Source: Pseudomonas fluorescens
GTDB lineage: Bacteria > Pseudomonadota > Gammaproteobacteria > Pseudomonadales > Pseudomonadaceae
Assembly (NCBI RefSeq): GCF_001902145.1
Contig: NZ_MRST01000017.1
Coordinates: 1-64,000 of the forward strand
Reading direction: 5' to 3'
DNA length: 64,000 nucleotides
Made by a program: the position numbers and the translations under genes. Below the pieces are notes generated by a model. The model had not been told where the DNA came from. It made no database searches and worked only from the letters and a program-made list of their open reading frames with translations. How positions within the stretch are numbered: position 1 is the first letter of the stretch; the number at the start of each line of letters is the position of its first letter. This document shows positions 1 through 64,000 of the stretch, in pieces.

Positions 1-55
1 GCGGAAGCATCATTTTCAGCAGCGCAGCTTTACGTTCTTCTGAGTAGAAAGGCAT
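1..55 (-). CDS. IS transposase OrfA, N-terminal fragment
   Basis: The first 18 codons of a minus-strand gene that continues off the left edge. They read MPFYSEERKAALLKMMLP, which resembles the start of IS3/IS911-type OrfA helix-turn-helix transposases in Pseudomonas. The start codon lies about 75 bp inside a plausible IS end: read from base 130 on the minus strand it begins TGCCCCCCGGTGTCAG, and IS3-family ends usually begin 5'-TG. Too little is visible to name the IS or tell whether it is intact. Confidence 0.6.
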   Translation of the reverse strand, partial: MPFYSEERKAALLKMMLP

Positions 56-130
56 GACCATACTCTTGCCGCCCCCGGAATGCTTTTCAAAAAGCGGGGG
101 ACACGACAACTACCCTGACACCGGGGGGCA
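1..130. mobile_element. Insertion sequence, partial (one end)
   Basis: The partial transposase start plus the non-coding tip up to base 130. The boundary is inferred from the TG-type terminus and from base 131 onward matching the tail of a dispersed repeat seen at 29977-30010 and 40432-40465. The other end, and so any target duplication, is outside the window. Confidence 0.5.
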
Positions 131-166
131 AGATCAAGAGCGGCTCGCTTCGCATCGTGGTTACCG
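131..166. repeat. Tail fragment of the dispersed repeat (copy D)
   Basis: Bases 132-165 are identical over 34 nt to 29977-30010 and 40432-40465; the block starts GATCAAGAGCGGCTCGCTTC and ends GTGGTTACC. In the other two copies this block is the far end of a several-hundred-base element. Here the rest is missing and the IS end abuts it. Confidence 0.8.
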
Positions 167-237
167 TTGGCTGCGACGCAGTTGCAGGTATCAGGGAGCA
201 CAGGATTTTGCATTGTCTTGGTAAGACCGTGTTTGGC

Positions 238-1383
238 TCAGATGCTGATCGAGTCCAGCATGCGCCCCAACATGGCATCACATCCCGCCAACTGCGCTAC
301 GCTCACGAACTCATCCGGCTTATGCCCCTGCTCCATGCTCCCGGGCCCGCATACCACGGTGGGAATGCCCGCCGCATCAAACAGCCCGCCTTCGGTGCCA
401 AACGCTACGGTGCCGAACGCTTGCGAGCCGCAAAACGCCGCAATCAGCTGCGCCGCCTGGCTGTGCTCATCCGTGACCAGCCCCGGGTAGGCTGACAGCT
501 CTGTGAACCGAATGGAGCTCTGCTTGCTGACCGCCTGCATACGCGGCAGTACCTGCTGCATGGCGTACGCTTGCAGTTCTTGAGCGACTTCAGCGGGGTC
601 CGTGGCGGGCAGGGCGCGTACTTCAAAGTCAAAGCGACAATCGGCCGGGACGATGTTCAATGCCTTGCCGCCACTGATCAGGCCGGTCTGTACCGTGCTA
701 AAAGGTGGGTTGAAACGTGGGTCCTGGTGCGAACGCAACCGCTGGCCGATACGCCCGAGTTCGCAGATCAGATCGGCGGCATGTTCAATCGCATTCACCC
801 CCGAAGGCGCATACGCCGAATGACATGCTTGGCCCTGTATGTCGCAGCGCATCGCCAACTTGCCCTTATGACCCAACACCGGTTTGAGTTCGGTCGGTTC
901 GCCGATGATGCACAGCATGGGTTTCACTGGGCGCTGTTCCAAAACAGCGAGCAATGAGCGTACGCCCAGGCATCCGACTTCTTCATCGTAGGACAGGGCG
1001 ATATGCACCGGCAGGCGCAACGGTGTTTTGACCAGTTCGGGTACCAACGCCAGCACGCATGCGATATACCCCTTCATGTCGGCGGTGCCGCGCCCGAACA
1101 GCTTGCCGTCACGCTCGGTCAACGTGAACGGCGGCAGGGTCCAGGGTTGCCCATCCACTGGCACCACGTCGGTATGCCCCGACAGCACGATACCTGGCAG
1201 CTCAACCGGGCCGACGCTGGCAAACAGGTTGGCCTTGTTGCGTTGCGCGTTGTAGACCAACTCGCTGGCGATGCCAAACCCGGCCAGGTAATCGCGCACA
1301 AACTCGATCAACTGCAGGTTGGACTCGCGGCTGGTGGTGTCGAAGCCCACCAGCGTTTCCAGCAGGTCGCGGCTGCGGCTCAT
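238..1383 (-). CDS. argE: ArgE/DapE-family N-acyl amino acid deacetylase (acetylornithine deacetylase-like)
   Basis: A 381-aa zinc metallopeptidase-fold (M20) deacylase. It shows the metal-site motifs SGHTDVVPVDG, GRGTADMKG and the catalytic-region SYDEEVG, followed by the lid/dimerisation domain and the C-terminal CGPGSMEQGHKPDEFV. The annotated family hydrolyses N-acetylornithine or related N-acyl amino acids in the cytoplasm. The start at 1383 overlaps the stop of the upstream DUF1028 gene (ATGA), so the two are translationally coupled; a longer upstream frame is only a read-through of that gene. As last gene of an FMO/RidA/DUF1028 operon it more likely serves a catabolic pathway than arginine synthesis. 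The substrate is inferred, not shown. Confidence 0.85.
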   Translation of the reverse strand: MSRSRDLLETLVGFDTTSRESNLQLIEFVRDYLAGFGIASELVYNAQRNKANLFASVGPVELPGIVLSGHTDVVPVDGQPWTLPPFTLTERDGKLFGRGTADMKGYIACVLALVPELVKTPLRLPVHIALSYDEEVGCLGVRSLLAVLEQRPVKPMLCIIGEPTELKPVLGHKGKLAMRCDIQGQACHSAYAPSGVNAIEHAADLICELGRIGQRLRSHQDPRFNPPFSTVQTGLISGGKALNIVPADCRFDFEVRALPATDPAEVAQELQAYAMQQVLPRMQAVSKQSSIRFTELSAYPGLVTDEHSQAAQLIAAFCGSQAFGTVAFGTEGGLFDAAGIPTVVCGPGSMEQGHKPDEFVSVAQLAGCDAMLGRMLDSISI

Positions 1384-2057
1384 CGCTCGTCTCCGGCCAC
1401 GCCGTAGCCGGGGGAGCGGTCGGGGGCGAGGGCGCGATCGATATAGTCCTGTACCTGTGGGCGGTAGGCGTCCCAGAGTTTTTGCAATTCGCCAATCGGC
1501 GCTTCGTCGGCCCAATCCACGCGCAAGTTGATGATCGGCCAAGTCAACTCGCCCACCACCACCAGCGCGGCGGAATGCACCGGGCCGGCTTCGCCACCGG
1601 CGGCGATGGCGGCATGCATCGCTGCCAGCAACCGGTCTGCGAGCTGGCCTTCGCCCTGTTCGAAAGCCGAGACCATCGCGGTGATGACTTCACGGTCGGC
1701 GAGCATATTGCCCGCCGCCACGCATTGCTCGCCCGATACCGCGTGATGGGTACCCAGGGTCTGGCTGCCGCTGAAATGCACGCTGCGGCCCAGGTGGTCG
1801 ATCGCCGTCAGTTGCCGATACTGGCTGTAGCCGTTGCGGGTGAGTGCTTTGTCGACGGCATCGGTTGGGGCCAGGCCCTGTTCCAGCCCGTCGAGCACGT
1901 CTGGGCCGAGGGCCGGCAAGGTGATGTTCTGGGTCGATACCGCGCCCACGCCGGGCCGCAGCCATGGGCAGCGAGCGCCTACGGCGATACTTGATGAGCT
2001 GATGGCAACGCCCAACTGGCCGGTTTCCGCGCAGCGGCCAACGATTGAAAAGGTCAT
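1380..2057 (-). CDS. DUF1028 family protein (Ntn-hydrolase-like)
   Basis: A 225-aa protein starting MTFSIVGRCAETGQLGVAIS, the typical N-terminus of DUF1028 (COG3342) proteins, with the conserved GVGAVSTQN and the GNMLA segment followed by acidic helices. The family has an Ntn-hydrolase-like fold and is repeatedly found beside peptidases and RidA proteins, but I know of no firm reaction. An AAGGAGG ribosome site precedes the ATG at 2057. The gene sits 11 bp after ridA and overlaps argE by 4 bp, so it belongs to one mRNA with its neighbours. Confidence 0.85.
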   Translation of the reverse strand: MTFSIVGRCAETGQLGVAISSSSIAVGARCPWLRPGVGAVSTQNITLPALGPDVLDGLEQGLAPTDAVDKALTRNGYSQYRQLTAIDHLGRSVHFSGSQTLGTHHAVSGEQCVAAGNMLADREVITAMVSAFEQGEGQLADRLLAAMHAAIAAGGEAGPVHSAALVVVGELTWPIINLRVDWADEAPIGELQKLWDAYRPQVQDYIDRALAPDRSPGYGVAGDER

Positions 2058-2068
2058 GGCTAGCCTCC

Positions 2069-2479
2069 TTACTCTGGAATAACCGCGATCACATCAATTT
2101 CCATCAGCCACTGCGGCTGGCCCAGGGCCGAGACCACCAGCCCGGTGGAAATCGGGAATACACCCTTGAGCCACTTGCCCACTTCCTGATACACCGGCTC
2201 GCGGTAGCGTGGGTCGATCAAGTAGGTGGTGGTTTTGACGATGTGGCTGAGGTCGCTGCCGGCTTCTTCGAGCAGTTGCTTGACGTTTTTCATCGCCTGT
2301 TCGGCCTGGGCCCGAGGGTCGCCGAGGCCCACCAGGTTGCCATCGAAATCAGTGCCCACCTGGCCGCGTACATACACGGTGTTGCCGGCGCGCACGGCCT
2401 GGCACAGGTCGTTATCCAGGCTCTGGTTGGGATAGGTTTCTTTGGTGTTGAACATGCGGATGCGAGTGTGAGTAGGCAT
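2069..2479 (-). CDS. RidA family (YjgF/YER057c/UK114) enamine/imine deaminase
   Basis: A 136-aa RidA-fold protein. It contains LCQAVRAGNTVYVRGQVGTDFDGNLVGLGDPRAQAEQAMKNVKQLLEEAGSDL in the usual family order, and later LVVSALGQPQWLMEIDVIAV. Family members hydrolyse reactive enamines and imines formed from amino acids. The catalytic Arg of the archetype is not obvious (the equivalent region reads PISTGLVVSALG), so this may be a Rid2-7 subtype. The start at 2479 (MPTHTRIRMF) is preferred over the longer frame because it falls just after the flavoprotein gene's end and has a purine-rich upstream stretch. Confidence 0.85.
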   Translation of the reverse strand: MPTHTRIRMFNTKETYPNQSLDNDLCQAVRAGNTVYVRGQVGTDFDGNLVGLGDPRAQAEQAMKNVKQLLEEAGSDLSHIVKTTTYLIDPRYREPVYQEVGKWLKGVFPISTGLVVSALGQPQWLMEIDVIAVIPE

Positions 2480-2501
2480 CAAAAAACTCCAGGAAAAGTG
2501 A

Positions 2502-3791
2502 TCAGGCGCTGACAGGGGTCTGGCGGGCAACCGGCGCAGCTTCGCGGTACTCGAGGTACTGACGCTGGATAGCGATATGGTCGGCTACGTATTTGGCGTC
2601 GTGCCACACTCCCCAGATAAACGACGAGCCACGCCGCGACTGCCACGGCAAACCGAGGAAGTAGATGCCGGCTTCGCTGGATACACCGCGTTGGTGTTGC
2701 GGCTTGCCGGCGGCGTCGAAAGCGTCCACCTGTAGCCAGCTGTAGTCCACGGCAAACCCGGTGGCCCAGATGATCGAGGTGATGCCCGCTTCGGCCAGGT
2801 CCAGCGTCAGGATTGGTTGCTTGATGCATTCAGCGTCGGGAAACACGCGACGTGCTTCGGGCTCCTGGGGCAGGTCGAGACCATTGCGTTCGATATAGGC
2901 GTCGGCCGCGTCCAGCAGGGCCAGGTAGTTCTCATCACCGCGTGCCAGGTTTTCCACCAGGTTGGGTTGGAACGTCGCCACCGTGCCGTCGAAGGCTTGG
3001 GTCAGGCCAACCAGGGTCATGCCTTGCTGGGCCAGCTCACGGAAGTCGATGGTCTTGCCGCCGTGGGCGCCGCTCACAGCAATGGTCACGTGTTCACGGC
3101 CAGGCTTCATCGCCGCCTGGTCCCACTCGCCCAACACCCCCAGCCACCAGCAGAAATCCCGGTTGCGATAGGCGCGGGGCGGACGGTCATGGGCGCCTAC
3201 CGACAGGTAGACCTGGCGACCGGCGCGCTGCAGTTCATCGGCGATTTGTACGCCGGAAGAACCGGCGCCCACCACTAATACGGCGCCCGCCGGCAGTTGC
3301 CCAGGGTTGCGATAGTCGGCGGAGTGGATCTGGTGCAGTGCCGTGCCTGTAGGCGCTATGCCTGGAATCACGGGCTTCTGGAATGGCCCGGTGGCGGCGA
3401 CCACGCGGTTGGCTTCGAACACACCTTCACTGGTGTGCACGGTGAAGCCGGGGCGGCCGATGTTACGTACCACTGACGTCACGTCCACGCCAGTGCGGAT
3501 CGGCGCATTGAATTTGCGTGCGTAAGCTTCAAAGTAATCGGCGACACGCTCTTTTGGCGCGAAGCCATCGGCAGGGACGTCGTCGAATTCCAGACCGGGG
3601 AAGCGGTCATGCCAGGCCGGGCCGTTGGCGACCAACGAGTCCCAGCGCCCGGTGCGCCAGCGCTCGGCGATACGGCTGCGCTCCAGCACCAGGTGCGGCA
3701 CGCCTTGCTTGCTCAAATGCTCGCTCATGGCCACGCCAGCCTGACCTGCGCCCACTACCAGCGTGTCTGTTTTTGTTATTGCTTGAGTCAT
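2502..3791 (-). CDS. Flavin-containing monooxygenase-like NAD(P)/FAD oxidoreductase
   Basis: A 429-aa COG2072-type flavoprotein. There is an FAD-binding GxGxxG near the N-terminus (VVGAGQAGVAMSEHL), a second dinucleotide fold in the middle (VVGAGSSGVQIADEL) for NADPH, an ATG-like segment (VAATGPFQKPVIP) and a late IWATGF motif. Such enzymes oxygenate amines, sulfides or ketones. The start at 3791 follows a good site (AAGGACAGACAC ATG). First gene of the four-gene operon: RidA follows after 22 bp, then DUF1028 and argE. I infer oxidation of an amine substrate whose imine product is handled by RidA; the substrate is unknown. Confidence 0.85.
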   Translation of the reverse strand: MTQAITKTDTLVVGAGQAGVAMSEHLSKQGVPHLVLERSRIAERWRTGRWDSLVANGPAWHDRFPGLEFDDVPADGFAPKERVADYFEAYARKFNAPIRTGVDVTSVVRNIGRPGFTVHTSEGVFEANRVVAATGPFQKPVIPGIAPTGTALHQIHSADYRNPGQLPAGAVLVVGAGSSGVQIADELQRAGRQVYLSVGAHDRPPRAYRNRDFCWWLGVLGEWDQAAMKPGREHVTIAVSGAHGGKTIDFRELAQQGMTLVGLTQAFDGTVATFQPNLVENLARGDENYLALLDAADAYIERNGLDLPQEPEARRVFPDAECIKQPILTLDLAEAGITSIIWATGFAVDYSWLQVDAFDAAGKPQHQRGVSSEAGIYFLGLPWQSRRGSSFIWGVWHDAKYVADHIAIQRQYLEYREAAPVARQTPVSA

Positions 3792-3860
3792 GTGTCTGTC
3801 CTTGCGTAATGCAGTTGGATTCAGCTTGGGCATGACGTCAAGTTAGGGGGCGGGCGATGA

Positions 3861-3878
3861 TTAATAAAATATTATTAA
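3861..3878. promoter_or_regulatory. AT-rich palindrome upstream of the flavin monooxygenase operon
   Basis: TTAATAA-AATA-TTATTAA, a perfect 7-bp inverted repeat in otherwise GC-rich DNA, about 70 bp upstream of the first operon gene. It is a plausible regulator operator or promoter region. No cognate regulator can be assigned from sequence. Confidence 0.35.
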
Positions 3879-3916
3879 GTTGGGAATTGAGCATAAATAT
3901 CGGATGCAGAGGGGGC

Positions 3917-4016
3917 TGTAGGAGCGAGCTTGCTCGCGAAAAACGTCAACGATAATGCGTGTTTTCTGAATGAACGCGGCGCCTGTGGTTTTTTCCCGAG
4001 CAAGCTCGCTCCCACA
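3917..4016. repeat. REPIN (paired inverted REP sequences)
   Basis: TGTAGGAGCGAGCTTGCTCG at one end and GAGCAAGCTCGCTCCCACA at the other, inverted, with an approximately 60-bp spacer. The spacer (CGTCAACGATAATGCG...) is very similar to that at 57476-57530, so the two elements share a recent origin. It lies between the flavoprotein operon promoter and the end of the response-regulator gene. Confidence 0.9.
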
Positions 4017-4022
4017 AACAGC

Positions 4023-4625
4023 TTAGAGCTCTCCGGAGTACTTCACCGCCGCCGCCGCCCGCGACGGTACCTTCAGGCTGCGCAGCAGGGACGACACATG
4101 GATGCGCACGGTAAACGGCGAGATATCCAGGGCCTTGGCGATTTCCTTGTTGGTCTTGCCCTGGGCAATCAGGCGCAGCACTTCCTGCTGGCGGGTGGTA
4201 AGGGTATGAGTGTCCAGCGGCAGCAGGCCCGACGGCGCGAACTTGACCAGCACTTCGCCGGCGCGTATCGCCAGCAGCGCCTGGCCGATCTCGTCCGGGG
4301 CGATGTTCTTGCCGATAAAACCGTCGACGCCCAAGGCCATGACCTGTTCGATCAGCGCAGGGGCGTCCACCATCGACACCACCACCAAGGTGGTGCGTCG
4401 CAGTTGCTGGCGCAGTTCGGCCAGTTGGCTGATGCAGGTCAGGCCGGGAAAACGCAAATCGAGGATCAGGGTATCGACCTCGCCCGCCTCGCGCAGCAGC
4501 GTATTCACCGTGGCCAGGTCGCCGGCCTCTTGCACTTGGGCGTCGGGCAGCAGGCGTTGCACGGTGCGCGCCATGCCTTCGCGAAACATGGGGTGGTCGT
4601 CGGCGATGATGATCCGGCCAGTCAT
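4023..4625 (-). CDS. LuxR/NarL-family response regulator
   Basis: A 200-aa two-domain regulator. The receiver has the acidic pair at D9-D10 ([13 protein letters not shown]) and phospho-acceptor D56 (LILDLRFPG). The C-terminal LuxR HTH spans about 138-195 ([35 protein letters not shown]). It is divergently transcribed from the hybrid histidine kinase at 4807, the obvious partner. Both lie around a REPIN that fills most of the 181-bp gap. The output genes are unknown; the kinase-regulator pairing recalls the ErcS-type/ErdR regulators of alcohol oxidation in pseudomonads, but this is only a resemblance. Confidence 0.9.
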
Positions 4626-4685
4626 GGTGAGCTCCTTCCTGGGGCCAGGTTGTGTCGAGGCATGCTACTTTATTTACCGTCGGCG

Positions 4686-4783
4686 CAGGAGCGAGCTTGC
4701 TCGCGAAGCACGCCCAGGCACCGCGTACTTCCAGGTCAAACGCGTTGTCGCTGACGTTTTTGGCGAGCAAGCTCGCTCCTACA
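4686..4783. repeat. REPIN between the divergent regulator and kinase genes
   Basis: Inverted REP arms CAGGAGCGAGCTTGCTCGCG and GCGAGCAAGCTCGCTCCTAC flank an approximately 57-bp spacer. Only about 60 bp remain on the regulator side and 23 bp on the kinase side before the start codons. Confidence 0.9.
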
Positions 4784-4806
4784 GATGAGATGTCAAGGAT
4801 ATGACT

Positions 4807-6420
4807 ATGAGTCCCGAGACCAGCTCCGAACTCGATCAGGCTAACCTGCGCATCGTGGTGGCCACCATCGCCATTGTGTATATAAGCCTACTGGGTTTCC
4901 TGCCTGGGCAGTCGCTGGACACCTACCTGCCGGTGATCCTGTATATCTTCGTGTTCCTGCTGGCATCCATCGTGTTGCGCCAGGTGATCGCACGCTGGCC
5001 CGGGCATTATCCGGCGCGGCGGATCTTCGGCATGATCCACGATTACACAGGCACTTCGTTCGGCCTGGTGGTGGGCGGTGAGGCGGCATTGCCGCTGTAT
5101 GCGGTGATGGTCTGGGTGAACCTGGGCAACGGCATGCGCTATGGTTCGCGCTACCTGGCAATTGCGACGGGGTTGGCGTTGCTGGCGCTGTTGATCGTGT
5201 ACCAGCTCACGCCGCTGTGGCAGGCGCAACCCTTCATGATGCTGATGCTGATGATCACCAGCACGGTGATCCCGGTGTACGCCCATATCCTGTTGGAGCG
5301 CACACGCAAGGCTTCCGAGCAAGCCATCGCCGCCAACCTGGAAAAGTCGCGCTTTCTCGCCCAGGCCAGCCATGACCTGCGCCAGCCGATCCACTCCATC
5401 GGCCTGTTCACTGCCTGCTTGCGCGAAGCCCGCTTGGGGGAGGACGAACAGCGCCTGGTAGACAATATCGACCGCTCTTTGCTTAACGTGTCGCAATTGT
5501 TCCGTTCGATTCTCGACCTTTACACCCTCGACAACGGACGCCTGTTGCCCAAATACCAAGTGATTCACCTGGGTGACTTTCTCGCCGACCTGGTGCGCCA
5601 GAACGCCGAGGCCGCGCGCTGGGCTGGGGTGGAGTTGCGCTTGCGCGCCTGCGCTCACTGGGTGCTGGTCGACCCGGCCATGTTGGCAACGATGGTGCAG
5701 AACCTGCTCTCCAATTGCTTCAAATACGGCGCGCAACGACCAGTGCTGATCGGTGTGCGCGTTCGCGATAACGGCTTGGTGGTGGAGGTGCACGACCAGG
5801 GGCGGGGCATTGCCAGGGAACATCTGTCAAAGGTCTTCGAAGAGTTTTATCGCGTGCGCCAACTGCGTGACAAGGACGTTGAAGGCGTGGGCCTCGGGCT
5901 GTCCATCGTCAAGCGCCTGGGGCAGTTGATGGGGTTGCAGGTGAGCCTGCGTTCGCGGCTGGGCCATGGCACCTCAGTGAGTCTGCATGGCCTGGCCTTG
6001 GCCACCGCGCCGCGTCAACCGGTAGTGCGTGACGATGCTCGCCAGGCCGGTCTGCTCAGCGGTCTGAAAGTGTGCCTGGTGGAGGATGACTACAACGTGC
6101 TGCTCGCCACCCAAGCCTTGCTCGAGCGCTGGGGGTGCGAGGTGCAGGCCGAGTCCACAGGGCAGGGCTTGGTCAGCGACTGCGACATCATCGTTGCCGA
6201 TTACGACCTGGGCAACCATGCCACCGGCATTGAATGCATCGACCAGCTACGCGAGCAACGTGGCTGGGCGGTGCCCGCGCTGATCCTCACCGGGCACGAT
6301 GTGGAGAAAATCCAGGCCGCGTTGCAAGATCGTCAGATCGCTATCCTGTCCAAACCGGTACGCCCTGCGGAACTGCGTGGCACCCTGCGTGAGCTCAGTC
6401 AGGAAAAAATTACTGCATGA
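4807..6420 (+). CDS. Hybrid sensor histidine kinase with C-terminal receiver
   Basis: About 537 aa. The N-terminal half (to about 165) holds roughly five to six membrane segments with almost no periplasmic loop, so sensing is probably in or at the membrane. The HisKA box is ASHDLRQPIHSIG, with the phospho-His near residue 189. HATPase_c follows with N-box LLSNCFKYG, G1 DQGRGI and G2 GLGLSIVKR. A receiver (about 415-530) carries EDD, VADYDLG and SKPVRP. I chose ATG 4807 because CAAGGA ends seven bases before it, whereas it would sit on top of ATG 4801. Partner of the divergent LuxR regulator. The 3' end overlaps the convergent lipoprotein gene by 11 bp. Confidence 0.92.
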   Translation: MSPETSSELDQANLRIVVATIAIVYISLLGFLPGQSLDTYLPVILYIFVFLLASIVLRQVIARWPGHYPARRIFGMIHDYTGTSFGLVVGGEAALPLYAVMVWVNLGNGMRYGSRYLAIATGLALLALLIVYQLTPLWQAQPFMMLMLMITSTVIPVYAHILLERTRKASEQAIAANLEKSRFLAQASHDLRQPIHSIGLFTACLREARLGEDEQRLVDNIDRSLLNVSQLFRSILDLYTLDNGRLLPKYQVIHLGDFLADLVRQNAEAARWAGVELRLRACAHWVLVDPAMLATMVQNLLSNCFKYGAQRPVLIGVRVRDNGLVVEVHDQGRGIAREHLSKVFEEFYRVRQLRDKDVEGVGLGLSIVKRLGQLMGLQVSLRSRLGHGTSVSLHGLALATAPRQPVVRDDARQAGLLSGLKVCLVEDDYNVLLATQALLERWGCEVQAESTGQGLVSDCDIIVADYDLGNHATGIECIDQLREQRGWAVPALILTGHDVEKIQAALQDRQIAILSKPVRPAELRGTLRELSQEKITA

Positions 6421-6745
6421 ACGGCGTCAACCCATTGCCTTTGGCGCCCTTGGGCATGCAGTAGGCCGCGGGCTTCATCAGGCCGAAGCTGGCAATCGCG
6501 AACGCGCCGCCGCTCGCACCGCTGGGCACGGAGCAGTTGTACTCGCCGGAGGCTGTGTTAGCGACGTAGTAGGTGGTCATGGAGTCGCTGCGCACATTGG
6601 AGATACGTTTTACCGGCTCGCCCAGATTGGTTTCCGAAAGCTTCTTGAGATGATCTTCGGTGGGCTTGATATTGCTGCAACCGGCGACGCCGATGATCAA
6701 GGCGCCCAGCAGGGCAAGGCGAGTGACAGGGGAGTGGAGTTTCAT
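6410..6745 (-). CDS. Small lipoprotein of unknown function
   Basis: A 111-aa protein with a lipoprotein signal (MKLHSPVTRLALLGALIIGVAGC), lipobox VAGC, so it should be lipid-anchored after cleavage. The mature part has two further Cys (YNCSVPSG, AAYCMPKG) and no motif I recognise. The start at 6745 has AAGGAAGAAGCACC in front, which rules out the longer frame. It converges on the hybrid kinase with an 11-bp overlap. Upstream (6793-6813) there is a GC-rich near-palindrome in the leader. Confidence 0.75.
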   Translation of the reverse strand: MKLHSPVTRLALLGALIIGVAGCSNIKPTEDHLKKLSETNLGEPVKRISNVRSDSMTTYYVANTASGEYNCSVPSGASGGAFAIASFGLMKPAAYCMPKGAKGNGLTPFMQ

Positions 6746-6921
6746 GGTGCTTCTTCCTTGGGGTTGTTTTGGTTTTTCCAACGCGCAAAGAACCCGCGCG
6801 CACTGAGTGCGCGGTGTGGGTGAGAACGTTGGAAGTGCCGCGCAATATAGCGCCGCCGTGGGGTGGGGTCGATTAGCACAAATGGGCTAGTGGCAGTTTG
6901 AGGTCATGGAAGGAGTTTGCG

Positions 6922-7404
6922 ATGCTGGAGATAAAACGTGCCACGCCGGATGACGCCGAGCGTGCGTTCGACATTCGACGCGAGGCCATTCGGGGTCAAT
7001 GCATTGGCGCCTACAGCGCTGAGCAAATGGCGCTCTGGACCCGAGGTCGCGCCAGCGATGGCTACAGCGTGTTGATGGAAAAACAGTTCTACATGGGCTG
7101 GCTGAATGACGAGCCTGTCGTCACCGGTATGCTCGATCTTGCCGACGGTGAAATAGGGGCCTTGTTTGTATTGCCCGCTTACATGGGGCAAGGCATTGGC
7201 AAGGCAATGCTTGCTCATCTGGAAGGCGTGGCACGCCAGCAAGCGATTGAACAGGTTGTGCTGGATGCGACATTGAACGCGGTAAGTTTTTATAGAGCGT
7301 GCGGGTATGTAGGCGATGAGCAGGCGGTGTATCGCTCTCCGTCCGGGTTGGTGCTGGCGTGTGTGCCGATGGTGAAGCGGCTGCGGGTTAGGAGTCCCGC
7401 TTGA
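6922..7404 (+). CDS. GNAT family N-acetyltransferase
   Basis: A 160-aa single-domain GNAT fold. MLEIKRATPDDAERAFDIRREAI is the N-terminal strand/helix, and ALFVLPAYMGQGIGKAMLAHLEG is motif A for acetyl-CoA (Q/RxxGxG/A form QGIGKA). The C-terminus has the ATLNAVSFYRACGY motif B. The ATG at 6922 has AAGGAG seven bases upstream; the apparent earlier start is a TTG without a site. The substrate is not predictable. It converges with the HIT gene, overlapping by 17 bp. Confidence 0.85.
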   Translation: MLEIKRATPDDAERAFDIRREAIRGQCIGAYSAEQMALWTRGRASDGYSVLMEKQFYMGWLNDEPVVTGMLDLADGEIGALFVLPAYMGQGIGKAMLAHLEGVARQQAIEQVVLDATLNAVSFYRACGYVGDEQAVYRSPSGLVLACVPMVKRLRVRSPA

Positions 7405-7876
7405 ATGCAGTGCGCAATTGCTCGATCACCTGCACCACCCCTGGCCCTTGAACCTGCGGCGGGGTGAGGCTCTCGCCAAACTCGCGCCATACAAACAGGG
7501 TCAGTTCAGCGCCATCGGTCAGGGGGGCGAGGGGCTGCGTACCGAAAGCGTACAGCGAGCGGTAGCGTTCGTCCTGCCAGAACGCTCGCTCCACCCAGTC
7601 ATAGACAGGAATGAAGTGAAAGTGCAGCGGGAAACCCGGCATATGTCCGTAGCGGCTGATATATAGCCACTTCGGCTGGAGCTGGGCTTGCATCACTCGT
7701 TGGATGTTGGCGAGCAAACCGCCCATTTCGGCCAGCGCGGCTTCTGGCATGTCGGCGAGGGAGTCAACCGGCACCTTGGCGCCAAGCATCAGGTAGCCCG
7801 GCAGCTTCGACGCCAGGTGGTGGTTGAGCTGCCAGTGCTCGGTCTGGTGAAGGATGAAGGCCGGGTCGATGTGCAT
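7388..7876 (-). CDS. HIT-like family protein
   Basis: A 162-aa protein. The central region has KWLYISRYGHMPGFPLHFHFIPVYDW, whose HFHFIPVY matches the histidine-triad-like HxHxxP pattern of HIT superfamily nucleotide hydrolases and transferases. N-terminal FILHQTEHW and PGYLMLGAKVPVDSLADMP fit the same fold. The canonical third triad His is not clear, so activity is uncertain. Start at 7876 (MHIDPAF); the longer frame runs into a repeat fragment. Confidence 0.7.
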   Translation of the reverse strand: MHIDPAFILHQTEHWQLNHHLASKLPGYLMLGAKVPVDSLADMPEAALAEMGGLLANIQRVMQAQLQPKWLYISRYGHMPGFPLHFHFIPVYDWVERAFWQDERYRSLYAFGTQPLAPLTDGAELTLFVWREFGESLTPPQVQGPGVVQVIEQLRTAFKRDS

Positions 7877-7917
7877 ACGCGCGCGTCCGAGTGGGCTGGA
7901 GCGCCAGGATAACAAAA

Positions 7918-8117
7918 CTGCCGGCTTGCTCGCGAAGGCGGCCTGATAGCCGACCGGATGTCAGATCAGACCGCGTACATATCCGTTATTCAAGTAACGG
8001 CCACCTAGGGTTCCGCAATGACGGCGGCTCACTTTGCAAAAGCGGCAAATCAAGCAAAACGCTCTTGCCCCACTACCGGCTACTCGGCACCTCGTTAGCG
8101 GGGCCCTATCGCCCTGC
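7918..8117. repeat. Degenerate, truncated copy of the dispersed repeat (copy C)
   Basis: Contains recognisable blocks of the element seen intact at 29.7 kb and 40.1 kb: GTACATATCCG, GGTTCCG, CGGCTCACTTTG, AAGCAAAACGCTCTTGCCCC and CTCGGCACCTCG. The central hairpin part and the GATCAAGAGCGG tail are missing. It starts with REP-like CCGGCTTGCTCGCGAAGG and runs right up to the hcp stop codon. Confidence 0.75.
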
Positions 8118-8636
8118 TTAGCCGCCGGCCACTGGACTGCGCCAGTCGTCCGAACCGGACGTCCCGGCGACCTCGTGAGTCCAGATGATCTTGCGATAGC
8201 TGAAGTGCACGTCCTCCAGATGGGTGAAGTGGGCGTTTTCGGGGGCCTGGCAGTTGGGCATGCGCGATTGGATGTCCACGATGGTCGCGCCTTCCAGTTC
8301 AATGGTGAAGTAGTGCTCCAGGGTCCCGGAGGAAGAGTTGCGCAGCCATTCCAGCCGGCAGGACACTTCTTCGCCGGTAGTCAGGGCGCTGAACAGCAAG
8401 GGTGAGGATTTATCGAAAACCTTGCTGATCATCAGCGGTTTGTGCACGCGCTGACCGGTTGGCTGGCCGGATTGCGGGTCGCGAGGAATGATCACCTGGT
8501 GAGCAAATGCTTGTACCAGTATCTGGTCCTCATGACCTTCCTGATAAATGCTGCCTACCGAGTCCTGAGTAAATGTGCCTGCCGTAATCAAACCTTGTTT
8601 GACACCGGTGATGGAGAGATACGCGGGTGTTGGCAT
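8118..8636 (-). CDS. hcp: Hcp, type VI secretion tube protein
   Basis: 172 aa, the normal Hcp length: MPTPAYLSITGVKQGLITAGTFT, then GHEDQILVQAFAHQVIIPRDPQSGQPTGQRVHKPLMISKVFDKSSPLLF and C-terminal VHFSYRKIIWTHEVAGTSGSDDWR. This is the hexameric ring protein that stacks into the T6SS inner tube and is exported. The start at 8636 has AAGGAAA upstream; a longer frame adds a hydrophobic stretch not found in Hcp. Transcribed away from tssA. A sigma54-like promoter lies about 70 bp upstream. The stop codon directly touches a degenerate repeat copy, so the original downstream DNA may have been lost. Confidence 0.95.
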   Translation of the reverse strand: MPTPAYLSITGVKQGLITAGTFTQDSVGSIYQEGHEDQILVQAFAHQVIIPRDPQSGQPTGQRVHKPLMISKVFDKSSPLLFSALTTGEEVSCRLEWLRNSSSGTLEHYFTIELEGATIVDIQSRMPNCQAPENAHFTHLEDVHFSYRKIIWTHEVAGTSGSDDWRSPVAGG

Positions 8637-8704
8637 GACGGGTTTCCTTGCCTGATTGAGTAGGTATTGCCGAACAGCAAAAGCGCTGAAGGGGCAGAGG
8701 CCTA

Positions 8705-8722
8705 TAACAAGAAGCGTGCCTG
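8705..8722 (-). promoter_or_regulatory. Sigma54-type promoter for hcp
   Basis: The minus strand reads AGGCACGCTTCTTGTT. The -24 GG and the -12 G are separated by the expected 10 bases, with CACG and TTG as in the TGGCACG-N4-TTGCA consensus; the main departure is C to T in the -12 element. Transcription would start near 8695, giving a leader of about 60 nt. The locus encodes a sigma54 activator, which supports this reading. Confidence 0.6.
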
Positions 8723-8829
8723 AAAGTATGAAAGCCAATGAAATAAAGACCAAGGCGGCTCTGTGTTCGTTTGTTCAGAGCTTATTGTCGAGCGGTAGGT
8801 GGATTTCAGCGCTATTAGTTTCACGCCTG

Positions 8830-8847
8830 CGCGCACTTAGTTGCTCA
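8830..8847. promoter_or_regulatory. Upstream activator-like site, imperfect copy
   Basis: CGCGCACTTAGTTGCTCA agrees at 14 of 18 positions with the perfect dyad 81 bp further on. Candidate second binding site of the sigma54 activator between hcp and tssA. Confidence 0.4.
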
Positions 8848-8910
8848 TGCCCTATAAGTTGTAAATGCGCGGCTGTCGGAGATAAAGCGTGGTTTTTTCC
8901 GATGAAGAGG

Positions 8911-8928
8911 TGCGCAAATAGTTGCGCA
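8911..8928. promoter_or_regulatory. Perfect dyad, candidate activator binding site (UAS)
   Basis: TGCGCAA-ATAG-TTGCGCA, perfect 7-bp arms, in the 469-bp divergent space between hcp and tssA. Position, symmetry and the partial copy at 8830 fit an enhancer for the sigma54 activator encoded at 15942. I found no clean plus-strand sigma54 promoter in front of tssA. Confidence 0.5.
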
Positions 8929-9105
8929 TTCCTTTATTTGTTGGGTGTGTAGGACGTTTCTTAAGTTCCGTTCCGTTACTTGCTGATTGTTTTCGTCGTG
9001 GCTAAGGTTCACTCACTTCGATGAGTTTTGAATGGAAGTTCAAGGGCGTTTCGACAATGGCGTTAAGTCCTCCTATTTACCTCGGACGGATGTGTGCAAC
9101 TCAAA

Positions 9106-10647
9106 ATGGCTTATTCAGAAGAACTTTATGTTCATTACCGCAAGCTTGCACGGAAAGCATGTTGCTCAAGCAGTTTTGTTGGTAGTGACGTGCGTTTTTC
9201 GAGCGAGTTTGAAGCGCTGGAGGCCGAGCTTGGCAAAGCCCAGTCTATCCATGTTGCGGGCCAGCCGGATTGGCAGAAGGTCAGCGAAATCAGCGAGCAT
9301 TTGCTGCGTGATCACTCCAAGGATCTACGCGTCGCCGTCTGGTTGGTCTGGGCCCTGTATCAACGTGATTCATTTGCCGGATTGCTGGCCGGTCTCGGTT
9401 TGCTGCGTGACCTGTGTGAACTCCATTGGGAGCAGGTTTACCCTGGCAAGCTACGAACCCGAGCTGCGGCGTTTGGCTGGCTGGTGTCGCGCCTTGAGCA
9501 AGCGTTTGCACTCAACCCGTCGCTCAGCGATCAACGGCCTTTATTCCAGGCGCTGTTGGAACACCTGGCATGTCTCGACCAGCTATGGGGCGAACAACTT
9601 GGAAGCGATGCACCTTTGCTGCTGCCGATTCGCCGGCAATTGTCGGAGCGCTTGGCGCAGGGTGTATCCGAACCTGGCGGTGTCGCGAACGTCATTGCCC
9701 AGGTCAAGCAGACGACCCAGTTGCTGAGTCCCGGGCAACCGATCAACAACGAAAAAGACGCGCACAGACTGCTGCGCACTTTACAGGAGCAGGCCCGCCC
9801 GTTATGTGCCTGGTGGTTGCGCCAGGACGCAACCGACCTGCGTGCCTTGCGCCTGGGTCGAACCCTGGCGTGGTTGATGCTCGTCAATTATCCCGACGCC
9901 AACAGTGAGCGAGTAACGGCGTTGCGCCCGTTGGTCGCGGACAAGCGCAAGCGCTATCAAGAGCGTCTCAGCCAAGGCCATCACGCCGATCTGTTGCCTG
10001 AGCTTGAGGTAAGCCTGGCGGGTGCGTTGTTCTGGTTGGATGGTTTGCGCATGGTCTGGGAGTGCCTGGACGCCTTGCATGCAAACCTGGCCATGACTGA
10101 ACTGGAGATGCATTTGGCTCTGCTGCTGCAGCGCCTGCCGCACCTGCCTGAATATCGGTTCAACGACGGCACCCCCTTTGCCGACCCTGCGACAGGTGAG
10201 TGGATCGCGCTGCATGTGATGCGTCACGTGCACAAGCCCGAGCCCTCCCATGTTGTCACCGACAGTGACACGCAGCCCTGGGAGATCGCATTGCAAGCGG
10301 TGATGCCTTGCCTGCGAAAGGACGGCCTCAAGGCAGCAGTGGCCGTACTCAAGCAAGGGCTGCAGGCGGCGTGCGGTGATCGAGCGCGCTTTCATTGGCG
10401 CCTGGCGCTGGCCAGGTTGTGCGTGGCGGCTGGCAAGCATGAGCTGGCCAGGCTTCAGCTGGAAGAACTCGACCTTCAATTACAGCGCACAGGTCTGGAA
10501 AGTTGGGAGCCGGTGCTGACCTTGCAAGTCGGCAAGCTTCTGTACCGCTGCTATGAGCTGTTGCCACAAACCCAGCCCATATGCGACTGCAAAGACGCAC
10601 TGTATCGCAGGTTGTGCCATTTCGATCTTGAAGCAGTACTTGAATAG
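9106..10647 (+). CDS. tssA: TssA (ImpA/VasJ family), T6SS cap/baseplate coordinator
   Basis: About 513 aa. The N-terminal ImpA_N domain has DWQKVSEISEHLLRDHSKDLRVAVWLVWALYQRDSFAGLLAGLGLLRDLCELHWEQVYP. The C-terminal helical VasJ-type domain runs to the end. TssA organises sheath-tube polymerisation at the baseplate or distal cap. The start is uncertain: ATG 9106 lacks a good ribosome site, and GTG 9094 in the same frame is only a few bases after GGACGGA. First gene of the plus-strand locus; tssB follows after 25 bp. Confidence 0.92.
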   Translation: MAYSEELYVHYRKLARKACCSSSFVGSDVRFSSEFEALEAELGKAQSIHVAGQPDWQKVSEISEHLLRDHSKDLRVAVWLVWALYQRDSFAGLLAGLGLLRDLCELHWEQVYPGKLRTRAAAFGWLVSRLEQAFALNPSLSDQRPLFQALLEHLACLDQLWGEQLGSDAPLLLPIRRQLSERLAQGVSEPGGVANVIAQVKQTTQLLSPGQPINNEKDAHRLLRTLQEQARPLCAWWLRQDATDLRALRLGRTLAWLMLVNYPDANSERVTALRPLVADKRKRYQERLSQGHHADLLPELEVSLAGALFWLDGLRMVWECLDALHANLAMTELEMHLALLLQRLPHLPEYRFNDGTPFADPATGEWIALHVMRHVHKPEPSHVVTDSDTQPWEIALQAVMPCLRKDGLKAAVAVLKQGLQAACGDRARFHWRLALARLCVAAGKHELARLQLEELDLQLQRTGLESWEPVLTLQVGKLLYRCYELLPQTQPICDCKDALYRRLCHFDLEAVLE

Positions 10648-10672
10648 CGCCTCATCAAAAAGGAAAAGCACC

Positions 10673-11182
10673 ATGGCCAAAGACGGTTCGGTAGCCCCCA
10701 AGGAACGTATCAATATTACTTTCAAACCCGCCGTCGGTGGGGCCCAGGAAGAAGTCGAGCTGCCGTTGAAGCTGCTGGTGCTGGGAGATTTTTCCCAGCG
10801 TGCGGACCCACGCAAACTCGAAGAGCGCAAGCCCATCGGTATCGACAAGCACACCTTTGACGAGGTGTTGGCCAAGCAAGCCTTGAGCCTGACGCTGAGC
10901 GTAACCAATCGCCTGCAGGATACCGCTGATGTGGAGGAGTTGCCGATCCAGGTGCAGATCAACGCCATGAGGGACTTCAACCCCGCAAATCTGGTCGAGC
11001 AGATCCCTGCGTTGCAAAAGCTGATGGCATTGCGTGAAGCCTTGGTGGCGCTCAAGGGGCCGCTGGGTAACACACCGAACTTTCGCAAGGCTATCGAGCA
11101 GGCATTGGCCAATGACGATTCCCGCGCTCGAGTCCTGGCCGAACTGGGGCTGGACAGCCCTCAAGCATTGCCGTTTCAGTAA
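10673..11182 (+). CDS. tssB: TssB (VipA), contractile sheath small subunit
   Basis: 169 aa, the usual size, starting MAKDGSVAPKERINITFKP with the family hallmark ELPLKLLVLGDFS and the C-terminal NTPNFRKAIEQAL region. Pairs with TssC to build the contractile sheath in the cytoplasm. AAGGAAA lies 8 bases before ATG 10673. tssC follows 15 bp later. Confidence 0.97.
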   Translation: MAKDGSVAPKERINITFKPAVGGAQEEVELPLKLLVLGDFSQRADPRKLEERKPIGIDKHTFDEVLAKQALSLTLSVTNRLQDTADVEELPIQVQINAMRDFNPANLVEQIPALQKLMALREALVALKGPLGNTPNFRKAIEQALANDDSRARVLAELGLDSPQALPFQ

Positions 11183-11197
11183 AGGGACACTGACACC

Positions 11198-12676
11198 ATG
11201 AACACGATTGAACACAGCTCGAAAATCGTACAAACCACCGAAACCTGCAGCATCCTCGATAACATCATTGCCCAGACCTTGCTCAGCGCCGACGACGAGG
11301 CTTATGGCATCGCCAAGCGCGGCGTGTCGGCGTTCATTGCAGAGCTGCTCAAGCCACACAACTGTGATGAGCCGGTAAAGAAACACCTGGTCGACCGCAT
11401 GATTGCCGAGATCGATACCAAGCTCAGCCAGCAAATGGATGAAATCCTGCACCATCCGGACTTCCAGGCACTGGAGGCTTCCTGGCGAGGCTTGCAGTTG
11501 CTGGTCGAGCGCACCAATTTTCGCGAGAACATCAAGATCGAGCTCTTGAATGTCTCGCGCCAGGACCTTCTGGACGATTTCGAAGACTCATCGGAGATCA
11601 CCCAGTCCGGGCTTTACAAACATGTCTACAGCGCTGAATACGGCCAGTTCGGCGGACAGCCGGTGGGCGCAATCATTGCCAACTACTTTCTCTCGCCCAA
11701 CGCACCTGACGTGAAGCTGCTGCAGTACGCATCCAGCGTCGCCAGCATGGCCCATGCGCCTTTTATCGCCGCTGCCGGGCCCGGTTTCTTCGGTTTGGAA
11801 AGTTTCACCGGGCTGCCTGACCTCAAGGATCTGCGAGATCATTTCGAAGGTCCGCAATTTGCCAAGTGGCAAAGTTTCCGGCAGAGCGAAGACGCCCGTT
11901 ATATCGGCCTTACGGTACCGCGCTTTCTATTGCGTACCCCGTATGACCCCCTTGAGTACCCAGTCAAGACCTTTGCCTACCAGGAGAATGTGGTTAATAG
12001 CCACGAGCATTACTTGTGGGGCAATACCGCCTATGCCTTTGCCACCCGCCTGACCGACAGCTTCGCGCGATTTCGCTGGTGCCCGAACATTATCGGCCCG
12101 CAAAGCGGCGGAACGGTCGAGGACCTTCCGCTGCATCACTTCCAGAGCATGGGCGAGATCGAAACCAAGATTCCTACCGAGGTGCTGGTATCGGACCGAC
12201 GCGAATACGAGTTGGCACAAGAAGGTTTCATCGCCTTGACCATGCGCAAAGGCAGCGATAACGCGGCGTTCTTTTCCGCCAGCTCCGTGCAGAAGCCCAA
12301 ATCCTTTGGCATCAGTGAGGAGGGCAGGGCCGCAGAGCTGAATTACCGGCTGGGCACCCAGTTGCCTTACATGATGGTAGTCAACCGCCTGGCGCACTAC
12401 CTCAAAGTGCTGCAGCGCGAGCAGTTGGGCGCATGGAAAGAGCGCACAGACCTGGAGTTGGAACTCAACAAGTGGATTCGCCAGTACGTGGCGGACCAGG
12501 AAAACCCTAGTGCCGAAGTACGTGGGCGGCGCCCGTTGCGAGCTGCACGCATTGTCGTCAGTGATGTCGATGGCGAACCTGGCTGGTACCGGGTCAACCT
12601 GACTGTGCGCCCGCATTTCAAGTACATGGGGGCAGATTTCACTTTGTCCCTGGTCGGTAAGCTGGATAAAGAATGA
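11198..12676 (+). CDS. tssC: TssC (VipB), contractile sheath large subunit
   Basis: 492 aa, full family length. Typical blocks: HHPDFQALEASWRGLQLLV, EYGQFGGQPVGAIIANY, LYKHVYSAEYG, WGNTAYAFATRLTDSFARFRWCPNI and the final MGADFTLSLVGKLDKE. Forms the sheath wall together with TssB. Normally the sheath is disassembled by ClpV, whose gene is ruined here. The stop overlaps tssE by 4 bp (ATGA). Confidence 0.97.
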   Translation: MNTIEHSSKIVQTTETCSILDNIIAQTLLSADDEAYGIAKRGVSAFIAELLKPHNCDEPVKKHLVDRMIAEIDTKLSQQMDEILHHPDFQALEASWRGLQLLVERTNFRENIKIELLNVSRQDLLDDFEDSSEITQSGLYKHVYSAEYGQFGGQPVGAIIANYFLSPNAPDVKLLQYASSVASMAHAPFIAAAGPGFFGLESFTGLPDLKDLRDHFEGPQFAKWQSFRQSEDARYIGLTVPRFLLRTPYDPLEYPVKTFAYQENVVNSHEHYLWGNTAYAFATRLTDSFARFRWCPNIIGPQSGGTVEDLPLHHFQSMGEIETKIPTEVLVSDRREYELAQEGFIALTMRKGSDNAAFFSASSVQKPKSFGISEEGRAAELNYRLGTQLPYMMVVNRLAHYLKVLQREQLGAWKERTDLELELNKWIRQYVADQENPSAEVRGRRPLRAARIVVSDVDGEPGWYRVNLTVRPHFKYMGADFTLSLVGKLDKE

Positions 12677-13092
12677 GCAGAGGCTACGGCATGCCAGAGC
12701 ACAGCAGCCTTTTCGAACGCCTGGAATGCGGTGCGTCGCCCCCGGAGGGCGGGGCGGCGTCCATTGCTGCCCATCTGGGGAAAATGCTCAGCACTCGCGC
12801 GGGCAGTGTCAAGACACTGCCTGATTATGGGCTGCCGGACCTCAATGACATGCGGCTTAGCTTGCATGAGTCTTTGAGCCAGTCGCGTCTACATATAGAG
12901 CGCTTTATCCAGGCCTATGAACCGCGGTTGACGAATGCACGTGTCAGGCTGTTGCCGGGTGCGCGTGAATCCTTGGAATTGGCGTTTGCCATCGAGGCTG
13001 AGCGGGCCATTGACGGCATCCTGCAGCCCGTGGTGTTCCACGTCCGCCTCACGGATGCCGGGCGGGTTGAGGTTTTTACCGATGACGCTTGA
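12673..13092 (+). CDS. tssE: TssE (gp25-like), baseplate wedge protein
   Basis: 139 aa, homologous to phage T4 gp25. The hallmark SVKTLPDYGLPDLND lies near residue 45-60, followed by helices and ARVRLLPGARESLELAFAIEAE. Baseplate component that links sheath to wedge. Starts inside the tssC stop and ends overlapping tssF by 11 bp, showing tight coupling. Confidence 0.95.
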   Translation: MSRGYGMPEHSSLFERLECGASPPEGGAASIAAHLGKMLSTRAGSVKTLPDYGLPDLNDMRLSLHESLSQSRLHIERFIQAYEPRLTNARVRLLPGARESLELAFAIEAERAIDGILQPVVFHVRLTDAGRVEVFTDDA

Positions 13093-14869
13093 CCGATATT
13101 TTCAAAGCGAACTCAGTGCTCTGCGCCAACTGGGCAGGCGTTTTTCAGAGCGCAATCCCGCCCTGGCGCCGTTTCTCGCCGAGGCTGGCCAGGACCCGGA
13201 TGTCGAACGCTTGTTGGAGGGCTTTGCCTTTTTGACCGCGCGCCTGCGCCAGAAGCTGGATGACGAACTGCCGGAGTTGACGCATTCGTTGATGCATTTG
13301 CTCTGGCCTCATTACATGCGGCCTATACCGGCCTTCAGCATCCTGCAATTCGACCCGTTGAAACGCGCTGGTCCCCGTGTTCGTGTGGGTCGGGACACCA
13401 CGGTGGAAAGCGCCACCGTCCACGGCGAGCGTTGCCGGTTCCGCACATGCTACGCCACCGATGTCATGCCCCTGCAACTCAGCGGCCTGGAATACAGGAG
13501 CCAGGGCGAAGGGGCCCGTCTGGATTTGCACCTGAGCATGAGTGTCGCAGGTAACTTCAGCGAGTTGGCATTTGATTCACTGCGCTTGCACCTGGCCGGA
13601 GACCCCTATGTCAGTCAGGGCCTGTATCTGAACCTGTTGCGTCATCTCGATGGGATCTGCCTGCTGCTACTGGATCACGACGGTATGCCGATCATCGCCA
13701 GCGATGGCAAGCCCGTGATGCTACGGCTCGCTGCTGACCAGGTCCGGCCGGTGGGGTTCTCAAGGGAGCAGGCGTTGATCCCTTATCCGCAGAATACCCT
13801 GGGGGGTTATCGACACCTGCAGGAGTACTTTGCTTTTCCCGAGAAGTACCTGTTTGTCGACGTCGAAGGTCTGAGTGTGCTGCACACGCTGTCTCACGAG
13901 CTGCTCCGGCAGGCGCATGGCATGGTGATGCGCTTTGAACATCGAACTCAGGGCCGTGCCCCCCAGCGTCCCACCCTGGACAACATAAAGTTGTACTGCA
14001 CGCCCATCGTCAACCTGTTCAAGCAGGATGCGATTCCTATTCGCCTGGATGGAAAGCAGGATGAGTACCTCTTGGTGCCCGGGGAATATACGCCGGGTAA
14101 TGCCAGCGTCTTTTCCGTGGATCAGGTCACCGGTTGGCGCCCCGGTGGCTTGGGCTATCAAACCTACGTGCCGTTCGAGTCGTTTGAGCATGACTGCGAG
14201 ACTGAGCCCCTGGCGGCACCGCCCAGTTATAGCATTCGCCAACGCTCGTCGATTCAACATGCCGGGCTCGATACCTGGATGGGGTTTGGCAACCGCCGCG
14301 AACGGGGCCATGAAACCTTGTCGGTCGAACTGACCTGTACTAATTGCAACCTGCCACGCCAACTGCGTGCGGGTGATATCAATCAACCCGGTGAGCAGAC
14401 GCCGGAGTCGTTGACGTTCCGCAACATCACCGCGCCAACGGCGAGCTTCGCACCACCAGTGGACCAGGACTTTCTGTGGAAGCTCATCAGCAACATGTCG
14501 CTCAACTATTTGTCGTTGACCGATATCAATGCCTTGAAAGTGATTCTGGAGGCCTACGATTTGCCGCGTTATTACGATCGCCAGGCGCTGAAGGTCAGCC
14601 AGAAAAGACTGGGCGCCTTGCGCTCCATCCGCCAAGAGCCAGTGGACCGCCTGCACCGCGGGCTGCCCATCCGAGGCGTGCGGATCGACCTGACGGTCGA
14701 TTCCCAGGGCTTTGTTGGTCAGGGCGACCTGTTTGTATTCGCTTGCGTTCTAAATGAGTTTTTTGCGCTTTATGCCAGCCTCAATTCGTATCACGAGTTG
14801 CGGGTCATCAGCACACAAGGAGACGTGTATCTATGGCCATCCCAGATGGGACAGCAACCCCTGCTCTGA
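13082..14869 (+). CDS. tssF: TssF (VasA), baseplate protein
   Basis: 595 aa, starting MTLDRYFQSELSALRQLGRRFSERNP, the standard TssF N-terminus, then AEAGQDPDVERLLEGFAFLTARLRQKLDDELPELTHSLMHLLWPHYMRPIP. Full length for the family. Forms the baseplate wedge with TssG and TssE. The start inside the tssE 3' end excludes a longer upstream frame. It overlaps tssG by 37 bp. Confidence 0.96.
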   Translation: MTLDRYFQSELSALRQLGRRFSERNPALAPFLAEAGQDPDVERLLEGFAFLTARLRQKLDDELPELTHSLMHLLWPHYMRPIPAFSILQFDPLKRAGPRVRVGRDTTVESATVHGERCRFRTCYATDVMPLQLSGLEYRSQGEGARLDLHLSMSVAGNFSELAFDSLRLHLAGDPYVSQGLYLNLLRHLDGICLLLLDHDGMPIIASDGKPVMLRLAADQVRPVGFSREQALIPYPQNTLGGYRHLQEYFAFPEKYLFVDVEGLSVLHTLSHELLRQAHGMVMRFEHRTQGRAPQRPTLDNIKLYCTPIVNLFKQDAIPIRLDGKQDEYLLVPGEYTPGNASVFSVDQVTGWRPGGLGYQTYVPFESFEHDCETEPLAAPPSYSIRQRSSIQHAGLDTWMGFGNRRERGHETLSVELTCTNCNLPRQLRAGDINQPGEQTPESLTFRNITAPTASFAPPVDQDFLWKLISNMSLNYLSLTDINALKVILEAYDLPRYYDRQALKVSQKRLGALRSIRQEPVDRLHRGLPIRGVRIDLTVDSQGFVGQGDLFVFACVLNEFFALYASLNSYHELRVISTQGDVYLWPSQMGQQPLL

Positions 14870-15858
14870 CTCAACTTTGTCGCGTTATCCGTGAGTACAC
14901 GTTATTTCAGGCGGTTCTGCAGGTTACAGAGCGTTTGCGCGAGGCCCATCCGCTTTTAGATGACGACGCGCTGTACGACCAGTTGGAATTCCAGGCCAAC
15001 CCTGGTCTCGGGTTTGCCGCGCACGATATTGACCGGGTGGAGTTCTTTAGGGAACAGGGCCAATTGCGCGCACGCCTGCGTCTGAATGTGTTGGGGTTAT
15101 TCGGTGCGGGGTCACCACTGCCCGCGTTCTATGGTGAGCAGGCATTCGCTGAGCGCTCGGGTGGCAACCCGACTCGAGATTTCCTCGACCTGTTCCACCA
15201 TCGGCTGCACCGGCTGATGCTGCCGATCTGGCGCAAATACCGCTATCGGGCGTGTTTCCAGGCAGGTGCCAACGATAGGTTTTCCGAGCAAATGTTTGCC
15301 TTGATGGGGCTGGGCGCAGCCGCGATCCGGGGCGTTTGCCAAGTCGATTGCAAGCGCCTGCTGCCGTACCTTGGCTTGCTGAGTTCACGGGTGCATTCGG
15401 CGGCGTTGATCGAGTCGGTCCTGCGTTACTACTTCATGCACGAGGCGTTGTTTCTAGAGCAATGGGTTGCACGTACGGTCGAGGTCTGCCAGATGCAGCG
15501 CAATGATCTGGGGCGGGCCAATAGTGCTCTTGGCGAGGACTTGGTCCTGGGGCACCGCATCGCTGACCGCAGTGGCAAGTTCAGGGTGCATGTCCGGGCG
15601 CTGTGCTGGGAGCGTTTCCACGATTTCCTGCCCACCGGAAGTGCCTACCAACCACTGCGTTCGCTGGTGCGCCTGACCCTGCGGGACCCGTTGGACTACG
15701 ACCTGCGCCTGATGTTGGCGCAGGGTCAGATCAAGGCCTTGCATATTGGCGAGAACACGGTTTGCCGCCTGGGCTGGACCACTTGGCTGGCGCATGAACA
15801 GGCCGATGGCGTGGTCACGCTGACCCACAATTCATCAGGGATTAATGACCATGATTAA
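14833..15858 (+). CDS. tssG: TssG (VasB), baseplate protein
   Basis: 341 aa, with LFQAVLQVTERLREAHPLL near the N-terminus and FQANPGLGFAAHDI, NVLGLFGAGSPLPAFYGE and RDFLDLFHHRLHRLMLPIWRKYRY as in TssG. The start ATG 14833 has CAAGGAGA upstream. It ends at 15858, overlapping by 8 bp the start of the clpV remnant, which preserves the ancestral tssG-clpV overlap. Confidence 0.95.
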   Translation: MAIPDGTATPALTQLCRVIREYTLFQAVLQVTERLREAHPLLDDDALYDQLEFQANPGLGFAAHDIDRVEFFREQGQLRARLRLNVLGLFGAGSPLPAFYGEQAFAERSGGNPTRDFLDLFHHRLHRLMLPIWRKYRYRACFQAGANDRFSEQMFALMGLGAAAIRGVCQVDCKRLLPYLGLLSSRVHSAALIESVLRYYFMHEALFLEQWVARTVEVCQMQRNDLGRANSALGEDLVLGHRIADRSGKFRVHVRALCWERFHDFLPTGSAYQPLRSLVRLTLRDPLDYDLRLMLAQGQIKALHIGENTVCRLGWTTWLAHEQADGVVTLTHNSSGINDHD

Positions 15859-15945
15859 TGCGCACTTGCACCAACTGATCGGCGCGCTGTCGGCAAGACC
15901 GACACAGTGCTGGCCCTGGCGTGTTTCGACGAGTGCAGCCCATGA
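15851..15945 (+). pseudogene. clpV: Remnant of clpV (tssH), internally deleted
   Basis: In HSI-II-type loci the clpV ATPase gene (about 2.6 kb) lies between tssG and the sigma54 activator. Here only 95 bp remain. Frame 1 from ATG 15851 gives MINAHLHQLIGAL, a ClpV-like N-terminus. From 15889 another frame reads VGKTDTVLALA, matching the GVGKTETALALA Walker A of the second AAA domain. This frame closes with TGA overlapping the activator ATG (ATGA), as an original clpV end would. Two large internal deletions plus a frame change explain it. The only intact reading frame is 33 codons. Another clpV elsewhere in the genome cannot be excluded. Confidence 0.8.
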
Positions 15946-17471
15946 CCGATAACCTGCTTGGTAAAGAGGCCGACCCGCTGGTTTATGTCGACGCGCTGTC
16001 TGCCTGTTTCACACGCTTGGGGTTCGAGCGCGATGAACATTCGTTACTTGAAGGATGCGTTACCGGGGCGGCACGGCTGAGCCAGTGTGAGCTCAGCCAA
16101 TTGTATCTGCTAGACGAAGTGACCGGCCGGCTTGAACTGATCGCTCAACATATGGCCCAGATACCATCGCTCTCCGTTGCGCCTGCGTGTCCCGATCAGT
16201 CCCACCAAGGGCTGCTGCACGACACCTTGAACCAGGGCTCTGTCCTGAGTCTTGAGGATGTGCAAGACAGTGGGTACGACACCCGCTTCCTGCCGGCAAT
16301 GGCGATACCCTGGCGTGCGCTATTGATCGTGCCGCTGCTCAGCCGATGCAAATGTATGACCGGTGTGCTGGTCTTCGCCCGCCAACAGTCGGCCCAGTTG
16401 CGAGGCTACGCCTCATCCTTGGGGCACTTGGGCAGCTTCGCCGTGAATCAGTTACTCGCACTGCGCGATATCCAGCCCATCGTTGGCACAAAGCGCAGAT
16501 GCGACAAACCGTTGGCTGGAACATATGGCTTGATTGGCACCAGTGCGGCAATGGAGCAGGCGTGCCGGCTGATCAGTAAAGTGCTGCACACGCCTTATAC
16601 CGTGCTGCTGCACGGTGAGACCGGCACTGGCAAGGAAGTGGTGGCCCGTGCCATCCATGCCGCCGGGCCGCGCAAGGCCAAGGCCTTTGTCGTGCAGAAC
16701 TGCGCAGCGTTCCCGGAGGGGTTGCTTGAAAGCGAACTGTTCGGCTACCGAAAAGGCGCGTTCACTGGCGCCGAGCGCAATCACGCGGGACTGTTCGACG
16801 CTGCGCATGGCGGTACGTTGCTGTTGGATGAGATCGGCGATATGCCGCTGTCACTGCAAGCCAAGTTGCTGCGGGTACTGCAGGAGGGCGAGGTTCGCCC
16901 ACTGGGTACCAGTGCAGCCCATAAGGTTGATGTCCGCATCATTGCTGCCACCCATCGCGACCTCGCGGCGATGGTTGCCGAGGGGCGCTTTCGCGAGGAT
17001 CTCTATTATCGGCTTGCTCAGTTTCCCATCACTTTACCGGCCCTGCGCGAGCGAGACGGCGATGTACAGCAACTGGCGCGCTATTTCACGGACAAGGTTT
17101 GCGAAGCGCTGAAAAGGTCGCCTGTCGATTGGTCGAATACCGCCCTTGATCAACTTTCCAGCCACAGCTTCCCCGGCAACATACGCGAGCTCAAATGCCT
17201 GGTGGAGCGCGCCGTGCTGTTGTGTGACGACAGCGTGATCCGACCGGAGCATCTGGCGCTGCCGATGACACTGATGCCAGCCGCTACCGATGAAGCGACC
17301 CTGCGCCAGCGCATGGAGCGAGTGGAGCGCACGTTCCTGCTCGATTGCCTGCACAAGAATCGCGGTAATCGCACCCGCACGGCACGAGAGCTAGGGGTTG
17401 CCCGGCGTACGCTGCTCTACCGTCTTGCCCGCTTGAACATTCCCTTTGGCGATGCCAGGGAAGAGCGCTGA
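15942..17471 (+). CDS. sfa2: Sigma54-dependent activator of the T6SS locus (Sfa2/VasH-like)
   Basis: 509 aa. N-terminal GAF-like domain (about 30-180), then an AAA+ domain (about 195-435) with Walker A GETGTGKE, the sigma54-contact loop GAFTGA, Walker [11 protein letters not shown] and the FPGNIRELK segment. A Fis-type HTH sits at the C-terminus ([23 protein letters not shown]). It remodels sigma54 holoenzyme at T6SS promoters. The start at 15942 overlaps the end of the clpV remnant and has no clear ribosome site of its own, so the deletion may have changed its expression. Confidence 0.93.
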
Positions 17472-17506
17472 ATGACGCACCTGATTTTCACTATGGGAGA
17501 AAGCCG

Positions 17507-17638
17507 ATGCCTGATCGTCCATGGCACATCGTCGTGCTTGTACTGTTTTTGCTGGGGGGCTGTAACGCCAACTATGTGTTCGATGACGCTGAGTACCATC
17601 CTGTGGGCGACCCACAGGCGATCACTCGTGGCCGCTGA
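17507..17638 (+). CDS. Tiny predicted lipoprotein (OrfX-like) between activator and FHA genes
   Basis: 43 codons: a hydrophobic signal ending LFLLGGC and a short tail NANYVFDDAEYHPVGDPQ. The lipobox LGGC predicts lipidation at Cys. GGGAGAAAGCCG precedes the ATG. P. aeruginosa HSI-II has a small ORF (orfX) at this place, and this appears to be its counterpart. It is easily missed because of its size. Function unknown. Confidence 0.7.
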   Translation: MPDRPWHIVVLVLFLLGGCNANYVFDDAEYHPVGDPQAITRGR

Positions 17639-17654
17639 ATGGAGGGTCATGAAG

Positions 17655-18842
17655 ATGCAGCTTGTGTTTGAGATCTGTGCGCCCGAGAGCGAAAAGGACG
17701 TGCCCCTGGTCCGCAAAGTGTTTGACGTGAGTGGTGGCGTGATCGGCCGCGGCTCGGAATGTGATTGGGTAATACCTGACGCCAGCCGCGTGCTCTCCAG
17801 CCACCATGGACTGGTCGCTTACCGCGAGGGCCGCTATTTCCTCACGGATATCAGCCGCAACGGAATCAGGGTGGCAGGCAGTCATGAGCGCCTGCGCAAG
17901 GGGCAGGCGCGATTGATCAGTGATGGCGAAGTGTTCGAGCTGGGAGCGTTGACGATACGTGCGCGCTTGCTGGAGCCACCGCAACCTGCTGGCGGCCTGC
18001 AGGCCTCCTCGGCAGTAACGATCCCTGAAGACGCCTTCCTCTCGCTGGGCCCTTCACATCAGTTGGACGTTGATTGCCGTATGCATGCCTTTTCGCAGGA
18101 TCTGGAGGCATTGAACGAGTTCGCCGATGAGCCGCAAGTGTGGACGGATCGCTACGGGGCTGACCGGGAGCACGTGGTCTTCCCACGTCGGGAAGAACCC
18201 GCGGTAGAGGTTGCCACGGTACAGGCAGCGATGACTGTGCCGACTGATGAAGAGTTCTGGCCACAATTTGCAGCAGCCTTGGGCCTGGACCCGAAGACGC
18301 TCGATCAACCGTGTCGGCAAGCACTGGTGATCAAGGTGGCGCGCTTATTTCGCCTGACGATCGAAGGGTTGCAACAAAGTTTGCGCACCCGTGACGAATT
18401 GAATAACGAATTGGATACAGCGCCGTTCGGCAGCCATGGTGTGGGCCTTAATCCCTTGAAAGCGTGTAGCGACACCGATGCTGCGTTAGCGGCGATGCTG
18501 GATATAAGTGTGTTAGGCCAGATGCCCGCTGTACGGGCTATTGCCCAGGCTCACCGGGAACTGCAAGCGCATCAGATCGCGCTGTTGGCCGCCTGTCGAA
18601 GCACCTTGCGCAACTACCGTGCGGCCTTTGAGCCCAGCTATCTGTTGGGATGCTTCGAGTCCTCGGGCAAATCGGTCGGGTTTTTCTCGGATGGTGGGCA
18701 TTGGCGCGCATACCAGCGTCATTACCAGCGTCTGGTGGCGCAAGAGCGATTGAATGATTGTCCTTTGGGGGGCGACTTCGCCAAGGCCTATGAGGAGCAG
18801 GTGCGCCTGATCTCCAGCCTGCACATTGATTTTCCAGGATAA
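17655..18842 (+). CDS. tagH: FHA-domain T6SS protein (TagH/Fha2-like)
   Basis: 395 aa. An N-terminal FHA domain (about 20-95) has GVIGRGSECDWVIPD, SSHHGLV and DISRNGIRV, which bind phosphothreonine. After a variable linker comes the TagH C-terminal domain (SEGLQQSLRTRDELN-type helices and SSGKSVGFFSDGGHWRAYQRHYQRLV). Member of the Thr-phosphorylation pathway with the Stp/Stk pair at the end of the locus. Start: GGAGGG at 17641 is 8 bases from ATG 17655 but only 2 from ATG 17649, so 17655 is preferred. Confidence 0.9.
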   Translation: MQLVFEICAPESEKDVPLVRKVFDVSGGVIGRGSECDWVIPDASRVLSSHHGLVAYREGRYFLTDISRNGIRVAGSHERLRKGQARLISDGEVFELGALTIRARLLEPPQPAGGLQASSAVTIPEDAFLSLGPSHQLDVDCRMHAFSQDLEALNEFADEPQVWTDRYGADREHVVFPRREEPAVEVATVQAAMTVPTDEEFWPQFAAALGLDPKTLDQPCRQALVIKVARLFRLTIEGLQQSLRTRDELNNELDTAPFGSHGVGLNPLKACSDTDAALAAMLDISVLGQMPAVRAIAQAHRELQAHQIALLAACRSTLRNYRAAFEPSYLLGCFESSGKSVGFFSDGGHWRAYQRHYQRLVAQERLNDCPLGGDFAKAYEEQVRLISSLHIDFPG

Positions 18843-18847
18843 TGCTC

Positions 18848-19333
18848 ATGTACCGAGTCACCCTTGCTTTGCTGTTGCTCATGTTCGGGCTATTGGCGGG
18901 TTGCAGCGCCGTCTCGCCTTTTTCTAAGCTGACCAAGCTAGACATCGCGCTGACCGCCAGTGAACTCGTCAACCCGGATCTGCATGGCCGCCCCTCGCCA
19001 GTTGTGGTGCAGTTGATTGAGCTGCGCCAGGGCGCCGCTTTTGAACATGCCGACTTCTTCAGTCTGTATGGCAATGCGCAGCAGGCGCTGTCCAAGGACT
19101 GGGTAAACAGCGATGAACTTGAATTGCGCCCTGGGGACCGCCTGGGGCTCAAGCTTCGTATCGGACCTGACAGTCGTTTCGTGGGGGTGCTGGCGGCTTA
19201 TCGAGACCTGCCCAATGTCCAGTGGCGGCTGCTGATCCCACTGACCGTGCAACAACGTAACCGTGCCGATCTGGTATTGGATCAGACCGGTATCCGCGTT
19301 GCCGGCTCACTCGCCGGCCTGGAGGCGCAGTGA
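18848..19333 (+). CDS. tssJ: TssJ (SciN/Lip), outer-membrane lipoprotein
   Basis: 161 aa with a lipoprotein signal ending FGLLAGC, then a beta-sandwich protein: KLDIALTASELVNPDLHGRPSPVVVQLIELRQ and FVGVLAAYRDLPNVQWRLLIPL. It anchors the TssLM membrane complex to the outer membrane. AGGA lies 8 bases before ATG 18848; ATG 18842 overlaps the tagH stop but is too close to the site. tssK begins 1 bp after the stop. Confidence 0.93.
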   Translation: MYRVTLALLLLMFGLLAGCSAVSPFSKLTKLDIALTASELVNPDLHGRPSPVVVQLIELRQGAAFEHADFFSLYGNAQQALSKDWVNSDELELRPGDRLGLKLRIGPDSRFVGVLAAYRDLPNVQWRLLIPLTVQQRNRADLVLDQTGIRVAGSLAGLEAQ

Positions 19334-19334
19334 C

Positions 19335-20663
19335 ATGCAGGCTCAGAAAGTTATCTGGCAAGAAGGCATGCTGTTGCGGCCACAGCACTTGCAGCACAAC
19401 GACCGTTATTATCACCAGCAACTCACCCAGACGCGCTTGTTGGGCAGTGATACCTGGGGCTTGCTCACGCTGGAACTCAATTTGCAGTACCTCAAGCTGG
19501 GCAAGCTGGTGGTCAACCAGGCCAGCGGCGTTTTGCCGGACGGTAGCCTGTTTGAGCTGAGCGCCGGTATGGAACCTCTGGTGTTGCAGGTACCAACCGA
19601 CACGGGCAGACAAGGCGTTTTCCTGGCGCTCCCACTGGCCAGTGGCAGTCACCTTGAAGTTCGCCAGCCTGGGCAGAGTGATGTGCTGGCACGCTACGTC
19701 AGCTGCGAAGTGGAAGTGGGAGATGCCAATGCGGGTGTGGATACGCGTTGCCGGATCAACTGCGCACGTCCCGACTTACGTCTTCTGTTGGGCGAACAAC
19801 CGCATGACGAGCACTTCGTCAAACTCAAGATTGCCCAGGTACTGGACGCCACCGACGAGGGGGGAGTGAACCTGGATACAGCGTTCATCCCTACGTTCAT
19901 TTTCGTACAGGAGCATGGGTACGTGGCGTCGTGCCTCAAGGAGGTGATCGGCCTGCTTGTCAGCAGGGGCGATGCCATCGCTGCACGTATTCGTGGCGAG
20001 AGCACGACCGCAGGCACACAAATCGCTGACTTCCTGATGCTGCAAGTAATCAATCGCACCGAGCTGGAGCTGCGCCACTGCCTGAGCCAGGCCCGGGTGC
20101 GACCCGAAGCAGTGTTCCGCGCGCTGGTGTCGCTGCTCGGTGAGTTATCAACGTTCGCCAGTGACAGTAAGCGTGCGCAGTTGAATGTTCATTACCAACA
20201 CGGTGATCAGGGCGCCAGTTTTCGTGGGCTGATGGAGCAGGTGCGCCTGGCGCTGTCTGTGGTGTTGGAGCAACAGGCGATAAAGTTGGCTTTGCAGCCG
20301 CGCCAATATGGTGTCCTGGTATGCCCAGTCAGCGAGTTGAAATTGCTTGGCACGGCCACCTTCATTTTGGCGGCCACTGCGCAGTGTGAGGCGCAGGAAC
20401 TGCGCCAGCGTCTGCCGGCACACCTGAAAGTCGCGCCGGTTGAGCGCATACGTGAATTGGTCAACCTGCACTTGGCCGGTATCAAGGTCAAGCCGTTGCC
20501 AGTGGCGCCGCGACAGATTCCATTTCATGCCGGCAAGACCTACTTCATGCTCGATATGAGCGCCCGTGATATCGCACAACTGGAGCAGTCAGGTGGTTTC
20601 GCTTTCCACGTAGGAGGTGAGTTCGCCGGGCTTGAACTTGACTTCTGGGCCATCAGGAATTGA
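19335..20663 (+). CDS. tssK: TssK, baseplate-membrane complex adaptor
   Basis: 442 aa, with the signature start QKVIWQEGMLLRPQHLQHNDRYYHQQL and GMEPLVLQ-type shoulder region, ending in the head domain with FHAGKTYFMLD. Trimeric adaptor that docks the baseplate on TssL/TssM. The start at 19335 is set by homology and adjacency to tssJ. The stop overlaps the tssL start (ATGA). Confidence 0.95.
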   Translation: MQAQKVIWQEGMLLRPQHLQHNDRYYHQQLTQTRLLGSDTWGLLTLELNLQYLKLGKLVVNQASGVLPDGSLFELSAGMEPLVLQVPTDTGRQGVFLALPLASGSHLEVRQPGQSDVLARYVSCEVEVGDANAGVDTRCRINCARPDLRLLLGEQPHDEHFVKLKIAQVLDATDEGGVNLDTAFIPTFIFVQEHGYVASCLKEVIGLLVSRGDAIAARIRGESTTAGTQIADFLMLQVINRTELELRHCLSQARVRPEAVFRALVSLLGELSTFASDSKRAQLNVHYQHGDQGASFRGLMEQVRLALSVVLEQQAIKLALQPRQYGVLVCPVSELKLLGTATFILAATAQCEAQELRQRLPAHLKVAPVERIRELVNLHLAGIKVKPLPVAPRQIPFHAGKTYFMLDMSARDIAQLEQSGGFAFHVGGEFAGLELDFWAIRN

Positions 20664-21529
20664 ATGCCATGGAAAGTGAATGCACTCAAGATGAAAAAAC
20701 CGTCTTGCTCGACCGGGAAAGTCATGGGCCCGCCCAAGGACCATTAACGGACTTCCCGTCGCCGCCGCGTTATGAGCAACTGGAAGATCGCATGATCTAC
20801 GCCGGCCTCAGGCTCGAGACGCAAAGTTTCCAGGTTGGGCTCAACCCTATAGTCGACGCGGCCTGGGCGGTATTGTCCGAGGTTGTTGGGCTCAGGCGCT
20901 GCTCTGGCCGTGAAAGCTGGGACACGCTCAACGATCGGTTGTCGTTGGCTGTCAATCAATTTGAAACCCACGCTTTGCAGGGCGGCGTGGAAAGCAGCCA
21001 GATAATATCGGCGCGTTATGTGTTGTGCAGTGTGATTGATGAGGCGGTCTTGATAACTCCGTGGGGGGCGCAGAGCGAATGGTCGAAAAAGAGCCTGTTG
21101 AGCCGCTTTCATAACGAAACCTTCGGAGGCGAAAAGGTTTTCCAACTGCTGGAGCGGCTGTCGCGCGACCCCGTCAAGCACCTGGCGATGCTGGAGCTTT
21201 TGTACCTGTGCCTGTCTTTGGGGTTCGAGGGCAAATACCGGGTCATGGAGCGGGGCGCGTCACAACTTGAGGCTGTTCGTGATGCCTTGTATCGCCAGAT
21301 CAGGCATGTACGTGGGGAGCCTCTGAAGGCGCCGCTACTGCCTGCCATACAGGGGAAGGACCTGCACAAGCGGATCCGTGTCATTCCCGTCACCTGGTGT
21401 GTCGCATTCACCCTGACCTGTTTGTTGGCTCTGTATACAGGATTTGCCTGGGTACTGAGCAAGGAGCGATTGAATGCACTGCAACCCCTTCAATTCTCGG
21501 CGTCGGACCTGATTCGTACGCCCTTGTAA
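20660..21529 (+). CDS. tssL: TssL (DotU/IcmH), inner-membrane component
   Basis: 289 aa. The cytoplasmic domain has RYVLCSVIDEAVLITPWG, SLLSRFHNETFGGEKVFQLLERL and LLYLCLSLGFEGKYRV, then a single C-terminal membrane segment (VTWCVAFTLTCLLALYTGF). No periplasmic peptidoglycan-binding extension, so it is a short TssL. Partner of TssM and TssK. Confidence 0.95.
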   Translation: MNAMESECTQDEKTVLLDRESHGPAQGPLTDFPSPPRYEQLEDRMIYAGLRLETQSFQVGLNPIVDAAWAVLSEVVGLRRCSGRESWDTLNDRLSLAVNQFETHALQGGVESSQIISARYVLCSVIDEAVLITPWGAQSEWSKKSLLSRFHNETFGGEKVFQLLERLSRDPVKHLAMLELLYLCLSLGFEGKYRVMERGASQLEAVRDALYRQIRHVRGEPLKAPLLPAIQGKDLHKRIRVIPVTWCVAFTLTCLLALYTGFAWVLSKERLNALQPLQFSASDLIRTPL

Positions 21530-21544
21530 ACGCTGGAGCAATGA

Positions 21545-24500
21545 ATGAGCGCATTCTTCAAGAGGATGGGCGCCGTGCTGGGCAGGGTTTGGGTTTGGAG
21601 CCTTCTGCTGGCGCTTTCGTGTGCGGCACTCGTGTGGTTTTTAGGGCCGCTGTTGGCAGTGGATGACTATCGTATCTGGCAGGGGACGACTGCTCGCCTG
21701 CTCACCATCTGTATCGTGTTTTTGCTGTGGGGGCTGGTGATAGCGCTTACGGATACTGGTAGTGCTACCAGGCGCCAAAGGCCCCCGCGTCAGCAGCCGT
21801 TGAAGTGGGTCGAGGATGAGCGCCGTCAGGTAAGCGTTCGATTCAAAAACGCCGTGCAGCTGCTGAAAAAATCCAACCATTATGGCGTGCATAACGCAAG
21901 GTGGCGCCATGATCTGCCCTGGTACCTTTTGATTGGCGAGCCGGGCAGTGGCAAAACGCAGTTACTGGCCGCCGCCGGCTTGTCGTTGGCGCTCGACCCT
22001 GCCCAAAGGCGGCCAATGGGCAGTAGCGCTCATTGTGATTGGTACTTCGCCGCCGCAGGCGTACTCGTCGACACGCCGGGGCGCTACCTTACCCAGCCTG
22101 ACAGCTCAGTGGATGCCGCAGGTTGGGCAACCCTGCTCAATCTGCTCAGATGGCGGCGCCGAGTGCGTCCGCTGAATGGTGTGGTGGTGACGCTGTCGGT
22201 CGACACGTTGTTGAGCATCAACGAGTACGACCTGGATCATCACGCACGCCGTGTGCACTCCCGTTTGCAGGAGGTCCAGCAGACGTTGCATGTGGATGTG
22301 CCGATCTACCTGGTTTTGACCCAGGCCGATCGGTTGTCGGGATTCGCTGAGTTCTTCGACCTACCCCACGCAGAGAGTGCCGACAGCTTGCTTGGGCAGC
22401 GCTTGGACGCCCACGTCGACGATACTGACACTACGCAGGTTCGCCGGGCGGTCGAGCAATTGTTACAGCGCTTGAACAGTGAGCTGATTGGGCGATTGCA
22501 CCAGGAGCGCAATGTCGAGCGCCGGGGGCAGATGCTGGGGTTTACCCAGCAGGTGGCACGAATAGGTGAGCGCGTGAATCTGTTCGTTGACATGGCGTTT
22601 TCCTCTCATCGCTACCAACCCATCAATGGCCTGCGAGGGGTCTTCTTGACCTGCGCCGACGGCCGGCACCCGCGATTTGTGCAGGGCCTGTTCAGCCAGG
22701 CAATCTTTGCCGAAGCCGACCTTGCGGGCTTGCAGACCGAAGAACAGCAGCGAATCCGTTGGCGCCAGGGGCTACAGGCGATGGCCGTAGCCTTGGTTAT
22801 TGGCGGTGTCGGCGGGCTGTGGTGGCACAGTTATGCCGTCAACCATCAACGACTGGCGCAATTGGCGGTACTGGTAGCACTCCCGCCGCTTGGCTCGCAA
22901 GCCAGCGATGACAGCACGGCGCTGTTGGCACTGTTGGACGCGCGGCTGGCGGCGACCCGGGTTTTTCCCAGGTCGGCAGATGTGCGCCTGGTCGAGCACG
23001 TTGGGCTGTATCAGGGCGAGCTGAGTCGGCCCAGTGTCGAACACGCCTATGAGCAGGCACTGCACCAGCAATTGCTGCGTTGGATAACCGTCCAACTGGA
23101 CGAGCAGGTATATGCCAGCCTGGGAGATCGGGAACGGCTGTTGGACAATCTGCGCGCGTATTTGATGCTCAACTTGCGCGAGCGCCGTGAAACTGCTTGG
23201 CTGGCACAACATATGGCGAGCCTTTGGTCGGAGCGTTTTGCCGGGGACATGTCGACACAGAAGCGCCTGAATGATCACTTGGCGCGGCTGCTTGAACGAC
23301 CGTTTGTCGGGCCGCTCAACGAGGAACGGGTGGCTCAGGCTCGCGAAGCACTGAGGGGCGAGTCGTTGGTCGACGTGGTGTATCGGGTACTGCGCGAACA
23401 AGCCCGCGACCTGGAACCCTTGCGCTTGGCCGAGGGCAATGTATTCGCTGGCATCGCCCCCTCCGTACCGGGTTTCTATACCAAAAGGTATGTGCAGTAC
23501 TTTGAGACGCAGGGCCCACGGTTGGTTGACACCATTGCCCGGGATAACTGGGTGCTTGGTGGGGGTACCGACTTGGGCCATCAAGATTTGAGTCGGCTGA
23601 TGGCGCAATTGCAGCAGCGCTATTTCAGTGAATATGCCGATGCCTGGAGCGATGTTCTCGGCCGTATCTCGCTGCAAGAGACCGACAGCCTGCGCCAGGA
23701 CGCCGAGCAGCTCATGAGCCTGACTTCGGCCCAGTCCCCTTTGATTCGGTTGTTGCAACAGCTGCGTGAAAACACGCGTTTGCTGCCAGGTCATGAGCTG
23801 CTCGATAAAGTAGTGCAACATTCTGGAGACATGGCCAAGGCGGCGCTGGTGGCTGGGCCAGTGGCTTTTCCTGATGCTGCGCGGCGAGCGTTGCAACAAC
23901 GATTCGAGCCTTTGCATCAATTGCTGGATGAGCAGCACAACCCTGGAGCAGAGTTGACCCAGGCTTTGCGTCAGTTGGATGAACTGCACTTGCAACTGAC
24001 GGCACTGAACCGTGACAGCGTACCCGAGCAGGCAGCCTTCCTGCGTGCCAGGCAGCGTATGGAGGGGCAGCAGGATGTCCTGGGTAATCTGCGTGATGCC
24101 GCTGCGCGTCTGCCGCTACCCGTTGCCGGCTGGCTTGAGGGCCTGGCCGACGACAGTTGGCGGCATTTGCTGGAGCAGGCCTACGTGCATGTCAACCAAC
24201 GCTATCAGAGCGATGTACGTAGCCTTTACGCCAAGGCAATTGGCCGACGTTACCCGTTCCATGCCAACGCGAGCAATGACGTAGCCCTTCATGATTTTCA
24301 GGAGTTCTTCAAGCCACGAGGGGTGATGGCGCGCTTTTATGAGAACTACCTGCGGCCTTTTATCAGTGTCGACGGCGCTCGCTACCGATTGCGTGGGCTG
24401 GATGGCCAGAGCTTGCCGGTTTCGCGTTCGCTGTTGGAGCAATTGACAAAAACCCAGGCCATACGCCGCGGTTTTTTTACCGAGGACACGGAGGAGTTGT

Positions 24501-24892
24501 CTGTGCGGTTTACCGTGGCGCCCTACAGCCTGGACCCATCGATCAGTCGTGCGATTCTGCGCGTGGGTGACCAGCAATTGGAGTATCGCCACGGTCCCAT
24601 CGTACCCGTGGCGTTCCGTTGGCCCACCGATGCAGACAATGGGCGCAGCAGTCTGGTCCTGGAGAAAGGCACCGAGCAGCGACCCTTGGGAATCGAGAAG
24701 AACACCGGGGCTTGGTCACTGTTCCGGTTCCTGGATCAACTGCAGAGAGAGCCCGCCAGTGGGCAAAATGCTCAGGTTTTCAAGGCGGACCTCGCCGGCC
24801 TGCGCGTCAATTACCTGCTGACCAGCCAACGCACGCCTGTCCCGTTTGATGTAGATACATGGCGCACCTTTCGCTTGCCGGAGCAACTGTGA
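21545..24892 (+). CDS. tssM: TssM (IcmF/VasK), inner-membrane component
   Basis: 1115 aa, normal IcmF size. Two N-terminal membrane helices (about 15-37, 47-68), a cytoplasmic NTPase-like domain with intact Walker A GEPGSGKT (about 131-138) and VDTPGRYLT, then a third helix near 420 (AVALVIGGVGGLWWHSYAV). A long periplasmic part follows, ending in the DUF1215/C-terminal domains (YRHGPIVPVAFRWP). Forms the trans-envelope channel with TssL and TssJ. The last bases contain the GTG start of the phosphatase gene. Confidence 0.95.
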   Translation: MSAFFKRMGAVLGRVWVWSLLLALSCAALVWFLGPLLAVDDYRIWQGTTARLLTICIVFLLWGLVIALTDTGSATRRQRPPRQQPLKWVEDERRQVSVRFKNAVQLLKKSNHYGVHNARWRHDLPWYLLIGEPGSGKTQLLAAAGLSLALDPAQRRPMGSSAHCDWYFAAAGVLVDTPGRYLTQPDSSVDAAGWATLLNLLRWRRRVRPLNGVVVTLSVDTLLSINEYDLDHHARRVHSRLQEVQQTLHVDVPIYLVLTQADRLSGFAEFFDLPHAESADSLLGQRLDAHVDDTDTTQVRRAVEQLLQRLNSELIGRLHQERNVERRGQMLGFTQQVARIGERVNLFVDMAFSSHRYQPINGLRGVFLTCADGRHPRFVQGLFSQAIFAEADLAGLQTEEQQRIRWRQGLQAMAVALVIGGVGGLWWHSYAVNHQRLAQLAVLVALPPLGSQASDDSTALLALLDARLAATRVFPRSADVRLVEHVGLYQGELSRPSVEHAYEQALHQQLLRWITVQLDEQVYASLGDRERLLDNLRAYLMLNLRERRETAWLAQHMASLWSERFAGDMSTQKRLNDHLARLLERPFVGPLNEERVAQAREALRGESLVDVVYRVLREQARDLEPLRLAEGNVFAGIAPSVPGFYTKRYVQYFETQGPRLVDTIARDNWVLGGGTDLGHQDLSRLMAQLQQRYFSEYADAWSDVLGRISLQETDSLRQDAEQLMSLTSAQSPLIRLLQQLRENTRLLPGHELLDKVVQHSGDMAKAALVAGPVAFPDAARRALQQRFEPLHQLLDEQHNPGAELTQALRQLDELHLQLTALNRDSVPEQAAFLRARQRMEGQQDVLGNLRDAAARLPLPVAGWLEGLADDSWRHLLEQAYVHVNQRYQSDVRSLYAKAIGRRYPFHANASNDVALHDFQEFFKPRGVMARFYENYLRPFISVDGARYRLRGLDGQSLPVSRSLLEQLTKTQAIRRGFFTEDTEELSVRFTVAPYSLDPSISRAILRVGDQQLEYRHGPIVPVAFRWPTDADNGRSSLVLEKGTEQRPLGIEKNTGAWSLFRFLDQLQREPASGQNAQVFKADLAGLRVNYLLTSQRTPVPFDVDTWRTFRLPEQL

Positions 24893-25617
24893 AGGTGGCA
24901 GCCCCCTGGCGCAGCGCGGGTCGTACGCAGCAGGGGCAGGCGCGGCTGCGCAACGAGGATGCATTTCTGGACGACCCGCGCCGCAGTTGCTGGGCGGTTG
25001 CGGACGGCATGGGCGGGTATCGCAACGGGGATGTCGCCAGCCAATGGGTGGTCAGCCAGTTGGCTGCCGTGTCGGCTCAGGGCAACCTTGATCAGCGTAT
25101 CCAGGCCGTTCGCAGCTGTTTGCAAGACGTCAACCAAGGGTTGAGGCGTGCATGGACAGAACCTGGCGCACCTGGTGACGCGACGATGGGCAGTACCGTA
25201 GTTGCACTGCTGCTGGAGAAAGGCCGGGCGGCTTGTCTCTGGGCGGGAGACAGTCGCTGCTATCTATGGCGCGGGCAGAGTCTCTACCAATTGTCGAAGG
25301 ACCATTCGTTGCTGCAGCGGCTTATGGACGAACGTCATCTCAGTGTCGCACAAGCCCAGGCCTATCCTGATGCCAGAGCCTTGACCCGAGCCGTGGGCGC
25401 GCGTTCGCGATTGCACCTTGAGGCATTGGAACTCAGTACCCGCCCAGGGGATGTATTTTTATTATGCAGTGATGGCTTATACCAGGCCCTCAGCCATGTG
25501 GACCTGGGACGGGCGTTGAGTATGCAAACCCCCCAGCAGGCAGTGGAGCGACTATTCGCAGGGGCGTTGCGCAGGCCGGTACGCGATGACCTGACCGCGG
25601 TTGTCGTGCAGCCTTGA
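24889..25617 (+). CDS. stp1: PP2C-type Ser/Thr protein phosphatase of the T6SS locus (Stp1-like)
   Basis: 242 aa from GTG 24889, which overlaps the tssM stop (GTGA) and has GGAG upstream; ATG 24859 in the same frame is an alternative. PP2C metal-site motifs are present: RNEDAFL, VADGMGGY, GSTVVALLL, CLWAGDSRCYLW, LLCSDGLY and DDLTAVVV. It reverses Thr phosphorylation of FHA-type T6SS partners. Its stop overlaps the TTG start of the kinase gene. Confidence 0.92.
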   Translation: MKVAAPWRSAGRTQQGQARLRNEDAFLDDPRRSCWAVADGMGGYRNGDVASQWVVSQLAAVSAQGNLDQRIQAVRSCLQDVNQGLRRAWTEPGAPGDATMGSTVVALLLEKGRAACLWAGDSRCYLWRGQSLYQLSKDHSLLQRLMDERHLSVAQAQAYPDARALTRAVGARSRLHLEALELSTRPGDVFLLCSDGLYQALSHVDLGRALSMQTPQQAVERLFAGALRRPVRDDLTAVVVQP

Positions 25618-26456
25618 ACGCGTCGCCACAAGCCTTGCGTCTGCTGGTTGGGCGTTATCACCTTGAGCATGTCTTGGGCAGAGGTGGCATGGGCGTGGTG
25701 TATCGCGCGCGCGACCTGTTGCACGAGCAATTAGGCGAGCGCTGTTCGAACGTGGCGCTCAAGCTGGTGGACGAATCCATTTCCCAATGTCCCGATGCGC
25801 ATGTGTTGTTGTACAACGAGTTTGCGTTGACCCGCAGCCTTCGGCACGACCACGTGGTACGGACGTTCTCGTTCGAAGTCGACACACACAGCCAGGTCGC
25901 GTTCTTCACCATGGAGTTGTTGCAGGGGCTGACCCTGGACCGTCTCCTTCTGGAATGCCCTTATGGGTTGCCCTGGCGTGAACTGCAACCCATCGCCGTG
26001 CAGTTGCTGGATGCCTTGGTCTACACCCACCAGCAAAACGTGCTGCACGGTGACCTCAAACCAGCCAATGTCATGGTGGGCGAGGAGGGCGTGCGCTTGT
26101 TCGACTTTGGGCTGGGCCATGCCGCCGGGCAGGCTGGGGTGGGTTTGCCGAGTGTCAGCCGCAGTCGTTTCAATGCCTGGACACCTGCCTACGCAGCCCC
26201 GGAACTGTTGGCCGGCGGGGCGTTGACCGCGGCCGCCGACTTGTACGGTATGGCCTGCATCCTGTACGAACTGGCCCATGGCAAGCGCGTTGGCGAACGC
26301 TGCGCAATGGACCGACTGTCCCGGCCTGCGCAGTTGCCCAGGCATTGCTGGGCGGCATTACAGGCTGCGTTGGCGGTGGACCCGCAGCACCGAAGCATAA
26401 CGGTCGCCGAGTTGCGCCAAGTCATGAGGCGCAACCGGCCACGCTGGCGCTTGTAG
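25614..26456 (+). CDS. stk1: Ser/Thr protein kinase of the T6SS locus (Stk1-like)
   Basis: 280 aa, TTG start overlapping the phosphatase stop. Hanks-type kinase: glycine loop GRGGMGVVYRA, the VALKLV lysine, catalytic loop HGDLKPANV, DFG as FDFGLG, and AAPE as YAAPELLA. The catalytic-loop Arg is replaced by Gly (HGD, not HRD), so this is a non-RD kinase that may not need activation-loop phosphorylation. No transmembrane or extracytoplasmic domain. It should phosphorylate the FHA protein or its partners. Last gene of the T6SS operon. Confidence 0.9.
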   Translation: MNASPQALRLLVGRYHLEHVLGRGGMGVVYRARDLLHEQLGERCSNVALKLVDESISQCPDAHVLLYNEFALTRSLRHDHVVRTFSFEVDTHSQVAFFTMELLQGLTLDRLLLECPYGLPWRELQPIAVQLLDALVYTHQQNVLHGDLKPANVMVGEEGVRLFDFGLGHAAGQAGVGLPSVSRSRFNAWTPAYAAPELLAGGALTAAADLYGMACILYELAHGKRVGERCAMDRLSRPAQLPRHCWAALQAALAVDPQHRSITVAELRQVMRRNRPRWRL

Positions 26457-26464
26457 GGTCGAGG

Positions 26465-26794
26465 TCAAACGGCCAAGCCGTGCAACTGGCAGTACTCCAG
26501 CCAGTCCATGCCCGCCATCTGTGCGACTTCTTTATGCACTTCACGGCGCTGGGCCTCGAAGGCTTCGGTGGAATCGGCCGTCAGCTTGAGGGTCAACTCC
26601 CAGGCGAACAGCTGTTGCTGTTCAGCGTGTGCTTCGAAAGCCTCATGCAGGCGTTCGGCGCGATACTGCGCCAGGGTTTCGCCCCTGGCCTGGGCTACCA
26701 GCGGATTAAGACTGTCCAGCTCGGCAGCGACCTGCGGTTGTTCGCACAGGAACCTGTCCAGTGCAAGCTGATAAGTATCGTTAGGTGCCGACAC
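26465..26794 (-). CDS. Conserved hypothetical, charged helical protein
   Basis: 109 aa from a GTG start, with AAGGTG ten bases upstream. Predicted mostly helical and acidic: RFLCEQPQVAAELDSLNPLVAQARGETLAQYRAERLHEAFEAHAEQQQ. No recognised domain. Ends 8 bp from the convergent kinase gene. About 11 bp separate it from the small membrane protein gene upstream on the same strand, suggesting a two-gene operon. Confidence 0.6.
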   Translation of the reverse strand: MSAPNDTYQLALDRFLCEQPQVAAELDSLNPLVAQARGETLAQYRAERLHEAFEAHAEQQQLFAWELTLKLTADSTEAFEAQRREVHKEVAQMAGMDWLEYCQLHGLAV

Positions 26795-26805
26795 AGGTAG
26801 ACACC

Positions 26806-27084
26806 TTAATGAGAAGGATGAGAGCTGCTATCGGATGTACGTGCGTTGAGATGATGGCGGGCACGCTTGCGCGACCTGCGTCGCATCCAGTTCTGCAACG
26901 GCGCCAGCAAGAAAAACATCAGGTAAGCGATCAGCACCAGCGTCAGGTCTACCCAGGTTTCAGCCACAGGCCCGGTAAACAATTCAATGACGTTCTTGAT
27001 CACAAACAGCAACGCCACGCTGCACAACCACAGCACAATGGTGACGAATAGAGGACGCATGTTACTTGAGCGCTTGTCTTGCAT
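26806..27084 (-). CDS. Small inner-membrane protein, two helices
   Basis: 92 aa: a short N-tail, two membrane helices (PLFVTIVLWLCSVALLFVI and WVDLTLVLIAYLMFFLLAP) and a very basic C-terminus (MRRRSRKRARHH). AAGGAGAG precedes the ATG at 27084. Function unknown; the arginine-rich tail is likely cytoplasmic. The 320-bp space to the divergent EIIC-EAL gene (27085-27404) presumably holds both promoters, but I could not place them. Confidence 0.65.
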   Translation of the reverse strand: MQDKRSSNMRPLFVTIVLWLCSVALLFVIKNVIELFTGPVAETWVDLTLVLIAYLMFFLLAPLQNWMRRRSRKRARHHLNARTSDSSSHPSH

Positions 27085-27404
27085 AGTGAGGTTCTCTCCT
27101 TTGGCCTGTTGTCGTTCCAGGCAAGATTCCCTGAGTGCGTACCCATTATCAGACAGGTTGTAACATCCTTTAACACGCACAAACCGCGCGGATGATACCG
27201 ACTCAGACAGCCTTAGGGGATGATTCAAGTCAGAAAGTTCGATAAATCGGTAGGGAATTAGTCTAGCAACCTTGCATTCACTGGCAAAAAATCGGGGCAG
27301 GGACGGGCATAAAGGCTTTCGCTTCGGCTAGCAGGGCGTGTAGCGTTAGCGAGTGTTTCCGGCCCTGATTGTCAGCGCAGTCGGTGACAGGCAGAGGACG
27401 GCCC

Positions 27405-29474
27405 ATGGCGCAAACCCTGTTCAAGCTCTTCCTCACCCAGCGCCTGGCGGTCCTGGCCAGCGCGGAGTCGTTGCGTGCGATTCGGGAAGGACTGCTGTGG
27501 ATCCTGCCATGCCTGTTGGTGTCCGCCGGTTTCCTGATTCTGTCCGAATGCGCCCGGGCGCTGGGGTTCGATCCGCAGGTGGTGAGTTTTCTGGCGGGGT
27601 TGCACAAACAGATCAGTTCGGTAATTCCACTGCTGGTCGCGGCCTCCATCGGTTATATGTTGGCGATTCAACACCGTTTGCCACAGCTGCCGGTCGCCTT
27701 TCTGTGCCTGGCCCATGTGGTGGTCGCCACCTTCGTGCTGCGTGAGTACCCTCGTGCTTCGGCCACTTTCCTACTGTTTATTGCCATTGCTTCGCCCTTG
27801 ATCAATGTGCCGGCCATTGCCTGGTTGCACCGCTTTCGCTGGACGCGCCTGGTCAACCAAGACCTGGTAGGCCATAACCTCAAGGGCACTATCAACATGG
27901 TGCTGCCCGGCGCACTCACGGCCTTGTCGTTGGTGGCGGTGTTGTCGTTGCTGCTGTTGATCCCCCATGTGGCGCAAATTCGGGGGCCGCAGGCGCTTGA
28001 TGCGTTGCAGGCGCCTTACGGCAGTGGGTTGTTTGTCACACTGATGAATTCACTGCTGTGGTTCTTCGGCATTCACGGTGTGTATGCCATGCAGCCGTTA
28101 TTCGATGCACTGGACCAGGCGGTAGCGCTCAATGGCGCAGCGTTGGCGGCGGGGGAGCCGGTGCTGTACTTGCTCAACAACGGCTTGCTGGGCAGTTTTG
28201 CGTTTATCGGGGGTTCGGGCGCAACCTTATGCCTGCTGCTGGCGATCCTGCTGTTTTCCAAAAGCCAGTCCATGCGCTTGCTGGCGGTAGCGAGTTTGCC
28301 GTTGTCGTTATTCAATGTCAGCGAGGTGCTGTTGTTCGGTTTGCCGATCATCCTCAACCCGCGCCTGTTTATACCGTTTCTACTAGTACCGGCGTTCAAC
28401 GCGATGGTGGCGTTGATGGTGGTACAACTGGGCTGGGTGTCGCCGGCGGTGGCCAGCGTGCCGTTTACCGCCCCGGTGCTGCTCAATGCATACCTCAGCA
28501 CCCACGGCGACGTGGCGGCGGTGGTGTTGCAGATTGTTCTGCTGGGTGCCGGGACGCTGGTGTATGCGCCCTACGTGAGAGCGATTCATCGCCAGTCCAG
28601 CGATGGCGGCACGGTGTATCTCAAATCTTTGGACATGACGTTTCGCGGCCTTGAGGAAAAAGGCCGTCTGCTGGAGTTCGACCCGGTGCTGGCCACCCAC
28701 CAGACATTGGCCCGCCAGGCCGCTGAGTTGAACCGCATCCAGCAGATCAGCGATTACGAGTTCTACCTTGAGTTTCAACCCCAGGTCTCCACCCGCACCG
28801 GTTTGTGCACCGGGTGCGAGGCGCTGATGCGCGCCCGGGACAGCCAGGGCACGGTGCATTCGCCGTGGGAATTCCTGCAATGGCTGGCGCACGCCAGGCT
28901 GATGCCGGACGTGGATGTGTGGGTGGCATCCCAGGCAGTGCGCCAGTATCAGAAATGGCAGAAGGTGGGTTTTGAACTGCCGATGACCATCAATATTTCC
29001 AGCACCACGCTCAAGGACGCCGCCTATGGCGACCGCCTGGTGGAAATTCTTGGCCAGGCCCGTGGGCAAGTTTCAGTGGAAATTACCGAAGACGCGCTGG
29101 TCAGCGACATCCCGGCCACCCGCCAGACCATCCAGAAGTTGCAGGCCATGGGGGCCAAGGTCTATCTGGATGATTTTGGCACTGGGTTTTCTGCGTTGAG
29201 CTATCTGCACCAGTTTCCTGTGGATTTCATCAAGATCGACCGCAGTTTTGTGGTTGCCCAGCACGACCCTAAAGGCGCCCAGGTGCTCACCGGTATGTTG
29301 CGCTTCTGCGAGGCCTTGGACCTGGGTGTGATAGTGGAAGGGGTTGAGACGGCTGAGCAATTGGCGTTCTTGAGTAACGGGCCTGAGTTGTTTATCCAGG
29401 GCTGGTATTTCAGCAAGGCACTGCCTGGGGATCAGTTGCCGCGCTTTGTGCTTGAGCGCAGGGCGTTGGTCTGA
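27405..29474 (+). CDS. PTS EIIC-like membrane domain fused to EAL c-di-GMP phosphodiesterase
   Basis: 689 aa. Residues about 20-400 form a lactose/cellobiose-type EIIC (COG1455-like): around ten helices, FFGIHGVYAMQP, GGSGATLCLL and FNVSEVLLFGLPIILNP (conserved Glu kept, usual EP is EV). A short linker leads to a complete EAL domain (about 450-685) with CEALMRAR, NISSTTL, EITEDAL, DDFGTGFSALSYL, KIDRSFV, EGVET and QGWYFSKALP, so c-di-GMP hydrolysis is expected. No EIIA or EIIB is nearby, so the EIIC half more likely senses a sugar than transports it. ATG 27405 follows AGAGGA. Confidence 0.88.
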   Translation: MAQTLFKLFLTQRLAVLASAESLRAIREGLLWILPCLLVSAGFLILSECARALGFDPQVVSFLAGLHKQISSVIPLLVAASIGYMLAIQHRLPQLPVAFLCLAHVVVATFVLREYPRASATFLLFIAIASPLINVPAIAWLHRFRWTRLVNQDLVGHNLKGTINMVLPGALTALSLVAVLSLLLLIPHVAQIRGPQALDALQAPYGSGLFVTLMNSLLWFFGIHGVYAMQPLFDALDQAVALNGAALAAGEPVLYLLNNGLLGSFAFIGGSGATLCLLLAILLFSKSQSMRLLAVASLPLSLFNVSEVLLFGLPIILNPRLFIPFLLVPAFNAMVALMVVQLGWVSPAVASVPFTAPVLLNAYLSTHGDVAAVVLQIVLLGAGTLVYAPYVRAIHRQSSDGGTVYLKSLDMTFRGLEEKGRLLEFDPVLATHQTLARQAAELNRIQQISDYEFYLEFQPQVSTRTGLCTGCEALMRARDSQGTVHSPWEFLQWLAHARLMPDVDVWVASQAVRQYQKWQKVGFELPMTINISSTTLKDAAYGDRLVEILGQARGQVSVEITEDALVSDIPATRQTIQKLQAMGAKVYLDDFGTGFSALSYLHQFPVDFIKIDRSFVVAQHDPKGAQVLTGMLRFCEALDLGVIVEGVETAEQLAFLSNGPELFIQGWYFSKALPGDQLPRFVLERRALV

Positions 29475-29505
29475 TGACCGACCCTATCTACCTGGCACCC
29501 CGATC

Positions 29506-29695
29506 CAACTGTGGGAGCTGGCTCGCCGGCGATGACCATAGGTACCTACATAACTTTGGTGCGACGCTGGACCTGTGGCGAGGGAGCTTGCTCCCGTGAC
29601 GGACTGACAGCCGACGCTGATCTAACTGGCGCACCGCGATCTAAATGTGGGAGCTGGCTTGCCTGCGAAGATGGCCTGACAGTCAACACAGTTGG
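29506..29695. repeat. Cluster of REP-type palindromes ahead of the dispersed repeat
   Basis: Three short REP-like units: TGTGGGAGCTGGCTCGCC at 29513, GCGAGGGAGCTTGCTCCCG near 29578 and TGTGGGAGCTGGCTTGCCTG near 29647. They belong to a different REP class from the GAGCAAGCTCGCTCC REPINs. The same TGTGGGAGCTGGCTTGCCTG unit opens the second full repeat copy at 40070. Confidence 0.7.
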
Positions 29696-30010
29696 ACCGT
29701 GTACATATCCATTCCTGCGGTAACGGCCACTTAGGGTTCCGCTTTTACAGCGGCTCACTTTTGAAAAGCGCAAAAGTAAGCAAAACGCTCTTGCCCCACC
29801 ACTCGGCACCTCGCTTAGGCTCGGTGTACCCGTAATCCGCCAGTGATTTGGGGGGCCGCCGCCACGCGCCATCCATGGCGCGGGGCGGCTAAACCGGCAT
29901 CCCTGCCGGTTTACCCCCCAAATCCCTGTCGAATTCCGGCCAGCGTGGTTTAACGGGGCGCCTAAGATCAAAAGCAGATCAAGAGCGGCTCGCTTCGCAT
30001 CGTGGTTACC
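29696..30010. repeat. Dispersed structured repeat, full copy A
   Basis: Conserved head (GTACATATCCATTCCTGCGG, GGTTCCGCTTTTACAGCGGC, AAAAGTAAGCAAAACGCTC, CACTCGGCACCTCGCTTAGG) and conserved tail (GGCCAGCGTGGTTTAACGGG, then the 34-nt block at 29977-30010) surround a variable centre. The centre (29841-29928) folds as an outer stem GATTTGGGGGG/CCCCCCAAATC with two inner hairpins: 29856-29888 (GCGCCAT/ATGGCGC) and 29891-29912 (AAACCGGCA/TGCCGGTTT). It lies between the EIIC-EAL gene and the copper promoter. Reading frames inside it are not credible genes. Confidence 0.88.
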
Positions 30011-30044
30011 GTTGAGCTTACAGAGTTATGTAGATACCTATGCT

Positions 30045-30120
30045 GCGATGGCGGCCTGACAGCCGGCACAGTTATACCGAGTACATATCCATTCCTGCGG
30101 TAACGGCTACTTAGGGGGCC
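30045..30120. repeat. Truncated head of a further dispersed-repeat copy (copy E)
   Basis: GCGGCCTGACAGCC, ACCGAGTACATATCCATTCC and GCGGTAACGGCTACTTAGGG repeat the head of copies A and B, then the match stops at 30117, about 55 bp before the copper-type promoter. Confidence 0.8.
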
Positions 30121-30175
30121 GCCCTGAAGCCATCACCTCCCATCCCCAAGCCTTGAAAGAATTTTCCTACAGGTG

Positions 30176-30206
30176 TTGACCTTGCCACTACGGGAACCTT
30201 TAGGCT
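30176..30206 (+). promoter_or_regulatory. CueR/MerR-type copper-responsive promoter
   Basis: The -35 TTGACC (30176-30181) and -10 TAGGCT (30201-30206) are separated by 19 bp, the overlong spacer typical of MerR-family promoters. The spacer carries the interrupted CueR-like arms ACCTTGCC and GGGAACCT around ACTAC; the left arm is as in CueR sites, the right arm is imperfect. Transcription should start near 30213, upstream of the first enzyme gene. Copper induction by CueR is known for the matching P. aeruginosa operon. Confidence 0.75.
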
Positions 30207-30253
30207 TTTTTCCGAGTATGCCCAACCACAAAAACAAGATTCAGGGGTTATCA

Positions 30254-31249
30254 ATGGATACTGCTGCCCTGCAACAACGCTCGGATTCCGATCTGTTCAC
30301 CACCGCCTCGCGGCTGATGGCGAATGCCTTGGAAACCGGCGCCAACTTCACCCAGGTCACCCGCGCGCTGGAAGCGCTGCTCGCGGTGACTCGGCAAGGC
30401 CTGGCGGGAGACGCCGACGCCTACGCGCACTACCAGTCAGCCCTGCTGCAACTGCACATTCCAGGTGACCCGCGCACCGAACCGACCCGGCGCTGGATGG
30501 CCAGCGAGGTCTACCGCGTCGAAGATGAGTTCGCCGCCGACGTGCCGGGTTTCACCGCGCTGCCGGTGGAGGAGTTCCGCCAACAAGTGGACGCTGAAAT
30601 CGCAGCACGCAGCCGGGTCAACCACCCGATGTCGGTGCACCTGTTCCAAGGTACGCCGCCGATGCAGGATGTGCGCTTCTTCCTGGAGCATCACTGGACC
30701 CGTTCCTACAACTTCTACAGCCTGCTGGCCGAACTGGCCTTTCGCTTCGAAGCCATCGAGGACGCCTCGGTGTTTTACCGCAACCTCTACGGTGAAGCGG
30801 GGGCTGAGACACCGGAGCGTTCGCACCCGGCGATGCTCGCCCATCTGATGGAGTATTTCGATATTCCGCTGGCCATCGACTTCCCCGCGCTGCATCCGCT
30901 GGAAAAAGCCTACCTGAATAATCGCATTCGCTGTGTGCGCCACACGGATGTCGCCTGGGGCCTTGCGCTGCTGTATGCGGTCGAGTCTGTCAGTTGCGTC
31001 AACCATCGGCGCATCTACGAGCTGTTGCAGCGCCTAGACGTTCCAGAGCAGCCCAGCGAATTCCACCGCTTGCATGGCACCCAGGATGAGATCGACACCG
31101 AGGAAATGTGGGCACTGATTGCCAAGTTCGCCAGCGAGGAGGGCTTTCAGCGCACGTTCATGCGCGCACTGAAGCGCCACTTTGAAATCAACAAGGCTTA
31201 CTTCGACAGCCTGTGGCAGCAGATGCAGGCCCAACGCCTGTCTGCCTGA
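30254..31249 (+). CDS. Haem-oxygenase-like non-haem iron enzyme, first of two (fluopsin C pathway)
   Basis: 331 aa, an all-helical HDO-fold protein. Likely iron ligands are Glu and His in LLAELAF, LYGEAGAETPERSHPAMLAHL, LLYAVESVSCVNHRR and FHRLHGTQDEID, the last with an H-x3-D motif. In the P. aeruginosa fluopsin C pathway two such enzymes remove the carboxyl and alpha carbon of cysteine through decarboxylation, N-hydroxylation and methylene excision. The start at 30254 has CAGGGG seven bases upstream; ATG 30218 is in frame but has no site. First gene behind the CueR-type promoter. The flc letter of each paralogue cannot be assigned here. Confidence 0.85.
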   Translation: MDTAALQQRSDSDLFTTASRLMANALETGANFTQVTRALEALLAVTRQGLAGDADAYAHYQSALLQLHIPGDPRTEPTRRWMASEVYRVEDEFAADVPGFTALPVEEFRQQVDAEIAARSRVNHPMSVHLFQGTPPMQDVRFFLEHHWTRSYNFYSLLAELAFRFEAIEDASVFYRNLYGEAGAETPERSHPAMLAHLMEYFDIPLAIDFPALHPLEKAYLNNRIRCVRHTDVAWGLALLYAVESVSCVNHRRIYELLQRLDVPEQPSEFHRLHGTQDEIDTEEMWALIAKFASEEGFQRTFMRALKRHFEINKAYFDSLWQQMQAQRLSA

Positions 31250-31288
31250 ACGACCTGCGATCCGAAAACAAAAATAATGGAGCACATG

Positions 31289-32275
31289 ATGAGCCCACGT
31301 AATTTTTCCCTGCCGCAATTGCAGAATATTCACACCGCCGAAGCCCGTTTGTTGGCGGAAGCCTTGAAGCCGGACGCGACGTTCAATCGCATCGAAATTG
31401 CCGCCAATATGCTGCGCGCCCTGTGCGAGACCGGCCAACGTGGCGACGCCGCAAATGCAGCGCAGTGCCAGCAATTGCTGTACATCCTGTCGCTGAGCGA
31501 TGACGTTGCTACAGCCTCGACCCGGCGCTGGCTGGCCAATGCCGTCTATAGCGTGCAAGAGCGTTTCATGCCGTCAGTCGACCTGGCATCGCCCTTGTCC
31601 GAGGCTGGTTTCCAGCAACGCCTGGAAGAGCAGATTGCCGCGCAGTCGCGGGAAAACCATCCGATGTCGCAGTATGTGTTTGAAGGCAAAGCTTCTCGCG
31701 AGCAACTGCAGGTGTTTTTGCGCCACCAATGGTTCCGCACGTACCGCCTGTACCGGGATGCCGCCGACCTGTTGGTCAACCTGACCGATGTGGACGAGGC
31801 CGCCGCCCTGGCGCGTTATCTCTACGGCGAGTTGGGCGAAGAAGACGAACGGCGCTCCCACCCTCGGCTGTTGGCCAAGCTGCTTGCCGCCGTGGGCCTG
31901 AATGCCGATTTCGAGGCGCTCTCGACGATGCCCGAGGAAATCGCCTACCTCAACAACCGCGCACGCTGTTTCCGCAACCCAGATGTCGGCTGGGGCCTGG
32001 CGGTGTTCTACATCACCGAACTGGTGGTGCCGGGCAACCACGGCAAGCTGTACAACGCCCTGCGCAACGCCGGCTTGAGCCAGGACGACGCGGAGTACTA
32101 CGAAGTGCACATCAGCCTGGTGCCGCCGCGGGCCAAGCGTGAATGGGCACTGATCTCACGGCGTATTCCGGACCTCGGGTTCCAGAATGCGTTCCTGACG
32201 TCGTTGGCCGAGCACTTCCGGCTGGAGCGGGCTTACTACGATGCAGTCTGGGAAGAAGTACAACGTGTGAAGTAG
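31289..32275 (+). CDS. Haem-oxygenase-like non-haem iron enzyme, second of two (fluopsin C pathway)
   Basis: 328 aa, clear paralogue of the preceding gene along its whole length (TRRWLANAVYSVQERF, ENHPMSQYVFEG, LRHQWFRTYRLYRDAADLL, LYGELGEEDERRSHPRLLAKLL, YITELVVPGNHGKLY). The segment aligned to the first paralogue's FHRLHGTQDEID is YYEVHISLVPPR: the His is kept but the following Asp is lost, so the metal ligand set differs. I take ATG 31289 as start because GGAG is seven bases upstream; ATG 31277 is also in frame. Co-transcribed, 39 bp after its neighbour. Confidence 0.85.
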   Translation: MSPRNFSLPQLQNIHTAEARLLAEALKPDATFNRIEIAANMLRALCETGQRGDAANAAQCQQLLYILSLSDDVATASTRRWLANAVYSVQERFMPSVDLASPLSEAGFQQRLEEQIAAQSRENHPMSQYVFEGKASREQLQVFLRHQWFRTYRLYRDAADLLVNLTDVDEAAALARYLYGELGEEDERRSHPRLLAKLLAAVGLNADFEALSTMPEEIAYLNNRARCFRNPDVGWGLAVFYITELVVPGNHGKLYNALRNAGLSQDDAEYYEVHISLVPPRAKREWALISRRIPDLGFQNAFLTSLAEHFRLERAYYDAVWEEVQRVK

Positions 32276-32304
32276 CCCTCCCTGGACAACCCGAGTAACC
32301 CGAC

Positions 32305-33738
32305 ATGCCAAGTCATATCACTGAATCCCGTATCCACGGGGGCGCTTACTCGTCCCCGGAATTTGCTGCGATCTTCTCTGATGCCAATCAGGTGCAGAAG
32401 TGGCTCGATGTTGAAACAGCGCTGGCGGCGACCCAGGCGCAGATGGGCCTCATCCCCCACGAGGCCGCCCGGGAGATTGCCCGGGTAGCCAGCGTGGAAC
32501 TGCTGGACCTCGACGCGTTGGGGCGCGAAGGCCTGGAAACCGGGCACATCCTGGTGCCGACCCTGCGCGCCTTGCAGGGGTTATGCGCCGATGGGCTGGG
32601 CGAATACGTGCATTACGGCGTGACCACCCAGGACATCCTCGACACCGGGCTGATTCTGCAAATTCGCGATGCCTGGGGCCTGGTGGTGCAGCGCCTGTGC
32701 GGGATCCGTGGGCATCTGCTCACGCTCGCCCTGCGCCATAAGCACACGCCGATGGTCGCCAGGACCCATGGGCAGCACGCACTGCCCACCACGTTCGGCT
32801 ACAAGGTGGCGGTGTGGGTCGACGAGATCGATCGGCACCTTGAACGCTTTGACGAAGCCTACGCCCGGGTGATGGTCGGCAACCTGACCGGCGCCGTGGG
32901 CACCTTGGCCGGGCTTGGCCCGCAGGGGTTGGAAGTGCAGCGCCGCACCCTGGAAAGCCTCGGCCTGTCGGCACCGTTGAGCAGTTGGCACAGCGCCCGC
33001 GACCGCATCCTGGAAGCGGCGTGGTTGCTGGTGCAGGCGTCGGTGACCTTGGGCCGTGTCGCCAATGAGATCTACCACCTGCAGCGCACCGAGATCGACG
33101 AAGTGCGCGAAGGGCGGCGAGCCGGGCAAGTGGGGAGTAGCACCATGCCCCACAAGCAAAACCCATCGACGGTGGACCTGATCAGCGCGCTGTCGCGGCT
33201 GGTGCGCGCGCAGATGGTTGCGCTGACCGACGCCGCTTTCCAGATGCACGAGCGTGACGGCACCACCTGGCGCATCGAATGGGCGGCCTTACCCGAGCTG
33301 TTCATTTACGCCGGTGCGTTGCTCGCTCGTATGGAAGGCTTGCTGCTGGCTGGGCTGCAGGTGCGTGAAGCGCGCATGCGCAGCAACCTGGACTTGCTGG
33401 GCGGGCTGATCCTGTCGGAGCGCGTGATGCTTGCGCTGGCGCCTCGGTGTGGCAAGCAGACGGCCCATCATCTGGTGCACGACATCGCCCTGCAAGCCCA
33501 GGACGCGGGCGTTTGCTTTCGCGACGCGCTGCTTGGCGACCCTCGGCTGCGCGGTTGTTTCAGCCCGCAAACGCTCGATGACTTGCTTGACCCGACAGCC
33601 TACACGGGGCTTGCGGCCGAGATGGTCGATCTGGTGGCAACTAAAGCACGACCTCGCGCTTCAGGCGATGGCGCTGAAGCAGTGATGGCAACCCAAGGCA
33701 ATACCAGTCAGTCCCTGTACGCTACGGAGGGTATGTGA
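32305..33738 (+). CDS. Fumarase/adenylosuccinate-lyase superfamily lyase, first of two (fluopsin C pathway)
   Basis: 477 aa. Superfamily motifs in order: ETGHILVPTLRAL, YVHYGVTTQDILDT, RTHGQHALPTTFGYK and the flexible catalytic loop GSSTMPHKQNPS. Closest in style to PurB/PcaB proteins. In the fluopsin pathway two lyases act, one joining cysteine to fumarate and one releasing fumarate again; which one this is cannot be read from sequence. The canonical GQHALP substrate loop is intact here, unlike in the second lyase. Overlaps the next gene by one base (TGATG). Confidence 0.87.
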   Translation: MPSHITESRIHGGAYSSPEFAAIFSDANQVQKWLDVETALAATQAQMGLIPHEAAREIARVASVELLDLDALGREGLETGHILVPTLRALQGLCADGLGEYVHYGVTTQDILDTGLILQIRDAWGLVVQRLCGIRGHLLTLALRHKHTPMVARTHGQHALPTTFGYKVAVWVDEIDRHLERFDEAYARVMVGNLTGAVGTLAGLGPQGLEVQRRTLESLGLSAPLSSWHSARDRILEAAWLLVQASVTLGRVANEIYHLQRTEIDEVREGRRAGQVGSSTMPHKQNPSTVDLISALSRLVRAQMVALTDAAFQMHERDGTTWRIEWAALPELFIYAGALLARMEGLLLAGLQVREARMRSNLDLLGGLILSERVMLALAPRCGKQTAHHLVHDIALQAQDAGVCFRDALLGDPRLRGCFSPQTLDDLLDPTAYTGLAAEMVDLVATKARPRASGDGAEAVMATQGNTSQSLYATEGM

Positions 33739-35186
33739 TGGATGCGCAAACATTGGAAATGACAGCCCGTGCGTCTTGCACCGCACGTTCGGACCACCCG
33801 GGCTTTGATCATGACGGCGAGCAATGCCGCCACGAACACAGCCACATCCTCGATTCGAAAACCCACGGTTCAGGTTATGCCGGCCCGCAGAGCCGCAAGA
33901 TCTTCTGCAGTCATTGTCGCCTGCAACGTTGGCTGGACGTGGAAGCTGCGCTGGCCATGGCCCAGGCCGATGTCAACATCATCCCGCGCGAGGCGGCCCT
34001 GGAGATTGAAAAGGCCGCGTTGCTATCGGGCATCAATGTGCGCCAACTGGCCGAGGGGGTGGTGGCCACTGGGCATTCGCTGATGCCATTGCTGAGCGCT
34101 CTGCAAAAAAACTGCAGCCCCAGTGCCCGTGAATACGTGCATTACGGCGCTACCACCCAAGACATCCAGGACACCGCCCAGTCCCTGGAGATGCGCGATG
34201 TTCTTGATGCGATGGACCAGGCCCTGGAGACTTTGCTGGGCAAGTTGTCGACCCTGGCCGATGCGCACCGTGACTCGCTGATGGTCGCCAGGACCCACTC
34301 GATTCCCGCCTTGCCGACCACCTTCGGGCTGAAGGTCGCCGGATGGATCGATGAGCTATTGCGCCACCGGCAGCGCTTGGCCGAAGCCCGCCAGCGTGTA
34401 TTGGTGGTGCAACTGTTCGGCGGGGTCGGCACCATGGCGGCGTTCGGCCCGGACGCCATGCCGATGCTGGAGCGTTTTGCCCAGCGCTTGTCGCTGCAAG
34501 TGCCCCTGACGGGCTGGCATGTGTCCCGTGACCGCGTTGCGGAGTTCGTCAGCACCCTGGCCATGGTCACCGCCTCGTTGGCCCGCGTAGCCGATGAAAT
34601 CCGTACGCTCAATCGCTGGGAAATCGCTGAAGTGGAAGTGGGCTGGAGCGACCAGCAGATCGGCAGCAGCACCATGCCGCACAAACGCAACCCCGAAGGC
34701 TGCGAGCAGGTGGTGGTGTTGGCACGGCTGGCCAAGGCCCAGGTCATGCTCGCGCTGGACGCGATGATTCTTGAGCATGAGCGCGATTACCGTGGTACGC
34801 GGTTGGAGTGGTGCGCAGTCGCGGACGTTTCCCACTATGCACTGATGGCGCTCTCGATTCTGACCGAGACCATCGATGGGCTCACCGTGAATGTGCAGAA
34901 GATGGAAGGCACCGCCCAGGCCTATGGCGATGCCATCTGCACCGAAGCGGTGGTGTTCGAAATGGCGCGCAAGCTGGGCAAGAGCAGCGCCTACCAGATC
35001 ATCTTCGAAGTATCCCAGGCCAGCCAGCGCAATCACGTGTCGATCCGCGAGGCAATCGAGGCCGATGCGCGGGTGCGTGCTGTCATGAATGACGACACCC
35101 TGGCACGGCTGTTCGAGCCCAGGACCCACCTGGGGATGTCCGAACGCATCGTCGATAACGTGCTCTCCAAACTCGCAGCCCGCTAA
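33738..35186 (+). CDS. Fumarase/adenylosuccinate-lyase superfamily lyase, second of two (fluopsin C pathway)
   Basis: 482 aa. After a divergent His/Cys-rich N-terminus (CRHEHSHILDSKTHG, FCSHCRLQRW) come the family motifs ATGHSLMPLLSAL, YVHYGATTQDIQDT, RTHSIPALPTTFGLK and GSSTMPHKRNPEG. Compared with the first lyase the loop after RTH is SIPALP instead of GQHALP, suggesting a changed substrate. GGAGG sits eight bases before ATG 33738, which shares a base with the preceding stop codon. Presumed to handle the fumarate-linked cysteine intermediate at the other end of the pathway. Confidence 0.87.
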   Translation: MDAQTLEMTARASCTARSDHPGFDHDGEQCRHEHSHILDSKTHGSGYAGPQSRKIFCSHCRLQRWLDVEAALAMAQADVNIIPREAALEIEKAALLSGINVRQLAEGVVATGHSLMPLLSALQKNCSPSAREYVHYGATTQDIQDTAQSLEMRDVLDAMDQALETLLGKLSTLADAHRDSLMVARTHSIPALPTTFGLKVAGWIDELLRHRQRLAEARQRVLVVQLFGGVGTMAAFGPDAMPMLERFAQRLSLQVPLTGWHVSRDRVAEFVSTLAMVTASLARVADEIRTLNRWEIAEVEVGWSDQQIGSSTMPHKRNPEGCEQVVVLARLAKAQVMLALDAMILEHERDYRGTRLEWCAVADVSHYALMALSILTETIDGLTVNVQKMEGTAQAYGDAICTEAVVFEMARKLGKSSAYQIIFEVSQASQRNHVSIREAIEADARVRAVMNDDTLARLFEPRTHLGMSERIVDNVLSKLAAR

Positions 35187-35231
35187 TCACTGATCTCTGA
35201 ACAGATTTGCAAATTCATCAAGGAGCGACAG

Positions 35232-36305
35232 ATGTCCAACGTTATGGAAGTTGATAAAGCCAAGGTCCAACAATTCTCGGCGCGCATCATGGAGGACTAC
35301 GGCAACACGCTGCGCGGCGCGATGCTCTACATCGGCGACCAGCTCGGTTTGTTCAAGGCTTTGGCCGACGGCCAGGCGGTGACCCTGGAAGAGTTGGCGC
35401 ACAAGACCGGCTACAACGCACGTTACTTGCGCGAATGGCTGGGCAGCATGGCCACCGGCAATTATGTGACCTACGACGCGCAAACCCGCCGTTACCAAAT
35501 GCCCGCCGAGTTTGTGCCGGTGCTGGCCGATGAAGACTCGCCGTATTTTGCCGGTGGCATTATCCAGCTGAGCGTGCCGTTCGTGAGCATGGCGCCCAAG
35601 GTCATCGAGGCCTTTCGCCATGGCGGCGGTTGCGCTGAAGAGGCGTTTCCGCTGGAAACCTGGAAAGGCATGGAGCGCATGACCATGCCTTGGTACAAGC
35701 ACTACCTGGTCCAGCACTGGATTCCATCCCTGGACGGCGTCGAAGAGAAGCTCAAGACCGGCGGCAGTGTGCTGGATTTCGGCTGCGGTGCGGGCCTGGC
35801 AGCGATCACCATGGCCAAGGCCTACCCCGAGGCGCGCATTGTCGGCTGCGATTTCCACCTGCCTTCCATCGAGTTGGCGCGGGCCAACGCCGAAGCGGCC
35901 GGTGTCGGTGACCGGGTGCAATTCGAGGTGAACGACTCCGATGCCTTGCGCGGCCAGCAATTCGACTTCGTGACCACCTTTGTGGTGATCCACGATGCCA
36001 CCGACCCTCAGCAGATGCTCAAGGATTTGCGCGCCGCCACCGCCGAAGACGGTACCTACCTGATGGTGGAGCTCAACCTGTCCGAAGAACTGCACGAGAA
36101 CATGAACCTGTTCGGGCGCGTCATGTACCCCCAGAGCACCCTCTATTGCATGACCTGTTCGCTGTCCCACGGCGGGGCAGGGCTGGGGGCATTCATGGGC
36201 GAGAAGCGTGCCCGCCAGATGGCTGAGGCAGCCGGGTTCAGCCGCTTTCGTAAAGTGCCTTCGCAGTGGCCACCGATGCCGGCGCTGTTCGAACTCAAGC
36301 CTTGA
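35232..36305 (+). CDS. SAM-dependent methyltransferase (fluopsin C pathway)
   Basis: 357 aa. N-terminal winged-helix dimerisation part (QLGLFKALADGQAVTLEELAHKTGYNARYLREWLGSM), then a class I Rossmann methyltransferase with motif I VLDFGCGAGLAAI, acidic VGCDF and post-I FVVIHDATDPQQMLKD. Fluopsin C carries N-methyl thiohydroxamate ligands, which a methyltransferase must supply. CAAGGAGCGACAG precedes the start; the gap to the lyase is 45 bp. Last gene of the copper operon. No terminator is obvious in the 110 bp that follow. Confidence 0.86.
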   Translation: MSNVMEVDKAKVQQFSARIMEDYGNTLRGAMLYIGDQLGLFKALADGQAVTLEELAHKTGYNARYLREWLGSMATGNYVTYDAQTRRYQMPAEFVPVLADEDSPYFAGGIIQLSVPFVSMAPKVIEAFRHGGGCAEEAFPLETWKGMERMTMPWYKHYLVQHWIPSLDGVEEKLKTGGSVLDFGCGAGLAAITMAKAYPEARIVGCDFHLPSIELARANAEAAGVGDRVQFEVNDSDALRGQQFDFVTTFVVIHDATDPQQMLKDLRAATAEDGTYLMVELNLSEELHENMNLFGRVMYPQSTLYCMTCSLSHGGAGLGAFMGEKRARQMAEAAGFSRFRKVPSQWPPMPALFELKP

Positions 36306-36415
36306 TAGGAAGCACCCGCGAGTCGCTTTGCGCAGTAAGGCAATTTAATGGCCCCTTTGTAACAAAATCCTCGCCAAAATCACTTTTATTTTCAGGTGGT
36401 TAGGTGAGGATGCAA

Positions 36416-36745
36416 ATGCGCTCTGTGGGAATGATGCTGATTGCCTGCTCCCTGGCCGGCGGCGCGACTGTCGCGCAGGCCAGGGAATTGCGCGAGGGTG
36501 ACAAGTACATGTGCAGTTGGGGCGCAGGCACGGCCGCCAGGGCCCAGGAACTCAAGTTATCCGGCGTTTCGCTGTACGCGGCCCGTCAGAAGATCCAGAC
36601 CCTCAAGTTCAGCAAATCGTGGATGCGCATGATGGCCATGGGCATCACCGAGCAGACCTATGACAGCCGCTCAAGGCTCAAGCCCGAGGCGATTCGTCAA
36701 AGCTTTTATCAGGATTGCCTGCGCTACAAGGTCGCGCGCAAGTAA
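36416..36745 (+). CDS. Secreted small protein of unknown function
   Basis: 109 aa with a signal peptide (MRSVGMMLIACSLAGGATVAQA, cleavage near ARE) and a basic mature part with two Cys (YMCSWGAG, YQDCLRYK) that could form a disulfide. No domain recognised. GAGG at 36406 fits ATG 36416 best; GTG 36404 and ATG 36410 are in frame but badly spaced. It lies downstream of the copper operon and could be co-transcribed, but nothing ties it to copper. Confidence 0.65.
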   Translation: MRSVGMMLIACSLAGGATVAQARELREGDKYMCSWGAGTAARAQELKLSGVSLYAARQKIQTLKFSKSWMRMMAMGITEQTYDSRSRLKPEAIRQSFYQDCLRYKVARK

Positions 36746-36843
36746 TCCGTAGCCCCGCACCAGCCGTGGGGCCTTTACAAATCCACGACAAACCCCGTGT
36801 GAGTATTTGCATACAATTGCGCACTTTCTTGATGGAGGCGGGT

Positions 36844-37290
36844 ATGCAAGTGCTGATTCGAACGGCGACACCTGATGACGTCGACACGCTGTGCGCGATT
36901 CGCACCTCGGTGGTGCAAAACCACCTGAGCCTTGAACAGATGGCTGGCCTGGGGATTACCCCGCAGGTATTGAGCGATACGTTGCGCGCAGCACCTTGCG
37001 GCTGGATCGCGGAAGTGGACGGCCAGGCGGCGGGGTTTTCCATGGTCGACCTGGATGAAGGTGAAGTGTTCGCAATGTTCGTGCTGCCCTCGCACGAGAA
37101 GCTTGGGCTGGGCCGTCAACTGATGGCGGTGGCCGAGGCGGCCCTGTTTGAGCGCCACGACAGGCTCTACCTGGTGACTGATGGGCGTGATGAAATCCGG
37201 GCCAATGGGTTCTATCAGCGCCTGGGCTGGTCGGTCGTGGGGCCGGTCGATGGTGATGACGTTCGTTATGAAAAGAGCAGGGCGCCATAA
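36844..37290 (+). CDS. GNAT family N-acetyltransferase
   Basis: 148 aa. MQVLIRTATPDDVDTLCAIRTSVVQ is the GNAT N-terminus; FAMFVLPSHEKLGLGRQLMAVAEAAL carries motif A (KLGLGRQ) and ANGFYQRLGWSVVG motif B. GGAGG is 6 bases before ATG 36844. Substrate unknown. Followed after 4 bp by the small membrane protein gene. Confidence 0.85.
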   Translation: MQVLIRTATPDDVDTLCAIRTSVVQNHLSLEQMAGLGITPQVLSDTLRAAPCGWIAEVDGQAAGFSMVDLDEGEVFAMFVLPSHEKLGLGRQLMAVAEAALFERHDRLYLVTDGRDEIRANGFYQRLGWSVVGPVDGDDVRYEKSRAP

Positions 37291-37294
37291 GGCC

Positions 37295-37555
37295 ATGAAT
37301 GCCCCAGAGCCGCCATCGTCCAACAGCTTGCGCTACCTCGCGGTGGGTGTGCTGGGCATCGCCGTGCTACTGGGGTTCTATTTCATTCAACTCAACGCCA
37401 AGGTCGACCGCCAGCGCGAAGAGGCGGCTGAACGCCTGACGCTGTGTCGTCATCTGGAGGCCGTGGTGGGCACCACCGCTTCCAGTCGTGAGGCCCTTCA
37501 AGAAACATGCAAGCAGTTAAGTGAACAGTTACTTGAAAGCGCTGCGCCCAATTAA
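37295..37555 (+). CDS. Small single-span membrane protein
   Basis: 86 aa: short N-tail, one membrane helix (YLAVGVLGIAVLLGFYFI) and a coiled, charged C-terminal part with two Cys. No family recognised. Starts 4 bp after the GNAT stop, so likely translated from the same mRNA. Confidence 0.6.
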   Translation: MNAPEPPSSNSLRYLAVGVLGIAVLLGFYFIQLNAKVDRQREEAAERLTLCRHLEAVVGTTASSREALQETCKQLSEQLLESAAPN

Positions 37556-37692
37556 TAACCATTTTTTATACAGGGGCTTACTATCGTTACTTGCACCAAA
37601 AAGTAGCACGACTACTGCCTTCCACCTTAAAAAACATGTGGTTATTGAATGACTTACGAGGCTTTCAATCCGACGAAAGGATTAAAATAATC

Positions 37693-37721
37693 TTGTTACA
37701 TGTTTTTGCAGTCGCTACTAT
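37693..37721 (+). promoter_or_regulatory. Sigma70-type promoter of a candidate small RNA
   Basis: TTGTTA and TACTAT separated by exactly 17 bp, in a gene-free stretch, about 40 bp before a strong terminator. Confidence 0.5.
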
Positions 37722-37727
37722 AGCCGG

Positions 37728-37797
37728 GCGTTCACCTCCCACGGTTTATGCATTTTTAAATCCCAAGTTTCCATCAGCTACTTGGGATTTTTTTTGC
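37728..37797 (+). ncRNA. Candidate small RNA (about 70 nt)
   Basis: Bounded by the promoter above and a rho-independent terminator. It includes an unpaired-looking TTCACCTCCCACGG, whose CCTCC is complementary to Shine-Dalgarno sequences, and an AT-rich TTTTTAAA. No open frame of note. I do not recognise it as a named Pseudomonas sRNA. Confidence 0.45.
37760..37797 (+). terminator. Rho-independent terminator
   Basis: TCCCAAGT - loop - ACTTGGGA followed by an uninterrupted run of eight T. It is 200 bp beyond the nearest upstream gene and faces the Nudix gene that ends at 37821, so it more likely ends a separate short transcript. Confidence 0.85.
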
Positions 37798-37820
37798 CCG
37801 CGATTTAACCTCCGCCTACC

Positions 37821-38183
37821 TCAGAGGCGCCGCAGGAAGGATTTGACGATGTGGCGGGTGGCGTCCGTGGTGTCCAGCTCGTTCAGGGCGCTGTAGGCAT
37901 ACCACTGGCAATCGACGATCTCGTTGCACGGCCGTGCCTCGTCGATATTGACCACCGACGCCTCAAACACATGGTGGACGGTGTCGCGGGCCTTGAGCTC
38001 CTGCAGGTACAGCAAGCCGTCCACGTTTAAACCGGTTTCTTCTTCCAGCTCGCGTTCCGCTGCGCCTACCGGACGCTCGTGCGCTTCTACTTTCCCGCCG
38101 GGCAATGCCCATTTTGATCTGGCCTTGCGCACGAAGAGGATATGCCCCTCATGTTCGCAAATGACGGTCGCCCTAATTTTCAT
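37821..38183 (-). CDS. Nudix hydrolase
   Basis: 120 aa, single Nudix domain. The Nudix box is GGKVEAHERPVGAAERELEEETGL, matching G-x5-E-x7-REUxEExGU. It hydrolyses nucleoside diphosphates linked to another group; the substrate cannot be told. A short N-terminal strand KIRATVICEHEGHILFVRKA precedes the box. A stand-alone gene. Confidence 0.9.
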   Translation of the reverse strand: MKIRATVICEHEGHILFVRKARSKWALPGGKVEAHERPVGAAERELEEETGLNVDGLLYLQELKARDTVHHVFEASVVNIDEARPCNEIVDCQWYAYSALNELDTTDATRHIVKSFLRRL

Positions 38184-38309
38184 CGAATGTGCCCCCGCGC
38201 CGGATGGATGTCACAAAAGTGTAATGCAATTGTCATGCTAAGTGGTTATGGCGCGCCAGGGCCGGTATGTGGATACTGCCCGATTGACGAATACGACCGA
38301 GGACATCAG

Positions 38310-39287
38310 ATGAAGACCATACGCTGGGGCATGATCGGCTGTGGCAGTGTCACTGAATTGAAGAGTGGACCGGCTTTCTATAAAGCGCCAGGTTCGGCAT
38401 TGGTCGCCGTGATGGGGCGGCGTGCCGAGGCGGTGCGCGATTATGCGGCGCGCCATGGCATTGCCCGTCGCTATACCGATGCCCAGGCCTTGATCGATGA
38501 CCCCGAGGTGGATGCGGTCTACATCGCCACCCCGCCCGACAGTCACCTTGAGTACGCCCTGAGGGTGGCCGCGGCGGGCAAACATTGTTGCGTCGAAAAG
38601 CCGATGTCGCTGAATGCTGAACAGAGCGCGTTGATGCAGCGCACATTCGAGCGCGCCGGGCTGCACCTGTTTGTCTCCTACTACCGGCGTTCATTGCCAC
38701 GCTTCCAGCAAGTGCGCACCTGGCTGCAGGAAGGCCGTATCGGTGAGTTGCGCCACCTGACCTGGACCTTGTGCAAACCAGCTGCCGTAACAGACTCCGA
38801 CGCAACCAATTGGCGCACCGATCCGGCCATTGCCGGTGGCGGTTACTTTGCCGACCTGGCCAGCCATGGGTTCGACCTGTTCCAGTACCTGGCCGGGGAC
38901 ATCGTCGAGGTCTCAGGCTTTTCGGCGCGACAGGCTGGACGCTACGCGGCAGAAGATGCCGTGACGGCCTGCTGGACATTTGCCAGCGGTGCATTGGGCA
39001 TGGGCTGCTGGAATTTTGTGGCGGACCGACGCGAAGACCGGGTCGAACTGATCGGCAGTCGCGGCCGTATTCAGTTCTCGGTGTTCGAGGACCAGCCGCT
39101 GCGTCTTGAAGGCGAGACCACCGAGGTGTTGGACGTGCCGTGTCACACACATATTCAATGGCACCACGTCCTGAACATGAACGCGCATATTCGTGGCGAG
39201 GCCGAGCATCCGTCGCTGGGCATCGAAGCGCTGAAGACCGATATCATCCTGGACAAGGTGTTACGCCGTTACTCCCAGCATCCCTAG
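38310..39287 (+). CDS. Gfo/Idh/MocA family oxidoreductase
   Basis: 325 aa. N-terminal Rossmann fold with MIGCGSVTELKSGPAF, DDPEVDAVYIATPPDSHLEYALRVAAAGKHCCVEKPMSLNAEQ (the conserved EKP), then the C-terminal sugar dehydrogenase-like domain with GGGYFADLASHGFDLFQYLAG. NAD(P)-dependent oxidation of a sugar or cyclitol-like substrate. GAGGA is 7 bases before ATG 38310; the longer frame running into the Nudix promoter is rejected. Confidence 0.88.
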   Translation: MKTIRWGMIGCGSVTELKSGPAFYKAPGSALVAVMGRRAEAVRDYAARHGIARRYTDAQALIDDPEVDAVYIATPPDSHLEYALRVAAAGKHCCVEKPMSLNAEQSALMQRTFERAGLHLFVSYYRRSLPRFQQVRTWLQEGRIGELRHLTWTLCKPAAVTDSDATNWRTDPAIAGGGYFADLASHGFDLFQYLAGDIVEVSGFSARQAGRYAAEDAVTACWTFASGALGMGCWNFVADRREDRVELIGSRGRIQFSVFEDQPLRLEGETTEVLDVPCHTHIQWHHVLNMNAHIRGEAEHPSLGIEALKTDIILDKVLRRYSQHP

Positions 39288-39332
39288 TCGTGGCGATAGC
39301 GTAAGGCTTTACTCTTTTAAAGGAATACCGGG

Positions 39333-39962
39333 ATGAAATACTGGATGGTGTTGTGGCTGTTGATGGCCACCGCGGCAACGGCGGCGCCACGCAGCCAGGG
39401 GCAGGCGGGTGAGTTTGATTTCTATGTGCTATCGCTTTCGTGGTCACCCACGTTTTGCCTCACGCACCCAGGCAACGAACAATGCTCAGGTAAAGGCTAC
39501 GGCTTTGTGCTGCATGGTTTGTGGCCGCAATACGCGCGGGGAGGGTGGCCGGCGTCCTGTACACCGCAGACACGCTTGAGCGAGGCAGAAATGGACAAGG
39601 GCGCGGCGCTGTTTCCCACCCGCGCGCTGCTCAAGCATGAGTGGGCCAAGCATGGCACCTGCAGTGGGCTGGAGCCGTTGGAGTATCTGGAGAAGACCGA
39701 TGTGGCGCTCGGTGCGGTTGCCATTCCGCAGCAACTGCAGCCGTTCAATACGCCGCCGTCATTGCAGGCCAATGAGATCGAGGCGCTGTTTCGCGAGAGC
39801 AACCCACGCATGGGCAACCACGGTATGGCGGTGATCTGCAAGGGCAAGGTACTGTCGGAAGTACGGGTGTGCCTGACCAAGGATCTGGCGTTTGCGGGTT
39901 GCCCGCGCAGTGTGAAGAGCCAATGTCGGGGGGGCGATATTCGTATTCCCACCCAGCGCTGA
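39333..39962 (+). CDS. Ribonuclease T2 family, secreted
   Basis: 209 aa with a signal peptide (MKYWMVLWLLMATAATAAP). The two catalytic CAS motifs are FVLHGLWPQ and KHEWAKHGTC, both with their His residues intact, and six or more Cys suggest disulfides. Acts on RNA in the periplasm, like E. coli RNase I. AAAGGAATACCGGG precedes the ATG. Confidence 0.92.
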   Translation: MKYWMVLWLLMATAATAAPRSQGQAGEFDFYVLSLSWSPTFCLTHPGNEQCSGKGYGFVLHGLWPQYARGGWPASCTPQTRLSEAEMDKGAALFPTRALLKHEWAKHGTCSGLEPLEYLEKTDVALGAVAIPQQLQPFNTPPSLQANEIEALFRESNPRMGNHGMAVICKGKVLSEVRVCLTKDLAFAGCPRSVKSQCRGGDIRIPTQR

Positions 39963-40055
39963 GAGGTGCCCTGGAACCCACTATGAAAGCTGGCTTGTTG
40001 GGTCGCCGTATCGCTGCGATGGCGGCTTGCCAGCCGATGGCTATCTACCTGACGC

Positions 40056-40510
40056 CCCCGCGATCCAACTGTGGGAGCTGGCTTGCCTGCGAAGACGGCC
40101 TCACAGTCGACACCGTAATACCGAGTACATATCCATTCCTGCGGTAACGGCTGCTTAGGGTTCCGCTTTTACAGCGGCTCACTTTTGAAAAGCCGGAATG
40201 CCGGCCCAGACAAAAGTAAGCAAAACGCTCTTGCCCCACCACTCGGCACCTCGCTTAGGCTCGGTGTGCCCGAACACAGGCTTGAATCCGTGGGCCGCCG
40301 TCATGGGCCATCCTTGGCCCAGGACGGCTAACCCGGCGTCCTGCCGGGTTACCCACGAATTCAAGCCTGCGTTCGGCCAGCGTGGTTTAACGGGGCGCCT
40401 GAGATCAAGATCACAAGCAGATCAAGAGCCAGATCAAGAGCGGCTCGCTTCGCATCGTGGTTACCTGTGGGCGGCACATTCGACATCTCTGTCGATTGAA
40501 CGGCCGCTAT
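40056..40510. repeat. Dispersed structured repeat, full copy B
   Basis: Same head and tail blocks as copy A; starts with REP-like TGTGGGAGCTGGCTTGCCTG. The outer stem is 40277-40294 with 40352-40369 (CAGGCTTGAATCCGTGGG and CCCACGAATTCAAGCCTG, 17 of 18 paired). Inner hairpins: 40298-40327 (TGGGCCA/TGGCCCA) and 40330-40350 (AACCCGGC/GCCGGGTT). The arm sequences differ from copy A but pair internally. The tail block lies at 40432-40465, and a REP half CAAGCCAGCTCCCACAG follows near 40515. Frames predicted inside are not real genes. Confidence 0.88.
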
Positions 40511-40625
40511 CCTAGGCAAGCCAGCTCCCACAGTTGATCGCGGGGGCACTAATTAGATCAGCGTCCGTTTCTGAAGTACCCAGGGGCATTTTCTTCAATA
40601 CCCTCGTGTCCCTGCGCGGTACCGT

Positions 40626-40651
40626 GATCTCAACCTCGCTTGGGATCACAT
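40626..40651 (+). promoter_or_regulatory. Leader hairpin before the LysE-type exporter gene
   Basis: GTGATCTCAA pairs with TTGGGATCAC (ten pairs, one G-U) around a loop CCTCGC, ending 5 bases before AAGGAA, the exporter's ribosome site. It could regulate translation, but no known riboswitch was recognised. Confidence 0.3.
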
Positions 40652-40662
40652 AAGGAACTGCA

Positions 40663-41250
40663 ATGAGCTTGATTCTCTCCATGGCCGCCTTTGCCCTGGC
40701 CACGTCCATCACGCCGGGACCGGTGAATGTGGTCGCTTTAAGTTCTGGCGCACGTTTCGGTTTCGTCGCCAGTCAGAAACATGTCTTTGGCGCCGCCGTG
40801 GGTTTTACCTTGTTGTTGGTGCTCATCGGCCTGGGGCTGCATGAAGTATTGGTGCGTTGGCCGATCCTGATTCAATTGATCCGCTGGGGCGGCGTGGCGT
40901 TCTTGTTGTATATGGCTTGGAAGCTGGCAGTGGATGATGGCCGGCTGGACGCTGACGGTGCGCACACCGCGCCGTCGATGCTGTATGGCGCAATCATGCA
41001 GTGGCTCAACCCGAAAGCCTGGCTGGCGTGTGTGGCAGGCATGGGGTTGTTCGTGGCCGATGGCGATGCGGCGCAGGTGTGGTTGTTTGCCGCGCTTTAC
41101 CTGGTGATCTGCTACCTGTCGGTGGCGTGCTGGGCGTATGCGGGGACGTTTTTGCGCCGCTACTTGAACAACCCCAAAGGTGTGCGCCTGTTCAACCGCT
41201 CAATGGCCGCGTTGCTGGTGGCCAGTGTGGGTTATTTGCTGATGGCTTGA
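40663..41250 (+). CDS. LysE/RhtB family amino acid exporter
   Basis: 195 aa, six predicted membrane helices. MSLILSMAAFALATSITPGPVNVVALSSGARFG is the diagnostic LysE/RhtB N-terminus (TPGP); FGAAVGFTLLLVLIGLG and MQWLNPKAW (NPK motif) follow. Exports amino acids or related metabolites across the inner membrane. AAGGAACTGCA precedes ATG. Its 3' end overlaps the convergent AraC gene by 59 bp. Confidence 0.9.
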   Translation: MSLILSMAAFALATSITPGPVNVVALSSGARFGFVASQKHVFGAAVGFTLLLVLIGLGLHEVLVRWPILIQLIRWGGVAFLLYMAWKLAVDDGRLDADGAHTAPSMLYGAIMQWLNPKAWLACVAGMGLFVADGDAAQVWLFAALYLVICYLSVACWAYAGTFLRRYLNNPKGVRLFNRSMAALLVASVGYLLMA

Positions 41251-42085
41251 GGTTTTCGCGGTATTGCCCCGGCGTGGCCGCGAAGTGTTGTTTGAAGGTG
41301 CGCTGGAAGTGCGCCTGGTCGGCAAAGCCCGCGGCCAGGGCGACGTCGGCAATCAGTGCGCCATTGCGCAGTTGGCTGCGGGCGAACTGGATGCGTCGGT
41401 TGACCATGAAGGCGTGGGGCGTCAAGCCGTAATACTGCTTGAATGCGCGGATCAGATAAGACGGCGACAGTTCGGCGGCCTGGCAGATGTCTTCGAGTTT
41501 CAAGGCCTGCGTGCAGTGGGCGTGGATGTAGTCGGCGGCGCGTTCCAGTTTGTGGTTGACCTCGCGTACCGGCGTCAGCGAAGGGTTCAGGCGCTGTTGC
41601 ACCTCGGTGAAGTAACTCACCAGCGCGCTCTGTTTTTGCAGCAGTTCGGCCTGCTCATCCAGCAGTGTCCGGTACAGGTCGAGCAAACCGTGGTACAGCA
41701 CCGGCTCGCGGGTATGGGGCGTGTCGAATGCTCGATAGCCCTGGTCGGTACTGAACCCCAACTGGTATTGCAGGTCGGTCAGCCAGGGCGTGTCGAGGTA
41801 CAGCATGTGGTAGGACCAGGGCTGGTCATGGATGGGGTTGCACGCATGCACGTCGCCTGGGTTCATCAGCACCACGGTGCCGGCGCTGATTTCGAAGGTG
41901 CGCGCGCCGTAGTGGTAATAGCTGCAGCCCGTGGTGATCGCGCCGATGGAAAAATGCTCATGGGCGTGCCGGGTATAGGTGACCTTGCGTCCGTCGGCGA
42001 TGCTGCGCGCTTCGATGAACGGCAGGCGTTCGTCGCGCCAGAAGCGTGGCGTGCCTGCGGGGCGGGCGATTGGGCTGAGCGACAT
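41192..42085 (-). CDS. AraC family transcriptional regulator
   Basis: 297 aa. N-terminal cupin-type ligand domain (HAHEHFSIGAITTGCSYYHYGARTFEISAGTVVLMNPGDVHACNP) and C-terminal double HTH (about 190-280: LEDICQAAELSPSYLIRAFKQYYGLTPHAFMVNRRI and IADVALAAGFADQAHFQRTFKQHFAATPGQYR). AraC regulators of this type often sit beside LysE exporters and control them, as is likely here given the convergent neighbour. The final about 20 residues are proline-rich and fall inside the exporter gene. Confidence 0.9.
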   Translation of the reverse strand: MSLSPIARPAGTPRFWRDERLPFIEARSIADGRKVTYTRHAHEHFSIGAITTGCSYYHYGARTFEISAGTVVLMNPGDVHACNPIHDQPWSYHMLYLDTPWLTDLQYQLGFSTDQGYRAFDTPHTREPVLYHGLLDLYRTLLDEQAELLQKQSALVSYFTEVQQRLNPSLTPVREVNHKLERAADYIHAHCTQALKLEDICQAAELSPSYLIRAFKQYYGLTPHAFMVNRRIQFARSQLRNGALIADVALAAGFADQAHFQRTFKQHFAATPGQYRENLKPSANNPHWPPATRPLSG

Positions 42086-42120
42086 GGCGTTATTTCTCCT
42101 GCTTTTGCACCCGCGTTACG

Positions 42121-43722
42121 TCAGGCCGGTACCAAAAAAGCCGCCTTGAGTAACTGCCGGGTATAGGCATGCTGCGGGTCGGCAAAAATAGCCTGGGCAT
42201 CGCCTTGCTCTACCACCTGGCCTTGCTTGACCACCATCAATTGGTGACTCAGCGCCTTCACCACCGCCAGGTCATGGCTGATAAACAGGTAGGTCAGGTT
42301 GTACTTGGCCTGCAAGCCGCGCAGCAACTCTACCACCTGGCGTTGTACCGTGCGGTCCAGGGCCGAGGTGGGTTCGTCCAGCAGGATCAGGCGTGGCTTG
42401 AGCACCAGCGCTCGGGCGATGGCGATGCGTTGGCGCTGGCCGCCGGAGAATTCATGGGGGTAGCGATGCCGGGATTCGGGGTCCAGGCCCACTTCCTTGA
42501 GCGCCGCGATAATCGCCGCTTCCTGTTCGGCGGGCGTGCCCATCTTGTGGATACGCAGGCCTTCGCCAACGATCTCGCTGACGCACATGCGCGGGCTCAG
42601 GCTGCCGAAAGGGTCCTGGAACACCACCTGCATTTCCCGGCGCAACGGGCGTACCTGTTGTTGGCTCAGGCGGTCCAGTTGCTGGCCTTCGAAGCGAATC
42701 CCGCCCTGGCTGCCGATCAGGCGCAAAATTGCCAGGCCCAAGGTGGACTTGCCCGAGCCACTTTCGCCTACGATGCCCAGGGTTTGCCCCTGGGGCAGGC
42801 TGAAGTTGATGCCGTCCACGGCCTTGACGTAATCCACTGTGTTGCGCAGAAAGCCTTTCTTGATCGGAAACCAGACTTTCAGGTTGTCCACCTCCAGCAG
42901 CGGTGGGCCGACCGCGTTGTTGGCCGGACCGCCACTGGGTTCCGCCGCGAGCAATTCCTGGGTATAGGGATGCTGGGGCGACTGGAACAGTGTCTCGCAA
43001 TCGGCCTGCTCAACGATGCAACCTTGCTGCATGACGCAAACGCGATGGGCGATGCGCCGTACCAGGTTGAGGTCGTGGCTGATCAGCAGCAGCGCCATGC
43101 CCAGCCGCGCCTGCAGCTCCTTGAGCAATTCCAGGATCTTCAACTGCACGGTGACATCCAGCGCCGTGGTCGGCTCGTCGGCAATCAACAACTCCGGCTC
43201 GTTGGCCAATGCCATGGCGATCATTACCCGCTGGCGCTGGCCGCCGGACAGCTCGTGGGGCAACGCCTTGAGGCGTTTGTGTGGCTCGGGGATACCCACC
43301 AGCTCCAGCAATTCCAACGTGCGCTGGGTGGCGACCTTGCCGGTCAGGCCCTTGTGCAGGCCGAGCACTTCGTTGATCTGCTTCTCGATGCAATGCAGCG
43401 GATTCAACGAGGTCATCGGCTCCTGGAAGATCATTGCGATGCGGTTACCGCGAATATGCCGTAGGGTCTTTTCCTTGAGGGTCAGCAGGTCTTGCCCGGC
43501 ATATTCGATGGTCCCGGACGGATGCCTTGCCAACGGGTAGGGCAGCAGGCGCAGGATCGAATGGGCGGTCACGGACTTGCCCGAACCGCTTTCGCCCACC
43601 AGCGCCAGGGTTTCGCCACGCTTGATGTCGAAGCTGACGTGATTGACCACGCGATGGTGATGCTCGCCCGTGACGAACTCGACACTCAGGTCGCGGATTT
43701 CGATCAGATTGTCCTGATTCAT
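42121..43722 (-). CDS. yejF: Peptide ABC transporter, double ATPase (YejF-like)
   Basis: 533 aa with two complete ABC domains: Walker A GESGSGKS twice, signature LSGGQRQRV and FSGGQRQRI, Walker B LLIADEPTTALD and LILLDEPTSALD. Drives peptide import, as the E. coli YejABEF system imports microcin C-type peptides. GAGGAAA precedes ATG 43722; the gap to yejE is 1 bp. Last gene of the five-gene operon. Confidence 0.93.
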   Translation of the reverse strand: MNQDNLIEIRDLSVEFVTGEHHHRVVNHVSFDIKRGETLALVGESGSGKSVTAHSILRLLPYPLARHPSGTIEYAGQDLLTLKEKTLRHIRGNRIAMIFQEPMTSLNPLHCIEKQINEVLGLHKGLTGKVATQRTLELLELVGIPEPHKRLKALPHELSGGQRQRVMIAMALANEPELLIADEPTTALDVTVQLKILELLKELQARLGMALLLISHDLNLVRRIAHRVCVMQQGCIVEQADCETLFQSPQHPYTQELLAAEPSGGPANNAVGPPLLEVDNLKVWFPIKKGFLRNTVDYVKAVDGINFSLPQGQTLGIVGESGSGKSTLGLAILRLIGSQGGIRFEGQQLDRLSQQQVRPLRREMQVVFQDPFGSLSPRMCVSEIVGEGLRIHKMGTPAEQEAAIIAALKEVGLDPESRHRYPHEFSGGQRQRIAIARALVLKPRLILLDEPTSALDRTVQRQVVELLRGLQAKYNLTYLFISHDLAVVKALSHQLMVVKQGQVVEQGDAQAIFADPQHAYTRQLLKAAFLVPA

Positions 43723-43723
43723 C

Positions 43724-44743
43724 TCATTTCCTCGGGTCGAACGCATCGCGAGCGGACTCGCCGATAAACACCAGCAGGCTCAACATGATCGCCAGCACCG
43801 CGAAGGCACTCATGCCCAGCCACGGCGCTTGCAGGTTGGATTTGCCCTGGGCCACCAGCTCACCCAGCGACGGTGAACCCGCCGGCAGCCCGAAGCCGAG
43901 AAAGTCCAGGGCGGTTAGGGTGCCAATGGCGCCGGTGAGGATGAAGGGCAGGAAGGTCATGGTCGAGACCATCGCATTGGGCAGGATGTGGCGAAACATG
44001 ATCGCCCCGTTCTGCATGCCCAGTGCCCGCGCCGCGCGCACGTACTCCAGGTTGCGCCCGCGCAGGAACTCGGCGCGCACCACATCCACCAGGCTCATCC
44101 AGGAAAACAGCAGCATGATCCCCAGCAGCCACCAGAAGTTGGGTTGCACGAAGCTGGCCAGGATGATCAGCAGGTAGAGCACCGGCAAGCCGGACCAGAT
44201 CTCCAGGAAACGTTGCCCGGCCAGGTCGACCCAACCGCCATAAAAGCCCTGCAAGGCACCGGCAATCACGCCGATGATCGAGCTGAGTATGGTCAGGGTC
44301 AGGGCGAAGAGCACCGATACGCGAAAGCCGTAGATCACCCGCGCGAGCACATCGCGCCCCTGGTCATCGGTGCCCAGCAGGTTGACCGAGGACGGCGGCG
44401 CCGGGGCCGGGACTTTCAGGTCGTAATTGATGCTCTGGTAGCTGAACGGGATGGGCGCCCACAAGGTCCAGGCGTCCTTGGCCTTGAGCAGCTCCTGGAT
44501 GTACGGGCTCTTGTAGTTGGCTTCCAGCGGGAATTCACCGCCGAAGGTGGTCTCCGGGTAGCGCTTGAGCGCCGGGAAGTACCAGCCGCCGTCGAAGTGC
44601 ACCGCCAGGGGCTTGTCGTTGGCGATCAACTCGGCGCCCAGGCTCAGCACGAACAGCACCAGGAACAGCCACAGCGACCACCAGCCACGCTTGTTGGCCT
44701 TGAACCGCTCGAACCGGCGGCGATTGAGGGGGGACAGGTTCAT
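43724..44743 (-). CDS. yejE: Peptide ABC transporter permease (YejE-like)
   Basis: 339 aa: one N-terminal helix, a periplasmic stretch (LLGTDDQGRDVLARVIYGFR, typical of OppC/YejE) and five further helices with the EAA-loop (RAARALGMQNGAIMFRHILPNA). The ATG at 44743 has GGGAG upstream. Its start lies 1 bp from the yejB stop. Confidence 0.92.
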   Translation of the reverse strand: MNLSPLNRRRFERFKANKRGWWSLWLFLVLFVLSLGAELIANDKPLAVHFDGGWYFPALKRYPETTFGGEFPLEANYKSPYIQELLKAKDAWTLWAPIPFSYQSINYDLKVPAPAPPSSVNLLGTDDQGRDVLARVIYGFRVSVLFALTLTILSSIIGVIAGALQGFYGGWVDLAGQRFLEIWSGLPVLYLLIILASFVQPNFWWLLGIMLLFSWMSLVDVVRAEFLRGRNLEYVRAARALGMQNGAIMFRHILPNAMVSTMTFLPFILTGAIGTLTALDFLGFGLPAGSPSLGELVAQGKSNLQAPWLGMSAFAVLAIMLSLLVFIGESARDAFDPRK

Positions 44744-44744
44744 C

Positions 44745-45818
44745 TCAATGCTCCCGGCTGGCAAAGTCGATACGCGGATCGACCAGGGTGTAGGTGAGGT
44801 CGCCGATCAGTTTCACGATCAGCCCCAGCAGGGTGAAGATAAACAGCGTGCCGAACACCACCGGGTAGTCACGGTTGATCGCCGCTTCAAAGCTCATCAG
44901 GCCCAGGCCATCGAGGGAGAAGATCACCTCCACCAGCAACGAGCCGGTAAAGAAGATGCCAATGAAGGCCGAAGGGAAACCGGCAATCACCAGCAGCATG
45001 GCGTTGCGGAACACGTGGCCATACAGCACGCGGCGATTGGTCAGGCCCTTGGCCTTGGCGGTGACCACGTACTGCTTGTTGATTTCGTCTAGAAAGCTGT
45101 TCTTGGTCAGCAGGGTCATGGTCGCGAAGTTGCCGATCACCAGGGCGGTGACGGGTAGCGCCAGGTGCCAGAAGTAATCGAGGATCTTGCCGCCCCAGCT
45201 CAACTCCTCGAAGTTGTTGGAGGTGAGCCCGCGCAAGGGGAACCAGTCGAAATAACTACCACCGGCAAACACCACGATCAGCAGAATCGCAAAAAGGAAC
45301 GCCGGTATTGCATAACCGACGATGATCGCCGAGCTGGTCCACACATCGAAATGGCTACCGTGGCGCGTGGCCTTGGCGATCCCCAGGGGGATGGACACCA
45401 GGTACATGATCAGGGTGCTCCATAACCCGAGGGAAATGGACACCGGCATCTTCTCCTTGATCAGGTCGATGACCTTGGCGTCACGGAAAAAGCTGTCACC
45501 GAAGTCCAGCCGGGCGTAGTTCTTGACCATGATCCACAAGCGTTCCGGCGCCGACTTGTCGAAGCCGTACATCTTTTCGATTTCCTTGATCAGCGCCGGG
45601 TCCAGGCCCTGGGCGCCACGGTAGCTGGAACCGGCCACCGCGACTTCGGCGCCGCCGCCAGCAATGCGGCTGGTGGCGCCGTCGAAGCCTTCGAGCTTGG
45701 CGATCATTTGCTCCACCGGGCCACCGGGCGCGGCCTGGATGATGACGAAGTTGATCAGCAAGATCCCGAACAGCGTGGGGATGATCAGCAGCAGGCGGCG
45801 AGCAATATAGGCCAGCAT
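44745..45818 (-). CDS. yejB: Peptide ABC transporter permease (YejB-like)
   Basis: 357 aa. N-terminal [37 protein letters not shown] as in DppB/OppB/YejB permeases, then a long insert and the EAA loop ([24 protein letters not shown]). Pairs with YejE. The start codon directly abuts the binding-protein stop (45819). Confidence 0.93.
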
Positions 45819-47657
45819 TCAATTGCCTCCGCTCGCCGCATCGGCGTTCTGCGTGGTGTCGAGGGATACCGCGGGTTTGACGTCGGGTTTGGCCCACCAG
45901 GTCGCGGTGCCGACGTCGTAGCGTGGCGAGACCTTGGGGTGGCCCAGGTGGTCCCAGTACGCGACGCGGAAGGTCTTGATGTGCCAGTTTGGGATCACGT
46001 AGTAGCCGAACTGCAGCACACGATCCAGCGCCCGGGCATGGGCAATCAGGCTTTGGCGCGAACCGGCGTCGATCAACTCTTCCACCAACTGGTCGACGGC
46101 GGGGTCCTTGAGGCCCATGTAATTGCGGCTGCCGGGCTTGTCGGCGCTGGAGGATTTCCAGAACTCGCGCTGCTCGTTACCCGGCGAGGTGGATTGCGGG
46201 AAACTGCCTACCAGCATGTCGAAGTCGCGCGAACGCAGGCGGTTGACGAACTGCGAGACGTCCACGCGACGAATCACCAGGTCGATGCCCAGGTCTGCCA
46301 GGTTGCGCTTGAACGGCAGCAGGATGCGCTCGAACTCGGTCTGGGCCAGCAGGAACTCGATGGTCACTGGCTTGCCCGTGCTGTCGACCATTTTGTCGTC
46401 AACAATCTTCCAGCCTGCTTCCTGCAGCAGTTGGTAGGCCTCGCGTTGCTGGGTGCGGATCATGCCGCTGCCGTCGGTGTGGGACGGTTCGAATGCCTGG
46501 GTGAAGACTTCGCCAGGGATCTTGTCGCGCAGCGGCTCGAGAATTGCCAGCTCGTCCGGACCGGGTAGGCCGGTGGCGGCCATTTCCGAGTTTTCGAAAT
46601 AGCTGCGGGTACGGGTGTAGGCACCGTTGAACAGCTGCTTGTTGCTCCATTCGAAATCCAGCAACAGGCTGATGGCCTTGCGCACCCGCACGTCCTGGAA
46701 CATCGGCTTGCGCATGTTGAACACAAAACCCTGCATGCCGGTGGGGTTGCCGTTTGGAATTTCTTCCTTGATCAATCGGCCTTCTTTCACCGCTGGAATG
46801 TTGTAGGCATTGGCCCAGTTCTTGGCGCTGAACTCCAGCCAGTAGTCGAACTGCCCGGCCTTCAAGGCTTCCAGGGAGACAGTGCTGTCGCGGTAGTAAT
46901 CGGTGATGCGGGTATCGAAGTTGTAGAAGCCCTTATTGACCGGCAGGTCCTTGGCCCAATAATCCTTGACCCGCTCGTAGCGAATCATACGCCCGGGCTT
47001 GACCTCGGCCACCTGGTAAGGCCCGCTGCCCAGGGGCACTTCCAGGTTGCCCTTGGAAAAATCCCGGGTCGCCCACCAATGCTTGGGCAGCACTGGCAAC
47101 TGCCCCAGGATCAACGGCAACTCGCGGTTGTTTGTGCGCTTGAACTTGAACAGCACGCGCAACGGGTCTTCGGCCACCACCTCATCGACGTCGGCGTAGT
47201 AGTTGCGGTACAGCGGGTTGCCTTCCTTGATCAGGGTCTGGAAGGTGAACACCACGTCTTCGGCGCGGATCGGGTGGCCATCATGGAAGCGCGCTTCGGG
47301 GCGCAGATAGAAGCGCACCCAGCTGTTGTCCGGGGCTTTTTCGATCTTGCCGGCCACCAGGCCGTATTCGGTGATGGGTTCGTCCAGGCTCTGCATGGCC
47401 AGGGTGTCGTAGATCAGCGGCAGGTTGTCTGCCGGTACGCCCTTGCTGATATAGGGGTTGAGGCTGTCGAAGCCGCCCATGGCCGATTCGCGGAAGGTGC
47501 CGCCCTTGGGGGCGTCGGGGTTTACGTAGTCAAAATGCTTGAAGTCGGCGGGGTACTTGGGGGGCTCGTTGTAGAGGGTCAGCGCATGTTGTGGCGCGGC
47601 GTGCGCCGCGGTGCACAGCAACAGGCTGGCGAGCAGGGTCGTACGCAAGGACATCAT
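45819..47657 (-). CDS. Periplasmic peptide-binding protein (YejA-like), second of two
   Basis: 612 aa with a signal peptide (MMSLRTTLLASLLLCTAAHAA). Family-5 solute-binding fold: KYPADFKHFDYVNPDAPKGGTFRESAMGGFDSLNPYISKG, YFLRPEARFHDGHPIRAEDVVFTF and AVKEGRLIKEEIPNG. Delivers oligopeptides to YejB/E. The ATG overlaps the upstream paralogue's stop (ATGA), with GGAGAAA before it; the longer 711-aa frame is read-through. Confidence 0.93.
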   Translation of the reverse strand: MMSLRTTLLASLLLCTAAHAAPQHALTLYNEPPKYPADFKHFDYVNPDAPKGGTFRESAMGGFDSLNPYISKGVPADNLPLIYDTLAMQSLDEPITEYGLVAGKIEKAPDNSWVRFYLRPEARFHDGHPIRAEDVVFTFQTLIKEGNPLYRNYYADVDEVVAEDPLRVLFKFKRTNNRELPLILGQLPVLPKHWWATRDFSKGNLEVPLGSGPYQVAEVKPGRMIRYERVKDYWAKDLPVNKGFYNFDTRITDYYRDSTVSLEALKAGQFDYWLEFSAKNWANAYNIPAVKEGRLIKEEIPNGNPTGMQGFVFNMRKPMFQDVRVRKAISLLLDFEWSNKQLFNGAYTRTRSYFENSEMAATGLPGPDELAILEPLRDKIPGEVFTQAFEPSHTDGSGMIRTQQREAYQLLQEAGWKIVDDKMVDSTGKPVTIEFLLAQTEFERILLPFKRNLADLGIDLVIRRVDVSQFVNRLRSRDFDMLVGSFPQSTSPGNEQREFWKSSSADKPGSRNYMGLKDPAVDQLVEELIDAGSRQSLIAHARALDRVLQFGYYVIPNWHIKTFRVAYWDHLGHPKVSPRYDVGTATWWAKPDVKPAVSLDTTQNADAASGGN

Positions 47658-49483
47658 TGGGCTTTCTCCGAAGCTTTCAGCCACCACGCGCGCAGGCCGA
47701 GGCTGTAGGGCGGCGTGGTGACGAAGGCGAACCGGTTGCGGTACGCCAGGCGATGATAGTTGAGGTACCAGTTGGGAATGCTGTAGTGCTGCCACAGCAG
47801 CACCCGGTCCAGGGCGCGGCCGGCGGCCAGTTGTTCTTCGCGGGTCTGCGCCGCCAGCAGTTGATCCAGCAGATGGTCGACCACCGGGTTGGCGATGCCC
47901 GCGTAATTCTTGCTGCCCTTGATCGTGGCCTGGCTGGAGTGGAAGTACTGCCACTGCTCAAGGCCGGGGCTCAAGGTCTGGTTGAGAGTCATCAGAATCA
48001 TGTCGAAATCGAATTGATCGAGGCGCTGTTTGTACTGTGCACGGTCAACGGTGCGCAAGCGGGCGTCGATGCCGATGCGGGTCAGATTTTCGACATAGGG
48101 TTGCAGGATGCGCTCGAGGTTCGGGTTGACCAACAGGATTTCCAGACGCAGCGGTTGCCCGTCCTTATCGAGCAGGCGCTGCCCTGACAGTTTCCAGCCG
48201 GCCTCGCCGAGCAGGGCCAGGGCCTGGCGCAGGGTTTCGCGGGGGATGCCGCGACCATCGGTGTGCGGCAGGCTGAAGGGTTGGGTAAACAGCGCGGCCG
48301 GCAGTTGGTCGCGGTAGGGCGAGAGCATCAACCACTCATGGCCCACGGGCAGGCCTGTGGCCGAGAATTCACTGTTGGGGTAATAGCTCACCGAACGCTT
48401 ATAGGCGCTGCTGAACAGGGTGCGATTGGTCCATTCAAAATCGAACATCAACCCCAGGGCTTCACGCACCTTGGCGTGGCTGAACGCCGGTCTCCGGGTA
48501 TTCATGAACAGGCCCTGGCTCTGGGTGGGGATCTGATGGGCGATCTGCGCCTTGATCACATCGCCGCGGTTGACCGCCGGGAAGTTGTAGCCGGTGGCCC
48601 AGTTCTTGGCCTGATGCTCGATATAAATATCGAATTCACCGGCCTTGAAGGCTTCAAAGGCTACGTCGCTGTCGCGATAGAACTCCACTTCGACCTTGTC
48701 GTAGTTATAGAAACCCTGGTTGACCGGCAGGTCTTTGCCCCAGTAATCCTTGACCCGTTCAAACACCAGTTGTCGCCCTGGCGCAACCTTGGTGATGCGA
48801 TAAGGCCCACTGCCCAGGGGCGGCTCGAAGGTGGTGGCCTTGAAGTCACGGTTTTTCCAATAGTGCTGGGGCAGCACCGGCAACTCGCCCAGGCGCAGGA
48901 TCAGCAAGGGGTTGCCGGCGCGCTTGAACACAAAGCGGATACGGTGAGGGTTGAGGATGTCGACCCGGGCCACTTCCTGCAGGTTGGTGCGGTACTGCGG
49001 GTGGCCTTCGGTCAGTAGGGTGCGATAGGAAAACGCCACGTCATCGGCGGTGATCGGCTTGCCGTCGTGAAAGCGTGCTTCGGGGCGCAGGTTGAACACC
49101 ACCCAACTGCGGTCTTCGCTGTATTCCACCGATTGGGCAATCAGGCCATAGCTTGAGGTGGGTTCATCGCCGGACGGCGCGTATTGCCCGGTGCCCACCA
49201 TCAAGGGCTCATTGAGTTCGTTGACGCCGTACTGCAGGAAGTTGCCGGTGGAAACCGGGCTTGAACCTTTGAAGGTGTAGGGGTTGAGCGTATCGAAGGT
49301 GCCAAATGCCATCACCCGCAATGTCCCGCCTTTGGGCGCTGCAGGGTTTACCCAATCGTAATGGGTGAATTTGGCCGGGTACTTGAGTGAGCCGAACTGC
49401 GCGTAACCGTGGCTCTCGGTAATCGTCGCGTTCGCCGCAAAGCTCAAGGCCAGACTTATTAGTAGAAGGAGGGGACGCTTCAA
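47654..49483 (-). CDS. Periplasmic peptide-binding protein (YejA-like), first of two
   Basis: 609 aa, signal peptide MKRPLLLLISLALSFAANA, and the same domain plan as the downstream paralogue (KYPAKFTHYDWVNPAAPKGGTLRVMAFGTFDTLNPYTFKG, NLRPEARFHDGKPITADDVAFSYRTLL). Two binding proteins feeding one permease pair also occur in the matching P. aeruginosa operon. First gene of the operon; AAGGAGGGGACGCTTCAA-type leader (GGAGG) precedes the ATG. Confidence 0.92.
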   Translation of the reverse strand: MKRPLLLLISLALSFAANATITESHGYAQFGSLKYPAKFTHYDWVNPAAPKGGTLRVMAFGTFDTLNPYTFKGSSPVSTGNFLQYGVNELNEPLMVGTGQYAPSGDEPTSSYGLIAQSVEYSEDRSWVVFNLRPEARFHDGKPITADDVAFSYRTLLTEGHPQYRTNLQEVARVDILNPHRIRFVFKRAGNPLLILRLGELPVLPQHYWKNRDFKATTFEPPLGSGPYRITKVAPGRQLVFERVKDYWGKDLPVNQGFYNYDKVEVEFYRDSDVAFEAFKAGEFDIYIEHQAKNWATGYNFPAVNRGDVIKAQIAHQIPTQSQGLFMNTRRPAFSHAKVREALGLMFDFEWTNRTLFSSAYKRSVSYYPNSEFSATGLPVGHEWLMLSPYRDQLPAALFTQPFSLPHTDGRGIPRETLRQALALLGEAGWKLSGQRLLDKDGQPLRLEILLVNPNLERILQPYVENLTRIGIDARLRTVDRAQYKQRLDQFDFDMILMTLNQTLSPGLEQWQYFHSSQATIKGSKNYAGIANPVVDHLLDQLLAAQTREEQLAAGRALDRVLLWQHYSIPNWYLNYHRLAYRNRFAFVTTPPYSLGLRAWWLKASEKAQ

Positions 49484-49578
49484 GTCAGAGATCCGATCCA
49501 GGCGGCTTGGGCTTTATGATCGGTACAGTAACAGCTTGTTCCGGTTGGAAAAAGCATCTTGAAATTGGCTGTAGGCCC

Positions 49579-49670
49579 ATGTGGGAGCGGGCTTGCTCGC
49601 GAATGCAGTGTGTCAGTCAACAGAGATGTTGATGTGCCACCCTATTCGCGAGCAAGCCCGCTCCCACATG
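49579..49670. repeat. REPIN between the yej operon and mltD
   Basis: GTGGGAGCGGGCTTGCTCGCG and CGCGAGCAAGCCCGCTCCCA form inverted arms with a spacer of about 45 bp. The arms have GGGC instead of GAGC, a variant of the REP class seen elsewhere in the window. Confidence 0.88.
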
Positions 49671-49694
49671 GGGTCCCCCAGAATGCCTGAAGCC

Positions 49695-51095
49695 TTAGCG
49701 CGGCCCGGAAACCACTAGCATCTGCCCAGGCTTCAATGCCTGGCCTGTGCGCGGGTTCCAACGCTTGAGATGTTGCATCTCGACGTTGAAGCGCTTGGCC
49801 ACCATGTACAGCGAGTCACCTTTCTTGACCTTGTACTGCACCGGTTTTTTCGCCGCGACTTTGCGCGTGTCCTGCATCACCAGGGTCTGGCCGACCTTGA
49901 GGGCCTGGCCGTTGAGCTTGTTCCAGCGCTGCAGGTCATGCACATCGACCTTGTTGGCCTTGGCGATCAGCGTGAGGTTGTCGCCACTGCGTACCTTGTA
50001 GCTGCGGGTACGCCCGGCAACTGCCTTGGTCTCGACTTCGTCGAACACCGGCTTTTTCGGGCGCATGCTCAGCAATTCTTCCGGCTTCATCGTCGAAAGG
50101 GTGCTGGTCAGCAGTTGGGCCTTGGAGGTCGGTACCAGCAGATGCTGGGGGCCGTCCAGGGTGGTGCGTTGTTTCAAGGCCGGGTTGAGCTGGAACAGTT
50201 CGTCTTCGTCGATCTCGGCCAGCGCGGCAACCCGTGACAGGTCCATGCTTTGCTTGACTTCAACGACCTCGAAGTACGGCGTGTTGGCAATCGGGTTCAG
50301 GTTGACGCCATAGGCCTCGGGTGCCAGTACCACTTGGGACAAGGCCAGGAACTTGGGCACATAGTCCTTGGTTTCCTGGGGCAGGGGCAGGTTCCAGTAG
50401 TCGGTGGGCAGGCCGAGCTTTTCGTTGCGCTCGATCGCCCGGCTGACCGTGCCTTCGCCGGCATTATAGGCCGCCAGGGCCAGCAGCCAGTCGCCGTTGA
50501 ACATGTCATGCAGACGCGTCAGATAGTCCAGGGCGGCGGTGGTGGAGGCGGTGATGTCGCGGCGGCCATCGTAGGCGCGGGTCTGGCGCAGGTTGAAGTA
50601 GCGCCCGGTGGAGGGAATGAACTGCCACAAGCCGACCGCATCGCTGCGCGAATAGGCCATTGGGTTGTAGGCACTTTCAATCACTGGCAGCAGCGCCAGC
50701 TCCAGGGGCATGTTGCGTTCTTCAAGGCGTTCGACGATGTAATGAATGTAGAGGCTGCCGCGTTCGCCAGCATTCTCCAGAAAGGAGGGGTTGCTGGCGA
50801 ACCACAGGCGCTGTTGCTCGATGCGCGGATTGACGCCGACACCGTCCTGCAATTGAAAGCCCCGACGCATGCGTTCCCAGACGTCCTGGGGTACTTCGGG
50901 GCTGGGCTTCTCTGATAGCCAAATAGGTTTTTGCTTGATCTTGGCAGCAAGATTCGGTTTGGGTTGCACGGTGGATTGTGCAGCGTAATTAGTCGATTGG
51001 CAGCCCGCCAGAGTTGCGGAAACGGCCACCGCCACGGCTTGAGCCAGGCGGGTCAATGCGTCTGAAGAAATGGATTTACGAATAGATGACGACAT
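49695..51095 (-). CDS. mltD: Membrane-bound lytic murein transglycosylase D
   Basis: 466 aa lipoprotein: signal ending SATLAGC, then the SLT domain (about 120-230) with catalytic-site PVIESAYNPMAYSRSDAVGLWQFIPSTGRYFNL and AAYNAGEGTVSRAIERN. Two clear C-terminal LysM repeats follow (YKVRSGDNLTLIAKANKV, YKVKKGDSLYMVAKRFNV). It cleaves peptidoglycan glycan strands from the outer-membrane inner face. The start at 51095 is weakly supported by a site; a TTG at 51119 is in frame. Upstream of gloB's end by about 100 bp. Confidence 0.93.
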   Translation of the reverse strand: MSSSIRKSISSDALTRLAQAVAVAVSATLAGCQSTNYAAQSTVQPKPNLAAKIKQKPIWLSEKPSPEVPQDVWERMRRGFQLQDGVGVNPRIEQQRLWFASNPSFLENAGERGSLYIHYIVERLEERNMPLELALLPVIESAYNPMAYSRSDAVGLWQFIPSTGRYFNLRQTRAYDGRRDITASTTAALDYLTRLHDMFNGDWLLALAAYNAGEGTVSRAIERNEKLGLPTDYWNLPLPQETKDYVPKFLALSQVVLAPEAYGVNLNPIANTPYFEVVEVKQSMDLSRVAALAEIDEDELFQLNPALKQRTTLDGPQHLLVPTSKAQLLTSTLSTMKPEELLSMRPKKPVFDEVETKAVAGRTRSYKVRSGDNLTLIAKANKVDVHDLQRWNKLNGQALKVGQTLVMQDTRKVAAKKPVQYKVKKGDSLYMVAKRFNVEMQHLKRWNPRTGQALKPGQMLVVSGPR

Positions 51096-51193
51096 TGGCT
51101 GGAAGTAAGTTCCGGGCAAAAATGTCGGGCGATTCTAGAAAGCGCTTTGGTTCCGGTCAACCATTCAGAAATTACGTATCAGATTGCATCTGG

Positions 51194-51961
51194 TTAGAAC
51201 TTATCTTTCCAAGCCCTCAAGCTAGCAAATACCTCGGCCCCAGAGCGGTTGTCGCGGCCGTTCCGTTCGTCCGCTTTTTGTTTAACGGATGTTTCAGCGG
51301 TGCGCAGAAAAGGGTTAGTACGTTTTTCCAGGGCCAGGTTGGAGGGCAGCGTCATCTGGCCACGGGCTCGGAGTTGAGCGACATTTTCCACGCGCTCGGC
51401 GATGTCGGCGTTGTGCGGTTCCACGGCTTGGGCAAATTTCAAGTTACTTTGCGTGTATTCGTGGGTGCAGTACACCTGCGTATCGGCGGGCAGGGCGGCC
51501 AGGCGTTCCAGTGAGCTGTACATCTGTTCGGGTGTACCTTCGAACAGGCGACCGCAACCGGCGGCGAACAAGGTATCGCCACACAGCAATACGCCTTGGT
51601 GGTAAAAGGCGACGTGGCCGAGGGTGTGGCCTGGCACGGCGTACACGTCGAAATCCCAGCCCAGCACGCTGATACGGTCGTTATCCTGCAAGGCCACATC
51701 CCGCGCCGGGATCTTTTCGTTGGCCGGGCCGTAGACCTTGGCGCCGGTGGCATTTTTCAGTTGCTCGACACCGCCCACATGATCATGGTGATGGTGGGTG
51801 ACCAGGATGTCGCTGAGGCGCCACTCGGCATTCTGCTTGAGCCAGGCCAGCACTGGCGTGGCATCGCCGGGGTCGACCACGGCGCAGCGTTGGGTCGTGG
51901 GGTCTTGTAGCAACCAGATGTAGTTGTCGGTAAAGGCGGGTAGGGCACTGATCTGTATCAT
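51194..51961 (-). CDS. gloB: Hydroxyacylglutathione hydrolase (glyoxalase II)
   Basis: 255 aa metallo-beta-lactamase fold. [10 protein letters not shown] is the di-metal motif, [10 protein letters not shown] and [21 protein letters not shown] complete the site, and the C-terminal domain has the glutathione-binding NPFLR. It hydrolyses S-lactoylglutathione in methylglyoxal detoxification. Divergent from the methyltransferase gene, as in other pseudomonads. Confidence 0.95.
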
Positions 51962-52026
51962 TCTTCGATTCGCCAAGCTGAACACATTGGTGCATCTTAG
52001 AACGTCTAGGCGAGTTGGAGAATGCA

Positions 52027-52785
52027 ATGACTGATAAAGCGTTCGCCCAGGCCGATCCTGAGTGGCTGGCCCTGATCAGCGCGGCCCGCGAATGGTTGTC
52101 GGGGCCGATTGGGCAGTTTTTGCTGGAAGAAGAGCGGCGCATGCTCGAAGACGAGCTGGGCCGGTTCTTTGGTGGCTACCTGGTGCATTACGGGCCGTCG
52201 GCCGACACGCCGCCCTCGGCGCCGCAGGTGCAACGCAATGTGCGCCTGGGTGCGCCGTTGCCGGGCGTGGAGATCGTTTGCGAGGAACAGGCCTGGCCCT
52301 TGAGCGAACACGCCGCCGATGTGGTGGTGTTGCAGCACGGCCTGGATTTCTGCCTGTCACCCCACGGCTTGTTGCGCGAAGCGGCGAGCAGCGTGCGCCC
52401 TGGTGGCCATTTGCTGATTGTCGGTATCAACCCCTGGAGCAGTTGGGGCCTGCGCCGTGTGTTCGCCCATGACGGGCTACGCCAGGCGCGTTGCATCGCG
52501 CCATCTCGGGTGGGCGACTGGCTCAACCTGCTGGGCTTCGCGCTGGAGAAACGCCGCTTCGGGTGCTATCGTCCGCCGCTTGCGACTGCCAAGTGGCAGG
52601 GTCGCCTGGCCGGTTGGGAACGCCGGGCAGGAGCCTGGCAGCTGTCAGGTGGCGGCTTCTATTTATTGGTTGCACGCAAGATCGTGGTCGGGCTGCGACC
52701 GTTGCAGCAAGTGCGCCGCGAGCCGATCGGCAAGCTCGTGCCGATGCCGTTGGCCAAGGTCAACCGCGAACAACGCGAACCGTAA
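52027..52785 (+). CDS. SAM-dependent methyltransferase (Methyltransf_11-like), gloB-rnhA neighbour
   Basis: 252 aa. The usual SAM motif I is weak; [46 protein letters not shown] is the recognisable methyltransferase core. GGAG is seven bases before ATG 52027. It is always found between gloB and rnhA in pseudomonads; its substrate is not known to me. Confidence 0.85.
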
Positions 52786-52816
52786 AACCTCTTTTTGATT
52801 TCAGGCCGAATAACCG

Positions 52817-53269
52817 ATGACCGATAGCGTAGAACTCTTCACCGATGGCGCCTGCAAGGGCAACCCGGGCCCAGGTGGCTGGGGCGCCTTGCTGGTGTGC
52901 AAGGGCGTGGAGAAGGAACTGTGGGGCGGCGAAGCCAATACCACCAATAACCGCATGGAACTGATGGGCGCCATTCGCGGCCTCGAAGAACTCAAGCGGC
53001 GCTGCAACGTACTGCTGGTGACCGACTCGCAATATGTGATGAAGGGCATCAACGAGTGGATGGTCAACTGGAAAAAACGCGGCTGGAAAACCGCGGCCAA
53101 GGAACCGGTCAAGAACGCCGATCTGTGGCAGTTGCTCGATGAGCAGTGCAACCGTCACGACATCACCTGGAAATGGGTGCGCGGGCACATTGGCCACCCT
53201 GGCAACGAGCGCGCCGACCAGTTGGCCAACCGTGGCGTGGACGAAGTGCGCGGCTACAAGCAGAGCTGA
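52817..53269 (+). CDS. rnhA: Ribonuclease HI
   Basis: 150 aa, full length. [18 protein letters not shown] carries the first Asp; NRMELMGAI the Glu, [11 protein letters not shown] the second Asp and [13 protein letters not shown] the last Asp. Degrades RNA in RNA-DNA hybrids. In P. aeruginosa dnaQ is the next gene; here a 3.4-kb module intervenes. Confidence 0.97.
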
Positions 53270-53281
53270 ATCAGCGACACT

Positions 53282-53304
53282 GCAGCGGCCGTTCGAGCCG
53301 CTGC
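53282..53304. terminator. GC-rich hairpin after rnhA
   Basis: GCAGCGGC-CGTTCGA-GCCGCTGC, eight perfect pairs, 12 bp after the rnhA stop and just before the convergent GDPD remnant. There is no long T run, so it may be a weak bidirectional terminator. Confidence 0.5.
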
Positions 53305-53305
53305 T

Positions 53306-53725
53306 TCACCGCCCCATCTCGCGTGGCGAATCCACCAGCACGGCATCGATCTTCAGGCAGGCAGCGGCGCAATAGTCGTCATCGTTGTTGACCCCAATCG
53401 CCAGAATATTCGATTCGCCGTTGGCGCGAAAACAGTCGACAACCTGGGGCGCAGCCGGCAGTGCTTTCATGTCGAGGATGATCGGGGTGCTTGTGGGAAT
53501 CTCAGTCAGCGCCTGTTGCAATGAGGGCAGCGGTACGGTGCGGGCGCGATAAGGGTAGGTCACGTAGCCATCTGCTGCGGTTTGCTTGAACTGCCAGCCA
53601 GCGTTGAGTTGTTGCAACTGCGCCCAGGTCTTTTCTGCTACCGCACCCGTACCCTGGTCAATCACCTTTGGTGACGGTGTCCGGCATACTACCGGGCTGG
53701 CCTGATTGATAAACGAAAGGCACCA
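53306..53725 (-). pseudogene. Glycerophosphodiester phosphodiesterase, 5'-truncated remnant
   Basis: The frame is open from 53725 to the stop at 53306 but lacks the N-terminal AHRG/GDPD catalytic half. What remains (PVVCRTPSPKVIDQGTGAV, then TWAQLQQLNAGWQF, VPLPSLQQALTEIPTSTPIILDMK) matches the middle and later parts of GDPD proteins. An in-frame TAA precedes it at 53726. A GTG at 53665 gives a 119-aa frame that is unlikely to be functional. The break lies next to the AraC/alcohol-dehydrogenase module. Confidence 0.7.
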
Positions 53726-53767
53726 TTATTTAGTTAATACCGGGCTGAATGCTAACAGGAGTGCGGG

Positions 53768-54682
53768 ATGTCCTCTTCACCTCATGTCGATGTCCAGGCA
53801 TTTCTTGATGAAGCGGTAGAGAGCGAGCCACAGGGGCTGAGGTACACGCCGCCACGGATTTCGCAGATGATCCGTCGTACGCTGCCGCCCTGGGGCGCGA
53901 TTGAGTGCGTGCAGGTGGCGCATCGCCCTCATCGCTTTGAAATGCGCCGCCCGCAGCATCAGTTTGTGCTGTATCGGCAGGGGTCGGTCAGCGATGGCGA
54001 GGTCAGTATCGACGGCTTGCGCTTGGCTGGGCCCAGGGCCTTGGACCAGTTCATTGATTTTATTCCGGCCGGTGCCTTATTCGAGGGGTGGACGGGGGAG
54101 CGAGCCAGGGTCGGCTATGTCCTGGTGTCGGTGGATGAGGGTCAATTGGCAGCAGTCTGCCCGACCTATCGTGTGCAAACCGATCTCAAGCCGCTGATCA
54201 GTTGTCATGATGCGTTCTTGCGGGGATTGCTGGAACGCTTGGATCAAGTCGTGCATGGCGGCAAAACCGATGCCCTGTACCTGGAAACCTTGGTCATGCT
54301 GCTGATGCAGGAAGTGCGCACATTGCAACAGCTGCCTGAGGTCGCGCCGGTTAACACAGGTGAGTTCGGGCCGGTGCAGCGCCAGCGTTTGACCGACTAC
54401 ATCGAGGCGTCCCTGGCCAATGAAGTGCGCCTGGCGGACTTGTCGAACATCGTCAACCTCAGCCCATACCATTTCTCCCGGGTATTTCGACGCACCTTCG
54501 GCATGTCACCGTACCAGTATCTGCTGCTGTGTCGCGTCAATCGAGCCAAGCACTTGATCACCACCACTGACCGCAGCCTGCTGGACATTGCCCTTGACAC
54601 CGGGTTTGCCGGCGCCAGTCAGTTCTCCCGCGCGTTCCGGCGCATCGTCGGGCAATCCGCCAGTCAGTTGCGACGTCCCTAG
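53768..54682 (+). CDS. AraC family transcriptional regulator
   Basis: 304 aa. The N-terminal effector domain has no close known type; the C-terminal double HTH (about 200-300) has LADLSNIVNLSPYHFSRVFRRTFGMSPYQYLLLCRVNRAK and LLDIALDTGFAGASQFSRAFRRIVGQSASQLRR. AGGAG precedes ATG. It lies directly upstream of the alcohol dehydrogenase gene and probably controls it. Confidence 0.9.
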   Translation: MSSSPHVDVQAFLDEAVESEPQGLRYTPPRISQMIRRTLPPWGAIECVQVAHRPHRFEMRRPQHQFVLYRQGSVSDGEVSIDGLRLAGPRALDQFIDFIPAGALFEGWTGERARVGYVLVSVDEGQLAAVCPTYRVQTDLKPLISCHDAFLRGLLERLDQVVHGGKTDALYLETLVMLLMQEVRTLQQLPEVAPVNTGEFGPVQRQRLTDYIEASLANEVRLADLSNIVNLSPYHFSRVFRRTFGMSPYQYLLLCRVNRAKHLITTTDRSLLDIALDTGFAGASQFSRAFRRIVGQSASQLRRP

Positions 54683-54773
54683 GCGTCGTACATTGCGCAA
54701 GAAGCGTCAACACAACAGCAGGCAAGGCAAAGCGGCCTGCATAGCTGCTCGTTAGTCTGGCTTCAACGGTTGG

Positions 54774-54785
54774 TTACCCCGGTAA
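54774..54785. promoter_or_regulatory. Short palindrome before the alcohol dehydrogenase gene
   Basis: TTACC-CC-GGTAA, perfect 5-bp arms, 37 bp upstream of the dehydrogenase start. Possible operator of the adjacent AraC regulator; weak evidence. Confidence 0.3.
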
Positions 54786-54822
54786 TCAATATTGAGCCAC
54801 TGATGGTGCAGAGAAAAATCCC

Positions 54823-55926
54823 ATGAAAATCCTGGCTGCCGTGACCGAAGGCAAAGGTCCACTGTTTGACGTGCGCCCGTTGCAACTGGGCATACCGCGC
54901 AACGATGAAGTGCGGGTCAAAATCATTGCCACGGGCATTTGCCATACCGACCTTGCCGTACGTGACCAACAGATTTCGGTGGCAATGCCTGTGGTGCTGG
55001 GGCATGAAGGCGCCGGTATCGTCGAGCAAGTCGGCGCGAACGTCAGCCATGTGCAGGTAGGGGACAAGGTCATCCTGTCCCTGGGCTTCTGCGGTCAATG
55101 CGACCACTGCGCCAGCGGACTGCCGACTTACTGCAATGAGCATTTTGACTACAACTGGAAAGCCTCGCGGGCCGACGGCTCAGTGGCATTGCATGACCAC
55201 GGGCAGCCGGTGCACAGCCATTTTTTCGGCCAGTCTTCGTTCGCCAATTACGCCGTGGTGAGCGCCAGCAGCCTGGTCAAGGTGGCAGATGATGCGCCGC
55301 TGGAGTTCCTGGGGCCGTTTGCCTGCGGCGTCATGACGGGTGCGGGCGCCGTCATGAACACGCTTAAACCGTCACCCGGCACAGCTATCGCGGTCTTCGG
55401 CATGGGCGCAGTGGGACTGAGCGCGGTCATGGCGGCGCGGGTGATGGGGTGCAACCCGATCATCGCGATAGACACCCAAGCGTCGCGCCTGGCCGTGGCT
55501 CAAGAGATGGGCGCCACCCACGTGATTGATGCGAGCCAGGGCGACGCGACCCAACAGGTCATGGCGCTGACCGTCGGACGAGGCGTGAAATACGCCGTCG
55601 AATGCGCAGGTCACGTTGGCGTGATGGCCAGTGCGGTGAACGTATTGGAGGAGGGCGGGGAGGCCGTGCTGACCGGCGTGGTGGCACCCGGCACACAGCT
55701 GTCTGTGGATGTCATGCAACTGATTCGGGGCCGCGTGGTGCGCGGCAGCATCATGGGGGACGCGGCGCCTTCAGTGTTCCTGCCGCGCTTGGTGGACCTG
55801 TTCAAACAGGGGCGTTTCCCGGTGGACAAAATGGTCCGCTTCTACGACTTGGAACAGATCAATCAGGCGATCGCCGATATTCATTCGGGCGACACCATCA
55901 AGGCCGTCCTGCGCATGCCTCATTGA
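54823..55926 (+). CDS. Zinc-dependent alcohol dehydrogenase (aryl-alcohol/benzyl-type)
   Basis: 367 aa medium-chain dehydrogenase. Catalytic zinc site GICHTDLAVRD and GHEGAGIVEQVG; structural zinc lobe CGQCDHCASGLPTYC; second catalytic Cys in GPFACGVMTGAGAVMN; NAD fold FGMGAVGLSAVMAA followed by AIDT, with Asp favouring NAD over NADP. Similar in outline to aryl-alcohol dehydrogenases. Only a weak ribosome site is visible. Regulated presumably by the AraC protein upstream. Confidence 0.9.
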   Translation: MKILAAVTEGKGPLFDVRPLQLGIPRNDEVRVKIIATGICHTDLAVRDQQISVAMPVVLGHEGAGIVEQVGANVSHVQVGDKVILSLGFCGQCDHCASGLPTYCNEHFDYNWKASRADGSVALHDHGQPVHSHFFGQSSFANYAVVSASSLVKVADDAPLEFLGPFACGVMTGAGAVMNTLKPSPGTAIAVFGMGAVGLSAVMAARVMGCNPIIAIDTQASRLAVAQEMGATHVIDASQGDATQQVMALTVGRGVKYAVECAGHVGVMASAVNVLEEGGEAVLTGVVAPGTQLSVDVMQLIRGRVVRGSIMGDAAPSVFLPRLVDLFKQGRFPVDKMVRFYDLEQINQAIADIHSGDTIKAVLRMPH

Positions 55927-56000
55927 GTCACGCTCGGTAAAGGCGTGCGCGCAATAAAGCCGTAGCAACCCATCAATCAACAGAAAGTGAGGTAATAGGC

Positions 56001-56573
56001 ATGAAAAGTCTTCGTGGATGGTTAGTGGGCCTGTTGGCCGCCACGGCAGTTTTTGCTGCCGGTGTTAACGCTCAACCCAAGGCAACCATCAAGGAGCAGG
56101 ACGGCTTCTACTACTTGTCGCCGGGTTATACAGCTGCCGACGTGGCGGACTTCTATTGGCGCAGCCTGAATGGCTGGTCGGAGCATCCAGCCGAAATGGC
56201 CAAGTACTACCAGAAGGATGGCGTTTACACGCTGACCTACGCGCCGGTCGATGATTTTCCCAATGCCGGCTTCAAGCGCGCCAATAAAGGGCGCCAGGAA
56301 ATGACCGATTACTTCACCAACTTCAGCAAACAGTTGGGCAACTTGAAGTACAGCGACCCCAAGACCTGGACCTTGCTTGAGACCACCGAAAAGGGGACCT
56401 ACGTATTTGAATACACCAGCGATGGGGTGATTCGTGCCAGCGGCAAGCCCTACCACCAGACCTTTATCGCTATTCTGCGTATGGCCAAGGATGGGCAAAT
56501 CCAGTCTGTGCGCGAATATTGGGACCCCTACGTCGCCTTGCGGGACTTTGACCTGATCAAAAAGACTCAGTGA
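56001..56573 (+). CDS. Secreted NTF2/SnoaL-like protein
   Basis: 190 aa with a signal peptide ending GVNAQ (MKSLRGWLVGLLAATAVFAA). The mature part (VADFYWRSLNGWSEHPAEMAKYYQKDGVYTL, VFEYTSDGVIRASGKPY, VREYWDPYVALRDF) has the cone-shaped NTF2-like pattern and the REYWDPY ending seen in PhzA/B-like and SnoaL-like proteins. Role unknown. Follows the dehydrogenase by 74 bp, with GTGAGGTAAT upstream. Confidence 0.7.
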   Translation: MKSLRGWLVGLLAATAVFAAGVNAQPKATIKEQDGFYYLSPGYTAADVADFYWRSLNGWSEHPAEMAKYYQKDGVYTLTYAPVDDFPNAGFKRANKGRQEMTDYFTNFSKQLGNLKYSDPKTWTLLETTEKGTYVFEYTSDGVIRASGKPYHQTFIAILRMAKDGQIQSVREYWDPYVALRDFDLIKKTQ

Positions 56574-56689
56574 TCGTTGCGGTTTCTCGGGGTCAGGATT
56601 GCACGGGCGAGTTGCTCGTCCGTGCACTTATAGAGCGTGCTAATATCCCGCCCCTTGAACTGTACCGAACCGTTGAGAGCTGAACCCTG

Positions 56690-57436
56690 ATGGCCATCCG
56701 ATCTGTTGTACTCGATACCGAAACCACCGGCATGCCGGTGACCGATGGTCACCGGATCATCGAAATCGGCTGTGTCGAACTGATGGGGCGCCGCCTGACT
56801 GGCCGCCACTTCCACGTCTACCTGCAACCGGACCGCGACAGTGACGAGGGCGCGATTGGCGTCCACGGCATCACCGATGAGTTCCTCAAGGGCAAGCCAC
56901 GCTTTGCCGAAGTGGCCGATGAGTTCTTCGAGTTCATCAATGGCGCCCAGTTGATCATCCATAACGCGGCGTTCGACATCGGCTTCATCAATAACGAATT
57001 TGCCCTGATGGGGCAGACCGACCGTGCGGACATCTCCCAGCACTGCACGATCCTCGATACCTTGATGATGGCCCGCGAGCGTCATCCGGGCCAGCGCAAC
57101 AGCCTTGATGCCTTGTGCAAACGTTATGGCGTCGACAACTCCGGCCGTGAACTCCACGGCGCCTTGCTTGACTCCGAGATCCTGGCCGACGTTTACCTGA
57201 CCATGACCGGCGGGCAGACCAGCCTGTCCCTGGCCGGTAATGCGTCCGATGGCAGCGGTTCGGCGGAGGGCTCGGGCAACCGCCCTTCGGAAATCCGCCG
57301 CTTGCCAGCTGATCGCAAACCGACTCCGATCATCCGTGCCAGCGAGCAGGACCTGGCCGAGCATGCGGCGCGGCTGGAGGCGATTGCCAAGGCTGCGGGT
57401 GCGCCGGCGTTGTGGACTCAGTTGACCCAACAGTAG
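56690..57436 (+). CDS. dnaQ: DNA polymerase III epsilon subunit (proofreading 3'-5' exonuclease)
   Basis: 248 aa. Exo I VLDTETTGMPVTDGHRIIEIG, exo II HNAAFDIGFINNEF, exo III HGALLDSEILADVYL. The C-terminal tail holds the segment that binds the alpha subunit. Removes misincorporated bases at the fork. Normally adjacent to rnhA. The stop is followed by a REPIN. Confidence 0.97.
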   Translation: MAIRSVVLDTETTGMPVTDGHRIIEIGCVELMGRRLTGRHFHVYLQPDRDSDEGAIGVHGITDEFLKGKPRFAEVADEFFEFINGAQLIIHNAAFDIGFINNEFALMGQTDRADISQHCTILDTLMMARERHPGQRNSLDALCKRYGVDNSGRELHGALLDSEILADVYLTMTGGQTSLSLAGNASDGSGSAEGSGNRPSEIRRLPADRKPTPIIRASEQDLAEHAARLEAIAKAAGAPALWTQLTQQ

Positions 57437-57453
57437 CCACTATGTGGGCTCTC

Positions 57454-57553
57454 TGTAGGAGCGAGCTTGCTCGCGAAAAACGTCAACGATAACGCCTGCT
57501 TCCTGAATAAACGCGGCGCCTGTGAGTTTTTCGCGAGCAAGCTCGCTCCTACA
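57454..57553. repeat. REPIN between dnaQ and ldcA
   Basis: TGTAGGAGCGAGCTTGCTCG and CGAGCAAGCTCGCTCCTACA in inverted arrangement. The spacer is nearly the same as in the element at 3917-4016. A translated frame crossing it (from 57467) is not part of ldcA. Confidence 0.9.
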
Positions 57554-57670
57554 GAGGGCATTGAGGCACACCAGGTCCCACAGTCGATCTCCACCGCCTG
57601 TGAAATCTTCATTCGCCACTTTTGCTTCCAGCTTCTACCCTTGTGCAAAGCCTCCGGAGTAAGAGTGCTC

Positions 57671-59926
57671 ATGTACAAAGACCTGAAGTTCCCCGTTCTG
57701 ATCGTGCACCGTGACATCAAGGCCGACACCGTTGCCGGTGACCGGGTTCGAGGCATCGCCAGGGAGTTGGAACAAGAGGGCTTCAGTATTTTTTCTGCGG
57801 TGGACTACGCCGAGGGGCGGCTGGTGGCCGCTACCCATCACGGTCTGGCCTGCATGCTGATTGCCGCCGAAGGCGCCGGGGAAAACACCCACCTGTTGCA
57901 AAACATGGTGGAGCTGATTCGCCTGGCGCGGCTGCGCGCACCCAACCTGCCGATCTTTGCGCTGGGCGAGCAAGTCACCCTGGAAAACGCGCCCGCTGAT
58001 GCCATGAGCGAGCTCAACCAACTGCGCGGCATCCTTTATCTGTTCGAGGACACCGTGCCGTTCCTGGCGCGCCAGGTCGCACGTGCTGCACGCACGTACC
58101 TGGATGGCCTGTTGCCGCCGTTCTTCAAGGCGCTGGTGCAACACACCGCCGATTCCAATTATTCCTGGCACACCCCCGGTCATGGCGGTGGCGTGGCCTA
58201 TCGCAAAAGCCCGGTGGGGCAGGCGTTTCATCAGTTCTTTGGGGAAAACACACTGCGCTCTGACTTGTCGGTGTCGGTGCCCGAGCTGGGCTCGCTGCTC
58301 GATCACACCGGGCCTTTGGCCGAAGCCGAGGCCCGCGCCGCGCGCAACTTTGGCGCCGACCATACGTTCTTCGTGATCAACGGCACGTCCACCGCCAACA
58401 AGATCGTCTGGCATTCCATGGTGGGGCGCGATGACCTGGTGCTGGTGGACCGCAATTGCCACAAGTCCGTGTTGCATTCGATCATCATGACCGGCGCGAT
58501 CCCGCTGTACCTGTGCCCGGAGCGCAACGAGCTGGGCATCATCGGCCCGATCCCCCTGAGCGAATTCAGCCCCGAGTCGATCCGTGCCAAGATCGACGCC
58601 AGCCCATTGACCCGTGGGCGGCCACCGAAAGTGAAACTGGCGGTGGTGACCAACTCTACCTACGACGGCCTGTGCTACAACGCCGAATTGATCAAGCAGC
58701 AACTGGGCAACAGTGTCGAGGTGCTGCATTTTGATGAGGCCTGGTATGCCTACGCTGCCTTTCATGAGTTCTTCGCCGGGCGCTATGGCATGGGCACCTC
58801 GCGCACGCCGGACAGCCCTTTGGTGTTCACTACCCACAGTACGCATAAATTGCTGGCGGCCTTCAGCCAGGCGTCGATGATCCACGTGCAGGACGGCGGC
58901 GCACGGCAACTGGACCGTGACCGCTTCAACGAAGCGTTCATGATGCATATCTCCACCTCGCCGCAATACAGCATCATCGCGTCGCTGGACGTGGCCTCGG
59001 CGATGATGGAAGGCCCGGCCGGGCGCTCGCTGCTGCAGGAAATGTTCGACGAAGCCTTAAGTTTTCGTCGCGCCCTGGCTAACTTGCGCCAGCATATCGC
59101 TGCCGAGGACTGGTGGTTTTCCATCTGGCAGCCACCCTCGGTCGCGGGCATCGACCGGGTCGCCACAGCGGATTGGCTATTGCACCCTGGGGATGAGTGG
59201 CATGGCTTTGGCGACGTTGTCGAAGACTACGTATTGCTGGACCCGATCAAAGTCACGCTGGTGATGCCTGGCCTCAACGCCGGCGGGGCCTTGAGCGATT
59301 GCGGTATTCCCGCCGCAGTGGTCAGCAAATTCCTCTGGGAGCGCGGGCTGGTGGTGGAGAAGACCGGGCTCTATTCGTTCCTCGTGCTGTTTTCCATGGG
59401 CATTACCAAAGGCAAATGGAGCACCTTGCTCACCGAGTTGCTGGAGTTCAAGCGCAGCTACGATGCCAATGTCAGCCTGGCCAGTTGCTTGCCGTCGGTG
59501 TATGCCCAAGGCCCGGCACGCTATCAAGGCCTCGGGCTGCGTGACCTTTGCGACCAGTTGCACAGCTGTTACCGTAGCAATGCCACGGCCAGGCATCTCA
59601 AGCGTATGTATACGGTATTGCCGCAAATCACGATGAAACCCGCCGATGCCTACGACCAGTTGGTCAGGGGCGAGGTGGAGGCGGTCTCCATCGACGCGTT
59701 GGCAGGACGTATCGCCGCCGTGATGCTGGTGCCTTACCCGCCGGGCATTCCATTGATCATGCCCGGCGAACGCTTCACCGAGTCAACCCGTTCAATCATC
59801 GATTACCTGGCATTTGCCCGCACGTTCGATAGCAGTTTCCCCGGTTTTGTCGCGGATGTGCACGGGCTGCAACACGAAGATGACGGCAGTGGCCGTCGTT
59901 ACACCGTCGATTGCATCAAGGGTTAA
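57671..59926 (+). CDS. ldcA: Orn/Lys/Arg decarboxylase family, lysine decarboxylase LdcA-like
   Basis: 751 aa, matching P. aeruginosa LdcA in length. N-terminal wing domain (FPVLIVHRDIKADTVAGDR), PLP fold with GTSTANKIV, HFDEAWYAYAAF and the PLP-lysine motif THSTHKLLAAFSQASMIH, then the C-terminal domain. Converts lysine (possibly arginine or ornithine) to the diamine. The start is 57671, because upstream residues are encoded by a REPIN; GGAG lies 12 bases before it. Position next to dnaQ matches P. aeruginosa PA1816-PA1818. Confidence 0.92.
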   Translation: MYKDLKFPVLIVHRDIKADTVAGDRVRGIARELEQEGFSIFSAVDYAEGRLVAATHHGLACMLIAAEGAGENTHLLQNMVELIRLARLRAPNLPIFALGEQVTLENAPADAMSELNQLRGILYLFEDTVPFLARQVARAARTYLDGLLPPFFKALVQHTADSNYSWHTPGHGGGVAYRKSPVGQAFHQFFGENTLRSDLSVSVPELGSLLDHTGPLAEAEARAARNFGADHTFFVINGTSTANKIVWHSMVGRDDLVLVDRNCHKSVLHSIIMTGAIPLYLCPERNELGIIGPIPLSEFSPESIRAKIDASPLTRGRPPKVKLAVVTNSTYDGLCYNAELIKQQLGNSVEVLHFDEAWYAYAAFHEFFAGRYGMGTSRTPDSPLVFTTHSTHKLLAAFSQASMIHVQDGGARQLDRDRFNEAFMMHISTSPQYSIIASLDVASAMMEGPAGRSLLQEMFDEALSFRRALANLRQHIAAEDWWFSIWQPPSVAGIDRVATADWLLHPGDEWHGFGDVVEDYVLLDPIKVTLVMPGLNAGGALSDCGIPAAVVSKFLWERGLVVEKTGLYSFLVLFSMGITKGKWSTLLTELLEFKRSYDANVSLASCLPSVYAQGPARYQGLGLRDLCDQLHSCYRSNATARHLKRMYTVLPQITMKPADAYDQLVRGEVEAVSIDALAGRIAAVMLVPYPPGIPLIMPGERFTESTRSIIDYLAFARTFDSSFPGFVADVHGLQHEDDGSGRRYTVDCIKG

Positions 59927-59934
59927 GGAAGTTT

Positions 59935-60516
59935 ATGCAAGCTGTGATGAACCCGAAGTATCCAGGGCTCAGTGTGCGAGTCGCCGACGAAGGTTTTGAC
60001 GCCTATGTGTGGGGCAACGATTTCAGCTTTGAAGTCAGCGCCTATGGGGTGCCGCAAATGGGCCAGCGCGTCGAACAATGGCCGGTGGAGAGGGTGCTGC
60101 CGTACCGCAAGTGCTATGGCATCGACCCGGAAGAGTTCGCCAGTTTCCGTGATGCCGCCGACAGCTCAATCTTCATGGCGTACCTGGATGACCGCGCAGT
60201 GGGGCATATCGTGGTCAGCACCAACTGGAACGGTTTTGCCCATGTTGACGAGTTGGCCGTGGCGTTACCGGCGCGCAGACATGGCGTGGCCAAGTCGTTG
60301 TTGGACGTGGCGCAGTTCTGGGCCCGCAAGAAGAACCTGCCGGGCATGATGCTCGAGACCCAGAACAACAACCTCGGCGCCTGTCGCCTGTATGAGCGTT
60401 GTGGCTATGTAATGGGCGGCATCGATCAACTGCGTTATCGCGGGATTGACCCGCAAACCCGCGAGGTCGCGATTTTCTGGTATCGGTTGTTCAAGACGGA
60501 AGTGGAAGCGGCCTGA
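59935..60516 (+). CDS. GNAT family N-acetyltransferase
   Basis: 193 aa. The acetyl-CoA motif is ARRHGVAKSLLDVAQFWARKKNLPGMMLETQNNN, followed by ACRLYERCGYVMGG. AAGGAAG precedes ATG 59935; MNPKYPG at 59947 is an alternative start. Only 8 bp behind ldcA, so co-transcribed; it might acetylate the diamine made there, which is inference only. Confidence 0.87.
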   Translation: MQAVMNPKYPGLSVRVADEGFDAYVWGNDFSFEVSAYGVPQMGQRVEQWPVERVLPYRKCYGIDPEEFASFRDAADSSIFMAYLDDRAVGHIVVSTNWNGFAHVDELAVALPARRHGVAKSLLDVAQFWARKKNLPGMMLETQNNNLGACRLYERCGYVMGGIDQLRYRGIDPQTREVAIFWYRLFKTEVEAA

Positions 60517-60538
60517 CCCTGTGTGATCGTTCACGTTA

Positions 60539-60562
60539 TTCGCGAGCAAGCTCGCGCCTACA
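60539..60562. repeat. Single REP sequence
   Basis: CGCGAGCAAGCTCGCGCCTACAGG, one arm only of the class that forms the REPINs, between the GNAT and the LysR gene ends. Confidence 0.75.
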
Positions 60563-61466
60563 GGGGCTTGGTGTCGTTGCCAAGCAGGCTTTCGGCTTTC
60601 TGGATGATGATCTCCAGCAGCGCATTCAATGCCGGTGAGGGCGTCGCGTCTTTCAACGTCAGTGCATACAGGCTGACCACTATCGGTGGTGACACCGGGC
60701 ACGCATCGAGCCCGGATTCTCGCGCACCCAGGGCGGTGAACGGGTCGACAATCGCCAGGCCTTCTCCGGCCTCCACCAGGCCACGCATCATCGGGTAGGT
60801 TTGCACCCGCGTCTGCACCACGGGCAATGGCCGCAGGGCTTGCAGCTTGGCGTCCAGCAAGCGACTGAGCGGGTCATGGCCTTCAAGGCCGATCAGCGAC
60901 TGGCCGGCCAAGTCCTGCAACGCAATGTATTTTTGCTTGGGCTTGAGCCAGCCATGGGGGGCCAGCAACTGCAATTTGCCTTGGGCCAGCACCGTGCTTT
61001 GGATCTGTGGATGCTCAGGGTCATGCAGGCTCACGCCCACATCGGCTTCATGCAATAGCAGGCTGTTGATGATCTCGCGAGTGGGGTGGCTCGACAGGTT
61101 GCACGGCATGTCCTGGAAGCGTCGACGCAGCGCGGCAATGCTCTGGGGCAGCAGTTGGTTGGCCAGCGGCGGCGTGCAGAGCGCGCGCAAGGGCGGCGCG
61201 TGGTGGTGTTTCAAACGGCTGGCAAGGCGTTGCACCGGCTCCAGGGCTTCGTACAGCGCAGTGATGTCTGCCTGCAACGCCAGGGTTTCCCGGGTGGCCT
61301 GCAAGCGCCCGCGCACGCTGGCAAAGAGCATGAAGCCCAGTTGCTGCTCAGCGTCCTTGAGAGTGGCGTCTACTTCGCCCACGGGGAGTTGCAACCACTC
61401 GGCGGCGGTGCCGAGGTGGCCGGTCTGCAAGATGGCCTGGATCACTTCGATATGACGTAAACGCAT
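60558..61466 (-). CDS. LysR family transcriptional regulator
   Basis: 302 aa. N-terminal winged HTH is divergent (MRLRHIEVIQAILQTGHLGTAAEWLQLPVGEVDATLKDAEQQLGFMLF; the usual AS-PAVS region reads LPVGEVDAT). The substrate-binding domain covers 90-300 (LLAPHGWLKPKQKYIALQDLAGQSLIGL, RGLVEAGEGLAIVDPFTA). Target unknown; its promoter region faces the hypothetical gene at 61650. Confidence 0.87.
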   Translation of the reverse strand: MRLRHIEVIQAILQTGHLGTAAEWLQLPVGEVDATLKDAEQQLGFMLFASVRGRLQATRETLALQADITALYEALEPVQRLASRLKHHHAPPLRALCTPPLANQLLPQSIAALRRRFQDMPCNLSSHPTREIINSLLLHEADVGVSLHDPEHPQIQSTVLAQGKLQLLAPHGWLKPKQKYIALQDLAGQSLIGLEGHDPLSRLLDAKLQALRPLPVVQTRVQTYPMMRGLVEAGEGLAIVDPFTALGARESGLDACPVSPPIVVSLYALTLKDATPSPALNALLEIIIQKAESLLGNDTKPL

Positions 61467-61649
61467 GGCCGGAGTCTATGTGCAGTGCGCAGGGGATTCA
61501 ATGGCGCAGGCCTTCGTGCGCAAAAAAGACTGCCAGGGTCGTCCCGGCCTATGGCGTTCAGCCAGGACCCCACTAGAATGGCGAGTCTGATCAGCAACGA
61601 CCCCTGCCGGTTTCCCGGTACTTAAAATAAAAAACAGGTCTGGTCTCAT

Positions 61650-61988
61650 ATGCCTCAACCCTCGACGTTCTTCGGGGTAACGGCCAAGCAACTCCTGGTC
61701 CTGTTGACCGTGGGAGGCCTGGCGGCTTACTTCTTCAATCATCAGGATGAACCGACGCCGGACAAGCTCGCACTGGAAGCCTTTATCCGTTCCCAGCAAC
61801 AGGTAGGCGAGCAGGTGGGCGCAGTAGTGGGAATTACTCTGGTCAGGGAAGTCGAGGCTTACCCCGCCTACAACGCGCCGGGCTACAAACGCTCGATGTA
61901 TACCGTGCAAGGGGAGCGCGGCGAGTTGGTGGTGACGCTTAAACAAGGCGAGCAGGGCATAGAGGTAACGCAGATCCGCCGCCCATGA
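61650..61988 (+). CDS. Small membrane-anchored hypothetical protein
   Basis: 112 aa: cytoplasmic short tail, one membrane helix (LLVLLTVGGLAAYFF) and a soluble part rich in beta-strand (VGAVVGITLVREVEAYPAYNAPGYKRSMYTVQGERGELVVTLKQG). No family recognised. AT-rich leader with no clear Shine-Dalgarno. Confidence 0.6.
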   Translation: MPQPSTFFGVTAKQLLVLLTVGGLAAYFFNHQDEPTPDKLALEAFIRSQQQVGEQVGAVVGITLVREVEAYPAYNAPGYKRSMYTVQGERGELVVTLKQGEQGIEVTQIRRP

Positions 61989-62037
61989 GCGTCCCCAGCC
62001 CAGTCGCCAGGACTGAGCAGGTGAACAAGACAGGCGC

Positions 62038-62274
62038 TCAGGAGACGAGGGTGGTTTGCGATTCGCGCACGAGAATGGTGCCCGACTGGATCAGTTTGAA
62101 TTCATCACCTTCCAGCTTTTCTACACGGTCGCCAATGGCCAGCTTGTAGGTCGTGGTGGGCGCCGATCCCGCCAGGGCGCCTTGCGCCGGGTCGGATTCC
62201 TGGAACTCATGCACCGAATACACGCGGCCTTCCGCGTCTCTGGCATGAAACTGTCCAACAAGTACTGCAGCCAT
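62038..62274 (-). CDS. Small conserved hypothetical protein
   Basis: 78 aa, starting MAAVLVGQFHARDAEGRVYSVHEF, soluble and mostly beta-strand (YKLAIGDRVEKLEGDEFKLIQSGTILVRES). AGAGG lies upstream of ATG 62274. No known function. The 227-bp stretch to the FMN reductase holds nothing else I can identify. Confidence 0.65.
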   Translation of the reverse strand: MAAVLVGQFHARDAEGRVYSVHEFQESDPAQGALAGSAPTTTYKLAIGDRVEKLEGDEFKLIQSGTILVRESQTTLVS

Positions 62275-62501
62275 CTGTTTAGAACCTCTGGAGATAAACA
62301 CTCGATTTGCGGTTCTGTAGACCGTCAGGGAGCGGGGTAGTTTACCTATAAGAAAAAAATACTATTCGCTGATATTTTCAGACGGTTCCTACGCAAGCGC
62401 TGGCAAGGAAAACGGCGAGGGAATCCGCACAACCCTCTGGTGAACGCGCCGCGAAGCCTCTATAACTACAAGCTCCTTTATTCAGAAGTCGGGAAACCTC
62501 A

Positions 62502-63059
62502 ATGAGCAAGGTCTACACGATTGCCGTCCTGGTGGGCAGCTTGAGAAAAGAGTCGATCAACCGCAAGGTCGCCTTGGCCCTGGCCGAACTGGCCCCTGCC
62601 AATCTCACGTTGGACATTGTTGAAATCGGCGACTTGCCGCTCTACAACGAGGACATCGACGGTGCAACACCGCCGGCAGCCTACAGTACTTTCCGCAAAC
62701 AAGTGAGTTCATCCGACGCGGTGTTGTTCGTTACCCCCGAATACAACCGCTCCGTGCCGTCGGCATTGAAAAATGCCATCGACGTGGGCTCGCGTCCTTA
62801 CGGGCAAAGCGCCTGGAGTGGCAAGCCGGGGGCGATCATCAGCGTCTCGCCGGGTGCCATTGGCGGTTTTGGCGCCAACCACCATTTGCGCCAGTCCCTG
62901 GTGTTCCTGGACGTGTGGTGCATGCAGCAGCCGGAAGCCTACCTGGGCGGGGCAGGCAGTGTGTTCGATGAGGCGGGGAACGTGTCGGAAAAGACCAAGC
63001 CGTTCCTGCAGGCATTCATCGATGCCTACGGCAAGTGGGTGGAAAAACAGCAGGGCTGA
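62502..63059 (+). CDS. NADPH-dependent FMN reductase (ChrR/azoreductase-like)
   Basis: 185 aa flavodoxin-like fold. The FMN phosphate loop is GSLRKESINRK and the isoalloxazine contact TPEYNRSVPSALKNAID, then GAIISVSPGAIGGFGANHHLRQSL. Reduces quinones, chromate or azo compounds in vitro in this family. ATG 62502 follows a purine-rich stretch (GGGAAACCTCA). Confidence 0.9.
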   Translation: MSKVYTIAVLVGSLRKESINRKVALALAELAPANLTLDIVEIGDLPLYNEDIDGATPPAAYSTFRKQVSSSDAVLFVTPEYNRSVPSALKNAIDVGSRPYGQSAWSGKPGAIISVSPGAIGGFGANHHLRQSLVFLDVWCMQQPEAYLGGAGSVFDEAGNVSEKTKPFLQAFIDAYGKWVEKQQG

Positions 63060-63074
63060 AATTAGCCCGGCACC

Positions 63075-63173
63075 TGTAGGAGCGAGCTTGCTCGCGAAAA
63101 ACTCGAGGACAACGCGTTCATTCAGGATGTCAGCGTTATCGTTGACGATCTTCGCGAGCAAGCTCGCTCCTAC
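63075..63173. repeat. REPIN between the FMN reductase and poxB
   Basis: TGTAGGAGCGAGCTTGCTCG and CGAGCAAGCTCGCTCCTACA, inverted. The spacer resembles that of the copies at 3917 and 57454 in reversed orientation (CGTTATCGTTGACG). Confidence 0.9.
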
Positions 63174-63183
63174 AGTAGGGGGT

Positions 63184-64000
63184 TTATCGCAACCAGTTGG
63201 TGCGTGCCAGCTCGATAACTTCATCGCCGCGCCCGCTCATCACCGCCTTGAGCATATACAGGCTGAACCCCTTGGCCTGTTCCAGCTTGATGCTCGGCGG
63301 CATCACCAGTTCCTGAGTGGCGGTCACCACATCCACCAACACTGGACCATCATGGGCCAGCGCGCGGCGCAGGGCTGGCTCCAGGTCTTCGGATTGCTCC
63401 ACGCGTATGCCCAAAATCCCCATGGCATTGGACATGGCCGCGAAGTCCGGGTTTTTCAGCTCGGTGCCGGTGTCCAGGTAGCCCGCAGCTTTCATCTCCA
63501 TGGCGACAAAGCCCAGGGACGCATTGTTGAACACCACCAGTTTGACCGGCAATTGCAGCTGCGCCAGGGATATGAAGTCCCCCATCAACATGGTGAAACC
63601 GCCGTCCCCAGACATCGAGATCACCTGTCGCCCAGGGAATGCCGCCTGGGCACCGATAGCCTGGGGCATGGCGTTGGCCATCGAGCCATGGTTGAACGAG
63701 CCGATCAGCCGGCGCTTGCCGTTCATCTTCAGATAACGCGCCGCCCACACGGTGGGTGAGCCGACATCGGCGGTAAAGATCGCATCATCATCGGCCAGTT
63801 CGCTGAGCAAGCGCGCCACATACTGGGGATGGATCGGTCGGCCGGCCTTGGACGGTTGCGCCAGGTCATCCAGGCCTTGGCGGGCTTTTTCGTAGTGCTT
63901 GAGGGAGGTTTCGAGGAAGCTGCGATCGGTCTTGCGGGTCAGGCGCGGCAATAGCGCGTCGATGGTTTCACTGACGTCGGCGGCGATGCCCAGGTCCAAG
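63184..64000 (-). CDS. poxB: Pyruvate dehydrogenase (quinone)/PoxB, 3' part
   Basis: The C-terminal 271 residues of a thiamine diphosphate enzyme; the rest lies beyond the right edge. TPP-binding motif [29 protein letters not shown], preceded by the typical [41 protein letters not shown], and ending with a membrane-binding-like tail ([14 protein letters not shown]), as in PoxB. Oxidatively decarboxylates pyruvate to acetate and CO2 with electrons going to quinone at the membrane. Confidence 0.85.

Follow-up and report, generated by a model that had tools for sequence, protein, structure and literature searches.

An flcEDCBA-type operon with a CueR-type promoter in a fluorescens-group Pseudomonas, and an unlinked MexPQ-OpmE pump as candidate fluopsin exporter

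The window (the whole 64-kb stretch of DNA that was analysed) carries on its + strand five consecutive genes, flcE-flcD-flcC-flcB-flcA (30254-36305), that appear from their sequences to be the orthologous counterpart of the P. aeruginosa flcEDCBA operon, which would extend a known copper-antibiotic pathway to a P. lactis-like species of the fluorescens group. We are highly confident in the overall reading that this operon would be induced by copper through CueR, that its enzymes would make the fluopsin C ligand by the P. aeruginosa route, and that an unlinked MexPQ-OpmE pump is the most likely exporter.

The five genes encode proteins of 331, 332, 477, 482 and 357 amino acids, none with a disrupted frame, which are respectively 81, 77, 77, 78 and 85% identical to the orthologs of P. 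aeruginosa PA7. They comprise two haem-oxygenase-like (HDO) iron proteins, two aspartase/fumarase-type lyases and one SAM methyltransferase (MT), and comparison with PA7 shows the order flcE-D-C-B-A running in a single direction, as in the fluopsin C (flc) operon. The most likely start of flcE is the ATG at 30254, the third and fourth genes overlap by one base at 33738, and 36305 is the final stop. Orthologs in the loci were identified by tblastn rather than from greedy gene calls, which picked antisense frames in places. The earlier note had described an HDO-HDO-lyase-lyase-MT array and proposed that it was a fluopsin C-type operon in P. aeruginosa order, in a fluorescens-group Pseudomonas and with a copper link through its promoter. 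The array is confirmed by protein families and coordinates; the comparison with P. aeruginosa Flc proteins that it suggested, run here against PA7, favours the proposed pathway; FlcD is 98-99% identical to that of P. lactis and P. paracarnis, with GyrB at 99.9%; and the copper link holds at the level of the motif. Best matches to a different HDO/lyase pathway had been named as contrary evidence; here, the BesC and CADD models (for flcE) and the nitrosuccinate lyase and XcbD models (for flcC and flcB) match below their curated cut-offs only, and such pathways were rejected. Carriage of flc on plasmids was likewise dropped, since a search with FlcD at E 1e-10 across 72,556 plasmid records returned zero matches.

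FlcD provides the most detailed view of the predicted chemistry. The gene (31277-32275) encodes a mononuclear-iron haem-oxygenase-like dioxygenase with matches to HOASN and PF14518, the latter exceeding its cut-off for both flcD and flcE. The protein matches PDB entries 3bjd and 8w1q/9b9m/9b9n/9b9o (E 4e-163 for the last four), with 249 of 328 residues identical. Each of the 15 residues that form the metal and substrate sites in the crystallised enzyme is kept, in 14/14 aligned homologs, and the subgroup motif E181, H191, E244, H274, V278 and R281 is complete along with the substrate-contact residues (site numbering from PMC11363339). That paper reports the V/R motif as strongly predicted solely for the FlcD subgroup, one of 150 groups. 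FlcE (30254-31249) is a haem-oxygenase-like oxidase for which the structure search found no structure; at the FlcD-aligned positions it has E-H-E-H-D-D in 14/14 FlcE homologs including PA7, the last of these not being the usual His.

According to the proposed pathway, FlcB (33738-35186) would initially join cysteine to fumarate. This lyase exceeds the cut-off of NF006500, an adenylosuccinate-lyase subfamily model, and the runner-up, the cysteine-adding synthase XcbD, falls below its own; its position-based assignment is consistent with PMC11419262. FlcE is predicted to decarboxylate and N-oxygenate S-succinyl-cysteine, losing C1 as CO2 and forming the oxime, a reaction described in PMC11363339. 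FlcD would subsequently excise the oxime carbon, C2, as formate. FlcC (32305-33738), assigned by position and carrying PF00206 and PF10397 as does FlcB, is predicted to cleave the C-S bond to the succinate arm, freeing the thiohydroxamic acid, and FlcA (35232-36305; PF13847) is predicted to methylate the nitrogen, after which two ligands would combine with one copper to give fluopsin C.

Upstream of flcE, a CueR/MerR-type promoter on the + strand (30176-30206, where 30176 begins the -35 element) consists of TTGACC, a 19-bp spacer and TAGGCT. Its left half-site matches the dyad, and the right is imperfect, reading GGGAACCT where GGCAAGGT is expected. With up to three mismatches allowed, the pattern had a single match in the 64-kb window and none in 100 dinucleotide shuffles. 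A related pattern with at most one mismatch occurred at three places genome-wide (flc, copZ and mexPQ-opmE), all of them copper-linked; a reversed control pattern also gave one match. Scored against a consensus that we drew up from a P. aeruginosa-like dyad, the box before flcE reached at least 20/25 in 15 of 17 flc loci (12 of the 14 loci of the main scan together with G099, G361 and G296), and 52 of 2000 random windows scored at least 19, these being drawn from the same loci so that true sites lie in the high tail. The window box scores 21/25 against 24/25 for PA7, and because its right half departs from the PA7 dyad, induction could be weaker. A CueR gene adjoins copA in the window genome (TIGR02044, above cut-off), and PA3515-3519 and mexPQ-opmE of P. 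aeruginosa have been reported to be CueR-regulated. At the level of the motif, copper would most likely switch on the operon through CueR binding at this site.

An intact MexPQ-OpmE ortholog lies on another contig of the window genome (C21), unlinked to flc. MexP, MexQ and OpmE are 92, 98 and 90% identical to their counterparts beside flc in P. haemolytica, and the pump has its own CueR-type box beginning 75 bp upstream of mexP; it would most likely export the ligand or its copper complex. The earlier note had the pump genes absent, which is correct for the flc neighbourhood and incorrect for the genome, and its corollary that self-protection or export must differ was wrong, the pump being simply unlinked. 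The small metal protein that lies beside flc in PA7 was not found next to flc in the window. The PA7 protein matches CopZ-type copper-chaperone models under the curated cut-off, and the nearest protein found in the window genome is the CopZ adjoining copA (38% identical).

The pump was present in all 15 flc-positive Pseudomonas genomes examined, adjacent to flc in 12 and split from it in the window genome, P. lactis DSM 29167 and P. paracarnis; in these three the box is retained in both separated pieces. Among 398 sampled Pseudomonas, it occurred in 9/9 genomes with flc and 4/389 without, with CueR-type boxes upstream of mexP scoring 17-19/25 in the latter four; because the flc-positive genomes belong to few lineages, the Fisher p of 1e-15 treats them as more independent than they are. 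Pairwise identities over 15 taxa, split genomes included, correlated at r 0.986 between Flc and pump and 0.55 between Flc and GyrB. Some loci end within the pump, as does the G296 stretch: in L011 and L012 MexP was not seen and MexQ is partial, and L013 and L014 have a partial MexP. Co-occurrence and co-divergence suggest that flc and the pump have spread horizontally together, and mark the pump as a candidate exporter. Two flc carriers outside Pseudomonas, Pseudoduganella buxea and Lysobacter enzymogenes, lack an OpmE ortholog (their best matches reach 34 and 37% identity), so MexPQ-OpmE is not universally needed.

At the rearrangement junction lies an intergenic tract of repeats (29475-30155), with related copies at other places in the window and in relatives. 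Long copies occur in the opmE-flcE gap of G099 and after the EAL gene in P. libanensis; in P. paracarnis one follows opmE. A repeat-mediated break here is plausible; it is not upheld as proven, since only fragments of up to about 35 bases follow opmE in the window genome and P. lactis, and copies also occur at unrelated places. We rejected a simple reciprocal exchange in which opmE became joined to the sequence downstream of the EAL gene in relatives, as the pump stretch of the window genome shared no match of at least 300 bases with the EAL stretches from G296, G405 or G407.

Alternative readings concern both the product and the pump. Identities of 77-85% to PA7 allow a shifted specificity, and the structure-based active-site comparison covers FlcD alone of the five enzymes, so that the operon might yield a related thiohydroxamate with another N-substituent or amino-acid source. 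We consider this very unlikely: FlcD keeps the six succinate-arm contact residues of the crystal structure, and its substrate should therefore still be the succinyl-cysteine oxime, and FlcA shows the highest conservation among the five enzymes. That the operon has fallen silent or begun to decay in this lineage since leaving the pump seems most improbable, given five open frames, Flc and pump proteins 98% identical between the window genome and P. paracarnis, and the boxes kept on both pieces. Decay does have a precedent in a close relative, G238 (GyrB 99.6%), which keeps the pump but retains beside opmE only an approximately 83-codon 3' part of flcA (19.9-kb stretch), with no FlcD or FlcE match genome-wide at E 1e-60; the imperfect right half-site of the flc box points the same way.

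A stronger alternative, though one we regard as doubtful, is that MexPQ-OpmE is a general copper-stress multidrug pump, associated with flc through shared CueR control and not through fluopsin export. PMC7922089 describes it in P. aeruginosa as a multidrug pump, two non-Pseudomonas genomes have flc without it, and four flc-negative genomes have it with CueR-type boxes before mexP. However, a general copper-stress pump would be expected to be common, and at the threshold used this one was found in 13 of 398 Pseudomonas, nine of them flc-positive; moreover, the Flc-pump correlation (0.99 against 0.55 for GyrB) includes the three split genomes. Modelling for P. aeruginosa, in PMC7922089, found it unlikely that the pump exports copper itself, and PMC11419262, which covers fluopsin and OpmE, reports co-induction.

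We lean modestly towards a wider proposal, in which flc and MexPQ-OpmE constitute a mobile copper-triggered antibiotic-and-export cassette, the pump being a dedicated fluopsin exporter, and selection acting through the shared CueR switch would keep the two together even where, as here, a chromosomal rearrangement has split them; biosynthetic loss could then leave pump-only, presumably resistant relatives. The export step would thereby gain as candidate an RND pump that few members of the genus carry, that accompanies flc in each Pseudomonas carrier examined, co-diverges with it and keeps its copper box when unlinked. Such a link could explain the copper control of a 'multidrug' pump in P. aeruginosa.

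Among known systems, nitrosuccinate lyase (which we take to be of the CreD type) and the XcbD-type lyases share their superfamily with FlcC and FlcB, whereas both Flc lyases fall below those curated cut-offs and above that of NF006500. The P. aeruginosa operon (PA3519-PA3515, compared through PA7) has in common with the window the five enzymes, their order, the FlcD motif and a CueR-type promoter; it differs in adjoining the pump and CopZ1, in its more symmetrical dyad and in protein sequence. P. haemolytica, P. libanensis and P. khavaziana (94% Flc and 95% pump identity) share the downstream flank of the window, but in these species mexPQ-opmE lies immediately upstream of flc. P. gessardii, P. 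fontis, P. spelaei and P. fluorescens ISL-62 have operon and pump as the window genome does, with a CopA-type copper ATPase and CopZ between opmE and flcE; their Flc proteins are only about 81% identical to those of the window despite GyrB identities of 92.5-99.4%, and the two occupy separate parts of the Flc tree.

Five plus-strand genes at 30254-36305 (331, 332, 477, 482 and 357 codons) were found by profile searches to encode two haem-oxygenase-like iron proteins (HDO fold), two aspartase/fumarase-superfamily lyases and one SAM methyltransferase, with base 33738 common to the end of gene 3 and the start of gene 4 in the style of a coupled operon. The genes were named flcE, flcD, flcC, flcB and flcA because of their position and the reactions assigned to each gene of the fluopsin pathway in PMC11363339 and PMC11419262. 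Three more haem-oxygenase-like (PF14518) genes, over the family cut-off, lie on contigs C11 and C22 of the same genome. Downstream of flc, at 39333-39962, is a ribonuclease T2 family gene; the same family occurs downstream of flc in 3 of 13 named loci.

Genes for the RND pump MexPQ-OpmE lie just upstream of flc in 12 of the 15 flc-positive Pseudomonas genomes, extending beyond the examined stretch in some. These 15 comprise the window genome, 11 named ones, and G099, G296 and G361 from the sampled set (judged by their contig coordinates, the named loci L006, L007, L011, L013 and L018 are identical with sampled genomes G236, G263, G143, G186 and G191). No pump was found in the neighbourhood of flc in the window genome, from which the earlier note argued that export must differ. 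That argument is unsupported, as an intact MexP, MexQ and OpmE set with its own CueR-type box is present on contig C21, 92, 98 and 90% identical to the P. haemolytica proteins. The separation of flc and pump is well supported: they are likewise on different contigs in P. lactis and P. paracarnis, and synteny of P. haemolytica with the window ends between opmE and the flc promoter. We infer that MexPQ-OpmE would export the flc product. In five loci (L011-L014 and L062) the stretch between opmE and flcE encodes a CopZ-like chaperone together with a CopA-type copper ATPase, and several of these loci have additional CueR-type boxes.

The region upstream of flc in the split lineage (window 18003-26456) holds genes for type VI secretion (FHA C-terminal domain, VasE, DotU, IcmF), after which come genes for a PP2C phosphatase and a protein kinase. 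The gene that now neighbours flc on its upstream side (27369-29474) encodes a fusion of a PTS EIIC membrane domain with an EAL (c-di-GMP phosphodiesterase) domain; the match to this gene contains an in-frame TAG in two of eight genomes searched, the window genome among them. Between this gene and flc lies a repeat tract (29475-30155), and recombination between its copies is a possible cause of the split. Three other genomes have long copies of the tract that would fit this: G099 (in the opmE-flcE interval), P. paracarnis (following opmE) and P. libanensis (following the EAL-domain gene). However, what comes after opmE in the window genome and in P. lactis is limited to short fragments of the tract, copies also occur at unrelated places, and the DNA that now flanks the pump in the window genome did not match the surroundings of the EAL gene in three relatives.

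Among 398 Pseudomonas genomes, FlcD was detected in 9 (E up to 1e-60) and OpmE in 13 (E up to 1e-170). OpmE was present in 9/9 flc-positive versus 4/389 flc-negative genomes (Fisher p 1.1e-15, a value that ignores relatedness). In one of these four pump-keepers, G238 (locus L055, 10300-10900), opmE is followed by repeat-like sequence and a 3′ part of flcA of about 83 codons, a deletion scar in a relative from which flc has gone while the pump was retained. No OpmE ortholog was found in Pseudoduganella or Lysobacter (best matches 34 and 37% identity), and FlcD was not found in the plasmid records searched.

Across the 15 genomes with both systems, pairwise identities correlated closely between Flc and pump (r 0.986) and less so with GyrB (Flc r 0.55, pump r 0.61). 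The window strain and P. gessardii share 99.4% identity in GyrB, 81.0% in Flc and 81.6% in the pump; their Flc identities to P. aeruginosa PA7 are 79.4 and 83.3%, about the same distance as between the two. For P. fluorescens ISL-62, Flc identity is 82.4% to the betaproteobacterium Pseudoduganella (GyrB 57.9%) and 80.7% to the window (GyrB 98.9%). In the midpoint-rooted Flc tree, P. fontis joins the window clade, P. gessardii falls with PA7 and G361, and Pseudoduganella has ISL-62 and P. spelaei beside it. These data point to horizontal transfer of flc, accompanied within Pseudomonas by the pump; an ancient duplication followed by differential loss is a possible alternative. In Pseudoduganella buxea (L016, 5420-8555) a copper-ATPase-like gene is convergent with flcA and shares 48% identity with the CopA that is linked to flc in P. 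fontis.

A promoter-like element, TTGACC-N19-TAGGCT, precedes the flc genes at 30176-30206, and we take its layout to be of the CueR/MerR type. The pattern occurs once in the window and in 0 of 100 shuffles. A related pattern, searched across the 5.97-Mb genome with up to one mismatch, was found at three places, all mismatch-free: flc, copZ (starting 60 bp before the ATG) and mexPQ-opmE (75 bp before mexP on C21); its backwards control gave one match. A CueR gene adjoins copA in this genome, and CueR is predicted to bind these boxes. Scored out of 25 against a consensus written from a P. aeruginosa-like dyad, a box of at least 20 was found upstream of flcE in 15 of 17 flc loci (12 of 14 in the main scan, plus G099, G361 and G296 scored separately). 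The dyad of Pseudoduganella is symmetrical around an 18-bp spacer and scores 16 on this scale, and the best Lysobacter score was 11. The right half-site is less symmetrical in the window clade than in PA7, and its affinity may therefore be lower. For P. aeruginosa PA3515-3519 and mexPQ-opmE, CueR control is reported in the literature.

The product of gene 2 matched crystallised FlcD chains (E 4e-163; 249 of 328 residues identical). All 15 positions to which PMC11363339 assigns a part in binding iron, in helix closure or in contact with the substrate carry the same residue in the window protein and, by alignment, in 13 of 13 named relatives. They include V278 and R281, a motif for which that paper reports strong prediction in the FlcD subgroup alone. 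In FlcE, the last metal-ligand position aligns as Asp rather than the usual HDO His in all 14 homologs aligned, PA7 among them (HGTQDEID, window 31073-31096). The five genes recur in identical order in P. aeruginosa PA7 (L015), 80.9, 76.7, 77.5, 78.1 and 85.2% identical to those of the window. This orthology and order, together with the FlcD site residues, bear out the earlier identification of a fluopsin C-type operon, and on this sequence evidence the window strain would be expected to make fluopsin C. The operon is a further example of an already known system; its value lies in the association with the pump, through which the question of export becomes open to direct test.
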